This document shows, piece after piece, positions 1 through 64,000 of a DNA stretch of 64,000 nucleotides. The stretch spans positions 124,001-188,000 of the forward strand of contig NADL03000868.1 in the NCBI GenBank assembly GCA_002205965.3. The letters run 5' to 3'. A program made the position numbers and the translations under genes. Position 1 is the stretch's first letter, and each line of letters starts with the position of its first letter. The notes under the pieces were generated by a model. That model made no database searches. It worked only from the letters and a program-made list of their open reading frames with translations, and was not told where the DNA came from. The stretch comes from Kappaphycus alvarezii (lineage: Eukaryota; Rhodophyta; Florideophyceae; Gigartinales; Solieriaceae).

Positions 1-215
1 CTGCTTCCAACTTGCCTTCTGTGTCATGGAGGAAGCAAGTTACTCAACTTAATATATACTTTTTTCATGCTAAAATCTCGGCAAAACTAATAAAAGCACC
101 GATAAAAGGTAGGAAAATACTTCATGTAGACACAGAGAGTTTATCAAGAGATACTTGAAAGAAAATAAATAAATCTGGCCCACAAAATCTTAATCCTCTA
201 CATCAAACCTAGAAA
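1..215 (+). repeat. Remnant of the Ty3 LTR family, cut by the window edge
   Basis: The order of short blocks (AACTTGC, GGAAGCAAGTTACTCAACTT, a TATATA-containing stretch, then AATAAAAG) follows the middle of the intact LTRs at 35726-36446 and 42508-43229, in the same orientation. Divergence is high, so this is an old solo LTR or LTR fragment. Its left end lies outside the window and the right end is approximate. Confidence 0.5.
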
Positions 216-429
216 TTCCCCCAAGACATCATAAGTACCCATGTAGTCCACACATATTCCCGTGGATGGCACACGATTGCAAACCCTTTCCTACTGCGCA
301 CATTGCTCATCTGACGACCCCACCACCGGACCATGACCAGGGACACATGTTCCATCCAATTCATTCCTTCCCCTCCTGTATACCCCAGCTCTACATCCCC
401 ATCTTCGTCCGCGGGCTTATCATCATCCT

Positions 430-789
430 TTACTTCCTCTCCCGGCTATTCGTCGACCTCTTTTTCTTCTTTCCCTGCTCGGCCTTGTCGTTATCTTCTT
501 CCATCCTGTAGACCAGTTCCAGAGCTATCCACTCCTCGAAGCACTCCCTTGCCTTGTCATCCTCCTCTTCCAAGTTCTCACTCCCCACTGCGTTCGGTGC
601 TTCGATCTCTACCACGTGACGAGCATCGAGCTCCGTCAGGCGTTTCCTGGTTTGGCGACAGAGGTAGTCCTCGACGTCGGTTGGGACCGAAGGGAATAAA
701 GGAGAGGCGGTGGTGGGGCGAGGATAACGGTGTTTTGAAACGGAGAGAGAATGCGGTAGTCTGTGCATGATTGCTGGTAGGGGGTGCAA
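430..789 (-). pseudogene. Acidic-tail family copy 1, partial
   Basis: About 119 codons on the minus strand encode a segment with PTDVEDYL followed by an acidic stretch and FEEWIALELVY. The same order of motifs (P-T-D-x-x-D-Y, then Glu/Asp-rich, then F-E-E-W-x-x-x-E-L-V-Y) recurs at 16399-16956, and in weaker form at 5686-6218 and in the tandem units at 46, 52 and 57.6 kb. The N-terminal motif seen in other copies is not recognisable here and the C-terminus becomes Lys-rich, so the copy is partial. The function is unknown; no domain I know matches. It may be a host gene family captured by repeats or the product of an unclassified mobile element. Confidence 0.45.
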
Positions 790-2820
790 GAATTTTCAAG
801 TTTTTGTCGTTAAAGTGTCGTGGATAATTTTAGACTGCATCGGAAGGGTTTAATTTTCATCGAAATTTTCAAATTAGCAGCCCCGATGATTCAGAGAAGT
901 AGGCTAAAATTGTTCTTGTAGAGGTTATATCTGAAAAACGCCCTTAGAGGGATTTTTTCTGGTTAAATCACGTTTAGAAATATTGATTATGGAAAAATAT
1001 ATTTAGAGGAGACAATAAAGATCAAATAAACTAGGAAAACTAAAATAATTTCTGTGAAAGGAGAAGTCAGCCTCACTTAAAAAGAGAAAATATAAATATA
1101 AAATGATATAAAGAAACTTAAATTTAGCCGCGTAAAAAAGAAAGTAGAGGGAGAAACAAAGGATGTGGAAGTGAAGAGAGAAACATAACGGGAGGGAGTT
1201 TAACATTGTAAGGGGATTACCTTCATTTTCTCGCTTGCACCTACCATGCCTGCTGTACAAGAGATGATCCCTGAAACAGTCGAGGGTTCACTGCATTTTC
1301 GTCTTGGTCACGGCACGTCCAAAGGGAATAGTAGGAATTAGAAGAATTATTGGATCCAAAATAAAAAATCGTGGGGATAAATAATGGTCTTGAGGACGGG
1401 GAAATGGGCGCAGCGCACCCATAAATTGACGTCCGGGAGGGTCATAGAGGCGCGGAATGCCTGCCTCCTTTGATCCCCAATAGGAATTATTTCCTGCACT
1501 GCTGCATGGATTGCGTCGTTTAGTTTCTGAAACGATGGTGTGGTACGTTAGAAAAAGGCACTAAATGATAAAAGTGTTAAACTGCAGACAGGAGATTGGC
1601 TAATTCCGGTGGGCGTCCAAACCGTCGTTTTATGTTGCGAGACTCCTGATAGTAGTGGGCAGAACAACTCTAAAAAACCTGTTGGCAGCGAAGCTGGACT
1701 CGAGAAAAGCAGCTGCTGTGATTTTCTTGGTTTAATTTAATGGTATCTCAACGATGGTCCGCTTTTCGTCCAGTAATTTTACTGGAAGTTGAATAATTGA
1801 TTGAAATATTTTAAAACGGTAGAGACCGAGATAATTTTTAAAACAGAGAGTATGTAGCCGAGAAGACAATGCCGGTGATATAAAATATGCTCTTTACTTT
1901 TATTGGCTTCCTGCACGCTGCAAGTGGCCAATGTAAACCACCTGGTTAGCTCTCTGCTAGCAATATATTCGAATACTGCAGTGGACACCCGTAATAATAA
2001 TGAAGTAAAGTTTTTCTTCATCCGCTCCCACGCCAATGTCCTTCCTTGAACTACAACTAGTCTACCCACGCCTTCAAAAACGTATTTCAGAACTACTTTT
2101 CTATAATTACCCTGAAATCACTCAACATCTCCTTAGGGTACAACTGCCTCTGAATAAATATCTCAATATTAACATATCCAAGCTTTCTTCCTTTAAGAAA
2201 TGGCCGTATTTTCTAAACATTAACCAAATCAAACTTCTGCTCAATCCATTCTATTATTTCAATATTACAGTTCTTCTTTTGGGAAAAATTTCAACTATAT
2301 TAGTCTAGATTTTAGTCGTCCTTGCCACTTTCAAATTCTTTTACGAGTACATTATTTATTATTTTGAAACTAAGAATTTATGTAAATGTACAATCCCATT
2401 GAAGAAAAAGTTTAAGCGCATTACTGCTTGCAGAAACTGACTTTTGTTCCCGGAGAGGAAGGAGGCATCCAAATGTGCCCCTAAGTTATTCATCGCCCGA
2501 TTCTTTACAAAAGGGCACATATCCCAATTCCAACAGAACAATCCCGTCAGTCAATTATCTAATCAATCTGAAAAAGCCTCGTAAATACGCCCACTATTAA
2601 CGCTACCAAATTCCTCTGGTCTTTTAATTTTTCGTAATAATCTGGTACGAAAAGCCCCAACAATGACCTGGGCATAATATTTACCTTTAAAGAGGTCTAA
2701 ATTAGAAGCTTGGGTGAGGGAAGGATTACAGTGCGAATTTGCGGCTATTGGGGGAAGTAAATGGATGAAGGTCAGGAGGATAACGCGAATCAAGAGAATT
2801 AGTGGAGTGTGGAAGACTAC
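790..2820. other. No gene recognised
   Basis: The stretch is AT-rich with only short overlapping open frames lacking any motif I recognise. A small GC-richer patch near 1390-1480 has no coding pattern. It is probably degraded repeat DNA. Confidence 0.5.
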
Positions 2821-3070
2821 ATGGATCTGTCGGAACCGTTCGACAACGCTCCTTCAGAGGACATGATTTAGGGATCCGAGGAGGACGAAGATCAGTCTGC
2901 GGTAGAAAATTGGAGCTTTTGGATATTTTGATATATCGGACTCTTTACCTGATATTTTACTGAAGGTAGAGTATCTTCAGGAATACTTCGTGCATCCAGA
3001 TGTTCTGAAGAAGCAGTTTAGATATTTAGCTGCCCGAGGAAATTTTTATGCACTTGTTTTCGTGACATAA
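2821..3070 (+). pseudogene. Acidic coding remnant of unknown family
   Basis: An ATG at 2821 opens a short acidic frame (DLSEPFDNAPSEDM, then EEDEDQSAVE) with one TAG. After a one-base shift near 2910 a second frame continues as YFDISDSLPDILLKVEYLQE and ends at TAA 3070. The second frame reads like real protein (mixed hydrophobic and charged residues, no low complexity). The DIS motif after an acidic stretch vaguely recalls the C-terminal part of the copy at 16399-16956, but this is not firm. I do not recognise a family; a broken gene or repeat ORF is the most I can support. Confidence 0.3.
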
Positions 3071-3969
3071 ATGTTTTCAAAGATTCTTTCGATTCTTATT
3101 TCGTAAAAAGTTATTGAAAGGAGTACGTTTCGATATTTTTTCAAATTATGTTACCTCAAAGGAGGTAAATTTGGGATTATTTAATATTTGAAATATGTGG
3201 TCGGTGTGCAAGAACCTTAAATCGTTATTGCAATAAAAAATTCTTGAATGCAACTAGTAGTAACTATTATATGTCATTTCAACGTCCGTTCACTTACATT
3301 CAAATGACATTACCGAAGTGAAAAGCTTCTTCACAGAAAGATAAAGCACGTAGGGACCCAACATAAAATTAATAGTAGACTATATCTAAGTTAGAAATAA
3401 GGTTTGGCTCTTAGAAACGTTTTGGAGAGATTTCAACACCGAAATGATGAAAGATCTTTTTTTTCGAAATATTCCTGAAACCGTGAGGTAATGCACTATT
3501 GAACTTCTTCCAAAAATTATATTAAAATTAAATTTTTGTTCCTCGTGACGATTTTTGGGATAATTGGCAAGTAGTTTTCAATCCTGCGACTTATTTCTAC
3601 CACATCATATTCTGCTGGATTATGTTGCATCTGATGTGATGTGTACTGAAATTTTATGGTCATCAATAAAACCAGGACAAAGGATCAAATTTGAGGGCAG
3701 TATCTGAATTTGTAATATATTTTTGAATTCGGTTTAGTGTGACAAATCTAGGTTTTATTTTCATTAATTTATGAAACGCTGTCAGTAATTGGTACCAGTG
3801 AACGCTATAGTTCTATATATATAGAGAGAGAGAGTTCTCTAAAACTCTATAAATTGGCTACGTCATTTCTACTCTTGGCTGTTAGCTTTAGGAATTAGAA
3901 ATGGAACAAATATGTGTCCCTTGCATAGAACCCTTCTTTCGTAGCATTATTGTCCATACAGTTCCATAA

Positions 3970-4331
3970 AATACATTTTATGGTATTCATCACGTTTTTC
4001 TGATGCTTCAGAGTTTGCCAATAAGTCTACACAGTCTGACTGAACCCTTTTATTAAGGAGGGGTCAAGCAATTTGGCAGAAAACTTCAAGTTCAAACCCA
4101 AATAGTTTAGAAATTTAAAAATCAACATCGTACATAGGAAAAGTTTCTTTTGCCTTAGTCACTGATCATATGCGATAAACTTTGACCTTCCAGAATCACA
4201 TGTGGATTCTTGAATCCGCGTCTGTATGGACCTCTTTTATCCCTAGACTATATTATCTTTCCTTTTTGTTGCTTGAAAACCTCCGTCCTGGATAATTGGT
4301 TCTGAGAATCTCATCACGCCTATTTATCATA
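3970..4331 (-). repeat. Diverged LTR remnant, Ty3 family, reverse orientation
   Basis: Read on the + strand this matches the reverse complement of the intact LTR at 35726-36446: an AAGTCTA block, GTCAAGCAATTTGGCAGA, the TTTTATCC block, GTTGCTTG, then GGTTCTGAGAATCTCATCAC before the LTR terminus near 4331. Many substitutions and small gaps indicate an old copy. Confidence 0.5.
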
Positions 4332-4339
4332 TTAAGATG

Positions 4340-5258
4340 CACAGTTTTTTTGCAAAAAACTGAAATATTTATTTTTTCTCATTATATAGGGAAATACCAT
4401 AATTAGCACTGCTTTTCATTAATTGTTTGTGAAACTGTTTTTACGAGCCCACTTTAAGGATTGCTTTGAGGAAAAAGGGTTAAAGGAAGGACTTCAGATT
4501 TTTGTCTCTGTCTTTTTGGGCACAAAAATACGGGGTTGAAGGACCATTTAATCTATTTATCACCTTTCAATGGAAAAAGACCTAATTTCGTTACATTACG
4601 GAGTGTGTTTTGAAATATTCATCAATAGTTTCAGACACATGTCAGATAATTCCGTTTGCAATAAGAAAATGTCTAAATATTGGTAATTTGTCGTTTAATT
4701 CTCATTTTTAACGAAATTCCGTACCTTGACGAGAATAACTGCGGACCATGCAGTTCAATACATTCCAGTGTCTGCAATGTAAATTTCGCATCAAAAAGTA
4801 AAGAACATGGAAGAGAAACAAGGCTGATGGCGTGAGAATTTTTCAGAGTAAGACGAAAAATTCTCGGCCCGTTCTCGGTACACTCCGTTTATACCTGCAG
4901 AGCTTCGCTCCGCTACTCGAGCACCATTTGTACAACACAAGCTCCGATATTTGCCGCACTTAGATGGCTCGGATCCTGGTAGAGCATATCAACGGGAAGC
5001 AGCGAATCGTGCCTCTAACGAGGAGACACCCCCCGATCCACCTCCAACTCGACCCACCTAGCCAGATTTTTTCCCGCATACAACCCCTCCTCCGCCTCTA
5101 CCCTCAATGCCTCCCCCATCCAACGGGTCGAGGAGGCAGTCGCTTCCACGGTTAAATGTCATCAGAACGACTCACACCCATGGACTCACACCCATGGAGT
5201 CATTGAAAGGCCATTGCAGTTCCTTTCCTCGCCAGAGATGTTCAGTTTGGGTTTGCAT
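4340..5258. other. No gene recognised
   Basis: The left half is AT-rich and non-coding in appearance. A GC-richer patch (about 4860-5155) holds a 63-codon ATG frame from 4964 without recognisable motifs. At 5170-5200 a 14-bp word (CTCACACCCATGGA) is repeated almost back to back. Confidence 0.4.
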
Positions 5259-5695
5259 TGATAGTTATAAATAGGCGAGGATGAGATTCTCAGAAACGAT
5301 TATCCCAGACCGGGAGGTATTGCAAGCGAAAAAAGTGCTACCAAATTATATTTATGAGAACACTAATATGAAAAGGAAGGGCGTTGAGGGTTACAAATGA
5401 ATATAAAAGTTCCAGGGTCCAGCACTTAGGCTCATCGGCTGATATTAAAAAAATATTCCTAGATCAAAAGCTGACTTTCAAATTTTCAGCTACTTTTGTG
5501 TGCACTTAAAGCTATCTGCTTACTTGCTTTTCATCTCCCAGAGGAAGCGATTTACTCAGCTTGCACCGAATTTTCGGCTTACCTCGAAATCTCGAACAAA
5601 TATACTGAATACCATGAAATGCATAAAAGGAATGCTGTGGACGAGAAGGGCTAGCAACAGATACTATCAGAATAAATATCTAGATCTAATCCTCA
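5259..5695 (+). repeat. 5' two-thirds of a diverged LTR, Ty3 family
   Basis: It begins TGATAGTTATAAATAGGCGA, corresponding to the TGATAGGGGTAAATCGGCGG terminus of the intact LTRs. It then follows their order: GATTCTCAGAAACGATTA, a poly-purine GAGGT block, AAAAGTGCTACC, a GAGGAAGCGATTTACTCAGC block, and the AAATATCTAGATC block. The distal end near 5695 runs into the acidic-tail copy on the other strand. Confidence 0.6.
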
Positions 5696-6218
5696 CAGCA
5701 TTCTTCTTCGAGATCAGAGCAAAACCTTTCCACCATAATATCGATACCCCCGATGGAGTCCCGCAGATTCAGTTGAACCGCCCTGGAAGACATGTATACT
5801 CTCCACGGACATATCAAGATCCTCCAATCCCTCCTCACGATCCTCAAACTTCGCTCCATCCCAATCAAATAGATTTCCATTTCAAATTCATTCTCCCCTC
5901 CGTTCTCCACAGGAACCCCCCCACAGCTATACACTAATAACGCCTATAGATCCACCAAGTCCTTTTCACCTTCTGATCCCTCGACACCCGCGCCAGCCTC
6001 CTCCGGTTCCTATGGTTCCTCTGCATCCTCATCTATCTCTACTTCCTGTATCACCTGAAAAATTGACCGTGAACCCACTCTCGAAGGAGTTCCCAGCCTA
6101 TACTTTTGCAGTAGTCCTTGAGGTCAGTTGGCCCATTGGCTATGAAAGCCAGACTATTGATGAGACGGTTGGCTCTTTTTGATTTGGCGATAGTGAGGGA
6201 CTTGCTGAGGTTAGTTAT
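5686..6218 (-). pseudogene. Acidic-tail family copy 2, frame-broken
   Basis: Read on the minus strand from 6218, the frame gives ITNLSKSLTIAKS, then RLINSLAFIANGPTDLKDY and LLREWVHG. This corresponds to MTDLRPSLTITRS...SLALVANGPTN...DDY in the tandem units, with the start ATG changed to ATA. Following a frame change near 6060, an acidic segment (VIQEVEIDEDAEE) contains two TAG codons, then LVYSCGG and ENEFEMEIYLIG up to a TAG at 5686. The N-terminal half (K-S-x-x-A-x-R-L-x-N-S-L-A) is the best preserved in the window and defines that part of the family. GTCAATTTTTCAG at about 6060-6075 could be an intron end, but this is unproven. Function unknown. Confidence 0.45.
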
Positions 6219-6560
6219 GTTTGAGGGCAAAGTGGCTAAGCCGATGGAGTAGTTGATGGCAGCGGTGTCGCTTAAACGATATTGCTATCGAAATTTCAAT
6301 AAGGGAATGTTTTCGAAAAATTGAAGGCATTGGACGAAATAAAAAATGGAAGGCAATGTTGCGGTTTTGAATTTTCATTCCTTCAAGGAAATAAAAAAAA
6401 TCTGTTTGATAAATTATTGGAACTGAATTTAGAGGACGAAGCGGATCAAGAGTCAAAATATTTGTCCTCGAAAAAGAGGACCAATCTTCAAACATAAGAT
6501 AGAAAATGGTGTCGTTCATTGCATTTGGATTCATAAAGGAAAAGGACTCTAGATTTTTTT
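6219..6560 (-). repeat. Conserved 5' flank of acidic-tail copy 2
   Basis: On the minus strand this stretch matches, block by block, the DNA upstream of the acidic-tail copies at 16399 and 45961: ATGAATCCAAAT, CCATTTTCTAT, the GATCCGCTTCGTCCTC block, TTCAGTTCCAATAATTTATC and ATTTCGTCCAA. Conservation of several hundred bases upstream shows the copies spread as DNA segments longer than the ORF. A 107-codon frame runs through it here but is not open in the other copies. Confidence 0.5.
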
Positions 6561-7460
6561 GAAAGAAAATATGGAACTACTCGTCAAAAGTAGAAGAGTT
6601 CAAGGATTGATCCTTGGATAAAAGAAAGAGTAATTGGCAGAAAGGACCGGTTTCGTACGAACATACATATTCGCATATCTTCCAACAGTAAAGACGCCCA
6701 AAACTTTCCATGCATAATTGTGCGCTCTGGTGGCTAACCGCCCCTCCCCACACCTGTGCAACAGTCTCTCCCATGGAGCTTCACCAGAATTGTAACGAAG
6801 GGGGAAAACTTCTCCCTGTCTCCATCGGGTCGGATCTATTCATGGCGCACGAGCTCTCAACGCACGTCGCTTCGATACAGTATAGCCTCTCTCCAAATTC
6901 CTACTAGCCCCGGAGGATACTCATTTAGCTCTTCAACTCCTTTAGACCTGCTTCGGAGTATACCGGATCACCTACCTCGCACATGAGGTTCCACCTCATT
7001 GCACCCTCAAAGGGGCTGTAGAATTCAATACCGCTGTTGACGCTACGCAGCGGAGCGATCTGGAAGCCGATATTTTCCCGGAATAATGACTCACTATTGA
7101 GCCCTCTAGCCCCCCAAAACTGTGCGAGTTTTGATAGTGTTTGAACGAAAACTGGCGTTAAGTCCAGGTACGAAGCTTACAAAGACCAAGGTGCTAGTCT
7201 TGGTCGTGAAGAACTTAGATGTCAAGCCGAGTAATTCGTGCTCGTTACTTTTAGTTCAGTGACTTTGGACAGTTGAACCCAAATATATACAGTTCTAAAT
7301 CACTACCTCTAGAGTATTGCTGAGGTAATCACCTGCACGCAACAAATGTTGCGAGGGCGATGCATTTGATATTGATAATTCCTCGCTGTGACCAAATGCA
7401 CCTGCGTCCATGTCTAAATGACCAACCTGTATGTTTCATGCAATTGCATGTAAACCTAAC
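6561..7460. other. No gene recognised
   Basis: Moderate GC, with two overlapping short open frames at 6710-6986 that show no known motif. Probably old repeat sequence. Confidence 0.4.
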
Positions 7461-7471
7461 AAAACCAACAT

Positions 7472-8534
7472 TTGGCATCAGGTTCCGCTACTCTTGGCTC
7501 GCTTCGGCCTCCGCGTTCCCCCTCTCCGTCTGCCTATGCCCTGTTCTTTTTCCTTCTCCCTGTGCTACTGAACCTTGCTCTCCAATCTTTCACATCCGCA
7601 ATTTATGCTCACGACGAGCGGAAGACGCAAGTGGCACCCGAGAAGGTTGCCCAGTTAACGGCTATCGACTCAATGGAGCGGTTTGGGCAGGGGCAGCTCG
7701 CTCGCCCAGTTGAAGAAAAGGCCTTTGATGACACGCCAAAGCGGGATGAGAGGACCGTGGCATTTCAAGTCTCGTCGGTGGATGGTTGCATGAACTGACT
7801 TTCATGCTGACCGGCTCCAGGCAAGGGTTCCTACATCTCGGACCGCAGTCACAATAGTGGTAAATCTTTAGGAGTTGTATAGTATGGCACAGAAGCGTGT
7901 GGAGGGTATTCAGAAGACGTGATTGTAGTTCTATTGCAGGGTATCTTTGTTTTCTCGCGCTTTAAAATGCCACAAGGGGGGCATGCACGACTCTTACGGA
8001 TCAGTATGATGACCACGCGCTGTGATGTACCTACGCATCCGTCCGTAGGTGGCGGTATGACTCGCAAACACAGTTATTTGCCTCGGACCTTTCAAAAGCT
8101 TCCCTACACCTTGTCCTCAAGCCCCACAACCCTGCCATGCAGTTTTCCCGGACATCAGAGCGTTTGGAGAGAACGGGGCCACAGACTATTGTGATGTAAC
8201 CGTCATCCACCTCTCGACTCCCTCCCGCCTCTCCTCTCTTCCGCGATGCCCTCTCAAGCCCCTTAACCATGCTCGCCTGGGCAAGGACACTCGCTTTGCC
8301 GAGTTGATACGTTCCAAGGGTCCTGGGCATCGCTTCATTGCCCTTCCACACTCCACTTTGGGGGGCTGGCACCCTTCCGCTCGGGACTTCGCCAACCGGG
8401 TTGCGACTGGCATTGCCGCACGGGCAGCCATTCCGATTGCTGATGCGCAGCGAACATTGCTCGCTCGTCACGCGGCAGGACTCGTCCAGAATAACGCCAG
8501 TTATCTGCTGGCAGGAGTTCTGGGCGAATCTTAA
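7472..8534 (+). pseudogene. GGWHP-domain retroelement fragment, copy 1
   Basis: Several frames in order resemble the carboxyl end of certain LINE-type reverse-transcriptase polyproteins: a stretch to 7795, KCHKGGMHDS near 7966, DIRAFGENGATDYCDVTVIH near 8150, and HRFIALPHSTLGGWHPSARD near 8330. The last runs on to a stop at 8534 after LLARHAAGLVQNNASYLLAG. The Cys/His-Lys-Gly-Gly motif followed by D-I-R-x-x-G, D-V-T and T-L-G-G-W-H-P matches what I remember of the post-RT region of such proteins; this is recall, not a search. The RT itself is missing and frameshifts separate the parts. The same domain occurs at 28050-28523 and 31907-32240, and its tail is in the tandem units. A TIR-like motif follows 57 bp after the stop. 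Confidence 0.5.
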
Positions 8535-8590
8535 TGTCAAAGAGAGTTGGTTCTAGAGAACCTCCGTTATCCGGGTGTATCAATCGCTAC

Positions 8591-8760
8591 ACAAAGGTGA
8601 AAGGTTTGAGTGTTTACTCTTGGAAGATATACCCGATCTATCCGATAGTTTTCCAGGCAACCACAATCGACTCAAAAAGGTATACCGACACAGTAGTGAG
8701 GGAGGAATTGCGCAAAGTGGGTCCCGTTTCCGTAATATCTATCTCAACCCCACCCTGGGA
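8591..8760 (+). repeat. TIR-like motif R and its downstream block
   Basis: GGTGAAAGGTTTGAGTGTTT, then CTCTTGGAAGATATACCCGA, then TTTTCCAGGCAACCACAATC and ACTCAAAAAGGTATACCGAC. This order of blocks recurs on the + strand at 15535, 17665, 31617 and in each tandem unit, so it is the most abundant short repeat of the window. See the MITE at 15533-15782 for its paired form. Confidence 0.65.
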
Positions 8761-9555
8761 AGGCGTAAAACTCATCCACGGACGCAGGAGCACGGACTCA
8801 AGCAAAGCAAGAACGGACAAGATCAAACACAAGCTCAAGCACTGACTGTCGGACAAGCACTACCTCACACTCCAAGAATTCCGCGAGAAAAAGCCCTAGA
8901 CGAGGAGGATCGGCTTCGAGCCCAAGGCCTGTTTTTTTCCTATTGGGTTTTTTTGGGCCTGTGCATGGACCCGACCGATCTCAAGAATTACACTCGAACG
9001 CCGCACCGAAAACTCTACGGTTGCCATCTTAGTTTCTCCCCGACAACGTAGGCCTAGACGGCTCTTTGTCAGGAGCAAATTCAATGCTCATCCCACTTTA
9101 TGTACCATTGATCGCTGACAAAAGAAACAGACCCCATTCATCTGTAGCTCAACCCAACGCCACGTACCATTGATCCTTCGCAATATAAAGCCTTGCTCAC
9201 CCCCATTGGCACCCCTCCATAAGTTTAGAGCCCCCACTTATGAAAGAGGGGTCAAAATCATCTACGTATACTCTTGCTGACGTTATGCAGCGCTTCTGCA
9301 AATTCAGAATGATAGCAAGACGTCATTTAGGTCCCGAGAGTACAGGTCGATCTTATCGGAGGAATCTGATGGGTAGTCAGCTTGGTGTGGTGAACATTTA
9401 TTTAAAACTCCTGACTAACAAAAGCCGCCTAGTGGGCTATGTTGTCAGGGTAATGTTGCAAGAGGAATACTGTAATGCATGCAGAGAATCTTGTTCGGTT
9501 GGATTTTGGTGTGTATCAGGGCCAGCGAGAGGAGAGAGATGCAATGAAATGGCCG
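8761..9555. other. No gene recognised
   Basis: Mixed composition. Open frames to 9051 (+) and 9240-9581 (+) lack recognisable motifs; the first is the in-frame extension of the preceding repeat, so it is not independent evidence of coding. Confidence 0.4.
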
Positions 9556-10870
9556 CTAGTGATGAGTATATAGTACATTGATGGCGTGTCGTAATCGTTT
9601 AAGTTGGTTGTCGGTGATGGCGTTGTTCCGGAGGAGTTCCATTGTCCTGGTAGCAGTTCTGTGGGGCGTAGTCGTAGGTACTGGGTGATGTGGGAACCAG
9701 TGTAGGAACCATCATAAGGCGAGGCGACGTGGGTGCCCCTTGAGGATGGGGGAGGTGCGGAAGGATGGGAATGTTCCTATTTGTGTTACGGCGGGTGCGT
9801 AGCGGGGTGAGAAGCTACGTTGACGGCGGGATGGGGGGTTGTTACGGGTATTCCAAATGGTGGTGTAGAGGCGGGATGGGTGCGTCTGGGATGCAGAGGT
9901 GAGGGTTGTGTGGAGAACGGAGTTGGTACCAGAGGTTCTGATATTTTGAAAGGTGCGGGCCGCCGTTGACTTCTGGTTGCCTGTGCCCGTTTTGGTGGTG
10001 GCTTGGAGAGTGGCGAGGAAGTTGGAGGCTTGTGTTTGAAGAAGGCTGGTGAGGTCCGGGATTTGGAGGATGGCTCGTAACCGGGATAGGTGGGTGGTGT
10101 TGAATGTGCCTCTTGTGCGCAGGGAGGATGCGACGAGCTGCCGCTGGATGGAGAGGTCGGTGCGATGGAGGTCGTCGAGGTCGCGCAGCAGGATTGGTCC
10201 GTATAGGTACGTGCTGCGTATGAAGGTGTGGAGGAGGTGGCCAGGACGGGCAGGGGTCATGTCAGTAGTGAGGGGTGTTCATTGTAACAGGGACCGGGTG
10301 CCTTGTCGGGTGCGTTGGGCCCTAATGATGGTCGCTTCTGGGTGTATTCCGTGAGGGGTGATTGTCATCCCTAGGTATGGGGCCTTGTCTGAGAGAGGAA
10401 TCGCCGTGGAATGGATTGTGAGTGGTAGCGCTGGGTGGGCCGGGTGCTGGGAGATTACTATGCACTTGTTGGGTGCCCAGTTCATTTGTCTGGCCGACGC
10501 CCACCGTTGACATTCATCGAGGAGAGTCTGGAGGAGGGAAAGGTCGTGGGAGTGGAGGAGGACGTCGTCTGCGAATGGATTGCATGGAGGAGGGAGGGAT
10601 AGGGAAGTCTTGATGGCAGTCAGGGCGTGGGGAAGGCCATTAATAAAAACATTGAAGAGGAGTGGGGAGAGAGGGGAACCTTGGGTGGGACCGAGGCGGA
10701 TTTTTGTTGTCGTAGAGGTACAGTCGTCTCTTGTCCGGACCGTGGTGGTGGAAAAGGTAGGATAGAATGGGGTGGTTTACTTTATTTTCCTGATAAGAGC
10801 AAAGGTGGGGCTCATTTACTGTAATTGAGATGAGGGCTAAAACGTGCAGAGTGGCTGTCACGGCAACGTA
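9556..10870 (-). pseudogene. Non-LTR (LINE) reverse-transcriptase fragment
   Basis: One minus-strand frame from about 10770 carries GPTQGSPLSPLLFNVFINGL and, about 30 residues on, NPFADDVLLHSH: the conserved P-Q-G-S-x-L-S-P-x-L-F and F-A-D-D motifs of the palm of non-LTR reverse transcriptases, with both catalytic Asp present. It continues through the MNWAPNKC and YLGMTITPHG motifs typical of the RT thumb border. After a TGA at 10279-10281 the same frame goes on (ATG at 10260), meets another TGA at 9712-9714 and stays open to TAG 9556. The N-terminal half (endonuclease, RT fingers) is missing; a TAA lies just upstream in the frame near 10780. No poly-A tail is visible. A dead 5'-truncated LINE copy is the natural reading. 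Confidence 0.75.
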
Positions 10871-10884
10871 AAGTCATAAAAGCG

Positions 10885-10919
10885 CTGTACTGTACTGTAC
10901 TGTACATGTATATATATCT
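10885..10919. repeat. TACTG microsatellite and TA run
   Basis: About three TACTG units followed by TATATATAT. The related palindromic word CTGTACAGTA appears again at 11890-11905 and 34585-34600. Confidence 0.7.
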
Positions 10920-12256
10920 ACAAATTAAAGTGATAAATTTCTTGTATACTGTATATCTGTACATATCTGGCATGGCTCCAGATTTCATCTAACACTTGCA
11001 GTGTTGGAATCAGCGCACCAAACTACATCGGCACATGTATTTAACATGACATGCAGATTTGCAACTCCAAATGGGTTCCAGCCAATCCATACATCTCAAT
11101 AAAGACACCCATCCTTTTTTCCCCAACTACATAGGGGGGGAATTTTGGGAAACCCATTATTTCGAAAGGGGTGGAAATTTGGTGTGTTTTCAATCCATGA
11201 AAAATCAGGTCAGCTGTTCCCTGAGGGATGTCGTGATAAATGGGTAAAAACTTACAGTGTAAAGTATTGGCGGGAAGCCGTCAAAACGCTAGAAAACTGG
11301 CTAGAGGCCAGCCAACAGGCACCCCGCATTGGACATCGCTACCGCCGCGGCATGACGCTGTGTTAAGACTTGTTTGACCCTTGTGTAGGTCTTCCTTGCC
11401 CTGGTAGCGACGTTGCGTGCGACGTCGGTTAGCAACGCGTGAGCGTCCGGGTGCCATCCTCCGAGGGTAGAGATGGGGACGGGGACCAGCGTACTCCTCG
11501 CGGAAGACGCGATGAAGGACTCGTATCTTCTGTGTTTCGCCGTTCTTGCTGCGTTGAGCGAGGTGAGCGGGTTGAAATTCCGAAAGTAATGTCAAAGGTC
11601 CCAGTTCCCCACTATGTTCCATTCGGGATTGATGTATTTAATGCGCTGTCATAAGTAATGAGTACCGTATATATGTATCTCAAACTCTACATTGCAACAT
11701 TACTGGCGTTATTCGCCGCCGTATCTACCAGCGACTGAGTTGCACCCTCTGGTCCTCCATCGCTGAAGCTATCCTGTCGCGAGCACCGATGCGTATGGAC
11801 GACGAAGTACATCCGGTTAGATCTTAAGCGTATAGTTAGGATGTGCGCAGTCCACAGTAGATACTGAACGCATTAAACTTGTTCTTCTTACTGTACAGTA
11901 CAGTACAGGCAGTACTGCAAATTGCAATAAACGAATCTGGTATTGAATCCGAAAAGTCAATACAGTAAATTATCTTGCACTGCTGCACTGTACAGTGAAC
12001 ATTTAATAAAAGCATTTGATTGTTGTACTATACATACAGTAGATTAAAAAAAATAAAAATCCCCTGGTATTCAGCCTTCCGAAGTCTCAGCAATCGCACG
12101 CCACCAACCACTGAATCTTCACAGCAAAAAATCCCCATTTTTACCCCCTATGTACCTATTGCAATTTATTGCTTTGGAACAGAGCATAATCCACAACATT
12201 TTGGCAGTAGAGCTCCAGAGGGAGTTACAAGCCTACGGTTTTGCAATTTTTTTTTA
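10920..12256. other. Repeat debris, no gene recognised
   Basis: AT-rich at both ends with a GC-richer middle (11270-11620). At 11300-11345 the words GAGGCCAGCCAACAGGC and CGCATTGGACAT match the block that follows TIR-like motif R at 17800-17850 and 31740-31790, so part of that repeat is present. Nothing else is identifiable. Confidence 0.4.
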
Positions 12257-12329
12257 AATGGGGGGTTAATTTACTGTGGTAGATATGTGGGTTGGTATCC
12301 AGTAAATTTGTACCGGAGCTTAGATATCG
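12257..12329 (+). repeat. 73-bp repeat, left copy
   Basis: A 73-bp segment starting AATGGGGGGTTAATTTACTG and ending near TAGATATCG is repeated at 15245-15317 with one mismatch (CTTAG versus CGTAG). Such high identity is unusual among the old repeats around it. The two copies are direct repeats bracketing the cysteine-rich gene. Confidence 0.9.
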
Positions 12330-12368
12330 TATCATTGTTTTGCAATTTAATTCAATCGATGTCGACAA

Positions 12369-12425
12369 GGGGGGAAAATGTGGGGTGATTTAATATTTGA
12401 AAAATATGGTCGGTTGTGGCCCGAA
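12369..12425 (+). repeat. TIR-like motif L
   Basis: GGGGGGAAAATGTGGGGTGA, TTTAATATTTGAAAAATATG and GTCGGTTGTGGCCC. The reverse complement of the same series (GGGCTACAACCGACC, TTTCAAATATTAAATCACCC, TACATTTCACCC) occurs at 46630-46680 and in the other two tandem units; weaker copies lie at 3165-3205 and 29271-29312. It looks like the counterpart end of the element bearing motif R. Confidence 0.55.
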
Positions 12426-12429
12426 ATGT

Positions 12430-13300
12430 CGACAAGTACTTGACACGTGGGTATTTTTTTTTTGAAGTATTGATCTGCGCTATTGATCTGCTGCAAGGCA
12501 TGCGAGATACTGCTTTGTGTTAGGAGTGCACAATTGGAAGTGTTTAGTTTTTTTTGTGTTTAGTGCTTGTGCACTTTGCAAACCGTACCCAATGATTGGC
12601 TGCAAGCACCAGTTGTAAAATGCGTCTACTCAAACTGGCGTTGCTTATATGTGCATCCCAGTAAATGTTACTCTACCATAGCCTTTATTCAACGATTCGA
12701 ACTTTACGTAGCGAGGAATACAGATGACGTTGTCACATCAACAAAGGGATGATACACTTCTAGTACACATTTCCATCAAGGTTGCTTCAGAAACTCACGA
12801 ATTGCTGACGAGATAGATAGGAGCAGTCTGATTTCATGTTACCACAAGAAGCCAGTTAACAACAACTCATTACAAGTACAGAGGACTCCCAACCTTTCCA
12901 TTACTCACAGCAAACCAACCCAATTCCCCCCCTCTGTACTCTGTATGTTGGATTTGGAAAGATATCACTCTCGCCTTTCGGCATACGGCAGCGCACTAGC
13001 TAGAGAATTCAACTGCAGTGACCGATAGTTCTCCATTCGGCTTACGTCGAAATTAACTTTATAACTGGGTGTATTTGTCGCACAGGTTTTTCTTAAGCAG
13101 CTTGTGGTCATTTACAACGGTCCAGTTGAACCCTTCCGATTCTCAAGTACACACATAAATGCTCCATCCAGGAATTTTTCCATCAAGCACTTACACCTTG
13201 TCATTATTGCATCACCTCACCAAGCGGGTGACATTGGAGCTACTCCCATATAGACAAGTTCCTCTAGATCATCGCCACTCCTCCTCTGCTATTCTAACAG
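12430..13300. other. Upstream region of the cysteine-rich gene
   Basis: Intergenic DNA without recognisable repeat or coding pattern; it must contain the promoter region of the gene at 13394. There are pyrimidine-rich patches (12930, 13250-13300), as is common before fungal start sites. Confidence 0.4.
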
Positions 13301-13308
13301 CAAAACAG

Positions 13309-13315
13309 TATATAA
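13309..13315 (+). promoter_or_regulatory. TATA box of the cysteine-rich gene
   Basis: TATATAA lies 79 bp before the chosen ATG, preceded by an AC-rich stretch. The spacing is compatible with a TATA element and a short 5' leader. Confidence 0.5.
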
Positions 13316-13321
13316 CTTTCG

Positions 13322-13341
13322 TCACTCGCATGTGCGAGTGA
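13322..13341. promoter_or_regulatory. 9-bp inverted repeat in the leader
   Basis: TCACTCGCATGTGCGAGTGA is two 9-bp perfect arms around a TG spacer, placed 6 bp after the TATA box and 52 bp before the ATG. It could be a dimeric transcription-factor site near the transcription start or a hairpin in the leader RNA. The palindrome is directly visible; the role is inferred. Confidence 0.5.
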
Positions 13342-13393
13342 TTAATTGTCGTCCAAAGCTGTCACTGACTTGCAGTTTCAAACTACTCACACA

Positions 13394-15184
13394 ATGTCCC
13401 CTCCTTATCTTCTAGGCCTTCTCATCCTTTTCTTCCCCCTCGCCTTATCACAAACCCCTCCCTGTCCAAGCGGACATTACTCTACTCAAACCTCATTCAG
13501 TCCTCCGACCTTTACATGTGTTCCATGCCCTGCCGGCACCTATCTCCCCACTTCTGGCGCCGTCGCTCTCGACCTCTGCATTGAATGTCCCCCGAACACT
13601 TTCAGCACAGTTCTCGGCGCTACCTCCAGTTCCACCTGCACCCCATGTCCAGCTGGACTGGCTTCCGGCAGTGGCGCAAACGAATGTCTCAGTTGCAACC
13701 CCGGCTCAAGAATTCAGCCATGCCCTTTTCCACGAAACATAGTTAGAGATGGGGTTTCAATGCAATTCTTTCGCGGAGAATGTTTCTTCTTCCCGGATGG
13801 CCCCGATCCATTCGTGAGCCCTGCTGGAGTTCAGAATGCTAGATGTGAGAGGTGCCCACGAGAAACTATTAGTTCACAGCCCAATTCGTTGCGCTGTGAG
13901 AGATGTCCACGAGGTTTGACTCCTAATCAGAACCGTACCATATGTGTCACTCCAACATGCCCGCCTGGGCAAGGACTGATGGGTGGCGTATGCAGACGTT
14001 GTGGCAACGGGCTCATAGCTGATGAGGACAGAGGCATCTGCGTACCATGCCCAAATGGAGAGGTGGCCAGCACTATACGAGGTGTTCGAGAGTGTCGTCC
14101 CTGCCGGGAGGGAACAGCGAGATTATTCACCAGCTTCTGCGCTACATGCAGTCCTGAAGAGAACCAAAACGTGACAGGGGCCCAATTCTGTTTACCGGAA
14201 ATTCAAACCTGCCCCTTCAATTTCTTTGTTGGTAACGGGGGTGCATGTCTGACCTGCTCAAAGAGGCAAAGATATGACGCCGCAAGCAACACATGCGTCG
14301 CTTGCCAGCTAAACTCATTTAGTAACGGAGGGTTAGACAACCGGTGTCGCAGATGCCGACGTGGCATGATTGCAAGCTCCTTCCAAGACGTTTGCGTCTG
14401 TCAAAGAGGTTGGGGTTGGGTTCCTGGTTCCGGACGAACCAGATGCGCAAAATGCCGACCTGGAACCGCAAGCATTGGAGACCAGTTTTGCCGCCCTTGT
14501 CAGCCAGACTTTTTCGCCCCGGAAGCTGGGATGGCATTCTGCAACTCTTGCGGGCTAGGCTTCACGCAACCGAGGTATGGGCAGAGAAGATGCATTCCCC
14601 GGAGGTGCCCGCCTGGACTAGTTCCCTCAGAACATGCCGGGTGTGTTTTGCCGACTACAAACTGCCCACCAGGCCAGGACAGGTCCGAAATCGATGGTTT
14701 GCTTCCTGACTGCGTGCCGAGAAGCGCGGCAAATTGTACCGAGGGTACAGTTGTGGTTAGAAGAGATTTCGGACCGCCAATATGCAGCACTTGCGGGAGA
14801 GGGCAGAGATATGACAGGAGCTTGGAAATGTGTATTCGCTGCCCAGAGGGAACTACTAGCGCTGGAGGTGCTCCGGAGAGCTGTCAGCCATGTCCGAGAG
14901 GTTTAATATTTATTGATGGGGAATGCAGATGTGCGGGCGGGCGAAGCTTGGTGCGGGGGAGGTGCCGACGATGTCGGAGTGGTACCTTTGGTTATAGAAA
15001 TGTTGACGGATGCCGACCTTGCCTTGTTGGAACAGCAAGCAATAGAACTGGCAGAACATCAATGTGCGAGCCATGCCCGGCTGGAACTTTCGCCGGAAAT
15101 CGGGGACGTACAGAGTGTCTGCCGTGTACCGAGGGCACGACTACATTTGGAATCGGAGAGAGTAGTTGCTTCACGCTTGCATAG
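13394..15184 (+). CDS. Secreted cysteine-rich protein with ephrin-receptor-like (GCC2/GCC3-type) repeats
   Basis: The gene encodes about 596 residues without interruption. I start at ATG 13394 (A at -3) because it gives a classic signal peptide, MSPPYLLGLLILFFPLALS, followed by QTPPC; the frame extends upstream to 13346 but without another ATG. The mature part is built of consecutive Cys-rich modules of roughly 40-50 residues with the pattern C-x-x-C-x-x-G-T/x...C-x-x-C-P-x-G (for example CVPCPAGTYLPTSG and CEPCPAGTFAGNRG), the signature of the ephrin-receptor-like/GCC2-GCC3 fold. No transmembrane helix, kinase domain or GPI-type hydrophobic tail is visible, so it is most likely secreted or wall-associated, with disulfide-bonded modules; it is not a receptor kinase. 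Partner and role are unknown. It has no visible intron, and its regular coding structure contrasts with the broken frames around it. Confidence 0.85.
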   Translation: MSPPYLLGLLILFFPLALSQTPPCPSGHYSTQTSFSPPTFTCVPCPAGTYLPTSGAVALDLCIECPPNTFSTVLGATSSSTCTPCPAGLASGSGANECLSCNPGSRIQPCPFPRNIVRDGVSMQFFRGECFFFPDGPDPFVSPAGVQNARCERCPRETISSQPNSLRCERCPRGLTPNQNRTICVTPTCPPGQGLMGGVCRRCGNGLIADEDRGICVPCPNGEVASTIRGVRECRPCREGTARLFTSFCATCSPEENQNVTGAQFCLPEIQTCPFNFFVGNGGACLTCSKRQRYDAASNTCVACQLNSFSNGGLDNRCRRCRRGMIASSFQDVCVCQRGWGWVPGSGRTRCAKCRPGTASIGDQFCRPCQPDFFAPEAGMAFCNSCGLGFTQPRYGQRRCIPRRCPPGLVPSEHAGCVLPTTNCPPGQDRSEIDGLLPDCVPRSAANCTEGTVVVRRDFGPPICSTCGRGQRYDRSLEMCIRCPEGTTSAGGAPESCQPCPRGLIFIDGECRCAGGRSLVRGRCRRCRSGTFGYRNVDGCRPCLVGTASNRTGRTSMCEPCPAGTFAGNRGRTECLPCTEGTTTFGIGESSCFTLA

Positions 15185-15244
15185 ATAAGATATCCAGCGA
15201 TCCAAAGGCCTTTACTATTGAAAAGACTTTCGGCATGTTGCAGC

Positions 15245-15317
15245 AATGGGGGGTTAATTTACTGTGGTAGATATGTGGGTTGGTATCCAGTAAATTTGTA
15301 CCGGAGCGTAGATATCG
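15245..15317 (+). repeat. 73-bp repeat, right copy
   Basis: Direct repeat of 12257-12329, beginning 60 bp after the stop codon of the cysteine-rich gene, where it may lie in the 3' untranslated region. Confidence 0.9.
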
Positions 15318-15532
15318 GCATGTTATAAAGGTACTCAAGTTACTCCTGCATGTAAAATGGCGTTGCGGTTTGACTAAATCGAGTTTTTTTTCTTGCTCTT
15401 TCATTCAAGAACTCTCTACATATTAACGATGCTGACTTCATACTAATGTACTACTGCAAGTGTGAAATGGATAACAAAGTGCAGCGGTACTCATGTTGGA
15501 AGCAAGTGTAACTCCATACTGCTTCAGTAACC

Positions 15533-15782
15533 GGGGGGAAAGGTTTGGGTATTTTACTCTTGGAAGATATATCCGATTTATCTCATGGTTTTCCAGACAA
15601 CAGTTATGAGACAGGAGGACCCACGGGAGCTCATTTAGTAACAGCCATGCTGGCTGATATCCAGGAAACTGGTATGGCAGTTAGATTACACTCAAAATGT
15701 TGCCGCAGGTGCAGATGGCACTCCACTACCAGATCGGATATATCTTCCAAAAGTAAAACACCAAAACCTTTCCCTCTCTACC
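15533..15782. mobile_element. MITE-like element with about 45-bp terminal inverted repeats
   Basis: The left end reads GGGGGGAAAGGTTTGGGTAT, TTTACTCTTGGAAGATATAT, CCGAT. The reverse complement of the right end reads GAGAGGGAAAGGTTTTGGTG, TTTTACTTTTGGAAGATATA, TCCGAT. The arms are about 45 bp with a handful of mismatches around a non-coding core of about 150 bp. A TA dinucleotide borders each side (CAGTAACC and CTCTACC), compatible with a TA target-site duplication. The size, the lack of coding and the many other copies of one arm in the window fit a miniature inverted-repeat element mobilised by a transposase elsewhere. Confidence 0.65.
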
Positions 15783-15979
15783 AGCAAGTGGACGGGGGCT
15801 AGCAACCAATCAAGCCGAATTGAAGGTCACTGCGGACGTGGAGTATCGCTGTAAACGAGTACCTTGTATTTGCGAAACCTTCCATTGTGCTACCAGTGAC
15901 AGTTCTCACGGGCTCCTTGACGACAGCGAACGTCGCCGGATGCCAGCCTCCGTGTCGGAACGAAAAAAGTCCTCTTCGC

Positions 15980-16398
15980 AGCTTGAAATCCGTCCTTGAC
16001 CAATCTTCCTACCTATTTCTTTCCAAAACAAATTCTAAATATCTTTTTCGTTTATGAATCCGAATTCACTGTACAACTCCATTTTCTATTTTATGTTTGA
16101 ATATTTGGTCCTCCTCCTTCAAAGAGATGCCTTTCAATTCGTGGTCACTTCGCCTCCCAAATTCAGTTCCGATATTGTATCAAGCAGATCTTTATGATGC
16201 CCCCGAATTAATGCAAATCCAAGGCCGCAGTATCGACTCGTATTTTTTCGACCAATACCGTGATGATTACCAAATACATGCCCCTATTTAAAGTGCTATA
16301 GCATTGTCGCTGAAGCATCACTCCTACCACTAACAATTTGATAAGCTGATTACCCTTTTGTCAACATCCACAACCCCGCTCACCCCTTTTCCAGAAAT
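15980..16398 (+). repeat. Conserved 5' flank of acidic-tail copy 3
   Basis: ATGAATCCGAATTCACTGTA, CATTTTCTATTTTATG, TTCAGTTCCGATATTGTATC and the CCCCTATTTAAAG block match the DNA before the acidic-tail copies in the tandem units (45620-45960) and at 6219-6560 (opposite strand). TATTTAAA near 16286 is a possible TATA element about 110 bp before the ATG. Confidence 0.55.
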
Positions 16399-16956
16399 AT
16401 GACGTCAAATCGCCCCTCTGTCCCTATCTCCAAAAACCCCCTTCTCGTCCCATCAATGGCCTTTGTCTCGCCGCCTACGGGCCAACCGATGCCGACGACT
16501 ACCTCCGGCGGCAAACTAAGAAGAATATCATCGAGTTCGTTCGAGATAGAATAAGAGGCGAGGGAGGTAAGTGAGGATGAGGCTGAGAAAGTCGAAGAGG
16601 AGAGTGGGGGGTCCTTCGAGGAATGGTTAGCCCCTGAGCTGGTTTACGAGATTCAGGAGGAGGATGGGGAGAACGGGGATGGGATGGAAGATCGGCCCAT
16701 GGAGGAGGAGGTGAAAGTGCAGAAATTGGACCGCAGCTCCGAGAACGTTGGGGCGGGGTGGGAGCTAGGAATGGAGGATCAGGCGGTACCGGTCATTGAA
16801 GTGGATAAAGATATCTTTAGTGTTCTAGATATTTCAGGGGAGGCCACAGGAAGCTGCGAATCGCTCGAAGGGATATGTGTGGAATGTATGGGTAGCATAG
16901 ATTTTTTGCAGGAGCTGCTCGGTTCTAGCCTTGAGAATGAAGATCGTGAGGAGTAG
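16399..16956 (+). pseudogene. Acidic-tail family copy 3
   Basis: From ATG 16399 the frame gives MTSNRPSVPISKNP, matching MTDLRPSLTITRS of the unit copies. About 25 codons on, the homologous frame changes (AAYGPTDADDYLRRQTKKN), and near 16565 it changes again at a GGTAAGTGAG that also resembles a splice donor. The frame then runs open to TAG 16956: acidic EDEAEKVEEES, FEEWLAPELVYEI, EEDGENGDG, and a C-terminal part ending LENEDREE. The predicted protein is about 185 residues and very acidic. It has the longest C-terminal region of the family in this window. If the shifts are sequencing errors or introns, it could be functional. No known domain is recognised. Confidence 0.5.
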
Positions 16957-16987
16957 ATGTAGATATTTATTGGAAGTATCTTATTGG

Positions 16988-17420
16988 TAGTCTCTATCGC
17001 CCGCATGATTTTTTAGTGTATTTTATGGTATTTAGTATGCGTTCTTGAGACTTTGGGATTAGCCGAAAAGTCTACATAAGCTGAGTAAACTGCTTCCTCC
17101 CTGAGAGGTCAAGCAAGTTGGCAGACAACTTCGAGCCCAGTCCCAAATAGTTGGGAAGTTGAGAGTCAACTTCAGACCCAAGAAGCATTTATTTTACGCT
17201 AATCACTGAGCATAGGTGGTAGACCTTGCCCCTTTTATACTCAGTCATCACCCTTGAACTGTCGTCCTCATCCACCTCCTTTGGTTCTCACAACTATACC
17301 ACGGTAGCACTTTTTTCGCTTGCAACACCTCATTCTTGGGGTAAATGGTTCTGAGGATCTCTTCCCCCGCTGATTTATCCCTATCACTCCGATCGTTAAA
17401 ATGGAGACAGAAATTAGTCT
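16988..17420 (-). repeat. LTR remnant, Ty3 family, reverse orientation
   Basis: GAGACTTTGGGATTAGCCGA, AGTAAACTGCTTCC, GTTGAGAGTCAACTTCAGAC, CCCCTTTTATACTCA, CTATACCACGGTAGCA and CTCTTCCCCCGCTGATTTAT follow the reverse complement of the intact LTR over about 400 bp. The side corresponding to the element's 3' LTR end (around 36300-36446 in the reference) is missing. Confidence 0.65.
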
Positions 17421-17664
17421 GCTTTCCCCTAGAGATTCGGCAAGAACACCTTGGTAATTTCCGCTTCTTCTCAGCGTGGGCTGCATTGAAGCTCTTAAAT
17501 GGATTGAATTGCTTTGCTCTGGGCAAGGGAAGGGGAGAAAGGATTGAGGACGGTTACATCAATTTGTTGGAATGGATTTGAGTGCTAGCGGACCATTGGG
17601 GTGCGCGGTCCGGAGTTACGCGGTTCTGTACGGCTCATACTCCCCTTGTATCCTCTAGGCACCA

Positions 17665-17865
17665 GTTGTACGGGGTGAAAGTTTTGGTGTTTTACTCCTG
17701 GAAGATATACTACACTCTATCCTAAAGTATTCCAGACAACCACAATCGACTCAAAATGACATGCCAAACAGTAATACGGGAGGAACTACGCTTCCAAAAA
17801 GGCCACCTTACAGCCCGCCAACGAGCAGGCCGCACTGGACATGACGCTTGCTGCAGCCAGACAAC
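17665..17865 (+). repeat. TIR-like motif R with downstream block
   Basis: GGGGTGAAAGTTTTGGTGTT, TTACTCCTGGAAGATATACT, CCAGACAACCACAATCGACT, then CGGGAGGAACTACGCTTCCA and GCCGCACTGGACATGACG. This copy shows the block continuing for about 190 bp after the motif, matching 31617-31800. Confidence 0.65.
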
Positions 17866-18091
17866 TGTCTCGGCGTTTGTTCTATGATACGCCGCGGTCA
17901 CGCTCAATTACCGAAAACTGCGCATATACCCCATCACCTGATCCATAGGCGGGGTTTCTGCACGAACCACCCTATGACCTCTATGAAACAAAAGTTTTAT
18001 CTTCCCCTCTCGACTACTTTTTTTATTTTAGGTGCTCTACATTTTAATTTTTCTTGGTCGCCCCCGCCGGGCTACCCAGAGACTCAAGAGG

Positions 18092-18785
18092 TGATAGGGA
18101 TAAATTTGCGAGGATGAAATTCTCATAAGCAATTATCCTTGGACGTAAGTGTTACAAGTGACAAAAGTGCTGCCGTGGAATACTTTTGGAAACACAAAGG
18201 AGTGGATAGTAACGGGAGGTCGAGGGGCTAAGGATGAGTCAAGAGGGCAAATCCTACCATTTATCCTCAGTGACTAACGTAAGAAATTGCTTCATGGGTC
18301 AGAAGTTGACTTTCAAATTGTCAAATATTTGCGCCTGCACTTGAATTTTACTGCGAAATTCCCTAAACTTCTACAGAGAAATAGTTTTAATCAGCTGGTA
18401 TATACTTATTGGCTAACCCTTACTTCCCAGAGGCACATACTACATACCATAAACGGGTTTAAAGGGAATTGTATGGACGAGAACGACTAGAAGGAAGACA
18501 TCTCCTCAAGGTAAATATCTAGGTGCCATCACCATAGCCCCCAATTATAACCCAGGAGTGGAAACTATGTGGCCAGCATATAGAGTTTTCAGAATCGCAC
18601 TTGGTATCTACCAGAACCTTGGCATTCACTGACATCAGTTAATACCAACGTTTCAGAAGATTTTAACTGCAAACCATGGATTCGTCGAGCCAATAAAGTA
18701 ATTAAATATCTTGTAAATTCAGATACTTTACTAAAATTTGATCTATGTTGATATTTTTCTGTAGATCAATGTTTACTACACATCA
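18092..18785 (+). repeat. Full-length solo LTR, Ty3 family
   Basis: It starts TGATAGGGATAAATTTGCGA and ends ACACATCA, the same TGATAG and CACATCA termini as the intact LTRs, with length 694 versus 721/722 bp. Internal landmarks are in order: ATTCTCATAAGCAATTA, AGTGCTGCCGTGG, CAGAAGTTGACTTTCAAATT, TCCTCAAGGTAAATATCTAG, AAATATCTTGTAAATTC. Flanking 5-bp sequences (AGAGG and GGATG) do not match, so no target duplication is left. It is probably the product of LTR-LTR recombination followed by drift. Confidence 0.75.
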
Positions 18786-18928
18786 GGATGCATCCGAGAA
18801 GGGGATGCAGGCCCAGTAACGGCTGCAAAAACAAAAAATATCGTAACTGATCTTTTTGTCCTTCCTCTCTAAATCTCTTAAAGATAGCAAACGCCCTATT
18901 CCCTCTTCTTCTCTCAATCCTGTAAGAA

Positions 18929-19708
18929 TTATAACAACGCATTTCCTTTTTCTTCTCGCATTTCCATTAAAATCATAACCGCCTCTTTCCTCCCTCTTCT
19001 CTCTCCCCCTTCTTCTAAGCGTAATATGCCACCCTCAACCCCACACGCTAAAGAGCCCTCAAGAAGGTACCACAAGCAAGGGATTGTAATAAGTCTCATA
19101 CAGCATTGACAGACATATTTCTTAGGTAATCGGACCTTACGAAGTTTTAATTCTTCTTTGAACACGTTGCGATCAGTGGTAAAAATGATGAGTGGAAGTT
19201 GCTCGAGTTTTTTCATTTGGATGTGGAAGATTTCAACTTTTTCTGCCAGAATTTTACAAAAGACAGCGGTACTCTTTGAATGACGGAGGACAGCGACATT
19301 CTTGTGCATGAATGCTGAAACTGAGCTGCGGTAAAGAAATCACTGTTAAATAGGCTCAACAACATGGAATTGTGTATTGAAGGCCAACTCTGTGCCTCTT
19401 ATTGAATATTTACATCGAATGATTTCCATTTTCGCCAAAGCAAATTTCAATGATGAATCCAACTTTGAACCCTTTCGCAAAACAAAGGCTGATACAACAA
19501 AAGAGCTGTTACCGCTACTATCCTCTTTTCTCTCCATTAATGGCATTTTCTGCACCCAGCTCCAAAGTTGGAATACTGCACAGAGGAAGGAGGGAGAAAA
19601 GGGGCAGTTAATATATTTTTGCTTTAGTAGCCAATATCGGGCCGAAATCTCCCTCTCAAATGTCCCACTGGTCTCTTTCTGCTGTAGAGCAGCGGAAAAT
19701 CTATACAA
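18929..19708 (-). other. Two unrecognised minus-strand open frames
   Basis: Frames 19346-19708 (120 codons) and 18929-19309 (126 codons) lie head to tail on the minus strand, separated by 36 bp containing TTTACCGCAG, which could be a 3' splice site. The residues are mixed (AEKVEIFHIQMKKLEQLPLI, LRKVRLPKKYVCQCCM) and the second ends in a Glu/Arg-rich tail. They may be exons of one small gene or chance openings; no family recognised. Confidence 0.2.
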
Positions 19709-19719
19709 GAAATGATTTT

Positions 19720-22700
19720 TTTGCCCCTAGGAATAATTGAATAGTATCGCAGATAGTATTATGCTCATTGTAAAGTTCTCTGGGAGCTTAAATACTTGAC
19801 TCGTACAACGAGGGCTCAAATCGTATAAGGAGAGGCCGAGAGGTACATTGACGCGCACTTACGGACCCCCCAAAACTAGTTTTCACGAGTTACACGAAAT
19901 CTCTATTCAAGATCTCACGCCACAAAAGGGCTGTGAATTCTGTGAGGCTATTCAATATGCTACCTCGACTTGTAGTTCTTCGGCTCCTATTTCCTATTTT
20001 ACCCCCGTTCTGCATTTTTCAAACTTTTTCTCACGGCTTTTACTTCCTAACGCACAACCCATCATTCCACGCCTAGACAGAACTCTACATTAAAGCTTAT
20101 TTTGTGCCATTTTAGGGAAATTATTGTTGTTTTGGTTCACTTCCTCCGTTCAGTGTTCGTAAATTGTGCCAAAGGAGCTAATCACGGTGAGATGTGTTGT
20201 GTGAAGTCCACTACGTAAGAAATATGGTTCCAAGTCTGTACGACGTTCGCGGTATGGAGATAGGCTTATTTTGAAAGTAGATTGAAAGTTGCAGTTTAGT
20301 TAGGAGTCTGAAAATGTGGGCTTGATTGATGCTTAATTCTATTTCAAACTGCCAGATAATTGATATCTATTGGGAAAACTTTGGATCCTCTGCGTAAATA
20401 AGTCTTCAATGAATGGTTATTACCGATCTCGGAGAAGTATTCATCAATTTCAAAGATAAATCGGATACAAGAGCTCTAAGGACAAAGTAGTCAGGCTCCC
20501 AAGATTTATTTGGCGGAGTTTGCTGCTGGGAATTCAAGGCCTCTGGGTAAGTAAATCTTCGCCGCGCCTGGGCTTTGGAGTACTAAGTGAACACAAGAAT
20601 ATCTTTCTTGATCATTGTATGAATCTTGGGTTGAGCCTGGATGAGTTGAGCCTGCGCTCCAAACTACGATTTATATTGAGCTATAGATAGCTAACTGCAG
20701 AAGTAAAGCATCGTATAATATATCAAATGTAGATCTTTCACTGCCAAACAGCCCAAACAGCATCTTAAGTAGCAATGTCGGAGTTTTTATCTTCATTAGT
20801 GACATACTCTGACAAAATGTAACACTAAAGTTGGTGAAGGTGATATATGATGGCAAGGAAGCCTGTAATAGGCAAAGAATTTATAAGAAACCGAATATTC
20901 AATTCGCCGGTAACTCCTCCAAGTATATCATTCGGGTCAATTTTTGCTTCATGTAACTGCAACGAAATTCTAACGACCGGGAAGTGCCTAGTAGCCCTGC
21001 TGATGAGGGCACTGGTGGTTTCAGTCTACGTAAGGTGCAAAAAATTATTGTAAATCTGTACAGCATGTGAAGTACTACGTCTCAAAGTAGGAAAACTTTC
21101 AGAATACCAAAGGGCCAAGCCGAATCACTGGTTTATGACCAAGACTGCAGAGAACTGCAGTAAGGCCCTGAATAGGTCATTTTAACATCTGGACCTTCAC
21201 GGGAGCAGAAAGTGAAGAAAAGGGTCTTTGTACGTCTTTTGGACAGCTACCCTACCCCCACGCGTTATTGCTCTACAATATGTAATGGAAGCTCCTGTTT
21301 CCATCTATGAATCTTCTAGTAGATTCTTTGCTACTACAAACGAAATATATCGGACCTGTTGTATCCCAGGGATAGACGCCTGTAGAAGAAAAAAATCTAA
21401 GTAAGATGAAACAAGTCAACCTTACCATGGCCCTTCCAAAATACCGTTAAGCTCCTCGCTATTTTGTCAAGCGCATACAGCTTTTGATAAAAGATATGCT
21501 GAAAATTATATGTTACTGACGTTAGCCAACGATTGCTCCCTCCTCCGTGTAAGTAATCTTGAATGTTAAGTGTATGAGATATTCAACCGCGAATTCTAAA
21601 ATATATTTGCTCCTTCAGTAAGCGTGGTCAACATTTTCCCATAAATCCTTCCCCTTTTATATCACTAGATAGGCATAGGATGTTTATAAGCACCCATCAC
21701 TGAATCAGTATATGGATGCCATAAACTTCAAGTAACTATCGAGATTTCAACTAGGCTCCGAGATGGAATTCATGTAAGTCGTAGTGATTTATTCGGTCAG
21801 CAGACTCAAATGCGTTTTGTAAGTTGATCTCTGAACTTCCATTTCCCTTATAATCCATTACGCGGAACGATATTTCATGTGACTTTGACCAAATCCCTTT
21901 TAGTTCTACTTGCGGATGTACTCAGTACGACTACCTGTTATATATTATTAAAGTTATCTCTTGACCGAATAATTTATTTTCTTCTTCGAAAATGTCAGGT
22001 CCAAGTTGGGGGCCGAGTGGTCCGGACTGCTCTACTTCAGGCCCACTCGGGAGAATTATAGCTCTAAGAACAATTTCAATCGATAATCGAAAATTGCCTC
22101 GACTTTAAATTACCCACCAGTAGCAGTGGACGAGCACTAGCAAAAGAATTGGATAATTAAAAGATCACTACAATTAGTTCTGCTGGTGCCAATACAGTAT
22201 TTTTGCCTATTACACAAAATCAGCGACCCTTTAAGCTTCTTTGCACTTGTCTAGATGAAGCTGTGGACCAATAAAGAAAGGATCGCATGAAGTAGCGTAA
22301 AAAGCGGGAAACGATCTCCAAGTGGCTTCTTCGTAGGCAAGCGATTCCCTCTAGTGGTGCGTAAACTATCATTTTGACAATTGATTTGAAGATTAATAAA
22401 GATCTCACATTGAATCATGATACTCCTACAAAATTTTTGGCTTGCCTCATTGACATTGTACCACGTTATCAAGGGTTTAATACTCAGAGTGGTTGGTAGG
22501 GAGAGGTTCTAGACACGGTTTGTAATTATAAAATCAGCAGCCTTGATTAGGCTGCCGAGAGAACATTGCGTGTGGAGAAACGTACAACGTGTCAGTGATG
22601 AAATACGCTGGCTAACTTCGATTCAAGCGTCGTACAGAAGATCCCTTGAAATAACTTTCCGTACTCGACCAAATCTAGATCTCTAACAGAGAATGGTACT

Positions 22701-22955
22701 CTTTTGTCATTTCCATCCTAGTCCTTTTTGGCCATTAGGGTCGCCTCTTGCGGCCAGTGATAAGGTATATCCTACGAACAATCCCGTAAAGACGAAAGGG
22801 AAAGTGACAGAAAGAACAATCAGAGTGGAAAGAAAAAGAATGGAGGCGAACAAAAGAGATATGGAACATATTCTATTTTGCCCCGATGCACGACATGCTC
22901 AATGCAATAAGAATTCCAGAACAGGGTATCATCTGATCAGCTCTTACAGGGGAGC
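19720..22955. other. AT-rich stretch without recognisable genes
   Basis: Low-complexity-free but AT-rich DNA; all open frames are short and motif-free. It probably consists of repeats mutated beyond recognition. Confidence 0.4.
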
Positions 22956-22960
22956 GCAAT

Positions 22961-23116
22961 GCGGACTTAGGGGTTCCTTAATGAACTTTTTATCTGGTAG
23001 ATCATGTGCAAATTTTACGTAACTTACGTAGATCATGTGCAAAGTTTACGTAACTTACACAAACTTTGCGCATGATCTACCAGATAAAAATTTCATTAAG
23101 GAACCCCTAAGTCCGC
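22961..23116. repeat. Fold-back inverted repeat
   Basis: The left arm GCGGACTTAGGGGTTCCTTA, ATGAACTTTTTATCTGGTAG, ATCATGTGCAAA is mirrored by the right arm (23060-23116), whose reverse complement reads GCGGACTTAGGGGTTCCTTA, ATGAAATTTTTATCTGGTAG, ATCATGCGCAAA. There are only two or three mismatches over about 52 bp. The loop contains a second copy of GTAGATCATGTGCAAA followed by TTTACGTAACTTA. This is a cruciform-capable element and may be a fold-back or MITE-type insertion; it is the best preserved feature in the AT-rich desert. Confidence 0.85.
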
Positions 23117-23119
23117 AGA

Positions 23120-26100
23120 GCCCTGAGTATAAATATTTGCATTAAAGTCGTTGAGTATTTCGTCTTGGGTGCAGGCACACATGCATTGTTAGACAACGGC
23201 GGGTATCGCCTCTGTGGGGATTGCTACAAAACTGGAGGTGGCCCAGGGGCTATCAGCTACAATATAACAGAGGGGCATGATTTTTATTCCAGTTGAACGT
23301 AATTCCAAGAAAATCTCCAGTTTATTTAGGTGTTCTTTGGATTTATTTAGACTTTCTTGTAACCTCAAGAGATCTATTATTGATATCCTAATTAGGTGCT
23401 GTTCTTTTGAGTTCTTGAAGGCTACAACATATTATAGGACCAGGACCGTCACGTTAGAGAACGAGCGGAGGCTATCCCTACGAGACTAGCTCCCGAAATT
23501 TACCCATTTTGCCCTAGAAGATCTCTTTGAAGGAGGAAAAAGGCCGATGGTGATGACTTCTCCCCATACTTATCGGCAGTACCTCCTCAAGAAGAGGTTT
23601 CATAGGAACTCGGAGGCAGAGATAAAGCATATAAGGACATTATGCCGGTCCTAACTCTTCTACCCGACGATGAAATTTTTATTATCCCGATTCCGCAACC
23701 TTAAAAATCTCGACTACACATAGTTGATACCATAAATTGCATCCCGCCGAAGTTTGTAGACAAAAAGATTACAAATTTTACAATTTTTTCATGATAGAAT
23801 ATATCTTTATTCCTGCAAATAAATATTCCCCGGGCCTGAATCAAACTATTACTTGTAAATGTATGTACGTCCAACAAAATCTCTATATATTACTTCGAAA
23901 TTATTTCCGTGATATATTAACTCATAGGACATATGTAGGGCCTCCAATCCAATATAAGCACCGTCAATATCTTACTTTCCACTTTTCAAAGTATAATTGA
24001 AGGCGACTGTGATCTTGGTCTCATTAAACAACGTTAGAGTGTATTCGATATCGACCAATCCGTTCTTCGCTTTTCAAAAGAACAACCCACCAGTAAGCTT
24101 CTCAAAATGAAGTGTTTCCAATTGATATTGTCAAATTGGATAGATTTGAAGGCGGATTAAAACTTAAAAATCAAGTGAAAATTTGTTTCATAAATGGGGG
24201 ACCAACTTTATCTCTAGGAAACCTTAATGTTCACGGATGTTAAATCAAACGTTAGCAAAGAGTTCATGGCCACTATTTGGTTGAATATTTAGAAAATTTC
24301 CAGATTGGAAACGCACCTGCTTGACGTGGCTAGATTCTAGGCTGACTTTGTAGTGCAGAAGATGAACTAACAGAGAAAGATCATGATTTGGCTCTGCGCG
24401 AGTAAGTTCATGCTATATCATTACCCCTTATTTCGCCGTGAGAAGAATTAGTGGCGACACCATACCGCATCTCATGAAACACCTCAGAATCTGGGCCACA
24501 TTTCAGCAAGATACCGAACGTTACGACGTGAGTTCGACTAGGAAGCTCTATAGGACTATATTATGGTGGGCGGGAGTTTACCGTGATTTAATAGGCATAT
24601 TTCAGGTGTAAAGGTTTTGAGCACCTTCGACTTTCAAACAAAAAATATCCAAAGATCCGTCCAAATGTCACAAAATAAATTAGTGATTGTGACCATGTCA
24701 ATAAATAGACTTTAGTAATTAAATTAAGGTAATTATATACGGTTGTATATGACAAGAGATACTTTGAAAGGCTTTCAAAATTATCGTAGATGGGAAGTGG
24801 ATTTCCTGCTGATCTTCGTTGAGCTACTTCCAAGCTGAATTATTCTGATCACAACCAAGGAATTTTCTGCTAAGTTTAGAAAATACTTTTGGAATAAAAA
24901 TATAATTTTTCTATTGAGTTTTCCGGTGAACTTCATGTACGAAAATGTATATGTTTACACCCACAAGTATCGTTTGCTTCTTCCTCTTAAAATACTATAT
25001 TTTAATGGACCAAATCAATATCATATGCTTGTTATGTTAGTGATTTTGCTGGTGTTGCCCTAAATACTATTTATATTTGTATAAAATTGGATTATCAGAC
25101 AAGAAAAAAGTTTTGACTAAAGTCTTCTTACAGCCTTACATGTTATACGCCGCTATCTTCTCATAGCAGGTGACGCGCCATTTTAACTCAAGGTCGGAGT
25201 GCCATCATGCATATATTCATCTGGTCTACCCCCGTAGATGCCGATTAAATAGATATATCACCGTTGAATGGAGCCTCTGACAGAAGTAACGACGAGCTAC
25301 TTGGAGCACTTTTGAGTTGCAAATGGTTGTTAATGAGTTTATTGCAAAGAAATTCCTGACAGTTACGTAAATGGATGAATTATGATACCTTCTTGACAAT
25401 CCGTCATATCGACTGTAAAATGACTCGCTGTAGGTATGTTATAGTCCTAACAGTCCCTGTTAAAAGAATTTAATATAATTCTTAATTTTACTGAAGTCAG
25501 AATTATAACCGTTTCATCCACATGAGGCACTTTGTACTTTCATTAATGCGTCTTGTATTCCTGAAATGTATTTCTCAGGATTTTTTGTAGTTTAGCGACC
25601 ATTAGTTCTGTTCTATGTTCTGCAATATTTTTGGGCGATTTTTTTGTCATATGCGTACAACTAAACTTCTACACTCATTCAAAACTCAAATTTCAAATTT
25701 CACCAAGATTTAGAGAAATAAACACTATAGAAAAAGGCGAAAAATAAAGAAGGCGAAAAAGTAGGGGCATGGTTTTTTCTAGTGTCTAGATTTAGTTTCC
25801 CTGGAATTCTTGTAACATGAAGCACGGGTTACGATTTTTCGGTCTAGAATACCTAATCCTGCTCATTTAGCGTGTATTAATGTTTCTATAGCCTTCATAA
25901 GCCTAGTGAAGAAAATCTCAGGGGTTCTAATGGCAGGTAGAGAAATTTAAATAAAGTAGGACTCTCTTATGAGCCAAAATATAATATACTCCCTGCATCT
26001 TCTATCTTCAAATAACCTTTCCCGTTCTATTCTATAAGGAAGAGCTTTAATGGTGTTTTATATAATTTTTGGCATTTTTTAGATCTCATTAGAAAACAAA

Positions 26101-28049
26101 CATGGTACCCTTACATGCATCGAAAACTAAACAAATATATCCTATCCTTCTTGCAAGAAAATATAGGTTAGCTCGCCTGATATTGTGAGCGAGGATCGAA
26201 ATATTTTGGAAACGAGTCCAAACTCTGGCCAAATATCACCTAGTTGTGATGCTAGCGGAGAATAAATAGTATATTAAAGAATTTTCGCGCTCAAACCGAG
26301 AGCCTACTCCCTCAATCTTTCGCTGAAATTAATCGACGTGTGTCCTTTTCAAAGAAGACTTTGGGGAGTAAATACGTTGAGCTTCTATTATTTTGAAAGT
26401 TTGATTTATTATACAACACAGGGGTCTCTTAGGTAGACTTTCCACGCAAAGAGACGTTATTTCTCAGTTTGAAAAATGAAAAGGGGCTCATTAGGGTGTA
26501 AGAGGCACTGATATACTTCGAGACGTTATTTGTTCTGTGAGCTTTTTATGGGAACCAGAATAATTTTTTTCCGGCAACTGAAAAGCTCTCTATATGCCAT
26601 TGAAGTACTTTGTGACATAGTTGTGTTTAGTTATTTTCCATTATCGATTACATTATTTCAAATTCGTCTTTAACCTAATTGTAACTGATTCTAGAATTTT
26701 CTGCAACGTTCTTGATCGTAAATATAACCCTTATCGGCCATAAACTGTAGCATAGCGGATCCATAAAGTCGATACCTACGACAGATAATCCATATGTGCA
26801 GTACGTCAATTTTTTCACCCATTGACCTTATTACCCAAGGTTTTTTATTTAGGTCAGCGAGATTTAAATCAGAAAAAGGGTATTTAGTGATGTTAAAAAA
26901 TTTATCCAAGTATTTTCAAGGCAAACACTAAAGTTTTGCAGCTTTATGAACCTAGTTTAAATACATTCCGATTAAAAAGTAGCCATAATATATTAATTCT
27001 TAGCGGAGTCCAGGAAACAGTCTCTGTACAAGACAGAAAACCTGCGAATACATTCAATATGACTGCATTGTTTGTGCATTAAAAGGACAAACTATAGTTA
27101 ACGACCATGAGAAAAACACTCAAATGATGCTAACGTATAATATGATACATTGTCAATTAAAATGTACCTTAGACGCATTTTAGTTCAAATGCTAACAATA
27201 TACAGATAAAACGCAAACATGAAAACGAATTAGCTATGAACGTTTTTATTATAGAACTTGAACAATTCTATAGAGCCAAACACTTAATAAGGCAAACAAA
27301 AATAAATTTTCTAACCCTCCACAGATCTGCCCAGGATCTCAGCGAGATTCGCCATGGATTTCATATTAAATTTAGAACATTATATTCTTTATCGTAGTGC
27401 AAATCGTAATAAATGGAAATCATTTTACGGCTTATTTTAAGGTGTACCGTTTCTTCTTTATAATGATTGTCATACGAATTTCTCCGGATTTCATAAATCT
27501 GTACTTCATGTTTCCTATTACGATCTAGGAATCTTGTATCAATTTCTTCTGCTATATGTTACCCTAATATAACCATCCGTACTAACATTAATATTCGGCT
27601 TCAAGTGGATTTAACATTAATAAAAGGGAGGGATTTACGATAGTTTGCTGATTAAGGTTGCGGAGCGAGTACTCTCAGTGGTTACTCTCTGGGGCCACGG
27701 TGGGCGGATCTAAGCATTGGTGATATATTTAAAAAAAGCAGTTGACTAAACTGATGTGAGGCTATCCATAAGGCATGCTTCGTTGGATGAAAACATCGCC
27801 ACAGCTTGTGGATGCATGGTAATGGATCGCACTTGGCCGAAGATCCCCATGGCTCTCCAAAAAATGTGTCTAGCGACATCTGTGAGAACCTCAAATAGTT
27901 CTTGAGTTCCACAATGGCGTATTTTAATTTCTTACTAATAATAAAAGTGAATAGAGGCGAGGGACGAAAAGTAATCCATTCAAAGCAAAATATCACAATA
28001 TGTTCAGATCTCATGCATTGCTTGTATAGAGGGCACTCCATCCGGCTAT
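23120..28049. other. AT-rich desert, no gene recognised
   Basis: Nearly 5 kb with scattered stop codons in all frames. The largest frames (for example 27682-28041 minus) have no recognisable motif, and I could not place any repeat family here with confidence. Confidence 0.4.
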
Positions 28050-28523
28050 ATGACTGTCAGGTCGTCCTGCTCGCAGAACTTGCGAAAGGTAGCTCGCTAC
28101 CCAGCCATCGAGCCCCGGAATGGACTCCACCGCACAAGACTGAATATTCGTGCGATGGGAAGCAATGTAGACACAGATTTCTCCGACGTTACATTCGTTA
28201 ACCCTCTAGCGCCCTCCAACAGGAGAATACGCACGTTTAGCCCACTCACCTTGCTCAACGCTGCAATATCCACAAAGGGGAGAAGATATCTGTCCTCCAT
28301 TACCACCACGACCAGACGTCGGCTTGTACCTATCCCAATTTCTACCCTAGGAGGCTGGCACCCGGATGCCTACTCAGTGTTTACCGAAATCGCCCGTGGT
28401 GTTGCTGTGAGGGCGGTGGAGACCTACGGAAAGGTCCGAGCAGTTCTCTCTCAAAGGCACGCTGGAACTGCTATAAGGTCCAACGCAGCATGCTTGATGT
28501 CTGGTCTTGATCCACTACTTTAG
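28050..28523 (+). pseudogene. GGWHP-domain retroelement fragment, copy 2
   Basis: One frame stays open for about 157 codons in an otherwise closed region. It reads LNIRAMGSNVDTDFSDVTFV, NPLAPSN, then about 35 residues on LVPIPISTLGGWHPDAYSVF and VRAVLSQRHAGTAIRSNAAC, ending at TAG 28523. It is collinear with the copies at 7472-8534 and 31907-32240, and its last 30 residues match YGKVRAVLNPRHAVATVIYN in the tandem units. No RT motif is found upstream, so only the C-terminal domain survives. The even conservation of this domain, when everything around is lost, is notable. Confidence 0.55.
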
Positions 28524-28529
28524 AGAAGG

Positions 28530-31500
28530 TTTCAGGATAGATATCAGTACGAATATCAGCTATCTGACGGAATGTACTGGGAAACAGCCGCCCATATCTT
28601 TCAAATATTAAGTAACTCAACATTTTTCCTTTGATTACGGTTGTAGAGGTTAAATCAAATCGGAAACAAGAGGTGCTTTCGTGTGATCAAAGAAGTATAG
28701 ATGAGTTTTAGATGGATGAATTTATGTAAAATGGATAATTTGTACGCTACAAAAGTTTGAACCCGGCAGTATGATAAATTTAAAGTAGCTATGTTTTTTA
28801 GTAACGTATATCGCAAGGTTTAGAGAAAATAAGATGTGATTTCTGTGTTTTTTTTTAAATTCTTAACTATAGAAAAATAAATATCACAATAATTTTGGTC
28901 AAAAATGATCCCTTTTGTAGAATGGATGCATAGAAAAGGTTACATCCGACGAAAATCTAAATATTTCTACCATTAATTATCTAACTCGACCATGACCTTT
29001 TGTACATAATAGCCCAGCAAATCTACCAAAAACAGAACTCAAAAAACAACCAACGACAGCAACTAAAGATAGGAAGTCATGTTTTAGCAAAAAGTAAGCC
29101 AATAAAACTGATTATCAACATCACTAGTCTATACAGTGGAAAAATATACAGTTCCCTGATGAGAATGTACTTAAAAATCTAAATTCCTAGCGGTGCATTG
29201 GGTCGCGCTTGAATTGACGGATTTGCAACCATAACCAAAGAAGGTTAGCTAGAAATATGTTTTCTTACAGGGAGGGATGTGAAGTGCTTTAATATTTGAA
29301 ATGCATAATTGACAGTTGCCTCACATTATGAAACATAATATATCTAATACAAATAACGAGTAAAATCAACAAATCAACTCTCTCAACTTCACAGTTGACA
29401 TCCAATTGTCTATCATGGCAGCTCATGAGTCAAATCCATACGTAACAGTATAGAATATGTTAGAAGTGTACATTAAGTTATTAACTGACTTGGTCTTGTA
29501 CAAGATACTTCCGAGTGATGTACGATCAACAATCGACGCTTTTTTGATGTTTGCATGGACAGTTTCTGGAGTCTAGAAGGATATTCAAATTTGGGCTGAT
29601 TAGCACGTCCTTTTTTATGCCTATATGAAACTTAGTAGTTAAGTTTATCTATATGTAAAACTTAATTTAGAAAAATTGAAAAAACTAATTGCATATATCA
29701 GAAACAGTAATATATCTCTGTTTTAGATGCAGATCTGCATTTATGCATTTTCGATACGTTTTGCAGCTACACATAAAAACTTCATTGGGCGTCTAAAAAG
29801 AACTTATAATTTAAGATTAAATTCCTCCATGATTAAAACATTTTGTCCACATTTACCTCTACATATTCCATTTTATCATTACGATTCCGTGGTACCTATT
29901 CAAGCGCACAAGCTTAGACTTTCTTTTATCCTTAATTTGAGATATTATCGTATCATTTTGCGCACTTTACAGTATATATAACCCAATGCTTTTGCAAGAA
30001 AAGCTGAGAGAGTGTTTTGGATGTTTTATTTCTGGAAGATATTCTCGCTTCTTATATCCGTTACCATCCCCTTTCATAACCCCATTTTTTTTCTGGGTCA
30101 CGTAGAGAGGATTTATCCTTTTTCTTTCTAGGTCGCACGGAGACGAATAGGACTCTTTGAGTTTTATATGGATATTTACCCTAATTTTATTTTTTGGTTT
30201 TTTATCTACCACTTGAATCAATCTGGTATTTCAAATTTTTTATTGTTACTATATCGATATATGTATTTTTTAAAATTTTGGAAAGTAACAAAACTGTATA
30301 CTGTACCGAAAAGTACTGTATTATGTTGCCTTGACAAGCAGTCTGCGGGTGTTATGAACCATCTTTATTGTATTAAATGAACACCTCCCCAGAATTTTTT
30401 TGTTATTTAAAACTGTGCCCATATACAGTTCATTATTTTCAACACCTAGAACCCTTCCTTCCTATCCTGCTGTATATCTTCCAATAGATAATCACTCTAA
30501 GTAACGAGTATCCTTTATAATCTAAATGCTTGAATTTAGGACAGGCAGGTGACGTATACACGGATGCAGTTTCAATCATGCCCCCTCAGAGATGGGGTAG
30601 TTGCTGGTCTCATTCAAAGCGGTTTGTATGCTGACTGGGCAAAAATACTACTTTTCAGTGGCTGGAATGCTCAGACCGTTTTAGGAAGGATTGCGAATTA
30701 TCGCTAGATTGCGCTTTCGTTGGAATTGAACCTTCCAGCTCCATCAGCCATATACCACCCTATATTGCTCCCCTAAAACTAGTTTAAGTGGGGTACCGTA
30801 TTTGCAATGGACTCAGCCCAGGTGACATGTATATCTACTCTCGACACAACGAAAACCGAAGAGTACACTAGACATGCTGTGATTGCGGGAACGCTGCCTT
30901 TATAAACCTTGGGTTCCTTGCTAACATGAGAATTGGAAAATATTTTTACAAGTTTTGGAAAGCTATTTAACTGTTTTTCAATGTCGAATACAGCGATGAA
31001 AATTTGTGGAACAATTTTTTATCAGAGGTCTACAATTTTGGTTTATTGTGAATCAGAGAAAATAATTTTATCTACTTTCACTGGCCAATGTTTTATGTTG
31101 TATTACACGTGAAGCAATATTTATGTCAGTCAGTTGGTTTTTAAATACTACAGTTATAATTACTAGATTTATATTGCCAGCAAATTAATATTTGGATTAA
31201 TGCTTACCTGGATAAGTATTCTACAATTATTATTGAGCATGAATTTGGTCTACATTTATTATTGTACAGGTGGAATCAGCTTTGTAGCTTTTCTAATCTG
31301 ATCTGTAGTTCAAATAGCCTTAGGCTGTTAGGAAATTTTAGCAAGTCTCAGGCCATGGAACTATTTCCGTCGATCAATAAATGTTGATTTTCTTTTCATT
31401 ATTATTCTGAATCCTATTCAGGTAATTTATTATTTATTTATTTCGAATTATCTATCTTGGATCTATGCATATCGTCTAATTTTTACAGTGGCGCCTCCCT

Positions 31501-31616
31501 TTTGGACTAGAAATAATCGATGAGGAAAACCTGCGGGCTGAAATGTATTAATTGATACAGATCGCAACATGTTGAACTGCTAGCAAGGAAAGTTGAACAG
31601 CTAGCAAGTTATACAA
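28530..31616. other. AT-rich stretch with motif L traces
   Basis: Mostly AT-rich and motif-free. TTTCAAATATTAAGTAACTC at 28598 and the GGGAGGGATGTG, TTTAATATTTGAAA series at 29271-29312 are degenerate copies of TIR-like motif L. A slightly GC-richer island at 30540-30900 shows no coding pattern. Confidence 0.35.
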
Positions 31617-32240
31617 GGGGAAAGGTTTGGGTGTCACACTCTTGGAAGATATATCGAATCATTCACATAGTTTTCCAGACAACCACAATCGACTCAAAAA
31701 AGTATGCCGACACAGTAATGGGGAAGGAACTACGCTTCCCAAAAGACTACCTTCAGGCTAGCCATCAAGTAGGCCGCATTGGACATGACGGCTGCTGCAG
31801 CGTGCCTTTGCATCAAAACCCCGTAGTCACACTACTGGAGAACATTCTCAACCGCGAAGCAAGTCATACTGCCATTGATCCTCGGTCGCAAGGGGAACAC
31901 AAGACTAAGCCGGACATCAGAGCAACGGGCGCAGCCGGCGGCACCGATTACTTTTGATGTAATTCTCGTGAGCCCAGTGGTCCCTTCTGACGTCAGGATG
32001 GGAACCTCCAAACCCTGACGCCCTTGAACACGGCCTACGCTGACAAGCTACGATAATACCAAGGGTTCATAGTTGGCTTACCTGGTAGGAACAGGCTTGC
32101 CTGTGCAGATTCCTATCTCCACATGCGTTCTCCAAGATCAAGGAGGTGGCACAATCGGTCGCCAAACGAGCCCTGGACCAATACTCAAGTGACCGCCATC
32201 CTGCTTCAGTGTTTATAGAAATGCCCCATTACACGTATTG
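31617..32240 (+). mobile_element. Element fragment: motif R followed by GGWHP-type domain start
   Basis: AGGGGAAAGGTTTGGGTGTC, ACTCTTGGAAGATATATCGA opens a segment that continues with the motif R block (CCAGACAACCACAATCGACT; GGCCGCATTGGACATGACGG). It then reaches KPDIRATGAAGGTDYF and, after a stop, VILVSPVVPSDVRMG, which correspond to DIRAFGENGATDYCDVTVIH in copy 1. Here the terminal-repeat-like motif and the coding domain sit in one collinear segment. The GGWHP motif itself is not recognisable at the end. One frame change and stops make it non-functional. Confidence 0.45.
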
Positions 32241-32606
32241 CAGATCCCGAATCATGATTTGAACGCAAATTCATAGGACCCCCAACGTTTGCACCACTTG
32301 GACTACACAAACCCCTCTTACCCCCCTTAATAAAGCTGTACGAACAACTGTCCAATACTGTTTTGAATTGACGAAGGAATAGAGGTTAGATTTACTGCGG
32401 GACCTCGGAGGGCTGAAAACTGGGGGAGTTTTAAGGTGAGAGAAAATAGGGAGTGCGTTTACGGTGAGACCTTGGAGGGCTGAAAAGCAGGGGAGTTTTA
32501 ATGTGGGCGTTGCGGAAGGGAGGGACTGGTTGAAGTGTTTACTCCATCTAAGATGGGCGTTGTTTAACGGAGATGGTTCATATTTGATTAGTGATTATTT
32601 GAGCAC
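32241..32606. other. Downstream flank of the bZIP gene with a short tandem duplication
   Basis: About 48 bp (TTTACTGCGGGACCTCGGAG, GGCTGAAAACTGGGGGAGTT, TTAAGGTG) at 32391-32438 is repeated with changes at 32458-32505, 67 bp further on. No gene recognised. Confidence 0.5.
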
Positions 32607-34445
32607 CTAGCAAGAAGCCTGCGATGTGTTATGGCCCGGGTCTGTCAAGGTACTGTCTGCAAGCAACCGCCGAAGCGTCAGATTTTCCTTGCGCAAAACT
32701 ATCTCGTGACCCCGCAACTCACTCACTTTCTTCTGAGCAGCCTGAATGTCTGCGAGTAATTGTTCCCTTTCTTTCTTTGCCCGTAAGTTGGACCTCCTCG
32801 CACATGCACGATTTCGTTCTCGTCGTAGCCGGATCTTTTCAATCCGATCCGGAGCTTTCACATCTTCCTGTGCCTGACTACTCCTCTCTTGTGTTTGACT
32901 CGAGGTATTTTCGACAACCGTAGCTGTAGCTGAGCCTTCCCTGTCGACAGCCCTGCTTTCCGTATTTGGCGGAGTTTGAGCTTGAGTCCCCTCGTTTTCA
33001 ACAGGCAATGGAAAGTCCTGGGTCGCTATTTCAACAGTACAAGTCTCCCCAACGGTCAATGGCGGGTCAGGTATTTGAAACATCTCCGATGCACTGTCCT
33101 CCAGACTGAACAAACCGTCCCCTGCGTTAGTGTCAGTTGCAGGATCCACCAAGTCCGCGTTTCCTGCCTCTTTCTCACTTGCCACACCTGCACTGGTCGC
33201 ATCACCGCTTGCACACCCCAGATCCTGCGTGAGATCTTGCAGCAGCGTGGCATCATCGCACCGACCGTCCCAGTCCACGGCCCCTACCGCCGTTACCGGC
33301 TTGTCCATTTCATCCGCCCGAATCATACTATCCAACCATTGCTCTGTTGTTTCATGACCATGGTCATTGCCGTCCAACAGGTTGGCGATATCCAAACCTT
33401 GCACCACTTGCTCCGTGACACCGTAGTCTCGGGCCACTTTCCGCGGATTGTACATATCGGCGCAATTATCACCATACCACTGCAGCGGCAAGGCAAGACG
33501 CGGCGTCTCGCTGCGGAGCTGACGAAAATGCATGGCGGCCCAATCGACGACGCGACGGACAAACGGGGGTTGGTACAGCGTCGCATGGTCATGCGAGTGG
33601 CCTGCATGTAGAGGCGGGACCGCCCGGGTGGGGATTGAAGACGCGTTTGGTAGCGACGGTGTGAAAGATGCCGGTGTACATGGACATTGCGTTGTGGAAA
33701 AAGTTGAGGTCAAAGGTGTGTGCTGGGGGTGGGGCGGGTGAAGGGGGCAGGGGCAGGGGTGGTGGGCGGGGCGAGACATTGGGGGCATGGTCGACGGTGG
33801 GGTTCGTGCTGGATGAAGAAGAGTGCGGACTCGAGGTGAGGGGCGGGGGCGGGGAGTGCGAGGTGTGGCGGTGGAGGAGTTTGAGGAGGGTGGGGCGGTG
33901 GAATTCGGCAAAGGTTGAGGAGGTGAGGGTTGGGGAGTGGAGGGTGAAGGAGTGGAGGTAGAGACGGTGGATGGTGGGGTGGTCCATGATGAGGAGGAGG
34001 GTGTGGGTGGGGTGGTGGAGGAGGAAGTGGAAGGGGAGGGAGGTGGCGCAGGGTGGGAGGGGGTGTTGCCAGAAGGGGCCGAGTTGGGCGAGGATTTCGA
34101 CGTGTGCGTGGCCGAGGGTGAAGGTGGGGGTGGTGATTGTGGGAGGAAGAGGTAGTGGCCGGAGAGGTGGTGGGAGTCGGAGGGGTAGGGGGAGGGGAGG
34201 AGAGTGGGGGGGGTTATGCGTGTTATTGAAAAGGCGGTGGTTAGGGAGAGGGTGGAGAGTGATGGGGAGAGGAAAGGGGTGAGATGGAGGGTGGGATGGA
34301 GAAGGAAGTTGAGAAGAGAGGGGGTGCAGAGAGGGTCGAGGAGGGGTTGGAGGAGGGCGGAGACGTCGAGGGGGTTGGGGGAAGTAGCAGGAATCAGGGA
34401 GAGAAGGGAGAGCACTTCGGGAGTGGATGGCGTGTTGGAGGACAT
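32607..34445 (-). CDS. bZIP transcription factor, coding frame apparently switching twice
   Basis: The minus-strand frame is open from upstream of ATG 34445 to TGA/TAG at 32607, 612 codons. The last 80 residues are a bZIP: basic region RLRRERNRACARRSNLRAKK (N-x3-A-x2-S, with Asn instead of the usual Arg after Ser), then a zipper with Leu/Ala heptads L-A-L-L-L ending LRRLLADS. It should bind DNA as a dimer in the nucleus. The centre is acidic and Asp/Glu-rich (possible activation region); FVRRVVDWAAMHFRQL and YNPRKVARDYGV look structured. Between about 33633 and 34141 this frame is a meaningless Ser/Pro/Thr run, whereas the neighbouring frame has C in nearly every third position and protein-like content (LGHAHVEILAQLGPFWQ, LLIMDHPTIHRLYLHSF). 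The boundaries are a CCC run (34141-34143) and a CCCC run (33630-33633). Two homopolymer errors, or real compensating indels, would explain it. Introns are less likely, as no good splice sites flank the segment. Confidence 0.75.
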   Translation of the reverse strand: MSSNTPSTPEVLSLLSLIPATSPNPLDVSALLQPLLDPLCTPSLLNFLLHPTLHLTPFLSPSLSTLSLTTAFSITRITPPTLLPSPYPSDSHHLSGHYLFLPQSPPPPSPSATHTSKSSPNSAPSGNTPSHPAPPPSPSTSSSTTPPTPSSSSWTTPPSTVSTSTPSPSTPQPSPPQPLPNSTAPPSSNSSTATPRTPRPRPSPRVRTLLHPARTPPSTMPPMSRPAHHPCPCPLHPPHPQHTPLTSTFSTTQCPCTPASFTPSLPNASSIPTRAVPPLHAGHSHDHATLYQPPFVRRVVDWAAMHFRQLRSETPRLALPLQWYGDNCADMYNPRKVARDYGVTEQVVQGLDIANLLDGNDHGHETTEQWLDSMIRADEMDKPVTAVGAVDWDGRCDDATLLQDLTQDLGCASGDATSAGVASEKEAGNADLVDPATDTNAGDGLFSLEDSASEMFQIPDPPLTVGETCTVEIATQDFPLPVENEGTQAQTPPNTESRAVDREGSATATVVENTSSQTQERSSQAQEDVKAPDRIEKIRLRRERNRACARRSNLRAKKEREQLLADIQAAQKKVSELRGHEIVLRKENLTLRRLLADSTLTDPGHNTSQASC

Positions 34446-35140
34446 GATGGTGATGGTGACAGTGACAGTGACGGTGATGGGGCAGCAGAGTCGATGACCT
34501 TTTGACGATGATCCCAAGCCTGGACTCCCCTGGACTCCAATGGGAGTCGAGTTTGGCTGAAATAAGTATACATCGCACTGTAATGCACAGTACTGTACAG
34601 TACGTGTCGATTTAATTCTTGTCAATTATCGGCACAAGCTTGAGCAGCTTCGAACCGTGCCACTGGCCACCATCATTGCATAATTTCATTGGCTGCTTGC
34701 TCGAGTCGGCCGTGTGGCATGCATGCTATACTCAACCCAGTATTTTCAAATATTTTTGCCAGCCAGGAATTGAGATTTATTTCAGATATTCCTATACATC
34801 AAACCAACGACCCAATCGAGCATGTCCCAACCCCAGTTTATAATCGCGGCGACTCCTCATACAGACTACCGCACGAAACCCTCTTATAGTCTACTCGGAA
34901 TAGCATACAAATTGCACTACGTATGCGCAAACCGCTCCATTTCTTGCGTCTGACAAATGCAGCCCACTAGCTACCTAAGGACCCTTCCTTTGCGCAACGT
35001 CAGCCCCACGCTCACCCCAATAACCACCCTGCATTACTCATCCTATCAGCCGCCATCATCGACTCTCAACACGTAAACTGCCCCGACGACCACCCCTCTG
35101 CAATCTGCACCTCCCAATCTTCAGCGACAGAACAATAGAG
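34446..35140. other. Upstream region of the bZIP gene
   Basis: It contains, on the minus strand, the CTGTACAGTACTGTG palindromic words and an ACGTG core about 150 bp before the ATG, and just before the ATG a run of CACTGTCACTGTCACCATCA triplet-like repeats. No convincing TATA box or additional gene was seen. Confidence 0.35.
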
Positions 35141-35205
35141 AGCTTTGTACCACGGGGGAAAATTTTGGGTTACGATATGGAAGATGTGGTTGGTTGTACG
35201 GTATC

Positions 35206-35725
35206 CACGTCGCTGAGAGTGCCTTGTGCGGGACAAGTCGTCACTGGCTAACACTCAATAACTTCCCTTGCAGGACTCGCTCAATGCCAGTGAGCAGGCG
35301 TGGAGAATGACCACATTTAAGTTGAATGACGGCGCAGAGTTTATTATTCACGTTTCACGTGCTGTTACTCTAGATGGTTCAATGACTTTTCATGTTGCAC
35401 TTTTGTTTGAACACAACTTCATAGGACTCGCAACCTTAGCACCACTCGCATCAAACAGACACCAGTCATCCTGTGCAGATTGGATATATCTTCCAAGAGT
35501 AAAACACCCAAACCACTCCCCCCTCTGCAGCCTGATGATATCTTTCAAGCATTAGAAAACTCAAAGCGTTCCCCTTGCCCTTCATGTGGATCTTTGCTGG
35601 TGGCACAGTCTTCTCTTTTATCTGTATCAAACTACCCGGGGCTCTCCACTAGTCTGAACGAAGATACGATTTTTATCCCAGTATAAATCCTAGTTTCACC
35701 CAAGCCGAGTTTCTGATGTGAATTT
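35206..35725 (+). repeat. Inverted single copy of part of the tandem unit
   Basis: From TCCACGTCGCTGAGAGTGCC to TTTCTGATGTGAATTT this is the reverse complement of unit positions 49326-49834 in copy B, with few differences. It includes the 59-bp motif R insert that copy A lacks. It abuts the Ty3 LTR at 35726. Because it is outside the array, it serves as an outgroup for the array copies. A degenerate motif (GGGGGAAAATTTTGGG) precedes it at 35150. Confidence 0.85.
35268..35555 (+). other. 95-codon ORF conserved with the tandem units
   Basis: The frame begins MQDSLNASEQAWRMTTFKLN and includes FHVALLFEHNFIGLATLAPL. It is the same ORF as in the units at 43655-44020, 49489-49776 and 55267-55554 (minus strand), with only two changes in the first 65 residues. 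The last 30 codons are translated from the inserted motif R, so they are not original. The compact hydrophobic/polar pattern could be a small domain remnant; I recognise no family. Confidence 0.35.
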
Positions 35726-36446
35726 TGATAGGGGTAAATCGGCGGGGGAAGAGATCTTCAGAACCAATTACCCTGAGAAGGAGGTGTTGCGAGCGACAAA
35801 ATTGCTGCCGTGGTATTGTTGAATGAACAAAAGGGAGTGTATATAGAAGAGAGTTGAGGGTGCTAAAAGCAAGTATAAAAGGGGCAGGGTCTACCACCGA
35901 CGCTCTGCGACTAGCGTAAGAAAAAGTTTTCTTGGGTCTGAAGTTGACTCTCAACTTCCTACTACTCGGGACTTGGCTTGAAGTGTCGGCCAACTTGCTT
36001 CACCTCCACTAAAGGAAGCAGTTTACTCGGCTTATATAGACTTTTGGCTACCCCAAAAGTCTCCAACAAACATACTAATAACCATAAAATGTATTCACGG
36101 TAATCGTGTGAACCAGAGAGACTATTAGAAGATATTTCCTCAAGGTAAATATCTAGGTGCCATACCCATGCCAGCCACCCATCGGCCAGGGGTGGGAATT
36201 GATGTGGCCATTATATAGACCTTTCAGAGCTACTTGTAGTATCACCCACAACCTGGAACTGTACTGACATCTACTATGACAGCGTGTCCTAAAATGAAAA
36301 AAATCAACCGATGAATTTGCCACACTCACCCAAATTAAAAATATCTTGCAAATTCAAAAACTGTAAAAATATCTTCCCAATTCCGATACTGTATACAATC
36401 ATGGTCCTCATCTAGATTTTTTTCGTGTGCGAATTTGCGCACATCA
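35726..36446 (-). repeat. 3' LTR of the Ty3 element
   Basis: TGATAG...CACATCA termini (TGATGTG...CTATCA in element orientation), 721 bp. On the minus strand TATATAAG (36031-36038) is a plausible core promoter; a second TATA-like word lies at the AAGTATAAAAGG block. It defines the family of LTR remnants seen elsewhere in the window. Confidence 0.9.
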
Positions 36447-36517
36447 CGCCCTCTCGCTCAAGACGAACGTCCCGACTCGTCACTGTTCTTCTTCTGCTTC
36501 CGTTAGTGTTCGCTGTC

Positions 36518-36943
36518 TTATTGATAAAATGTATGGTCTTCAAACGGGTACGGATGCAACTGATTACCAATATGATGCTCTAAAAAGTAGGTTCGCATTA
36601 CTGGTACCTCACTTTGTAGCATAGCCTCATATATTGGTTTGATCACATCGAGGTGGGGTTGAATACATTCTTCTTCCGTGACTCTTCCGAATCTTCCAAG
36701 AGTGAAAAAATATATGTGATATGCAAACTCTTCTGGAAGATGCCGGAGGAATGGATGCCGATAAGAAAAGAAGACGCGCATCATCAAGAACGAATCTTCG
36801 TAAGATAAGTGCGGTCCATGTAGCGCCCTAAAACATAAACAGATGCTTATCATGAAATAAGAAATGACCTGCGCAGTTCGCATCCTCGGAGATATTGCGC
36901 AGCCAAAAAGATAATCTTCTTCTTCCGACTGTATGCTGTGCAT
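36518..36943 (-). CDS. Accessory ORF X2 of the Ty3 element, unknown family
   Basis: The 141-codon ORF lies between integrase and the 3' LTR. It starts MHSIQSEEEDYLFGC and shares with X1 (37114-37490) the series ICLCFRALHGP (ICLCFRTLNGP in X1), then ED--L--RV-FS, EF---IY, GR-G-V and I-PIYE. The two are clearly paralogous, diverged beyond half of positions yet both open. The content (many aromatic residues, balanced charges, no signal peptide or transmembrane helix) suggests a soluble globular domain, not an envelope protein, despite the env-like position. Upstream, 36944-37109 in another frame encodes a Gly/Pro/Arg/Ser-rich linker that starts 5 bp after the X1 stop. TTTATGTTTTAG before GGCGCTACATGG could be a 3' splice site. 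No family recognised. Confidence 0.55.
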   Translation of the reverse strand: MHSIQSEEEDYLFGCAISPRMRTAQVISYFMISICLCFRALHGPHLSYEDSFLMMRVFFSYRHPFLRHLPEEFAYHIYFFTLGRFGRVTEEECIQPHLDVIKPIYEAMLQSEVPVMRTYFLEHHIGNQLHPYPFEDHTFYQ

Positions 36944-37113
36944 GGTTGTGAAGCAGAGCTAGAGATGAAGTTGTGGTGGACGGTCCCGATGAATGGCCGC
37001 GACCAGCTCCTGACGTACTGGGACCTGCACGAGGTCCTCTCGGGGGACGACCGGAACCTCTTCTGGGCGGGTTGTTGTCTCCTGAAGGTCCTCCTCTGGT
37101 CATCATCACTGCT

Positions 37114-37797
37114 TCAGGAGGATCCTCGCCGCCTCAACGTTCCCAATTTGTGGCGGAGAAACGTAAGGTTCCCATAGAGGATACGGGACCAGCCTGTATT
37201 CCATATCCGGGGTAAGGCGTAACCTCTCAGTCGCACATCTTGGTTGTTCTTGAGAAATACGTAAATTGGACGGATAATATTCAGATACGTTTGCGACAAG
37301 TCTCCAGCAGCTACCATTCCATATCTTCCTATAGAGTAATGATATATTACCTCCACAAACTCTGGACCTGCTTCCGTGAACCTTCCGTTTTGGAATGAAA
37401 ATAGAACTCTTATTAATAGTCGGAAATCTTCTTCAGGTAGCAATGGTCCGTTCAACGTACGAAAACATAGGCATATATTAATGTAGAAATGGATGATTAC
37501 GTGGAGTTCGTAGTAGTCCCGCGTAATCGAGATGATCCATTCCCAGGCCCTTTTTCCTCCCATAGGAATCATTCTATAGTTAAAGATGAGTATGCCCCGT
37601 GGTTGCGCATAGTCCTGTGTGAGAAGGAATTCTTCAGGCCTCTGATGGTAAGGGACCAGACGACGTGCATGGATGGCCCTCCTTGATCTCTTCCCTGAGC
37701 TTGAACAGAGCTGATAGTGCGGGTGTCTTTCCTCCGTGACGATGCAAGGGTTCGAGTACTTGGTTTGGAAGGCCGGCCACTTCACAGCCTGCTGCAT
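37114..37797 (-). CDS. Integrase GPY/F module fused in frame to accessory domain X1
   Basis: The first 55 or so residues (AVKWPAFQTKYSNPCIVTEE, RHPHYQLCSSSGKRSRRAIH, ARRLVPYHQRP) are the GPY/F-type C-terminal module of a fungal Gypsy integrase, thought to help DNA binding and multimerisation. The same open frame continues through about 50 linker residues into X1 (YINICLCFRTLNGPLLPEED to the C-terminus RRRGSS), the paralogue of X2. X1 could thus be made as a C-terminal extension of Pol and later cleaved, or be a separate gene that happens to be in phase. The upstream integrase core is in a different frame. Confidence 0.6.
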   Translation of the reverse strand: MQQAVKWPAFQTKYSNPCIVTEERHPHYQLCSSSGKRSRRAIHARRLVPYHQRPEEFLLTQDYAQPRGILIFNYRMIPMGGKRAWEWIISITRDYYELHVIIHFYINICLCFRTLNGPLLPEEDFRLLIRVLFSFQNGRFTEAGPEFVEVIYHYSIGRYGMVAAGDLSQTYLNIIRPIYVFLKNNQDVRLRGYALPRIWNTGWSRILYGNLTFLRHKLGTLRRRGSS

Positions 37798-37811
37798 TGC
37801 TTTTCCATGTA

Positions 37812-38234
37812 CTACAAGTACTTTAGAGCCAACTGAAAAGGTTCTGACTGCAGGTTCTGCATCCTTATTTCTTGTCTTGTTAGCGCGCGGTGTGATCTCC
37901 AGCCTTCGGTGGCCAGTAGTTCAACTTCCCTACTCTCTTCATCGATAATATTTGTTTCCATGTCTCTCTGTAACATTCTAGGAGCCCTTCCGTACATTAG
38001 CTCGAATGGTGAGCGTCCATTTCTTCCTCTTCTTCGACGATAGCCGTATAACACTTTTGGTAAGGCATCTTCCCACTGGATTTCATTCTCCGACATAGTT
38101 TTCGATATTGCTCGTTTGATGGTTCCAACCATCCTCTCCGCTTTCCCGTTGGACATAGGAGCGTATGCGAGAACGGTCTTCAGCTGAATCCCTTTCTCTT
38201 CCAAAAACGAAGCAGTGAAGTTGCAGTAAAACAA
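37812..38234 (-). pseudogene. Ty3 integrase, C-terminal part of the catalytic core
   Basis: It contains YAPMSNGKAERMVGTIKRAI, with the third catalytic residue (Glu) of the D-D-E triad, then YGYRRRRGRNGRSPFELMYG, a standard Gypsy integrase motif. It is separated by a one-base shift from the part bearing the two Asp residues, which overlaps it at 38180-38234. Confidence 0.85.
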
Positions 38235-39055
38235 AGGGCGTTATCCGAGATGATCCTTTTTGGAAGACCAAACGGTTCAATTATTTCTTTTTCGATGAAT
38301 CTCAGTACCACCTCAGCATTTGCCTCCTCGACTGCAACTGCTATTGGCCATCCAGTAAGATGTTCCACCCCTATAAGGAGATATTTGTTTCCGGAAGAAG
38401 TTTCCTTGAACGGGCCCGCGAAGTCAATTGAGAAGGTTTCAAAGAGACCGGAAACTGGAAAACTTAGAGTTGTCTTATACTTCCGTATTGGAGTGAATTT
38501 TTGGCAGTTGTCGCAGCTTTTCACGAAATTATAGACGTCCTTATGGATACCGGGCCACCAGAATCTCTCAGTTACGAATTTTTTGGTTGTTTCGAGATCC
38601 CAATGCCCTAGCTCATCATGGAAAGTCCTCAAGATCTTCATTCTTTCTTTCAAAGGGGCCACTAGTCGGGGACCGGCTTTAGTGTGCCGGAAGAGTTTCC
38701 CATTCCACAATGTAAAAGCCTTTTGATTCCTGCGTACCCAATTTCTGTGTTCAAGATCAACCTTTCTCATTTCTAGTCCATCGAGGAATTTGATCAGTCC
38801 GTGAATATTAGCTTCGTACTCGTTATCGTTCGGCAACTGCAACTCGGCGACTCCGACGATGTCCTCCGAAGCTTTTTCATTTGGAATCAGTGCGTCCCTC
38901 AAGCGGGATAGGTAATCGGCAGGCTGATTATTGCGTCCGGGTCTATACACAATTTCAAACCGATATTCTGCGAAAATGTCGAGCCATCGGGCCAAGCGGT
39001 GATGTACATCCTTCTTTTGGAATGCTGTTTTAAGTGCCTGGTGATCAGTTATCAA
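38180..39055 (-). pseudogene. Ty3 RNase H end, HHCC zinc finger and integrase core
   Basis: The frame starts in RNase H (TDHQALKTAF and RFEIVYRPGRNNQPADYLSR), passes a linker, then the integrase N-terminal zinc finger (H-x5-H in FHDELGH, C-x2-C in SCDNC). The core follows with the first Asp in FSIDFAGPF and the second in RIISDNAL. The catalytic residues are all present. The frame is lost shortly before the Glu-containing segment. Together with the adjoining pieces it makes a full-length integrase when the frame breaks are ignored. Confidence 0.9.
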
Positions 39056-39059
39056 GACA

Positions 39060-39306
39060 AATTTCTCGAGTGATAAAAGGTATACGCGAAACTTTTTCAG
39101 CGCGAAGACGACAGCTAGCGCTTCTTTCTCGCAGACTGAGTATCTCTTTCCGCATCATTCAGAGTTCGGCTTGCGAATTGAACAGGGTGTAGTCTTCCGT
39201 TTTCATCTTTTTGGGACAAAACGGCACCCAAAGACCGTTCTGAGGCATCTGTCTCCACAACGAATGGTCTCTTGAAATCTGGGTACATGAGAACTGGGGG
39301 ACACAT
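39060..39306 (-). pseudogene. Ty3 RNase H, N-terminal part
   Basis: PFVVETDASERSLGAVLSQK carries the first catalytic Asp of the Gypsy RNase H (E-T-D-A-S), followed by FASRTLNDAE. The frame terminates early (RKKR) by a shift; the next piece begins at 39055. Confidence 0.85.
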
Positions 39307-40036
39307 AGCTTATCTTTAAGCTCCTAAATGCAGTTTCCATTTCCTTGTTCCAGTAAAATTTTCCGTTCTTCGTAGTGCTGGCATGTAACGGTGCTGCAGT
39401 CTTGGCGAAATCTTTGATAAATCTTCTGTAATATGAGGCCAGTCCTAAGAAGCTTCGGACCTCCGTCTTTGAAGCGGGCCTTGGTGCCAACTTTATTTTT
39501 TTCGTTTTCTCTGGATCCACTCTAATTCCCTCTTGGTCGACGATATGACCGAGTAATTGGATAGAAGTTTTCGCAAAGAAGCATTTGCTCAACTTAATTT
39601 TCAAGCTATACTCCGATATCCTCTCCACAACTGTCTTGACGTGCGAGATGTGCTGATCCAATGTTTCTGAGAATATGACGACATCATCGATATAGACTCT
39701 TGCGAATGGAAGTCCTTTCAAAACCTCGTTCATCATTCTTTGGAATGTAGCTGGTGCATTCATGAGACCAAAAGGCATCACTTCGAACCTGAACGTACCG
39801 GCTTTGCTGGTAAAGGTTGTTTTTTCCTTACATTTTTCATCCAATGGAATCTGCCAATAGCCAGTGTAAAGGTCAATTGAGGTGAAATATCTCCCATCCT
39901 TCAGGTCCTCGAGGATCTCCTCCATGTTCGGAATCGGAAATCGATCGGGTATCATTCTCTGGTTCAGTTGTCGTAATCGACGCAAAAACGCAGCTTTCCA
40001 TCCTTCTTTGGTGCGACCACAACTGGAAACGACCAT
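39203..40036 (-). pseudogene. Ty3 reverse transcriptase
   Basis: It carries fingers and palm motifs in order: RFPIPNMEEILEDL, FTSIDLYTGYWQIPL, FRFEVMPFGLMNAPATFQRM, then VYIDDVVIFS with the catalytic Y-x-D-D, LLGHIVDQEGIRVDP and FLGLASYYRRFIKDF. The first catalytic Asp (SIDL) is present. The start of RT lies in the preceding frame (39964-40554) and the end runs out of frame near 39290. This is the best preserved part of the element. Confidence 0.92.
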
Positions 40037-40554
40037 GGGGATGAAACTGGTCGAATAATATCATTTTTCAGCATACTTGTAACATTTTCTGAGATAAATT
40101 GGTCATATTTTGGCGGTTGACGTCTAGGCTTGTGGTAAATCGGTTGAGTGTCGGTAAGTTCGAACGAGTGAGTAACCGGTACACTTGCTTGTCTTAAATC
40201 TGAAACGCTCCATGCAATTACTTCGGAAGATGTTAACATGTCGGATATTTTCAGTGAGGCGGCGGGAAGGTGCTGCACTTTTCCTTGGATTTCTGCCATT
40301 TGGCGCCCTTTTTCTTCTTGATCCTCAACCTCAATATTTTGAAGGACCTCTTCCGTCGTGCTCACATCTTCATATATGGAATTCGACGTATTCTTATTTT
40401 CTTTGCAAAGATAATCTTCTTTCATGCTCCGAATTCTGTCCTTTGATTCGATATCATCGCAAAAAGAAACACATTCGGGTTTCAAACTTATCCTAGAATT
40501 CCAGTCGTCATCTGTTTCAAACCCAGAATCATAATCGTCCCATGCCATGTTCAT
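39964..40554 (-). pseudogene. Ty3 pol segment: linker and RT N-terminus
   Basis: An acidic linker (DDYDSGFETDDDWN onward) precedes HSFELTDTQPIYHKPRRQPP and SSPWSFPVVVAPKKDGKLRF, the first RT motif of Ty3/Gypsy. The ATG at 40554 overlaps the stop of the protease frame as TAATG, so reinitiation is formally possible, but a simple one-base error would also join the frames. Confidence 0.8.
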
Positions 40555-41150
40555 TACCCCCGAGGGTACCCTTTTCCACTTCCGAAAGTGTTAGTTGGTT
40601 CCGAATCTTCGCTGTCATAGCTAGAAGTGAAATCTTCACTGTCCGTTTCTTTTAAATCTTCAGGATGTGTGCTTTTGTCGAAATCCAGGGGCATCTTCAC
40701 GGTTCTGCCGTCAATATTAACTGAAACCATTTGGTTGCCCAAGTCAATGCATGTCCCTAGTCTTCCATGTAGGGCAGCCAATGATTGCATCGAAAGGGAG
40801 ATCAGGCATGACAAGAAAGTCTCATCAACTTTAGAGTCCCCAAAGAACACGGAAACCTTGTCAACAGTGCCCATGCATTTTGAGACGGTTCCATCCGCCA
40901 CAGTTATTCTTCGAGTCGTTGGAATGATTTCGAGACCTAATCTGTCACCAAAGTTTCTGAAATAAGGTTTGAACAGCGCCCGAATCGAAAGAGCTTGGGT
41001 TTTCATTCCCAATACTTTGACTGGTACCAGCTTAAGACGTCTTGGTGCTGTCGAGGCCGATTGAAGAAACAGTTTCTTACCCTTAGCGGACTTATTAGAC
41101 CTGATAATTTTTTTGAGTTCTTTTCTCGCATCCTCTGCGTCGCCCCTCAA
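40554..41150 (-). pseudogene. Ty3 aspartic protease, active site out of frame
   Basis: The open frame has RLGLEIIPTTRRITVADGTV and CMGTVDKVSVFFGDSKV, typical of the retropepsin-like domain of fungal Gypsy elements. The catalytic D-S-G is not in this frame: at about 40985-40990 the neighbouring frame reads FDSGAVQTLFQKL, and near 40800 another reads VMPDLPFDAIIGCP. Each excursion begins and ends at a short homopolymer that is one base too short or too long. So either the protease was recently killed by four indels that happen to compensate, or the sequence carries base-calling errors. Confidence 0.75.
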
Positions 41151-41164
41151 AAGTTGACCAAACG

Positions 41165-41602
41165 TTATCCAGTTGGGGCCGATGCAAGCTCAGCCACCAA
41201 ATTGTACCTCTTCACATACTCTAGTACGTCCTTAGAGATACTCTTAACTTTCTTACTCTTTTTCGTCTTCTTGGCCGGAGTGACTCCCACTCCTGGAACA
41301 ACTTGATCAGACCTCTTGGTTCGAGGAGGTACAGGTGCTGGGATATGCTCCAGCATTCCATAATCTAGCCTAGGTTTCTTCGATAAAATGTTCCCTTCCC
41401 CATCCCTTTTTGTCACATTGACTTGACTAATCTCTTCAGCGATGGATACGTTACCGGCATCCGTCAACCTTTGATCCCTTCTATTTTGTAAGATTTTCAC
41501 CTCTGGTCCTGACTCACTCCTTGCTTCCGATAAATTTGCTCTTCTGTTGTCTTTAGACCAGCAGTTACTTTCATGATGCCATATCGACCGCACTTTGCAC
41601 AA
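41165..41602 (-). pseudogene. Ty3 gag-pol junction: second zinc knuckle and basic linker
   Basis: It begins within the second CCHC knuckle (HHESNCWSK; the first half, CAKCGRYG, is in the adjacent frame) and ends with a Lys-rich stretch, TPAKKTKKSKKVKSI, before a stop near 41165. The basic stretch may be a nucleic-acid binding or nuclear-localisation segment. Confidence 0.6.
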
Positions 41603-41805
41603 CGAGTGTTTCTATGTGGATTATCAGGACACCTGTTTGCAAAGTGTCCAGGCTTGTGACAGTAAGAACAGACTTCTGCGGCTTAGGGGCCCCAGACTGG
41701 TTCTTCTTAATGGTAATAGTAAGGCTTTCCAACTGCGAGGTTATCATGTCAAGTCGATTATCGAATCGGGTTTCCAACCTTTCTTCCAAGTTTTTGACAT
41801 CCTCC
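41571..41805 (-). pseudogene. Ty3 Gag C-terminus with CCHC zinc knuckle
   Basis: CSYCHKPGHFANRC (C-x2-C-x4-H-x4-C) is a canonical retroelement knuckle, followed 12 residues on by a second one split by a frameshift. Before it is a coiled-coil-like stretch (KNLEERLETRFDNRLDMITS). Three frames are needed to read the region, and a TAG at 41829 separates it from the rest of Gag. Confidence 0.8.
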
Positions 41806-41828
41806 TGACAGATTCTAATGCCGCTGCA

Positions 41829-42335
41829 CTAGTAGTCGGCCTTTGATAATTTTTTCAGGTATACGATAGACATAGACGTGCGGGTTTCCCTCGGTACCTC
41901 ACTCAGTGACTGAAACGTCTCCGAATTTTTGACAAATTCTACTATGGTACCCTTCAGTTCATCAAAAGTGTGAGGGCCCTTGATGAGGAGGAAATCGGAG
42001 AGCCGCTTATCCCCCATAGCCGCCTTACGCAGCATTCCGTACTTGGCTTGGGCGTTGAACCCAGACTTTTCATAAAGATCACACAAGTACACCAATGAGC
42101 TTAACAAATCGTCGAAGTTGAGCCGGGCCTCTATGGCGGTACGAATCATCTCATCTGGTTCTACCTCCTTAGCATACTCTTTCACAAGCCACTCACATAC
42201 CTCACCGAAGTTACGCCCATTCCCGTTAAGAGACCACCCGTCGATAAACTTGGACTTATATTTGTGCTTTGCGTCACCATGAAGATAGGCGAAGATACTT
42301 GCGGCCTTCTCTTCATCGCCCTTCTCTCGCATCAC
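41829..42335 (-). pseudogene. Ty3 Gag capsid-like region
   Basis: 168 codons from MMREKGDEEKAASIFAYLHG include AKHKYKSKFIDGW and VCEWLVKEYAKEVEPDEMIR, the helical pattern of Gypsy Gag (retrotransposon gag) domains. It ends in frame at TAG after KLSKADY; the same frame continues beyond (CSGIRICQEDVKN), so the stop may be a CAG to TAG change. The N-terminal start is unclear because upstream codons to the LTR lie in another frame. Confidence 0.7.
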
Positions 42336-42507
42336 AACGTTGACATATGTGTAAAGAAACTCCTCAACGTCTTAAGTCTTGCCCCCTGTGAACGTTATAC
42401 GAGCAGCGTTGAGATCCATGATTACAGAAAAGAAATCCCCCGAAGTGTTCTTTACTACTGCTCAACTCGAATACCTCGGGTGCAACCCCCTCCACAAGAG
42501 TACCAAA

Positions 42508-43229
42508 TGATAGGGGTAAATCGGCGGGGGAGGAGATCCTCAGAACCAATTACCCTGAGAAGGAGGTGTTGCGAGCGACAAAATTGCTGCCGTGGTATTG
42601 TTGAACGAACAAAAGGGAGTGTATATAGAAGAGAGTTGAGGAAGCTACAAGCAAGTATAAAAGGGGCAGGGTCTACCACCGACGCTCTGCGACTAGCGTA
42701 AGAAAAAGATTTCCTGGGTCTGAAGTTGACTCTCAACTTCCTACTACTCGGGACTTGGCTTGAAGTTGTCTGCCAACTTGCTTCACCTCCACTAAAGGAA
42801 GCAGTTTACTCGGCTTATATAGACTTTTGGCTACCCCTAAAGTCTCCAACAAACATACTAATAACCATAAAATGTATTCACGGTAATCGTGTGAACCAGA
42901 GAGACTATTAGAAGATATTTCCTCAAGGTAAATATCTAGGTGCCATACCCATGCCAGCCACCCATCGGCCAGGGGTGGGAATTGATGTGGCCATTATATA
43001 GACCTTTCAGAGCTACTTGTAGTATCACCCACAACCTGCAACTGTACTGACATCTACTATGACAGCGTGTCCTAAAATGAAAAAATCAACCGATGAATTT
43101 GCCAAACTCACCCAAATTAAAAATATCTTGCAAATTCAAAAACTGTAAAAATATCTTCCCAATTCCGATACTGTACACAATGATTGTCCTCGTCTAGATT
43201 TTTTTTCGTGTGCGAAATTACTCACATCA
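42508..43229 (-). repeat. 5' LTR of the Ty3 element
   Basis: 722 bp, direct repeat of 35726-36446, with scattered substitutions (for example GAAGAGATCTTC versus GAGGAGATCCTC) and homopolymer differences. Its right border CACATCA is followed at once by the first tandem unit. Confidence 0.9.
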
Positions 43230-43654
43230 GTGGTCTCCCCACAGCATTGTGGCCGAGTAAACATACCTTCCGCTCTCTTCGGTGCCCATAGCCCACTTCC
43301 AAATCCCCCCAGGGCCACAGTCCTCCGAAGTCTTGGCGGTGAGTACGCCCCCCATTTTCGTCGACTCTCAACCCTCCGTACTTTCGCTGAAAGGGGGAAT
43401 GTTTGGGTGTTTTATTCTTGGAAGAGTGAATCGATTTGGTTCTTTAATGTTTGAAAAGTGCTGTTCGGCTATACCCCGGTGTTGATGCACGTATTCAGGA
43501 TAATGGTAATATCACTCGTGTTCAATAAACACTTCTTGGAAGATATGTTCGACTCTAAAACTAACCTTTTTACTCTACTGAAATTATTTTGGAAATGGGC
43601 TGCTCGCATTGCATGATTGTTTAAATTCACATCAGAAACTCGGCTTGGGTGAAA

Positions 43655-44020
43655 CTAGGATTTATACTGGGATAAAATCGTATCTTCGTTCAGACTAGTG
43701 GGAGAGCCCCGGGTAGTTTGATACAGATAAAAAGAGAAGACTGTGCCACAACAAAGATCCACATGAAGGGCAAGGGGAACGCTTGAGTTTTCTAATGCTT
43801 GAAAGATATCATCAGAGGATGACTGGTGTCTGTTTGATGCGAGTGGTGCTAAGGTTGCGAGTCCTATGAAGTTGTGTTCAAACAAAAGTGCAACATGAAA
43901 AGTCATTGAACCATTTAGAGTAACAGTACGTGAAACGTGAATAATAAACTCTGCGCCGTCATTCAACTTAAATGTGGTCATTCTCCACGCCTGCTCACTG
44001 GCATTGAGCGAGTCCTGCAA
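43655..44020 (-). other. Unit ORF (MQDSLNAS), copy A
   Basis: Without the 59-bp insert the frame runs 121 codons, ending LNEDTILSQYKS, and passes through SNRHQSSSDDIFQALENS. This probably represents the longer original reading frame that the insert truncated in the other copies, though homopolymer differences also alter it. No family recognised. Confidence 0.35.
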
Positions 44021-44144
44021 GGGAAGTTATTGGATGTTAGCCAGTGACGACTTGTCCCGCACAAGGCACTCTCAGCCGCGTGGATTAAGATTGTGAGGAG
44101 GAAATATTGATAGTTATCCTGATAGTACCTGCCCATAGTTTTTC

Positions 44145-44523
44145 TCGTCTATACGATTCCATTTGATGGATTTTGAAGTAATGATTATTGTTTGAGACTT
44201 TAGGGGTAGCCAAAAGTCTAACTAAGCTGAGTAAACTGCTTCTTCTCGTGTAGATCAAGAACGGTGGCAGCTTCAAGTCAGATCCCAAATATTTAGGAAG
44301 TTGAGAGTCAGTTTCAGACCCAGGAACCGTTTTTTTATGCTGGTAACAGAGCATAACTGGAAGCCCCTGTCCCCTTATACTCACTTTTGGCCCTCCAATC
44401 GGCCTTACTCGCCTTTTTTTGTTCGCTCAACTATACTACGGTAGCATTTTTGTCGCTTGCAACACCTCCTTCTTGGGTTAATTGGATCCGATTTTCTCTT
44501 CTCTCATCTATTTATCTTTATCA
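44145..44523 (-). repeat. LTR remnant inside unit, copy A
   Basis: GAGACTTTAGGGGTAGCCAA, GAGTAAACTGCTTC, GTTGAGAGTCAGTTTCAGAC, CCCCTTATACTCAC and CTATACTACGGTAGCA match the reverse complement of the Ty3 LTR, ending TCTATTTATCTTTATCA. It is older than the neighbouring complete element. Confidence 0.7.
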
Positions 44524-44574
44524 CCCTTCTCCCAAAAAATATCTCCATCGAGTTTCGCAAGTGGGTAAAGAGGA

Positions 44575-45260
44575 ATGAAGTACAGCTTCCTTGTCTCACT
44601 AAAACCTAGTTGCTCTAATTCCGATAGCTACGGTGTCTGGTCGCGCTGTGCATTCTGTCCGTTCTCCACGTCCGTACCCCTGCCAGTCGCTGAGTGCACG
44701 ATCATGTTATCAACTACAAATCATGCCATTCAAATGGATGTATTATCGCTTTCAATATTTCGCAGCACGAAGATAGTTTTCCAAAAACTGAACCCAGAGG
44801 TATGCGACAACAGCAAGAAAGGCATATATCGATACATGTCCAATATGGTCCGTGCTCGCATCTCGAAGCCTTGTACCCTGATTCAGCCTCTGCATCAACT
44901 GTTCCAGAAAGCGCTTCATGAGGAGCAAGTATCCCGCACCTTGTGGGAGCGATCCCTAGAACACTACACTACAGTGAATTCTTCCTTAGGGCGGTGCTGG
45001 AATGGAGGATCGCTCGTGGATGGGTCACTTTGTCAGTAAAAGCTTTCCCAAGAATCAATGAAATGCTTAGGCAGACTGTAATATCTATCCTTCGCTCGAA
45101 TCAACGTCAGGCGTTCCCTTTACGCCATTTTCCCGACCCCGCCATTGCCCCCGACCTCTTAAAGTCCCACCGCGACCCCATTGCCCCCGCCGCTACCCGC
45201 TCGATCTATTTCAGCTTAGAGCCTTCATCGGCGGTAGCAGACAACACTGTCGTCATGTAA
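44575..45260 (+). pseudogene. Unclassified coding remnant, copy A
   Basis: Two overlapping frames compete. One (44575-45039) is open for 154 codons. The other (44694-45260) reads QHEDSFPKTEPRGMRQQQER, has one TGA, then continues HYSEFFLRAVLEWRIARGWV and AFPRINEMLRQTVISILRSN. The second looks more protein-like. Its TGA is present in all three units, so it predates the duplication. Family unknown. Confidence 0.35.
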
Positions 45261-45598
45261 GTCGCACTTGTGGACGCCAGGAAAAAGGGCCCACAGCTCA
45301 GCCAAGACTTAGCCGATTCGAAATGTTGGAAACTCTTGAGTAATTGGGAAAGTCGGGGAATGAAAACATCACTTAAAAACTCTTTCCAGAGATATCTCTG
45401 GGGAGTATGAAGCTTTTGAATACACCATTTTGCAGCTGTATTGATCTGCGCAGTGATCCGAAGAGGCGTAACGGCAATATCCAAAAACGCTTTTGACCAT
45501 AATTTCAAAAAACGGTCCCTTCTGTAGGAGAGAGGTCCTCTCCACAAACTCTTATCTTTTAATTCCCTGTGAGTTTTCAAAAGCAGCTCTTCCCCCAA
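45206..45598 (-). other. Unrecognised minus-strand ORF, copy A
   Basis: 130 codons with balanced composition (ELKDKSLWRGPLSYRRDRFL; CIQKLHTPQRYLWKEFLSDV). The frame is open for 149 codons in copy B (50964-51413) but broken in copy C. It overlaps the end of the preceding remnant on the other strand. It could be the true coding strand of this part or chance. Confidence 0.25.
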
Positions 45599-45960
45599 TT
45601 TCTCTCACGAGCAAAAACATGAATGAAATGAATTTTCCCCATGAATCCAAATTCACTGTGCAACTACATTTCTATTTTTTCTTGAGAATTTCGGTCCGCT
45701 CTTTGCGAAAAAGGTATCTTTCGACTCGTGATCTGCTTCGTCCTCCAACTTCAGTTCCGATATTTTATCAAGTCGAGTTTTAGTTATTGCCCTGATTGCA
45801 TCCAAATTCAAAGCCGAGGGATTGACGCACATATTTCATTTCGTCCAAGACCCTGAAACGTTCCGAAGACGTCGCCCTATTTAAAGTTTGAAATCGACGT
45901 CGTTGATGAAAACCCCCGGCGCCAAATACTCCATCGCCTCACCCCTTTTGTGTCCTCAAC

Positions 45961-46587
45961 ATGACCGATCTCCGCCCGTCCCTCACGATCACCAGGTCAT
46001 CCTGAGGCGGCCGCTTACTCAACTCCCTGGCCCTGGTGGCCAATGGACCAACCAATTAAGATGACTACCGTAGGAAAATGGACCGGGAATGCGTTCAAGA
46101 TTGGGTCCGCCTGCACTGCTTCGGAAGGCAGAAGATGCAGAGGAGGAGGTAGAAGAGAGGAGGAGAGGAGTAGAAGAAGAGGAGATAGAAGAAGAGGAGA
46201 TAGAGAAGAGGAGATAGAAGAAGAGGACGGAGAGGAGGCGGAAGAGGAGTATGGAGAGGAGGACTGGGTGGAACCGTGGAAGCCACTAGTGTACAACGGT
46301 GAGGGTTCACTGTGGAGAACAAAGGGGAAACTGAGGAAGTAACCTTTATTTATGACTCTTCTGGCAAGGATGATGAGGAGATTGAAGAGAAGGACGAGGA
46401 AGATGAGGTGGAGGGAGAAATGGAAAGTGCCGGGATAGTGGGGAGGGGGCCGGAAAGTATGGGCTAGGTGGTCCCGATTCTTGAGTGGTATGGTAAAGTC
46501 CGTGCGGTACTTAATCCGAGGCACGCTGTCGCGACCGTAATTTACAACCCAGCATGTCTGCTGCGCGGCCTTGAGCAGGCTTTTTAG
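45961..46587 (+). pseudogene. Acidic-tail family copy 4 (unit A)
   Basis: From ATG 45961: MTDLRPSLTITRSS, a TGA, LLNSLALVANGPTN and DDYRRKMDRECVQDW, then the 15-bp minisatellite (46131-46227) coding Glu-rich repeats, broken in frame here by deletions. WVEPWKPLVYNGEG and an acidic stretch follow, with a TAG where copy C has CAG. The tail is YGKVRAVLNPRHAVATVIYN, which belongs to the GGWHP-domain family. The ORF thus joins two different repeat families. Confidence 0.5.
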
Positions 46588-46630
46588 GTAAATGTAAAAG
46601 GTACTGCTGGTCACCCTGTAGGATCTTGCG

Positions 46631-46805
46631 GGCTACAACCGACCATAAGTTTCAAATATTAAATCACCCTACATTTCACCCATCTTGGAAGGTATATCCG
46701 AGCTATCCTCAAGTTTCCAAGACAACCATAATCGACTCAAAAAGGGATGCCGATACAATAATGAGGGATGTACTGCGCTCCATAAAAGGCCACCTCAAGA
46801 ATGCT
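46631..46805. repeat. Motif L (inverted) joined to motif R block, copy A
   Basis: GGGCTACAACCGACCATAAG, TTTCAAATATTAAATCACCC and TACATTTCACCC (inverse of motif L) run straight into CTTGGAAGGTATATCCGAGC and AAGACAACCATAATCGACTC (motif R block). A degenerate third motif lies at 46969-47010 (GGGGAAAGGTTTAATTGC). Confidence 0.6.
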
Positions 46806-47596
46806 CTTTCATTGCAGCATCTGTTCAGGAAGTGACCACATGTCCGTATATTAAAACATTCAAATGTCCCCCTTCATCAGAACATTGAACTAGGGGCATT
46901 TGGTCCATGAAAAATAGAAACGATATTATTCACCGGCACCTCCTCAAGCCCAATTCTGAAATAGGGGAAAGGTTTAATTGCTTCACTCTTGCCAGATATA
47001 TTCGATTCTATCCCAATGATAAAATCGAAACACAGGTCAGATGGACACGAAATTCAAGTCACGCAGTTGAAGTACCCGCTACAGTAGTCCCCAGGAAAAG
47101 CTCATGGTCCGCTTCGTACCTCTTATTTAGTTACCGTTGAAAGCCTCTGGTACCCCACCTCATACTAGAAGCTTTTAACGGCAACTATTTGGCATTAGCT
47201 GAAATCAAGTCGGTTGAGAAATAATCCAGAAAAGTTGTCGCATAGGGAGACAAAATTCTTCCAGTGCAACAGTCTTTGTTAATTTTTTTTTATTTTGTGC
47301 AAGTAACGTTACATAGGTCCCCGTCCCGTCCCTGTCCTGTTTCCGTTCCGATCATAATTTTTTCAATTTGATTCCATATCGGAACAAGCAATCCACAAGA
47401 GTCAGATCAAGACCCTGAATTGCACCGCTAACCGATTCCTATAAATGATATCCAACCGATCGAAGCGCTGGCGACATCAACATACAATCAAAAAATCTTC
47501 CTTCAATCCTCCCAACCACCGCAGGTCAATCCCTATTCCAATAAAACCAACAATAGTCAGACGAAAATCGGTTTCCACTACCTGTCGAAACTCGAA

Positions 47597-48792
47597 ATGC
47601 CTAGGCGATCACATGGCACGACAGCGGGGGCTGGAGGGCAGGGATCCAGGAACGATGAGCGGGTTGAATGGGCAGATCGAAGCGGACGGGCTAGGAGTGC
47701 TGAATGGGTTCAGCGGGGCGAACTGGCGGAGAAGGCTGCATGGGTTGAGCTGAGTGGGCGATCTGAGAGGAGTGAATGGGTTGGGCTGAGGGGGCGGGAG
47801 GAGCGGGTAGAATGGGGAGAACGGGTTGAACGGGGCGAACTGGCGAAGAGGACTGAGTGGGTTGAACGGGGCGAGCGGGCTGATAGGGCTGAGCGAAATG
47901 GGTGGACCGACCGAAACGGGCGACCAAAGGGCGCTGAGCAGGCTGATCAGGGTGACCAGGGTGATCGGGCTGTCCAGAATTGGCGGACTGGGCGGACTGG
48001 GCGACCGGAGGGTGCTGAGCGGACTGATCAGGGTGACCACGGTGACCGGGCTACTCAGAATTGGCGCACTGGGAGGATTGGGCAGAATGAACACATGCAG
48101 CGGAGGGTCAGTTCGCCTACCGGAGGCTCCCAGTACAGCCAAGGATACACCTCTCATTCTAGCGATGATGAGAAGTACTACGATTGCTTTGATCGAGCGA
48201 GCGATAAGGGCAGGATTATCGTGAGTGGAGGATCAATCGGGGAGGTGTTCCAGAAATTTCCGACGGGTCACAGTCCAGCGAAGGTCGGCAGCCCAACATG
48301 GATCAGCGGTCCGAATGGGACGGATCGCCCCGTATGTCGCAGTTGCCGGAGTGTGACAGCGATGCGAATAGCTTCGGAAAGTTGAATGGACGATCTAGGA
48401 GGCCGAATTTCAGCAGCAACGGAGGGTACGAGAATGCGACGGATAGTGGCACGGAGACGGGGGAAAGGTCGAGGGGTTCGAGCCATGGCAGATGCAGCCG
48501 GTATGCTTGTGGAAAGGATAGTCGAAACATGGGCCGGAGGCGGGCCAAGGGTGGGAAAAAGGCCCAAGAAAGGGTGCAAACGAATCGGATTGAGGACTGT
48601 TTGGTGGAGGGCACTCTGAGGCAGCGGATGAAGAACGGCGAGCGCGACGGCACAGAGAGGAACGCTGGGTATGTGCAGAACAATATTGTCGGAGGCGGGG
48701 CGGTGGTGCACGGTGAGGTGATTCAAGAGATGGTGAACAAAGGGAGTGGTGGGCATCGCGGAAGCCGTGGCAACTTTGCAAGGCGTCGATAA
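47597..48792 (+). pseudogene. R/E/W/G-rich repeat ORF, copy A, one-base frameshift
   Basis: Same gene as 53375-54571, but at about 48243 copy A has GGGGAG where copy B has GGGGAAG. This moves the reading into another frame and truncates the product at 262 residues. The downstream part continues in the restored frame from 48298 to 48792 and is otherwise identical. A TATAAAT word sits about 155 bp before the ATG. Confidence 0.65.
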
Positions 48793-49488
48793 AAGAAAAA
48801 GGGGAACTATGCCTGAGCTGGCTGCAACTAGTCCCGAGGAGAACGGAATATAGGGTTTGGGTTGCTACTTTGACAACTACATGCTGCAGTAGCCGTCTCT
48901 TCTAACGCTGTCTGTCTGTTGTGTGGTCTCCCCACAGCATTGTAGGCCGAGTAAACATACCTTCCGCTCTCTTCGGTGCCCATAGCCCACTTCCAAATCC
49001 CCCCAGGGCCACAGTCCTCCGAAGTCTGGCGGTGAGTACGCCCCCATTTTCCGTCGACTCTCAACCCTCCGTACTTTCGCTGAAAGGGGGAATGTTTGGG
49101 TGTTTTATTCTTGGAAGAGTGAATCGATTTGGTTCTTTAATGTTTGAAAAGTGCTGTTCGGCTATACCCCGGTGTATGCTAGGCGTATTCAGGATAATGG
49201 GTAATATCACTCGTGTTCAATAAACACTTCTTGGAAGATATGTTCGACTCTAAAACTAACCTTTTTTACTCTACTGAAATTATTTTGGAAATGGGCTGCT
49301 CGCATTGCATGATTGTTTAAATTCACATCAGAAACTCGGCTTGGGTGAAACTAGGATTTATACTGGGATAAAAATCGTATCTTCGTTCAGACTAGTGGAG
49401 AGCCCCGGGTAGTTTGATACAGATAAAAGAGAAGACTGTGCCACCAACAAAGATCCACATGAAGGGCAAGGGGAACGCTTTGAGTTTT

Positions 49489-49776
49489 CTAATGCTTGAA
49501 AGATATCATCAGGCTGCAGAGGGGGGAGTGGTTTGGGTGTTTTACTCTTGGAAGATATATCCAATCTGCACAGGATGACTGGTGTCTGTTTGATGCGAGT
49601 GGTGCTAAGGTTGCGAGTCCTATGAAGTTGTGTTCAAACAAAAGTGCAACATGAAAAGTCATTGAACCATTTAGAGTAACAGTACGTGAAACGTGAATAA
49701 TAAACTCTGCGCCGTCATTCAACTTAAATGTGGTCATTCTCCACGCCTGCTCACTGGCATTGAGCGAGTCCTGCAA
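49489..49776 (-). other. Unit ORF (MQDSLNAS), copy B, truncated by the 59-bp insert
   Basis: 95 codons; after SNRHQSS the reading runs into the inserted motif R (CADWIYLPRVKHPNHSPLCS) and stops. Confidence 0.35.
49513..49571 (+). repeat. 59-bp solo motif R insert, copy B
   Basis: GCTGCAGAGGGGGGAGTGGT, TTGGGTGTTTTACTCTTGGA, AGATATATCCAATCTGCAC. It is present at the same place in copy C (55291-55349) and in the inverted copy at 35473-35531, and cleanly absent from copy A, where CATCAG is joined to AGGATGAC. Confidence 0.85.
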
Positions 49777-49901
49777 GGGAAGTTATTGGATGTTAGCCAG
49801 TGACGACTTGTCCCGCACAAGGCACTCTCAGCCGCGTGGATTAAGATTGTGAGGAGGAAATATTGATAGTTATCCTGATAGTACCTGCCCATAGTTTTTC
49901 T

Positions 49902-50281
49902 CGTCTATACGATTCCATTTGATGGATTTTGAAGTAATGATTATGTTTGTTTGAGACTTTAGGGGTAGCCAAAAGTCTAACTAAGCTGAGTAAACTGCTT
50001 CTTCTCGTGTAGATCAAGAACGGTGGCAGCTTCAAGTCAGATCCCAAATATTTAGGAAGTTGAGAGTCAGTTTCAGACCCAGGAACCGTTTTTTTATGCT
50101 GGTAACAGAGCATAACTGGAAGCCCCTGTCCCCTTATACTCACTTTTGGCCCTCCAATCGGCCTTACTCGCCTTTTTTGTTCGCTCAACTATACTACGGT
50201 AGCATTTTTGTCGCTTGCAACACCTCCTTCTTGGGTTAATTGGATCCGATTTTCTCTTCTCTCATCTATTTATCTTTATCA
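49902..50281 (-). repeat. LTR remnant inside unit, copy B
   Basis: Counterpart of 44145-44523, differing by a few single-base indels. Confidence 0.7.
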
Positions 50282-50332
50282 CCCTTCTCCCAAAAAATAT
50301 CTCCATCGAGTTTCGCAAGTGGGTAAAGAGGA

Positions 50333-51018
50333 ATGAAGTACAGCTTCCTTGTCTCACTAAAACCTAGTTGCTCTAATTCCGATAGCTACGGTGTCTGGTC
50401 GCGCTGTGCATTCTGTCCGTTCTCCACGTCCGTACCCCTGCCAGTCGCTGAGTGCACGATCATGTTATCAACTACAAATCATGCCATTCAAATGGATGTA
50501 TTATCGCTTTCAATATTTCGCAGCACGAAGATAGTTTTCCAAAAACTGAACCCAGAGGTATGCGACAACAGCAAGAAAGGCATATATCGATACATGTCCA
50601 ATATGGTCCGTGCTCGCATCTCGAAGCCTTGTACCCTGATTCAGCCTCTGCATCAACTGTTCCAGAAAGCGCTTCATGAGGAGCAAGTATCCCGCACCTT
50701 GTGGGAGCGATCCCTAGAACACTACACTACAGTGAATTCTTCCTTAGGGCGGTGCTGGAATGGAGGATCGCTCGTGGATGGGTCACTTTGTCAGTAAAAG
50801 CTTTCCCAAGAATCAATGAAATGCTTAGGCAGACTGTAATATCTATCCTTCGCTCGAATCAACGTCAGGCGTTCCCTTTACGCCATTTTCCCGACCCCGC
50901 CATTGCCCCCGACCTCTTAAAGTCCCACCGCGACCCCATTGCCCCCGCCGCTACCCGCTCGATCTATTTCAGCTTAGAGCCTTCATCGGCGGTAGCAGAC
51001 AACACTGTCGTCATGTAA
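50333..51018 (+). pseudogene. Unclassified coding remnant, copy B
   Basis: Identical in translation to the remnant of copy A, with the shared TGA at 50677-50679 inside the frame 50452-51018. The DNA change needed to open it is a single transition (CGA to TGA is possible). Confidence 0.35.
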
Positions 51019-51413
51019 GTCGCACTTGTGGACGCCAGGAAAAAGGGCCCACAGCTCAGCCAAGACTTAGCCGATTCGAAATGTTGGAAACTCTTGAGTA
51101 ATTGGGAAAGTCGGGGAATGAAAACATCACTTAAAAACTCTTTCCAGAGATATCTCTGGGGAGTATGAAGCTTTTGAATACACCATTTTGCAGCTGTATT
51201 GATCTGCGCAGTGATCCGAAGAGGCGTAACGGCAATATCCAAAAACGCTTTTGACCATAATTTCAAAAAACGGTCCCTTCTGTAGGAGAGAGGTCCTCTC
51301 CACAAACTCTTATCTTTTAATTCCCTGTGAGTTTTCAAAAGCAGCTCTTCCCCAATTTCTCTCACGAGCAAAAACATGAATGAAATGAATTTTCCCCATG
51401 AATCCAAATTCAC
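50964..51413 (-). other. Unrecognised minus-strand ORF, copy B (149 codons)
   Basis: It begins MNLDSWGKFISFMFLLVREI and is the longest form of this frame in the array. The composition is protein-like, but copies A and C are interrupted by homopolymer differences near 45595 and 57130. Confidence 0.25.
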
Positions 51414-51717
51414 TGTGCAACTACATTTCTATTTTTTCTTGAGAATTTCGGTCCGCTCTTTGCGAAAAAGGTATCTTTCGACTCGTGATCTGCTTCGTCC
51501 TCCAACTTCAGTTCCGATATTTTATCAAGTCGAGTTTTAGTTATTGCCCTGATTGCATCCAAATTCAAAGCCGAGGGATTGACGCACATATTTCATTTCG
51601 TCCAAGACCCTGAAACGTTCCGAAGACGTCGCCCTATTTAAAGTTTGAAATCGACGTCGTTGATGAAAACCCCCGGCGCCAAATACTCCATCGCCTCACC
51701 CCTTTTGTGTCCTCAAC

Positions 51718-52365
51718 ATGACCGATCTCCGCCCGTCCCTCACGATCACCAGGTCATCCTGAGGCGGCCGCTTACTCAACTCCCTGGCCCTGGTGGCCAA
51801 TGGACCAACCAATTAAGATGACTACCGTAGGAAAATGGACCGGGAATGCGTTCAAGATTGGGTCCGCCTGCACTGCTTCGGAAGGCAGAAGATGCAGAGG
51901 AGGAGGTAGAAGAGGAGGAGGTAGAAGAAGAGAGTAGAGAAGAGGAGGTAGAAGAAGAGGAGATAGAAGAAGAGAGATAGAAGAAGAGGAGATAGAAGAA
52001 GAGGACGGAGAGGAGGCGGAAGAGGAGTATGGAGAGGAGGACTGGGTGGAACCGTGGAAGCCACTAGTGTACAACGGTGAGGGTTCACTGTGGAGAACAA
52101 AGGGGAAACTGAGGAAGTAACCTTTATTTATGACTCTTCTGGCAAGGATGATGAGGAGATTGAAGAGAAGGACGAGGAAGATGAGGTGGAGGGAGAAATG
52201 GAAAGTGCCGGGATAGTGGGGAGGGGGCCGGAAAGTATGGGCTAGGTGGTCCCGATTCTTGAGTGGTATGGTAAAGTCCGTGCGGTACTTAATCCGAGGC
52301 ACGCTGTCGCGACCGTAATTTACAACCCAGCATGTCTGCTGCGCGGCCTTGAGCAGGCTTTTTAG
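51718..52365 (+). pseudogene. Acidic-tail family copy 5 (unit B)
   Basis: Same organisation as copy 4, with TGA after the N-terminal motif, the minisatellite (51893-52005) disrupted by deletions, and TAG at the position where copy C has CAG (GTATGGGCTAGG). Confidence 0.5.
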
Positions 52366-52408
52366 GTAAATGTAAAAGGTACTGCTGGTCACCCTGTAGG
52401 ATCTTGCG

Positions 52409-52583
52409 GGCTACAACCGACCATAAGTTTCAAATATTAAATCACCCTACATTTCACCCATCTTGGAAGGTATATCCGAGCTATCCTCAAGTTTCCAAGA
52501 CAACCATAATCGACTCAAAAAGGGATGCCGATACAATAATGAGGGATGTACTGCGCTCCATAAAAGGCCACCTCAAGAATGCT
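52409..52583. repeat. Motif L (inverted) joined to motif R block, copy B
   Basis: Counterpart of 46631-46805. Confidence 0.6.
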
Positions 52584-53217
52584 CTTCATTGCAGCATCTG
52601 TTCAGGAAGTGACCACATGTCCGTATATTAAAACATTCAAATGTCCCCCCTTCATCAGAACATTGAACTAGGGGCATTTGGTCCATGAAAAATAGAAACG
52701 ATATTATTCACCGGCACCTCCTCAAGCCCAATTCTGAAATAGGGGAAAGGTTTAATTGCTTCACTCTTGCCAGATATATTCGATTCTATCCCAATGATAA
52801 AATCGAAACACAGGTCAGATGGACACGAAATTCAAGTCACGCAGTTGAAGTACCCGCTACAGTAGTCCCCAGGAAAAGCTCATGGTCCGCTTCGTACCTC
52901 TTATTTAGTTACCGTTGAAAGCCTCTGGTACCCCACCTCATACTAGAAGCTTTTAACGGCAACTATTTGGCATTAGCTGAAATCAAGTCGGTTGAGAAAT
53001 AATCCAGAAAAGTTGTCGCATAGGGAGACAAAATTCTTCCAGTGCAACAGTCTTTGTTAATTTTTTTTTATTTTGTGCAAGTAACGTTACATAGGTCCCC
53101 GTCCCGTCCCTGTCCTGTTTCCGTTCCGATCATAATTTTTTCAATTTGATTCCATATCGGAACAAGCAATCCACAAGAGTGAGATCAAGACTCTGAATTG
53201 CACCGCTAACCGATTCC

Positions 53218-53224
53218 TATAAAT
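53218..53224 (+). promoter_or_regulatory. TATA-like box before the R/E/W-rich ORF
   Basis: TATAAAT lies 157 bp before ATG 53375 and is preserved in copies A and C. The intervening leader is A- and C-rich, with few ATGs apart from one at 53223 in another frame. Confidence 0.35.
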
Positions 53225-53374
53225 GATATCCAACCGATCGAAGCGCTGGCGACATCAACATACAATCAAAAAATCTTCCTTCAATCCTCCCAACCACCGC
53301 AGGTCAATCCCTATTCCAATAAAACCAACAATAGTCAGACGAAAATCGGTTTCCACTACCTGTCGAAACTCGAA

Positions 53375-54571
53375 ATGCCTAGGCGATCACATGGCACGAC
53401 AGCGGGGGCTGGAGGGCAGGGATCCAGGAACGATGAGCGGGTTGAATGGGCAGATCGAAGCGGACGGGCTAGGAGTGCTGAATGGGTTCAGCGGGGCGAA
53501 CTGGCGGAGAAGGCTGCATGGGTTGAGCTGAGTGGGCGATCTGAGAGGAGTGAATGGGTTGGGCTGAGGGGGCGGGAGGAGCGGGTAGAATGGGGAGAAC
53601 GGGTTGAACGGGGCGAACTGGCGAAGAGGACTGAGTGGGTTGAACGGGGCGAGCGGGCTGATAGGGCTGAGCGAAATGGGTGGACCGACCGAAACGGGCG
53701 ACCAAAGGGCGCTGAGCAGGCTGATCAGGGTGACCAGGGTGATCGGGCTGTCCAGAATTGGCGGACTGGGCGGACTGGGCGACCGGAGGGTGCTGAGCGG
53801 ACTGATCAGGGTGACCACGGTGACCGGGCTACTCAGAATTGGCGCACTGGGAGGATTGGGCAGAATGAACACATGCAGCGGAGGGTCAGTTCGCCTACCG
53901 GAGGCTCCCAGTACAGCCAAGGATACACCTCTCATTCTAGCGATGATGAGAAGTACTACGATTGCTTTGATCGAGCGAGCGATAAGGGCAGGATTATCGT
54001 GAGTGGAGGATCAATCGGGGAAGGTGTTCCAGAAATTTCCGACGGGTCACAGTCCAGCGAAGGTCGGCAGCCCAACATGGATCAGCGGTCCGAATGGGAC
54101 GGATCGCCCCGTATGTCGCAGTTGCCGGAGTGTGACAGCGATGCGAATAGCTTCGGAAAGTTGAATGGACGATCTAGGAGGCCGAATTTCAGCAGCAACG
54201 GAGGGTACGAGAATGCGACGGATAGTGGCACGGAGACGGGGGAAAGGTCGAGGGGTTCGAGCCATGGCAGATGCAGCCGGTATGCTTGTGGAAAGGATAG
54301 TCGAAACATGGGCCGGAGGCGGGCCAAGGGTGGGAAAAAGGCCCAAGAAAGGGTGCAAACGAATCGGATTGAGGACTGTTTGGTGGAGGGCACTCTGAGG
54401 CAGCGGATGAAGAACGGCGAGCGCGACGGCACAGAGAGGAACGCTGGGTATGTGCAGAACAATATTGTCGGAGGCGGGGCGGTGGTGCACGGTGAGGTGA
54501 TTCAAGAGATGGTGAACAAAGGGAGTGGTGGGCATCGCGGAAGCCGTGGCAACTTTGCAAGGCGTCGATAA
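53375..54571 (+). CDS. 398-residue Arg/Glu/Trp/Gly-rich repeat protein, unknown function
   Basis: It runs ATG 53375 to TAA 54571. The N-terminal 190 residues are repeats: RVEWADR/ERVEWGERVERGELA/RTEWVERGERADRAE units with regularly placed Trp, then two 30-residue repeats (GRPKGAEQADQGDQGDRAVQ and GRPEGAERTDQGDHGDRATQ, each followed by NWRTGR). The C-terminal half is Ser/Gly/Asn/Arg-rich and strongly hydrophilic, with a basic patch GRRRAKGGKKAQERVQTN and end SRGNFARRR. No signal peptide, transmembrane helix or known domain is seen; it is probably disordered and possibly nucleic-acid binding. Other frames of the repeat region are also open because the DNA is a G-rich minisatellite. The + frame is preferred because it stays open through the non-repetitive C-terminal half. 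A Gag-like or nucleocapsid-like role in an unclassified element is conceivable but not shown. Confidence 0.5.
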   Translation: MPRRSHGTTAGAGGQGSRNDERVEWADRSGRARSAEWVQRGELAEKAAWVELSGRSERSEWVGLRGREERVEWGERVERGELAKRTEWVERGERADRAERNGWTDRNGRPKGAEQADQGDQGDRAVQNWRTGRTGRPEGAERTDQGDHGDRATQNWRTGRIGQNEHMQRRVSSPTGGSQYSQGYTSHSSDDEKYYDCFDRASDKGRIIVSGGSIGEGVPEISDGSQSSEGRQPNMDQRSEWDGSPRMSQLPECDSDANSFGKLNGRSRRPNFSSNGGYENATDSGTETGERSRGSSHGRCSRYACGKDSRNMGRRRAKGGKKAQERVQTNRIEDCLVEGTLRQRMKNGERDGTERNAGYVQNNIVGGGAVVHGEVIQEMVNKGSGGHRGSRGNFARRR

Positions 54572-55266
54572 AAGAAAAAGGGGACTATGCCTGAGCTGGC
54601 TGCAACTAGTCCCGAGGAGAACGGAATATAGGGTTTGGGTTGCTACTTTGACAACTACATGCTGCAGTAGCCGTCTCTTCTAACGCTGTCTGTCTGTTGT
54701 GTGGTCTCCCCACAGCATTGTAGGCCGAGTAAACATACCTTCCGCTCTCTTCGGTGCCCATAGCCCACTTCCAAATCCCCCCAGGGCCACAGTCCTCCGA
54801 AGTCTGGCGGTGAGTACGCCCCCATTTTCCGTCGACTCTCAACCCTCCGTACTTTCGCTGAAAGGGGGAATGTTTGGGTGTTTTATTCTTGGAAGAGTGA
54901 ATCGATTTGGTTCTTTAATGTTTGAAAAGTGCTGTTCGGCTATACCCCGGTGTATGCTAGGCGTATTCAGGATAATGGGTAATATCACTCGTGTTCAATA
55001 AACACTTCTTGGAAGATATGTTCGACTCTAAAACTAACCTTTTTTACTCTACTGAAATTATTTTGGAAATGGGCTGCTCGCATTGCATGATTGTTTAAAT
55101 TCACATCAGAAACTCGGCTTGGGTGAAACTAGGATTTATACTGGGATAAAAATCGTATCTTCGTTCAGACTAGTGGAGAGCCCCGGGTAGTTTGATACAG
55201 ATAAAAGAGAAGACTGTGCCACCAACAAAGATCCACATGAAGGGCAAGGGGAACGCTTTGAGTTTT

Positions 55267-55554
55267 CTAATGCTTGAAAGATATCATCAGGCTGCAGAGG
55301 GGGGAGTGGTTTGGGTGTTTTACTCTTGGAAGATATATCCAATCTGCACAGGATGACTGGTGTCTGTTTGATGCGAGTGGTGCTAAGGTTGCGAGTCCTA
55401 TGAAGTTGTGTTCAAACAAAAGTGCAACATGAAAAGTCATTGAACCATTTAGAGTAACAGTACGTGAAACGTGAATAATAAACTCTGCGCCGTCATTCAA
55501 CTTAAATGTGGTCATTCTCCACGCCTGCTCACTGGCATTGAGCGAGTCCTGCAA
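55267..55554 (-). other. Unit ORF (MQDSLNAS), copy C
   Basis: Identical in translation to copy B, including truncation by the 59-bp insert. Confidence 0.35.
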
Positions 55555-55679
55555 GGGAAGTTATTGGATGTTAGCCAGTGACGACTTGTCCCGCACAAGG
55601 CACTCTCAGCCGCGTGGATTAAGATTGTGAGGAGGAAATATTGATAGTTATCCTGATAGTACCTGCCCATAGTTTTTCT

Positions 55680-56060
55680 CGTCTATACGATTCCATTTGA
55701 TGGATTTTGCAGTAATGATTATGTTTGTTTGAGACTTTAGGGGTAGCCAAAAGTCTAACTAAGCTGAGTAAACTGCTTCTTCTCGTGTAGATCAAGAACG
55801 GTGGCAGCTTCAAGTCAGATCCCAAATATTTAGGAAGTTGAGAGTCAGTTTCAGACCCAGGAACCGTTTTTTTATGCTGGTAACAGAGCATGACTGGAAG
55901 CCCCTGTCCCCTTATACTCACTTTTGGCCCTCCAATCGGCCTTACTCGCCTCTTTTTGTTCGCTCAACTATACTACGGTAGCATTTTTGTCGCTTGCAAC
56001 ACCTCCTTCTTGGGTTAATTGGATCCGATTTTCTCTTCTCTCATCTATTTATCTTTATCA
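55680..56060 (-). repeat. LTR remnant inside unit, copy C
   Basis: Counterpart of 49902-50281 with a few substitutions (for example TTTTGCAGTAATG). Confidence 0.7.
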
Positions 56061-56111
56061 CCCTTCTCCCAAAAAATATCTCCATCGAGTTTCGCAAGTG
56101 GGTAAAGAGGA

Positions 56112-56797
56112 ATGAAGTACAGCTTCCTTGTCTCACTAAAACCTAGTTGCTCTAATTCCGATAGCTACGGTGTCTGGTCGCGCTGTGCATTCTGTCCGTT
56201 CTCCACGTCCGTACCCCTGCCAGTCGCTGAGTGCACGATCATGTTATCAACTACAAATCATGCCATTCAAATGGATGTATTATCGCTTTCAATATTTCGC
56301 AGCACGAAGATAGTTTTCCAAAAACTGAACCCAGAGGTATGCGACAACAGCAAGAAAGGCATATATCGATACATGTCCAATATGGTCCGTGCTCGCATCT
56401 CGAAGCCTTGTACCCTGATTCAGCCTCTGCATCAACTGTTCCAGAAAGCGCTTCATGAGGAGCAAGTATCCCGCACCTTGTGGGAGCGATCCCTAGAACA
56501 CTACACTACAGCGAATTCTTCCTTAGGGCGGTGCTGGAATGGAGGATCGCTCGTGGATGGGTCACTTTGTCAGTAAAAGCTTTCCCAAGAATCAATGAAA
56601 TGCTTAGGCAGACTGTAATATCTATCCTTCGCTCGAATCAACGTCAGGCGTTCCCTTTACGCCATTTTCCCGACCCCGCCATTGCCCCCGACCTCTTAAA
56701 GTCCCACCGCGACCCCATTGCCCCCGCCGCTACCCGCTCGATCTATTTCAGCTTAGAGCCTTCATCGGCGGTAGCAGACGACACTGTCGTCATGTAA
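56112..56797 (+). pseudogene. Unclassified coding remnant, copy C
   Basis: As in copies A and B, with single-residue differences (TTANSS, VADDTVVM). The shared internal TGA is kept. Confidence 0.35.
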
Positions 56798-57500
56798 GTC
56801 GCACTTGTGGACGCCAGGAAAAAGGGCCCACAGCTCAGCCAAGACTCAGCCGATTCGAAATGTTGGAAACTCTTGAGTAATTGGAAAAGTCGGGGAATGA
56901 AAACATCACTTAAAAACTCTTTCCAGAGATATCTCTGGGGAGTATGAAGCTTTTGAATACACCATTTTGCAGCTGTATTGATCTGCGCAGTGATCAGAAG
57001 AGGCGTAATGGCAATATCTCAAAAACGCTTTTGACCATAATTTCAAAAAACGGTCCCTTCTGTAGGAGAGCGGTCCTCTCCACAAACTCTTATCTTTTAC
57101 TTCCCTGTGAGTTTTCAAAAGCAGCTCTTCCCATCAATTTCTCTCACGAGCAAAAACATGAATGAAATGAATTTTTCCCCATGAATCCAAATTCACTGTG
57201 CAACTACATTTCTATTTTTTCTTGAGAATTTCGGTCCGCTCTTTGCGAAAAAGGTATCTTTCGACTCGTGATCTGCTTCGTCCTCCAACTTCAGTTCCGA
57301 TATTTTATCAAGACGAGTTTTAGTTATTGCCCTGATTGCATCCAAATTCAAAGCCGAGGGATTGACGCACATATTTCATTTCGTCCAAGATCCTGAAACG
57401 TTCCGAAGACGTCGCCCTATTTAAAGTTTGAAATCGACGTCGTTGATGAAAACCCCCGGCGCCAAATACTCCATCGCCTCACCCCTTTTGTGTCCTCAAC

Positions 57501-58152
57501 ATGACCGATCTCCGCCCGTCCCTCACGATCACCAGGTCATCCTGAGGCGGCCGCTTACTCAACTCCCTGGCCCTGGTGGCCAATGGACCAACCAATTAAG
57601 ATGACTACCGTAGGAAAATGGACCGGGAATGCGTTCAAGATTGGGTCCGCCTGCACTGCTTCGGAAGGCAGAAGATGCAGAGGAGGAGGTAGAAGAGGAG
57701 GAGGTAGAAGAAGAGGAGGTAGAAGAAGAGGAGGTAGAAGAAGAGGAGATAGAAGAAGAGGAGATAGAAGAAGAGGAGATAGAAGAAGAGGACGGAGAGG
57801 AGGCGGAAGAGGAGTATGGAGAGGAGGACTGGGTGGAACCGTGGAAGCCACTAGTGTACAACGGTGAGGGGTCACTGTGGAGAACAAAGGGGAAACTGAG
57901 GAAGTAACCTTTATTTATGACTCTTCTGGCAAGGATGATGAGGAGATTGAAGAGAAGGACGAGGAAGATGAGGTGGAGGGAGAAATGGAAAGTGCCGGGA
58001 TAGTGGGGAGGGGGCCGGAAAGTATGGGCCAGGTGGTCCCGATTCTTGAGTGGTATGGTAAAGTCCGTGCGGTACTTAATCCGAGGCACGCTGTCGCGAC
58101 CGTAATTTACAACCCAGCATGTCTGCTGCGCGGCCTTGAGCAGGCTTTTTAG
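57501..58152 (+). pseudogene. Acidic-tail family copy 6 (unit C), best preserved tail
   Basis: The minisatellite (about 57680-57795) is uninterrupted here: seven 15-bp units (GAAGAAGAGGAGGTA or ...ATA) coding EEEEV/EEEEI, then DGEEAEEEYGEEDWVEPWKP. After one frame change near 57870, the frame 57877-58152 is open: EEIEEKDEEDEVEGEMES, GRGPESMGQVVPILEWYG and the GGWHP-family tail to TAG 58152. The N-terminal TGA after TITRSS remains, so full-length translation would need readthrough. Confidence 0.55.
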
Positions 58153-58195
58153 GTAAATGTAAAAGGTACTGCTGGTCACCCTGTAGGATCTTGCG

Positions 58196-58369
58196 GGCTA
58201 CAACCGACCATAAGTTTCAAATATTAAATCACCCTACATTTCACCCATCTTGGAAGGTATATCCGAGCTATCCTCAAGTTTCCAAGACAACCATAATCGA
58301 CTCAAAAAGGGATGCCGATACAATAATGAGGGATGTACTGCGCTCCATAAAAGGCCACCTCAAGAATGC
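58196..58369. repeat. Motif L (inverted) joined to motif R block, copy C
   Basis: Counterpart of 46631-46805, again beginning about 45 bp after the stop of the GGWHP-family tail. Confidence 0.6.
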
Positions 58370-59160
58370 TCTCTCATTGCAGCATCTGTTCAGGAAGTGA
58401 CCACATGTCCGTATATTAAAACATTCAAATGTCCCCCCCTCATCAGAACATTGAACTAGGGGCATTTGGTCCATGAAAAATAGAAACGATATTATTCACC
58501 GGCACCTCCTCAAGCCCAATTCTGAAATAGGGGAAAGGTTTAATTGCTTCACTCCTGCCAGATATATTCGATTCTATCCCAATGATAAAATCGAAACACA
58601 GGTCAGATGGACACGAAATTCAAGTCACGCAGTTGAAGTACCCGCTACAGTAGTCCCCAGGAAAAGCTCATGGTCCGCTTCGTACCTCTTATTTAGTTAC
58701 CGTTGAAAGCCTCTGGTACCCCACCTCATACTAGAAGCTTTTAACGGTAACTATTTGGCATTAGCTGAAATCAAGTCGGTTGAGAAATAATCCAGAAAAG
58801 TTGTCGCATAGGGAGACAAAATTCTTCCAGTGCAACATTCTTTGTTAATTTTTTTTATTTGTGCAAGTAACGTTACATAGGTCCCCGTCCCGTCCCTGTC
58901 CTGTTTCCGTTCCGATCATAATTTTTTCAATTTGATTCCATATCGGAACAAGCAATCCACAAGAGTGAGATCAAGACTCTGAATTGCACCGCTAACCGAT
59001 TCCTATAAATGATATCCAACCGATCGAGGCGCTGGCGACATCAACATACAATCAAAAAATCTTCCTTCAATCCTCCCAACCACCGCAGGTCAATCCCTAT
59101 TCCAATAAAACCACCAATAGTCAGACGAAAATCGGTTTCCACTACCTGTCGAAACTCGAA

Positions 59161-59718
59161 ATGCCTAGGCGATCACATGGCACGACAGCGGGGGCTGGAG
59201 GGCAGGGATCCAGGAACGATGAGCGGGTTGAATGGGCAGATCGAAGCGGACGGGCTAGGAGTGCTGAATGGGTTCAGCGGGGCGAACTGGCGGAGAAGGC
59301 TGCATGGGTTGAGCTGAGTGGGCGATCTGAGAGGAGTGAATGGGTTGGGCTGAGGGGGCGGGAGGAGCGGGTAGAATGGGGAGAACGGGTTGAACGGGGC
59401 GAACTGGCGAAGAGGACTGAGTGGGTTGAACGGGGCGAGCGGGCTGATAGGGCTGAGCAAAATGGGTGGACCGACCGAAACGGGCGACCAAAGGGCGCTG
59501 AGCAGGCTGATCAGGGTGACCAGGGTGATCGGGCTGTCCAGAATTGGCGGACTGGGCGGACTGGGCGACCGGAGGGTGTTGAGCGGACTGATCAGGGTGA
59601 CCACGGTGACCGGGCTACTCAGAATTGGCGCACTGGGAGGATTGGGCAGAATGAACACATGCAGCGGAGGGTCAGTTCGCCTACCGGAGGCTCCCAGTAC
59701 AGCCAAGGATACACCTCT
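59161..59718 (+). pseudogene. R/E/W/G-rich repeat ORF, copy C, cut by the Copia junction
   Basis: 186 codons identical or nearly so to copy B up to GGSQYSQGYTSH; the frame then runs 20 codons into Copia DNA and stops at 59781. Confidence 0.7.
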
Positions 59719-60496
59719 CACACCGCATTTTCAAGTAAACATATTGTCAGTTGGACTTCTCACCAAGTACTTTACCATTAAGTTCACTCAAGATCCTCCA
59801 GCAAGCAACTATGTGAGCACAAGCGTGTTCTATCGGAGAGGATCCAACGAAATTGTGAAGATGATTGAGATCGCAGAAGATGGTCTCTATCGCTTACCTC
59901 CTCATTCACCTAAGCGTGCTAATTCATCGCAAGCCACAGTCCCTCAATTGATGCATGGAAATACCAAATCTGTGGCAGTTGCAAAGCCTAAGAAAACTCA
60001 GAAGGGATTGGCGCTTGAGTGGCACTCCAAGACTGGGCATCCTCACACGGCGAGGTACATGGAACTTGCAAGAATTTTCCCAGATGTTCCTGAGTTCGAT
60101 TGTAAGACATTGGATTCGATCAAGTGCATCCCTTGTGCAGTTGCGAAAGCACAAAGAAGCCCAATCGAAGCAAGTATGCGGATCACGAATTATCCGCTTG
60201 AGCTCGTGCATGTAGATATCACTGGCAAAATGTCGACTCCGTCGACAGGAGGATCGCATTATGCAGTAGGATTTGTTGACGACCTTACCTCCAAGACGGA
60301 CGTTCACTTCATCAAGAATAGAAGTGATCTATTTTCTTCCCTCAAGTACTACAAGGAAAGGACCGAAAACATCCTTCGTGCACCAATGATCAACCTTAGG
60401 CCTGACGGTGCAGGAGAGAATATATCTAATGAGGTCACTCAGTTTTGCCTTATGAAGGGTATTCCCATGGAACCTTCACCACCGCACGCTTCTTAA
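59719..60496 (+). pseudogene. Copia GAG-pre-integrase and first part of the integrase core
   Basis: EWHSKTGHPHTARYMELARI and SIKCIPCAVAKAQRSP form the H-H-C-C zinc finger. The core has the first Asp in LVHVDITGKM and the second in LRPDGAGE. The frame ends after EPSPPHAS, one base short of joining the following frame. It is continuous with an alternative frame of tandem unit C, giving a chimeric 368-codon ORF from 59390. Confidence 0.85.
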
Positions 60497-60981
60497 GCAA
60501 TGGCGTAGCGGAACGTTTCATGAAAGAATTGGGCACTAGAGCGAGAGTTCTTCTATTTGATGCCAACCTTCCATTTGAGCTGTGGGCCGAAGCAATGAGT
60601 CATGGCAATTGGCTTCGCAATCGACTTCCATCAACAAGAATTGACAACAACATTCTGATACTTTTGTGGGATGCATCTGCGACGGTTAGTTTCAAAGACT
60701 TTCCAAAGTTCGGACAACAAGGGTTCGCATTCTTGTATCAATCTCCGACCCGACCTAATCGCAAGTTATCTGCAAGAGCTGTGCATGGACAATTCGTTGG
60801 AATGGAGAGCGAGTCAAGCTTATACCGCATTTATTTTCCCTCTACCAAGAAGGTTATCCGTACACGAAAGGCAGATTTTCGCATATTTCATGATGAAACT
60901 TTGCCCGGAGTATCAACTTTGCTGGACGGAATAGCACATCAGACAGCAATCGACGCAGAACTAGAAGCCGCCGAACCCTAA
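60445..60981 (+). pseudogene. Copia integrase C-terminal part and linker
   Basis: SNGVAERFMKELGTRARVLL carries the third catalytic residue (Glu). PFELWAEAMSHGNWLRNRLP and ARAVHGQFVGMESESSLYRI are standard Copia motifs. It stops at TAA 60981, after which the same frame continues (ADDILAQAFQAF), so one substitution separates it from RT. Confidence 0.85.
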
Positions 60982-60993
60982 GCAGATGATATA

Positions 60994-61401
60994 TTGGCGC
61001 AAGCTTTTCAAGCTTTTCGAATTCCCTTGCGCGAAGTATATGTGGCTAGGAGAAAGAAACATGACCCCAAGTTGCCTCGATCATTCCAAGAAGCTATTCA
61101 GAGCAGACCTTGGCGCGAAGCTATCGACCGCGAATTTGTCGCGTCAAAGGAGCGAAACACTTGGGAGTACGTTCCCCGTCGCTCGGATATGCACGTAATT
61201 CCACACACCTGGGTATTCCGTTTGAAGCCGTTGGACACGAAAGGAAACACGTTCTTGCACAAGGCTCGATGCGTAGTACGAGGTGACAAGCAGTCGCCCG
61301 GTTTGGACTTTGATCCTGACAACCTCTATGCTCCCGTCGCATCACACGAAGCAATTCGTATGCTACTCGCACTTGCAGCTGCCGATGGACTCATTGTCTA
61401 A
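60994..61401 (+). pseudogene. Copia reverse transcriptase, N-terminal part
   Basis: PRSFQEAIQSRPWREAIDRE, NTWEYVPRRSD, THVWVFRLKPL-type and KARCVVRGDKQSPGLDFDPD motifs are all typical Copia RT starts, then APVASHEAIRMLLALAAADG. A TAA follows LIV; the frame continues downstream with GGYFCNACLYGDID, suggesting GAA to TAA. Confidence 0.9.
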
Positions 61402-62646
61402 GGAGGGTATTTTTGTAATGCTTGCCTGTACGGAGATATCGACACTGACATTTTCATTGAGCAGCCGACGAACTCCAGTAACATTCCTGAGAAGCCAGGA
61501 TTTGTTTGTCGCTTGCTGAAATCAATGTATGGAATCCATCAAGCAGGAAAGATTTGGGGTTCAGTCTTGGTAACAACAATATTCAGCTGGAACTTCACTC
61601 AATCCAATGTTGATGCCCGAGTATTCTTCAAGAAAGTTGGTAACGAATTTGTCATCATAGTCATCGTGGTAGACGACATGAAATTCGTATCCAATTCACC
61701 CAAGCTTTTGCAACATCTCAAGGACAGGTTGAGTGCAAAGTTCGACGTCAAGTTCTTTGGCAAGTTGACCTCATTCGTAGGTTGGGAAATATTCCATGGA
61801 GAGAATGGCATCAAGATATCGCAACACAACTACGCCGATAACATCTTGAAGGAAGAAGGCCTGGGCGAAGCGAATGGCTGTTGGACACCACTTCCTACAA
61901 ACGCTGATTTGTGCAGTGCTTATCCATCTGAGCAATTGCTATCGCAGTCTGATCACTCTTGGTATCATTCAACCATTGGTGCCCTCCTCTACCTTTCAGT
62001 ATGCACAAGACCTGATCTGTCATTTGCAGTATGCTCTTTAGCGAGGCAAGTTCATGCGCAAACTTACCGCCATGGTGCATTATTGCGAAGAGTCCTGCGC
62101 TACTTGCCCGGAACACGAAGCCTTGGAATAGCTTATCGTCGATCCACTTCCGCCGGGAAAGAATTTTTTCAAGCATATTCCGATGCAGACTGGGCAGGAG
62201 ACCAAGAGACGCGCAAGTCAACGACTGGATATGTTGTGATGATGAACGGAGCGCCGGTATCTTGGAAGAGTCAACGCCAAACAATTGTTGCGTTATCATC
62301 TGCAGAGTCAGAGTATGTTGCGCTTTCGACATCTTCGAGGAATTTGGTTTGGATTCGTAGGTTGTATTGGGAACTTTGCAACGTGATGAAATTTGATGAA
62401 CGCACAATTATACCCAAGACCAATGTGTACACGGATAACACCGCGGCGCTTTCACTTGCTTTGAGTGACCAGATATCGGCCAAGAGCAAGCACATTGAAG
62501 TTAAGTTTCATCACGTGAAGGACTTGATCAAGAAGGGAATAATTGGTTTGCACTATATTTACACAGAAGATCAAGTGGCAGACTTACTTACGAAGCCGGT
62601 TGACAGACTTACCTTGGAGCGCCTAAGGTCGGTACTGCTGAACTAG
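61402..62646 (+). CDS. Copia reverse transcriptase palm/thumb and RNase H
   Basis: The open frame has its first ATG at 61513 and ends at TAG 62646. Motifs: DIFIEQPTN, KSMYGIHQAGKIWG, VIVVDDMKFVSNS (catalytic V-D-D-M, the Copia form of Y-x-D-D), GWEIFHGENGIKISQHNYAD, STIGALLYLSVCTRPDLSFA. RNase H: AYSDADWAGDQETRKSTTGY, QTIVALSSAESEYVALS, VYTDNTAALSLA, KHIEVKFHHVKDLIKKGIIG, DQVADLLTKPV. All expected acidic residues of RT and RNase H are visible. The part is intact but cannot be active alone without Gag and integrase. Confidence 0.92.
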   Translation, partial: GGYFCNACLYGDIDTDIFIEQPTNSSNIPEKPGFVCRLLKSMYGIHQAGKIWGSVLVTTIFSWNFTQSNVDARVFFKKVGNEFVIIVIVVDDMKFVSNSPKLLQHLKDRLSAKFDVKFFGKLTSFVGWEIFHGENGIKISQHNYADNILKEEGLGEANGCWTPLPTNADLCSAYPSEQLLSQSDHSWYHSTIGALLYLSVCTRPDLSFAVCSLARQVHAQTYRHGALLRRVLRYLPGTRSLGIAYRRSTSAGKEFFQAYSDADWAGDQETRKSTTGYVVMMNGAPVSWKSQRQTIVALSSAESEYVALSTSSRNLVWIRRLYWELCNVMKFDERTIIPKTNVYTDNTAALSLALSDQISAKSKHIEVKFHHVKDLIKKGIIGLHYIYTEDQVADLLTKPVDRLTLERLRSVLLN

Positions 62647-62715
62647 TGATCCCTTGGTTCGCCAATGATCCATCGACGCAAGTAACCATTGAGTGAAACC
62701 GCAATCGTCATCAAC

Positions 62716-63368
62716 TGTTAGGAAAAGCAGAAAGGCTTTCGGGCCACCGCAAACGTGAACCAGAGGCAATCCAAGGAGCCACACTGCAGCAGCACGGTAA
62801 CCTCAGCGCATTTGGTCACTGTGTGCGACAGCAGCGAGTCTTATATGCGTGAGCGAATTTGAGAATCGACGATCCCGACGGTGAGTTTGGTTTACTGAAT
62901 TTCTATTATTTTTGCGCGGAGTCTACAGAGTACAGCAATGCATGATCGTTGGGAGCAGCTCGTCTGCTGAACAAAAGATTAGCCGAGTCAAGGGCAACCT
63001 GTGTGCCGAGTCAGGGGTTACACTGCCGAGTCAAGAGCAAACTAAAGACGCCGAGCGAAGGGCGCACTCTCTGGAGTATAAATGACGAAAGGGCAAACAA
63101 GACGCCGAGTCAAGGGCGCACTCTACGGAGCTAGTTTTCGTCGAGTCAAGGACGAAGCTGTCGTTGAGGAGGGGTGAGAAGTGCACCCCTGTCGTGCAAC
63201 GACAGCAATGCCCGAGGATGGGCAAAGCCGGGTCCGACAAGGGACCAGTAATGAGTACAATTGGTCCAGGAGGATTTAGGACACAGTTCTAATTAAGTAC
63301 CCAGCTGGGTCAATAAAGAGTGAGTCTACAGCGTCGGTCGAGACAGCGACCGAACGCGAGGACGATCA
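62716..63368 (+). repeat. Probable 3' LTR of the Copia element
   Basis: TGTTAGGAAAAGCAG, a typical Copia LTR start, lies 70 bp after the RNase H stop. It contains a TATA-like GTATAAATG (63076-63084), a possible polyadenylation signal CAATAAAG (63311), and six copies of a GCCGAGTCAAGGGC-like word between 62982 and 63153. With no second LTR to compare, the right end near GACGATCA is a guess. Confidence 0.55.
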
Positions 63369-63474
63369 CCTTTGCCTCCAACTTTCAAAAAGAAATTTAA
63401 TTATCCTGCCCTATCGATTTGTGATTACGCAAGAACTCTGGGGCTAATCCTGGGAGTATTACAGTGGGAGAGCC

Positions 63475-63981
63475 ATGGGCCATCGGGTAGTAGCAGCCCT
63501 CTCCCAAAGCACAATCCGACACACCAGTCTCTGCAACTGTTCCAGGATGAAAAAGGGAAGGATTAAGGACTTTTCTAAGTCCGAATGCCGTACGAGAGCA
63601 ACAAACTGGAGGCAAGAACTTATCTACATCGCTAGAAAGAGACTAGGAATAGCTGATTCCGCTTTTACAAGACCTTTGGCTGTTCTTCTCACTGCGCAGA
63701 AATTCGTGCAGCCTGGCGAAGATTACGTGAAAATTGTCCTTCAAAGTAGAGGAATTTGCTTATCATCCTTTACCTTCAATTTTAACGCCTTCGGTAATCA
63801 AGAATGCCTACGTATGTTTAAATTTGAGAAGGAGCACGTCGAGTTAGTAACGGCAATTGTTGGATGGCCAGTCACGCAAACGGCTACGAAAAGAAAACGT
63901 TATTCCGTTGATGGTGTAATGGTCACCTGTGTGATATTACGAAGGATGGGAAGCCCAGCTCGGGGTCAGATCAGGAGATGA
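63475..63981 (+). pseudogene. PIF/Harbinger-like transposase, N-terminal part, runs off the window
   Basis: After a basic start, the frame reads NQECLRMFKFEKEHVELVTA, then KRYSVDGVMVTCVILRRMGS and PAR. This follows the R-F-x-K-E...L...R-Y-x...E-x...L-L-R-R-L-A-x-P-x-R pattern of the region before the catalytic core of Harbinger-type (DDE_4) transposases, as I remember it. A one-base shift at the GGGG of 63960 would continue SDQEMMFGKYG, the expected W/S-D-x-E-x-x-F-G segment; in the present frame it stops at 63981. The catalytic part lies beyond the window. Whether ATG 63475 is the start is uncertain. Confidence 0.55.
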
Positions 63982-64000
63982 TGTTCGGTAAATATGGGTC

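Follow-up and report, generated by a model that had tools for sequence, protein, structure and literature searches.

In fungal Gypsy elements and chromoviruses, a chromodomain sits behind the integrase, as described in the part of PMC3248453 available to us. In the bdelloid elements Juno, Vesta and TelKA, family-specific coding sequence is placed between the integrase and the 3' LTR, and the available part of PMC5408684 presents the ORF3 products of bdelloid elements as env-like, DEDDy-like or GDSL-like. Here we describe an abundant Ty3/Gypsy family for which we conclude, with high confidence, that Pol carries a C-terminal extension of about 356 residues behind the integrase C-terminal module. 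This extension consists of two copies of one domain, R1 and R2, with a linker between them.

Like the chromoviruses, the family combines a Ty3/Gypsy-type RT with an added part that continues the Pol frame beyond the integrase C-terminal module. Unlike in the chromoviruses, no Chromo match was found for this added part in Pfam, and it is built of tandem domains of about 127 residues that are predicted to be all-helical. Budding yeast Ty3 provides the best solved matches to the RT (4ol8 and 7q5b), as judged from PDB sequences: its RT in 4ol8 is the nearest solved relative (E 1.7e-47). Residues 1099-1449 of its Gag-Pol (7q5b) align with the integrase piece (E 4.7e-17), for which PFV integrase scores even better (E 7.2e-21). 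The extension, unlike these parts, has no PDB sequence match at E < 0.5. As far as the available part of PMC5408684 describes Juno, Vesta and TelKA, theirs are ORF3s, whereas the present family has a tail in the Pol frame without an env-like, DEDDy-like or GDSL-like match. Env-bearing (errantivirus-like) elements are different as well, as there is no separate third ORF here.

Results

The element and its surroundings

The window, i.e. the whole 64-kb stretch of DNA that was analysed, lies on one of the 884 contigs of a 336 Mb assembly, whose size and LTR elements indicate a eukaryote. Its minus strand contains an element that is, judged by sequence, a Ty3/Gypsy-type LTR retrotransposon, with the following features:

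42508..43230, minus strand: 5' LTR (TG...CA), 97% identical to the 3' LTR (sequence comparison)
38180..42371, minus strand: gag-like region, protease-like, RT, RNase H and integrase zinc-binding/core regions, in several frames in the window copy (Pfam; gag by position only)
37630..37836, minus strand: integrase C-terminal module, GPY/F-like (position and look)
about 37148..37590, minus strand: R1, first copy of the domain, holding X1, with one frame change near its end here (alignment)
36915..37147, minus strand: Gly/Pro/Arg-rich linker, about 78 codons (frame in through-reading copies, substitution counts)
about 36528..36914, minus strand: R2, second copy of the domain, holding X2 (alignment)
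36448..36527, minus strand: short tail, the Pol stop being placed where the longest-frame copy has it, then a purine-rich stretch (possible PPT) by the LTR (sequence)
35726..36447, minus strand: 3' LTR, 722 bp (sequence comparison)

Between the 722-bp LTRs, the Pfam matches follow the Gypsy order of RVT_1, RT_RNaseH, Integrase_H2C2 and rve. The first three score above the cut-off; rve falls below it, as does an aspartyl protease model. The GPY/F-like stretch at the integrase C-terminus has no Pfam match, its resemblance being judged by eye, and visual inspection of the LTR ends showed no target-site duplication.

The plus strand carries three units of about 5.76-5.78 kb, arranged head to tail at 43813-59720 and 98.6-99.3% identical. 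Each of them holds a Gly/Arg/Glu-rich gag-like ORF (47432, 53210 and 58996), and a Copia RVT_2 ORF follows at 61402-62646. Both flanks of the Gypsy element, 35203-35725 and 43230-43815, match pieces of this tandem unit, one of them inverted, so that the element lies in or beside a rearranged copy of the unit. Stretches with 66-78% identity to parts of the Gypsy LTR (3970-4326, 16960-17386, 18092-18636, 44188-44523, 49891-50281 and 55669-56060) are read as probable older or sister subfamilies. A 612-aa ORF on the plus strand at 13346-15184 has a signal-peptide-like start (by eye) and repeated cysteine-rich Ephrin_rec_like modules (E 6.6e-18).

Copies of the family

The X2 protein was used as a query against the genome, which gave 5770 first-look candidates. 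Of these, 150 were scored, all with E <= 7.7e-74, so the family comprises at least 150 closely matching copies. Stretches, labelled with L and a number, were fetched in batches of 8, 20 and 20. L001 is the place of the window, L005 is the same place as L020 and L024 the same as L002, while L008 lies elsewhere and is 99.2% identical to L007. Without these four, 45 copies including the window were available, 44 of which span the whole R1-linker-R2 stretch. Other copies do carry the X1/X2 region; they were retrieved by searching for that region, and copies lacking the extension could therefore not show up.

One tail of Pol rather than two ORFs

The initial annotation had placed two ORFs, X1 and X2, between the integrase and the 3' LTR, with a Gly/Pro/Arg-rich stretch between them and X1 in frame with the integrase C-terminal module. 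This layout was recovered in our analysis, on the minus strand and with the 3' LTR at 36447-35726. The two are, however, domains of one Pol extension and not separate ORFs: in 15 of the 44 copies, R1, linker and R2 are stop-free in a single frame, which rules out two independent ORFs, and in the other 29 they are not. Because the sample was enriched for long frames (13 of the 20 stretches of one batch had been pre-listed with open frames of at least 500 aa), this proportion is no frequency estimate. In 14 of the 15 through-reading copies, the same frame continues upstream over 77 to 1002 codons and reaches at least the end of the integrase; the remaining one, L042, has only 13 codons upstream. 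The longest frame, found in one copy, covers 1373 open codons from RT to the end of the tail. A single frame that runs from the integrase end through R1, linker and R2 and ends by the LTR argues for a C-terminal extension of Pol. Expression in this form had been offered as a possibility, and it is supported. The limits given to X1 and X2 were too narrow (R1 covers about 37590-37148 and R2 about 36914-36528), and the frame read for some 30 residues at the end of X1 and some 20 at the start of X2 is not the one used in the through-reading copies.

An env-like third ORF had been doubted from the beginning, and it was rejected in view of a frame continuous with Pol in 14 of the 44 copies, of the hydropathy and of an LTR close behind R2. 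The highest 19-residue Kyte-Doolittle means are 1.28 and 1.44, below the usual threshold of 1.6 for a membrane segment, and of the 49 rows compared (duplicates included), 29 show the 722-bp LTR type, starting 77-81 bases after R2.

The end of the tail and two types of LTR

In the longest-frame copy, 33 bases separate the Pol stop from the LTR. Where the tail has an indel, the stop falls at another place, and the window's own X2 frame terminates earlier, at 36518. A looser search finds the LTR 70 to 90 bases after R2 in 33 of the 49 rows, and eight stretches end 92 to 213 bases past R2, with no LTR seen there. In the case of L004, L007, L008, L014, L015, L016, L019 and L025, which extend 972 to 1492 bases past R2, a different sequence was found. 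It opens with TG directly after the same purine-rich stretch and joins the known LTR about 1290 bases on, in the three that reach far enough. From this we infer that a second type of LTR exists, longer and with a different U3, rather than an insert after Pol; an exchange of U3 between subfamilies is likely. Within the longer type, up to 190 codons in a row are free of stops, a length that differs from copy to copy, so that a further ORF could exist there. Parts of it match the window at 16410-17241. Ahead of either LTR type, the Pol tail ends at the same purine-rich stretch.

Frame breaks in this assembly

It had been claimed that X1 and X2 stayed open while gag and pol broke. No such contrast was observed, as R1, linker and R2 carry indels too: compared with the reference copy L009, the window has 1 indel in R1, 1 in the linker, 2 in R2 and 9 in RT-RNaseH-IN. 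When 18 copies with at least 2800 RT-RNaseH-IN bases were compared, 8 showed at most 2 substitutions but four to nine indels against the reference, which itself differs from other copies by indels. The single-base events amounted to 231 deletions and 38 insertions in a tally that omits L009, L001, L008 and L024 and keeps L005, so that one place enters twice. Deletions climbed steeply with homopolymer length, with 79 over 2109 one-base runs and 15 over 6 runs of at least six bases (copies pooled). Indels that are deletion-heavy and linked to homopolymers are the signature of long-read assembly error. The small indels that split R1-linker-R2 in the window thus look mostly like assembly errors, and the broken gag and pol are weak evidence of decay. 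Older copies, e.g. L021, L023 and L033, also bear stops through substitution, and real mutations may be among the frame breaks. Frame breaks of a noisy assembly can make several imagined ORFs from one protein, and the deletion-heavy homopolymer pattern calls for caution whenever a pseudogene is called here.

R1 and R2 as diverged copies, very probably under selection

The gap-free alignment of R1 and R2 covers 127 residues, 36% of which are identical. Their local score of 230 compares with a highest score of 59 among 2000 shuffles, which rules out a chance resemblance and bears out the duplication proposed for X1 and X2, whose shared motifs do come in the same order. Across the three codon positions, identity amounts to 0.47, 0.64 and 0.39; the synonymous sites have reached saturation (pS 0.78), with dN at 0.63. 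R1 and R2 are two ancient, diverged copies of one domain of about 127 residues. A frame that has stayed gap-free through so much divergence points to its maintenance by selection.

To describe selection on the present copies, distinct substitutions were counted in 44 copies against L009, dropping sites within 4 columns of an indel and omitting L009 itself, L001, L005, L024 and L008. In R1, 35 of 65 substitutions are synonymous (null mean 18.4, ratio 0.34), in R2 30 of 45 (null mean 12.6, ratio 0.19) and in RT-RNaseH-IN 81 of 180 (null mean 50.2, ratio 0.47), with 0 of 5000 draws as high in each of the three. The integrase C-terminal module has 12 of 26 (null mean 7.1, ratio 0.44, draw share 0.027). 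For the linker, the same count gave no sign of purifying selection (6 of 27, null mean 6.7, ratio 1.14, draw share 0.69). The R2 ratio is biased low, since similarity to the X2 protein decided the ranking of the copies, an effect that touches R1 much less; and as the copies share ancestry, the random draws are no strict test. The dN/dS-type check that had been suggested for X1 rules out neutral decay of R1, whose ratio is similar to that of RT-RNaseH-IN. Altogether, R1 and R2 are very probably under purifying selection.

Relatives and predicted fold

The earlier view of X1 and X2 as unknown is in line with our searches, as Pfam, NCBIfam, PHROGs, PDB sequences, IMG/VR and GTDB contigs yielded no relative. 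In Pfam, nothing exceeded the cut-off for X1, X2 or their relatives, the only rows being PF21947 (E 0.15) and DUF4886 (E 0.16). The domain would represent a family without a match in these libraries, and its novelty, which is provisional, applies to them. The predicted fold is all-helical, at low-to-modest confidence (pLDDT 51 and 63).

Discussion

We propose that the Pol extension, with its duplicated and selected domain, works as a paired protein-contact module, most likely for tethering; taken as a whole, the chances of this statement seem to us slightly below even. The extension would remain on the integrase or be released by the element's protease, and R1, linker and R2 would act as a pair. 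The likeliest role would be to tether the integration complex to host chromatin or to a nuclear partner, as chromodomains do in chromoviruses. Tethering is the likeliest single guess because of the place of the extension behind the integrase, where chromoviruses carry their chromodomain; by this analogy, we name it tentatively as the specific job. A further step would be that an undescribed protein family, as a tandem pair fixed at the integrase C-terminus of a highly multiplied Gypsy lineage, has replaced the chromodomain for targeting. This is possible but somewhat unlikely in our opinion and, if true, would amount to a novel mode of site selection by retroelements.

The next likeliest role of the extension would be helping the integrase to assemble. 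In its strict form, as a multimerisation/intasome-assembly module in which R1 would pack against R2, or both against partner subunits, without any choice of target, this explanation is rather unlikely, and nothing specific counted against it: two predicted helical domains and an unselected linker would fit pairwise packing, and the frame runs on from the integrase C-terminus. The same continuity with the integrase, present in several copies, speaks against an extension that the protease frees as a separate accessory protein, e.g. to counter host silencing or to take part in the assembly of particles. If IN and R1 were cut apart, it would indeed become a free protein, and retroelements can have family-specific products after the integrase, such as the ORF3s in the available part of PMC5408684, but we regard this outcome as distinctly unlikely.

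The domain could also have been captured from a host gene and then duplicated, so as to mimic or compete with a host protein. Acquisition of domains is known, e.g. by orchid Ty3/Gypsy elements, which have gained an m6A RNA demethylase domain (in the part of PMC9289625 available to us). Within Pfam, NCBIfam and PDB sequences, no cellular relative turned up, and we hold such a capture to be improbable. That X1/X2 represent a divergent form of a known integrase subdomain or of a chromodomain, as their place would suggest, is most improbable given the lack of any Pfam match above the cut-off and the predicted helical fold, as opposed to the largely beta fold of chromodomains.

Coming back to the paired contact module, additions to the integrase C-terminus can set where retroelements land and hence how genomes are shaped. 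A domain that is selected, duplicated and unclassified, sitting at this place of a family that has at least 150 close copies, would be a new handle on targeting.
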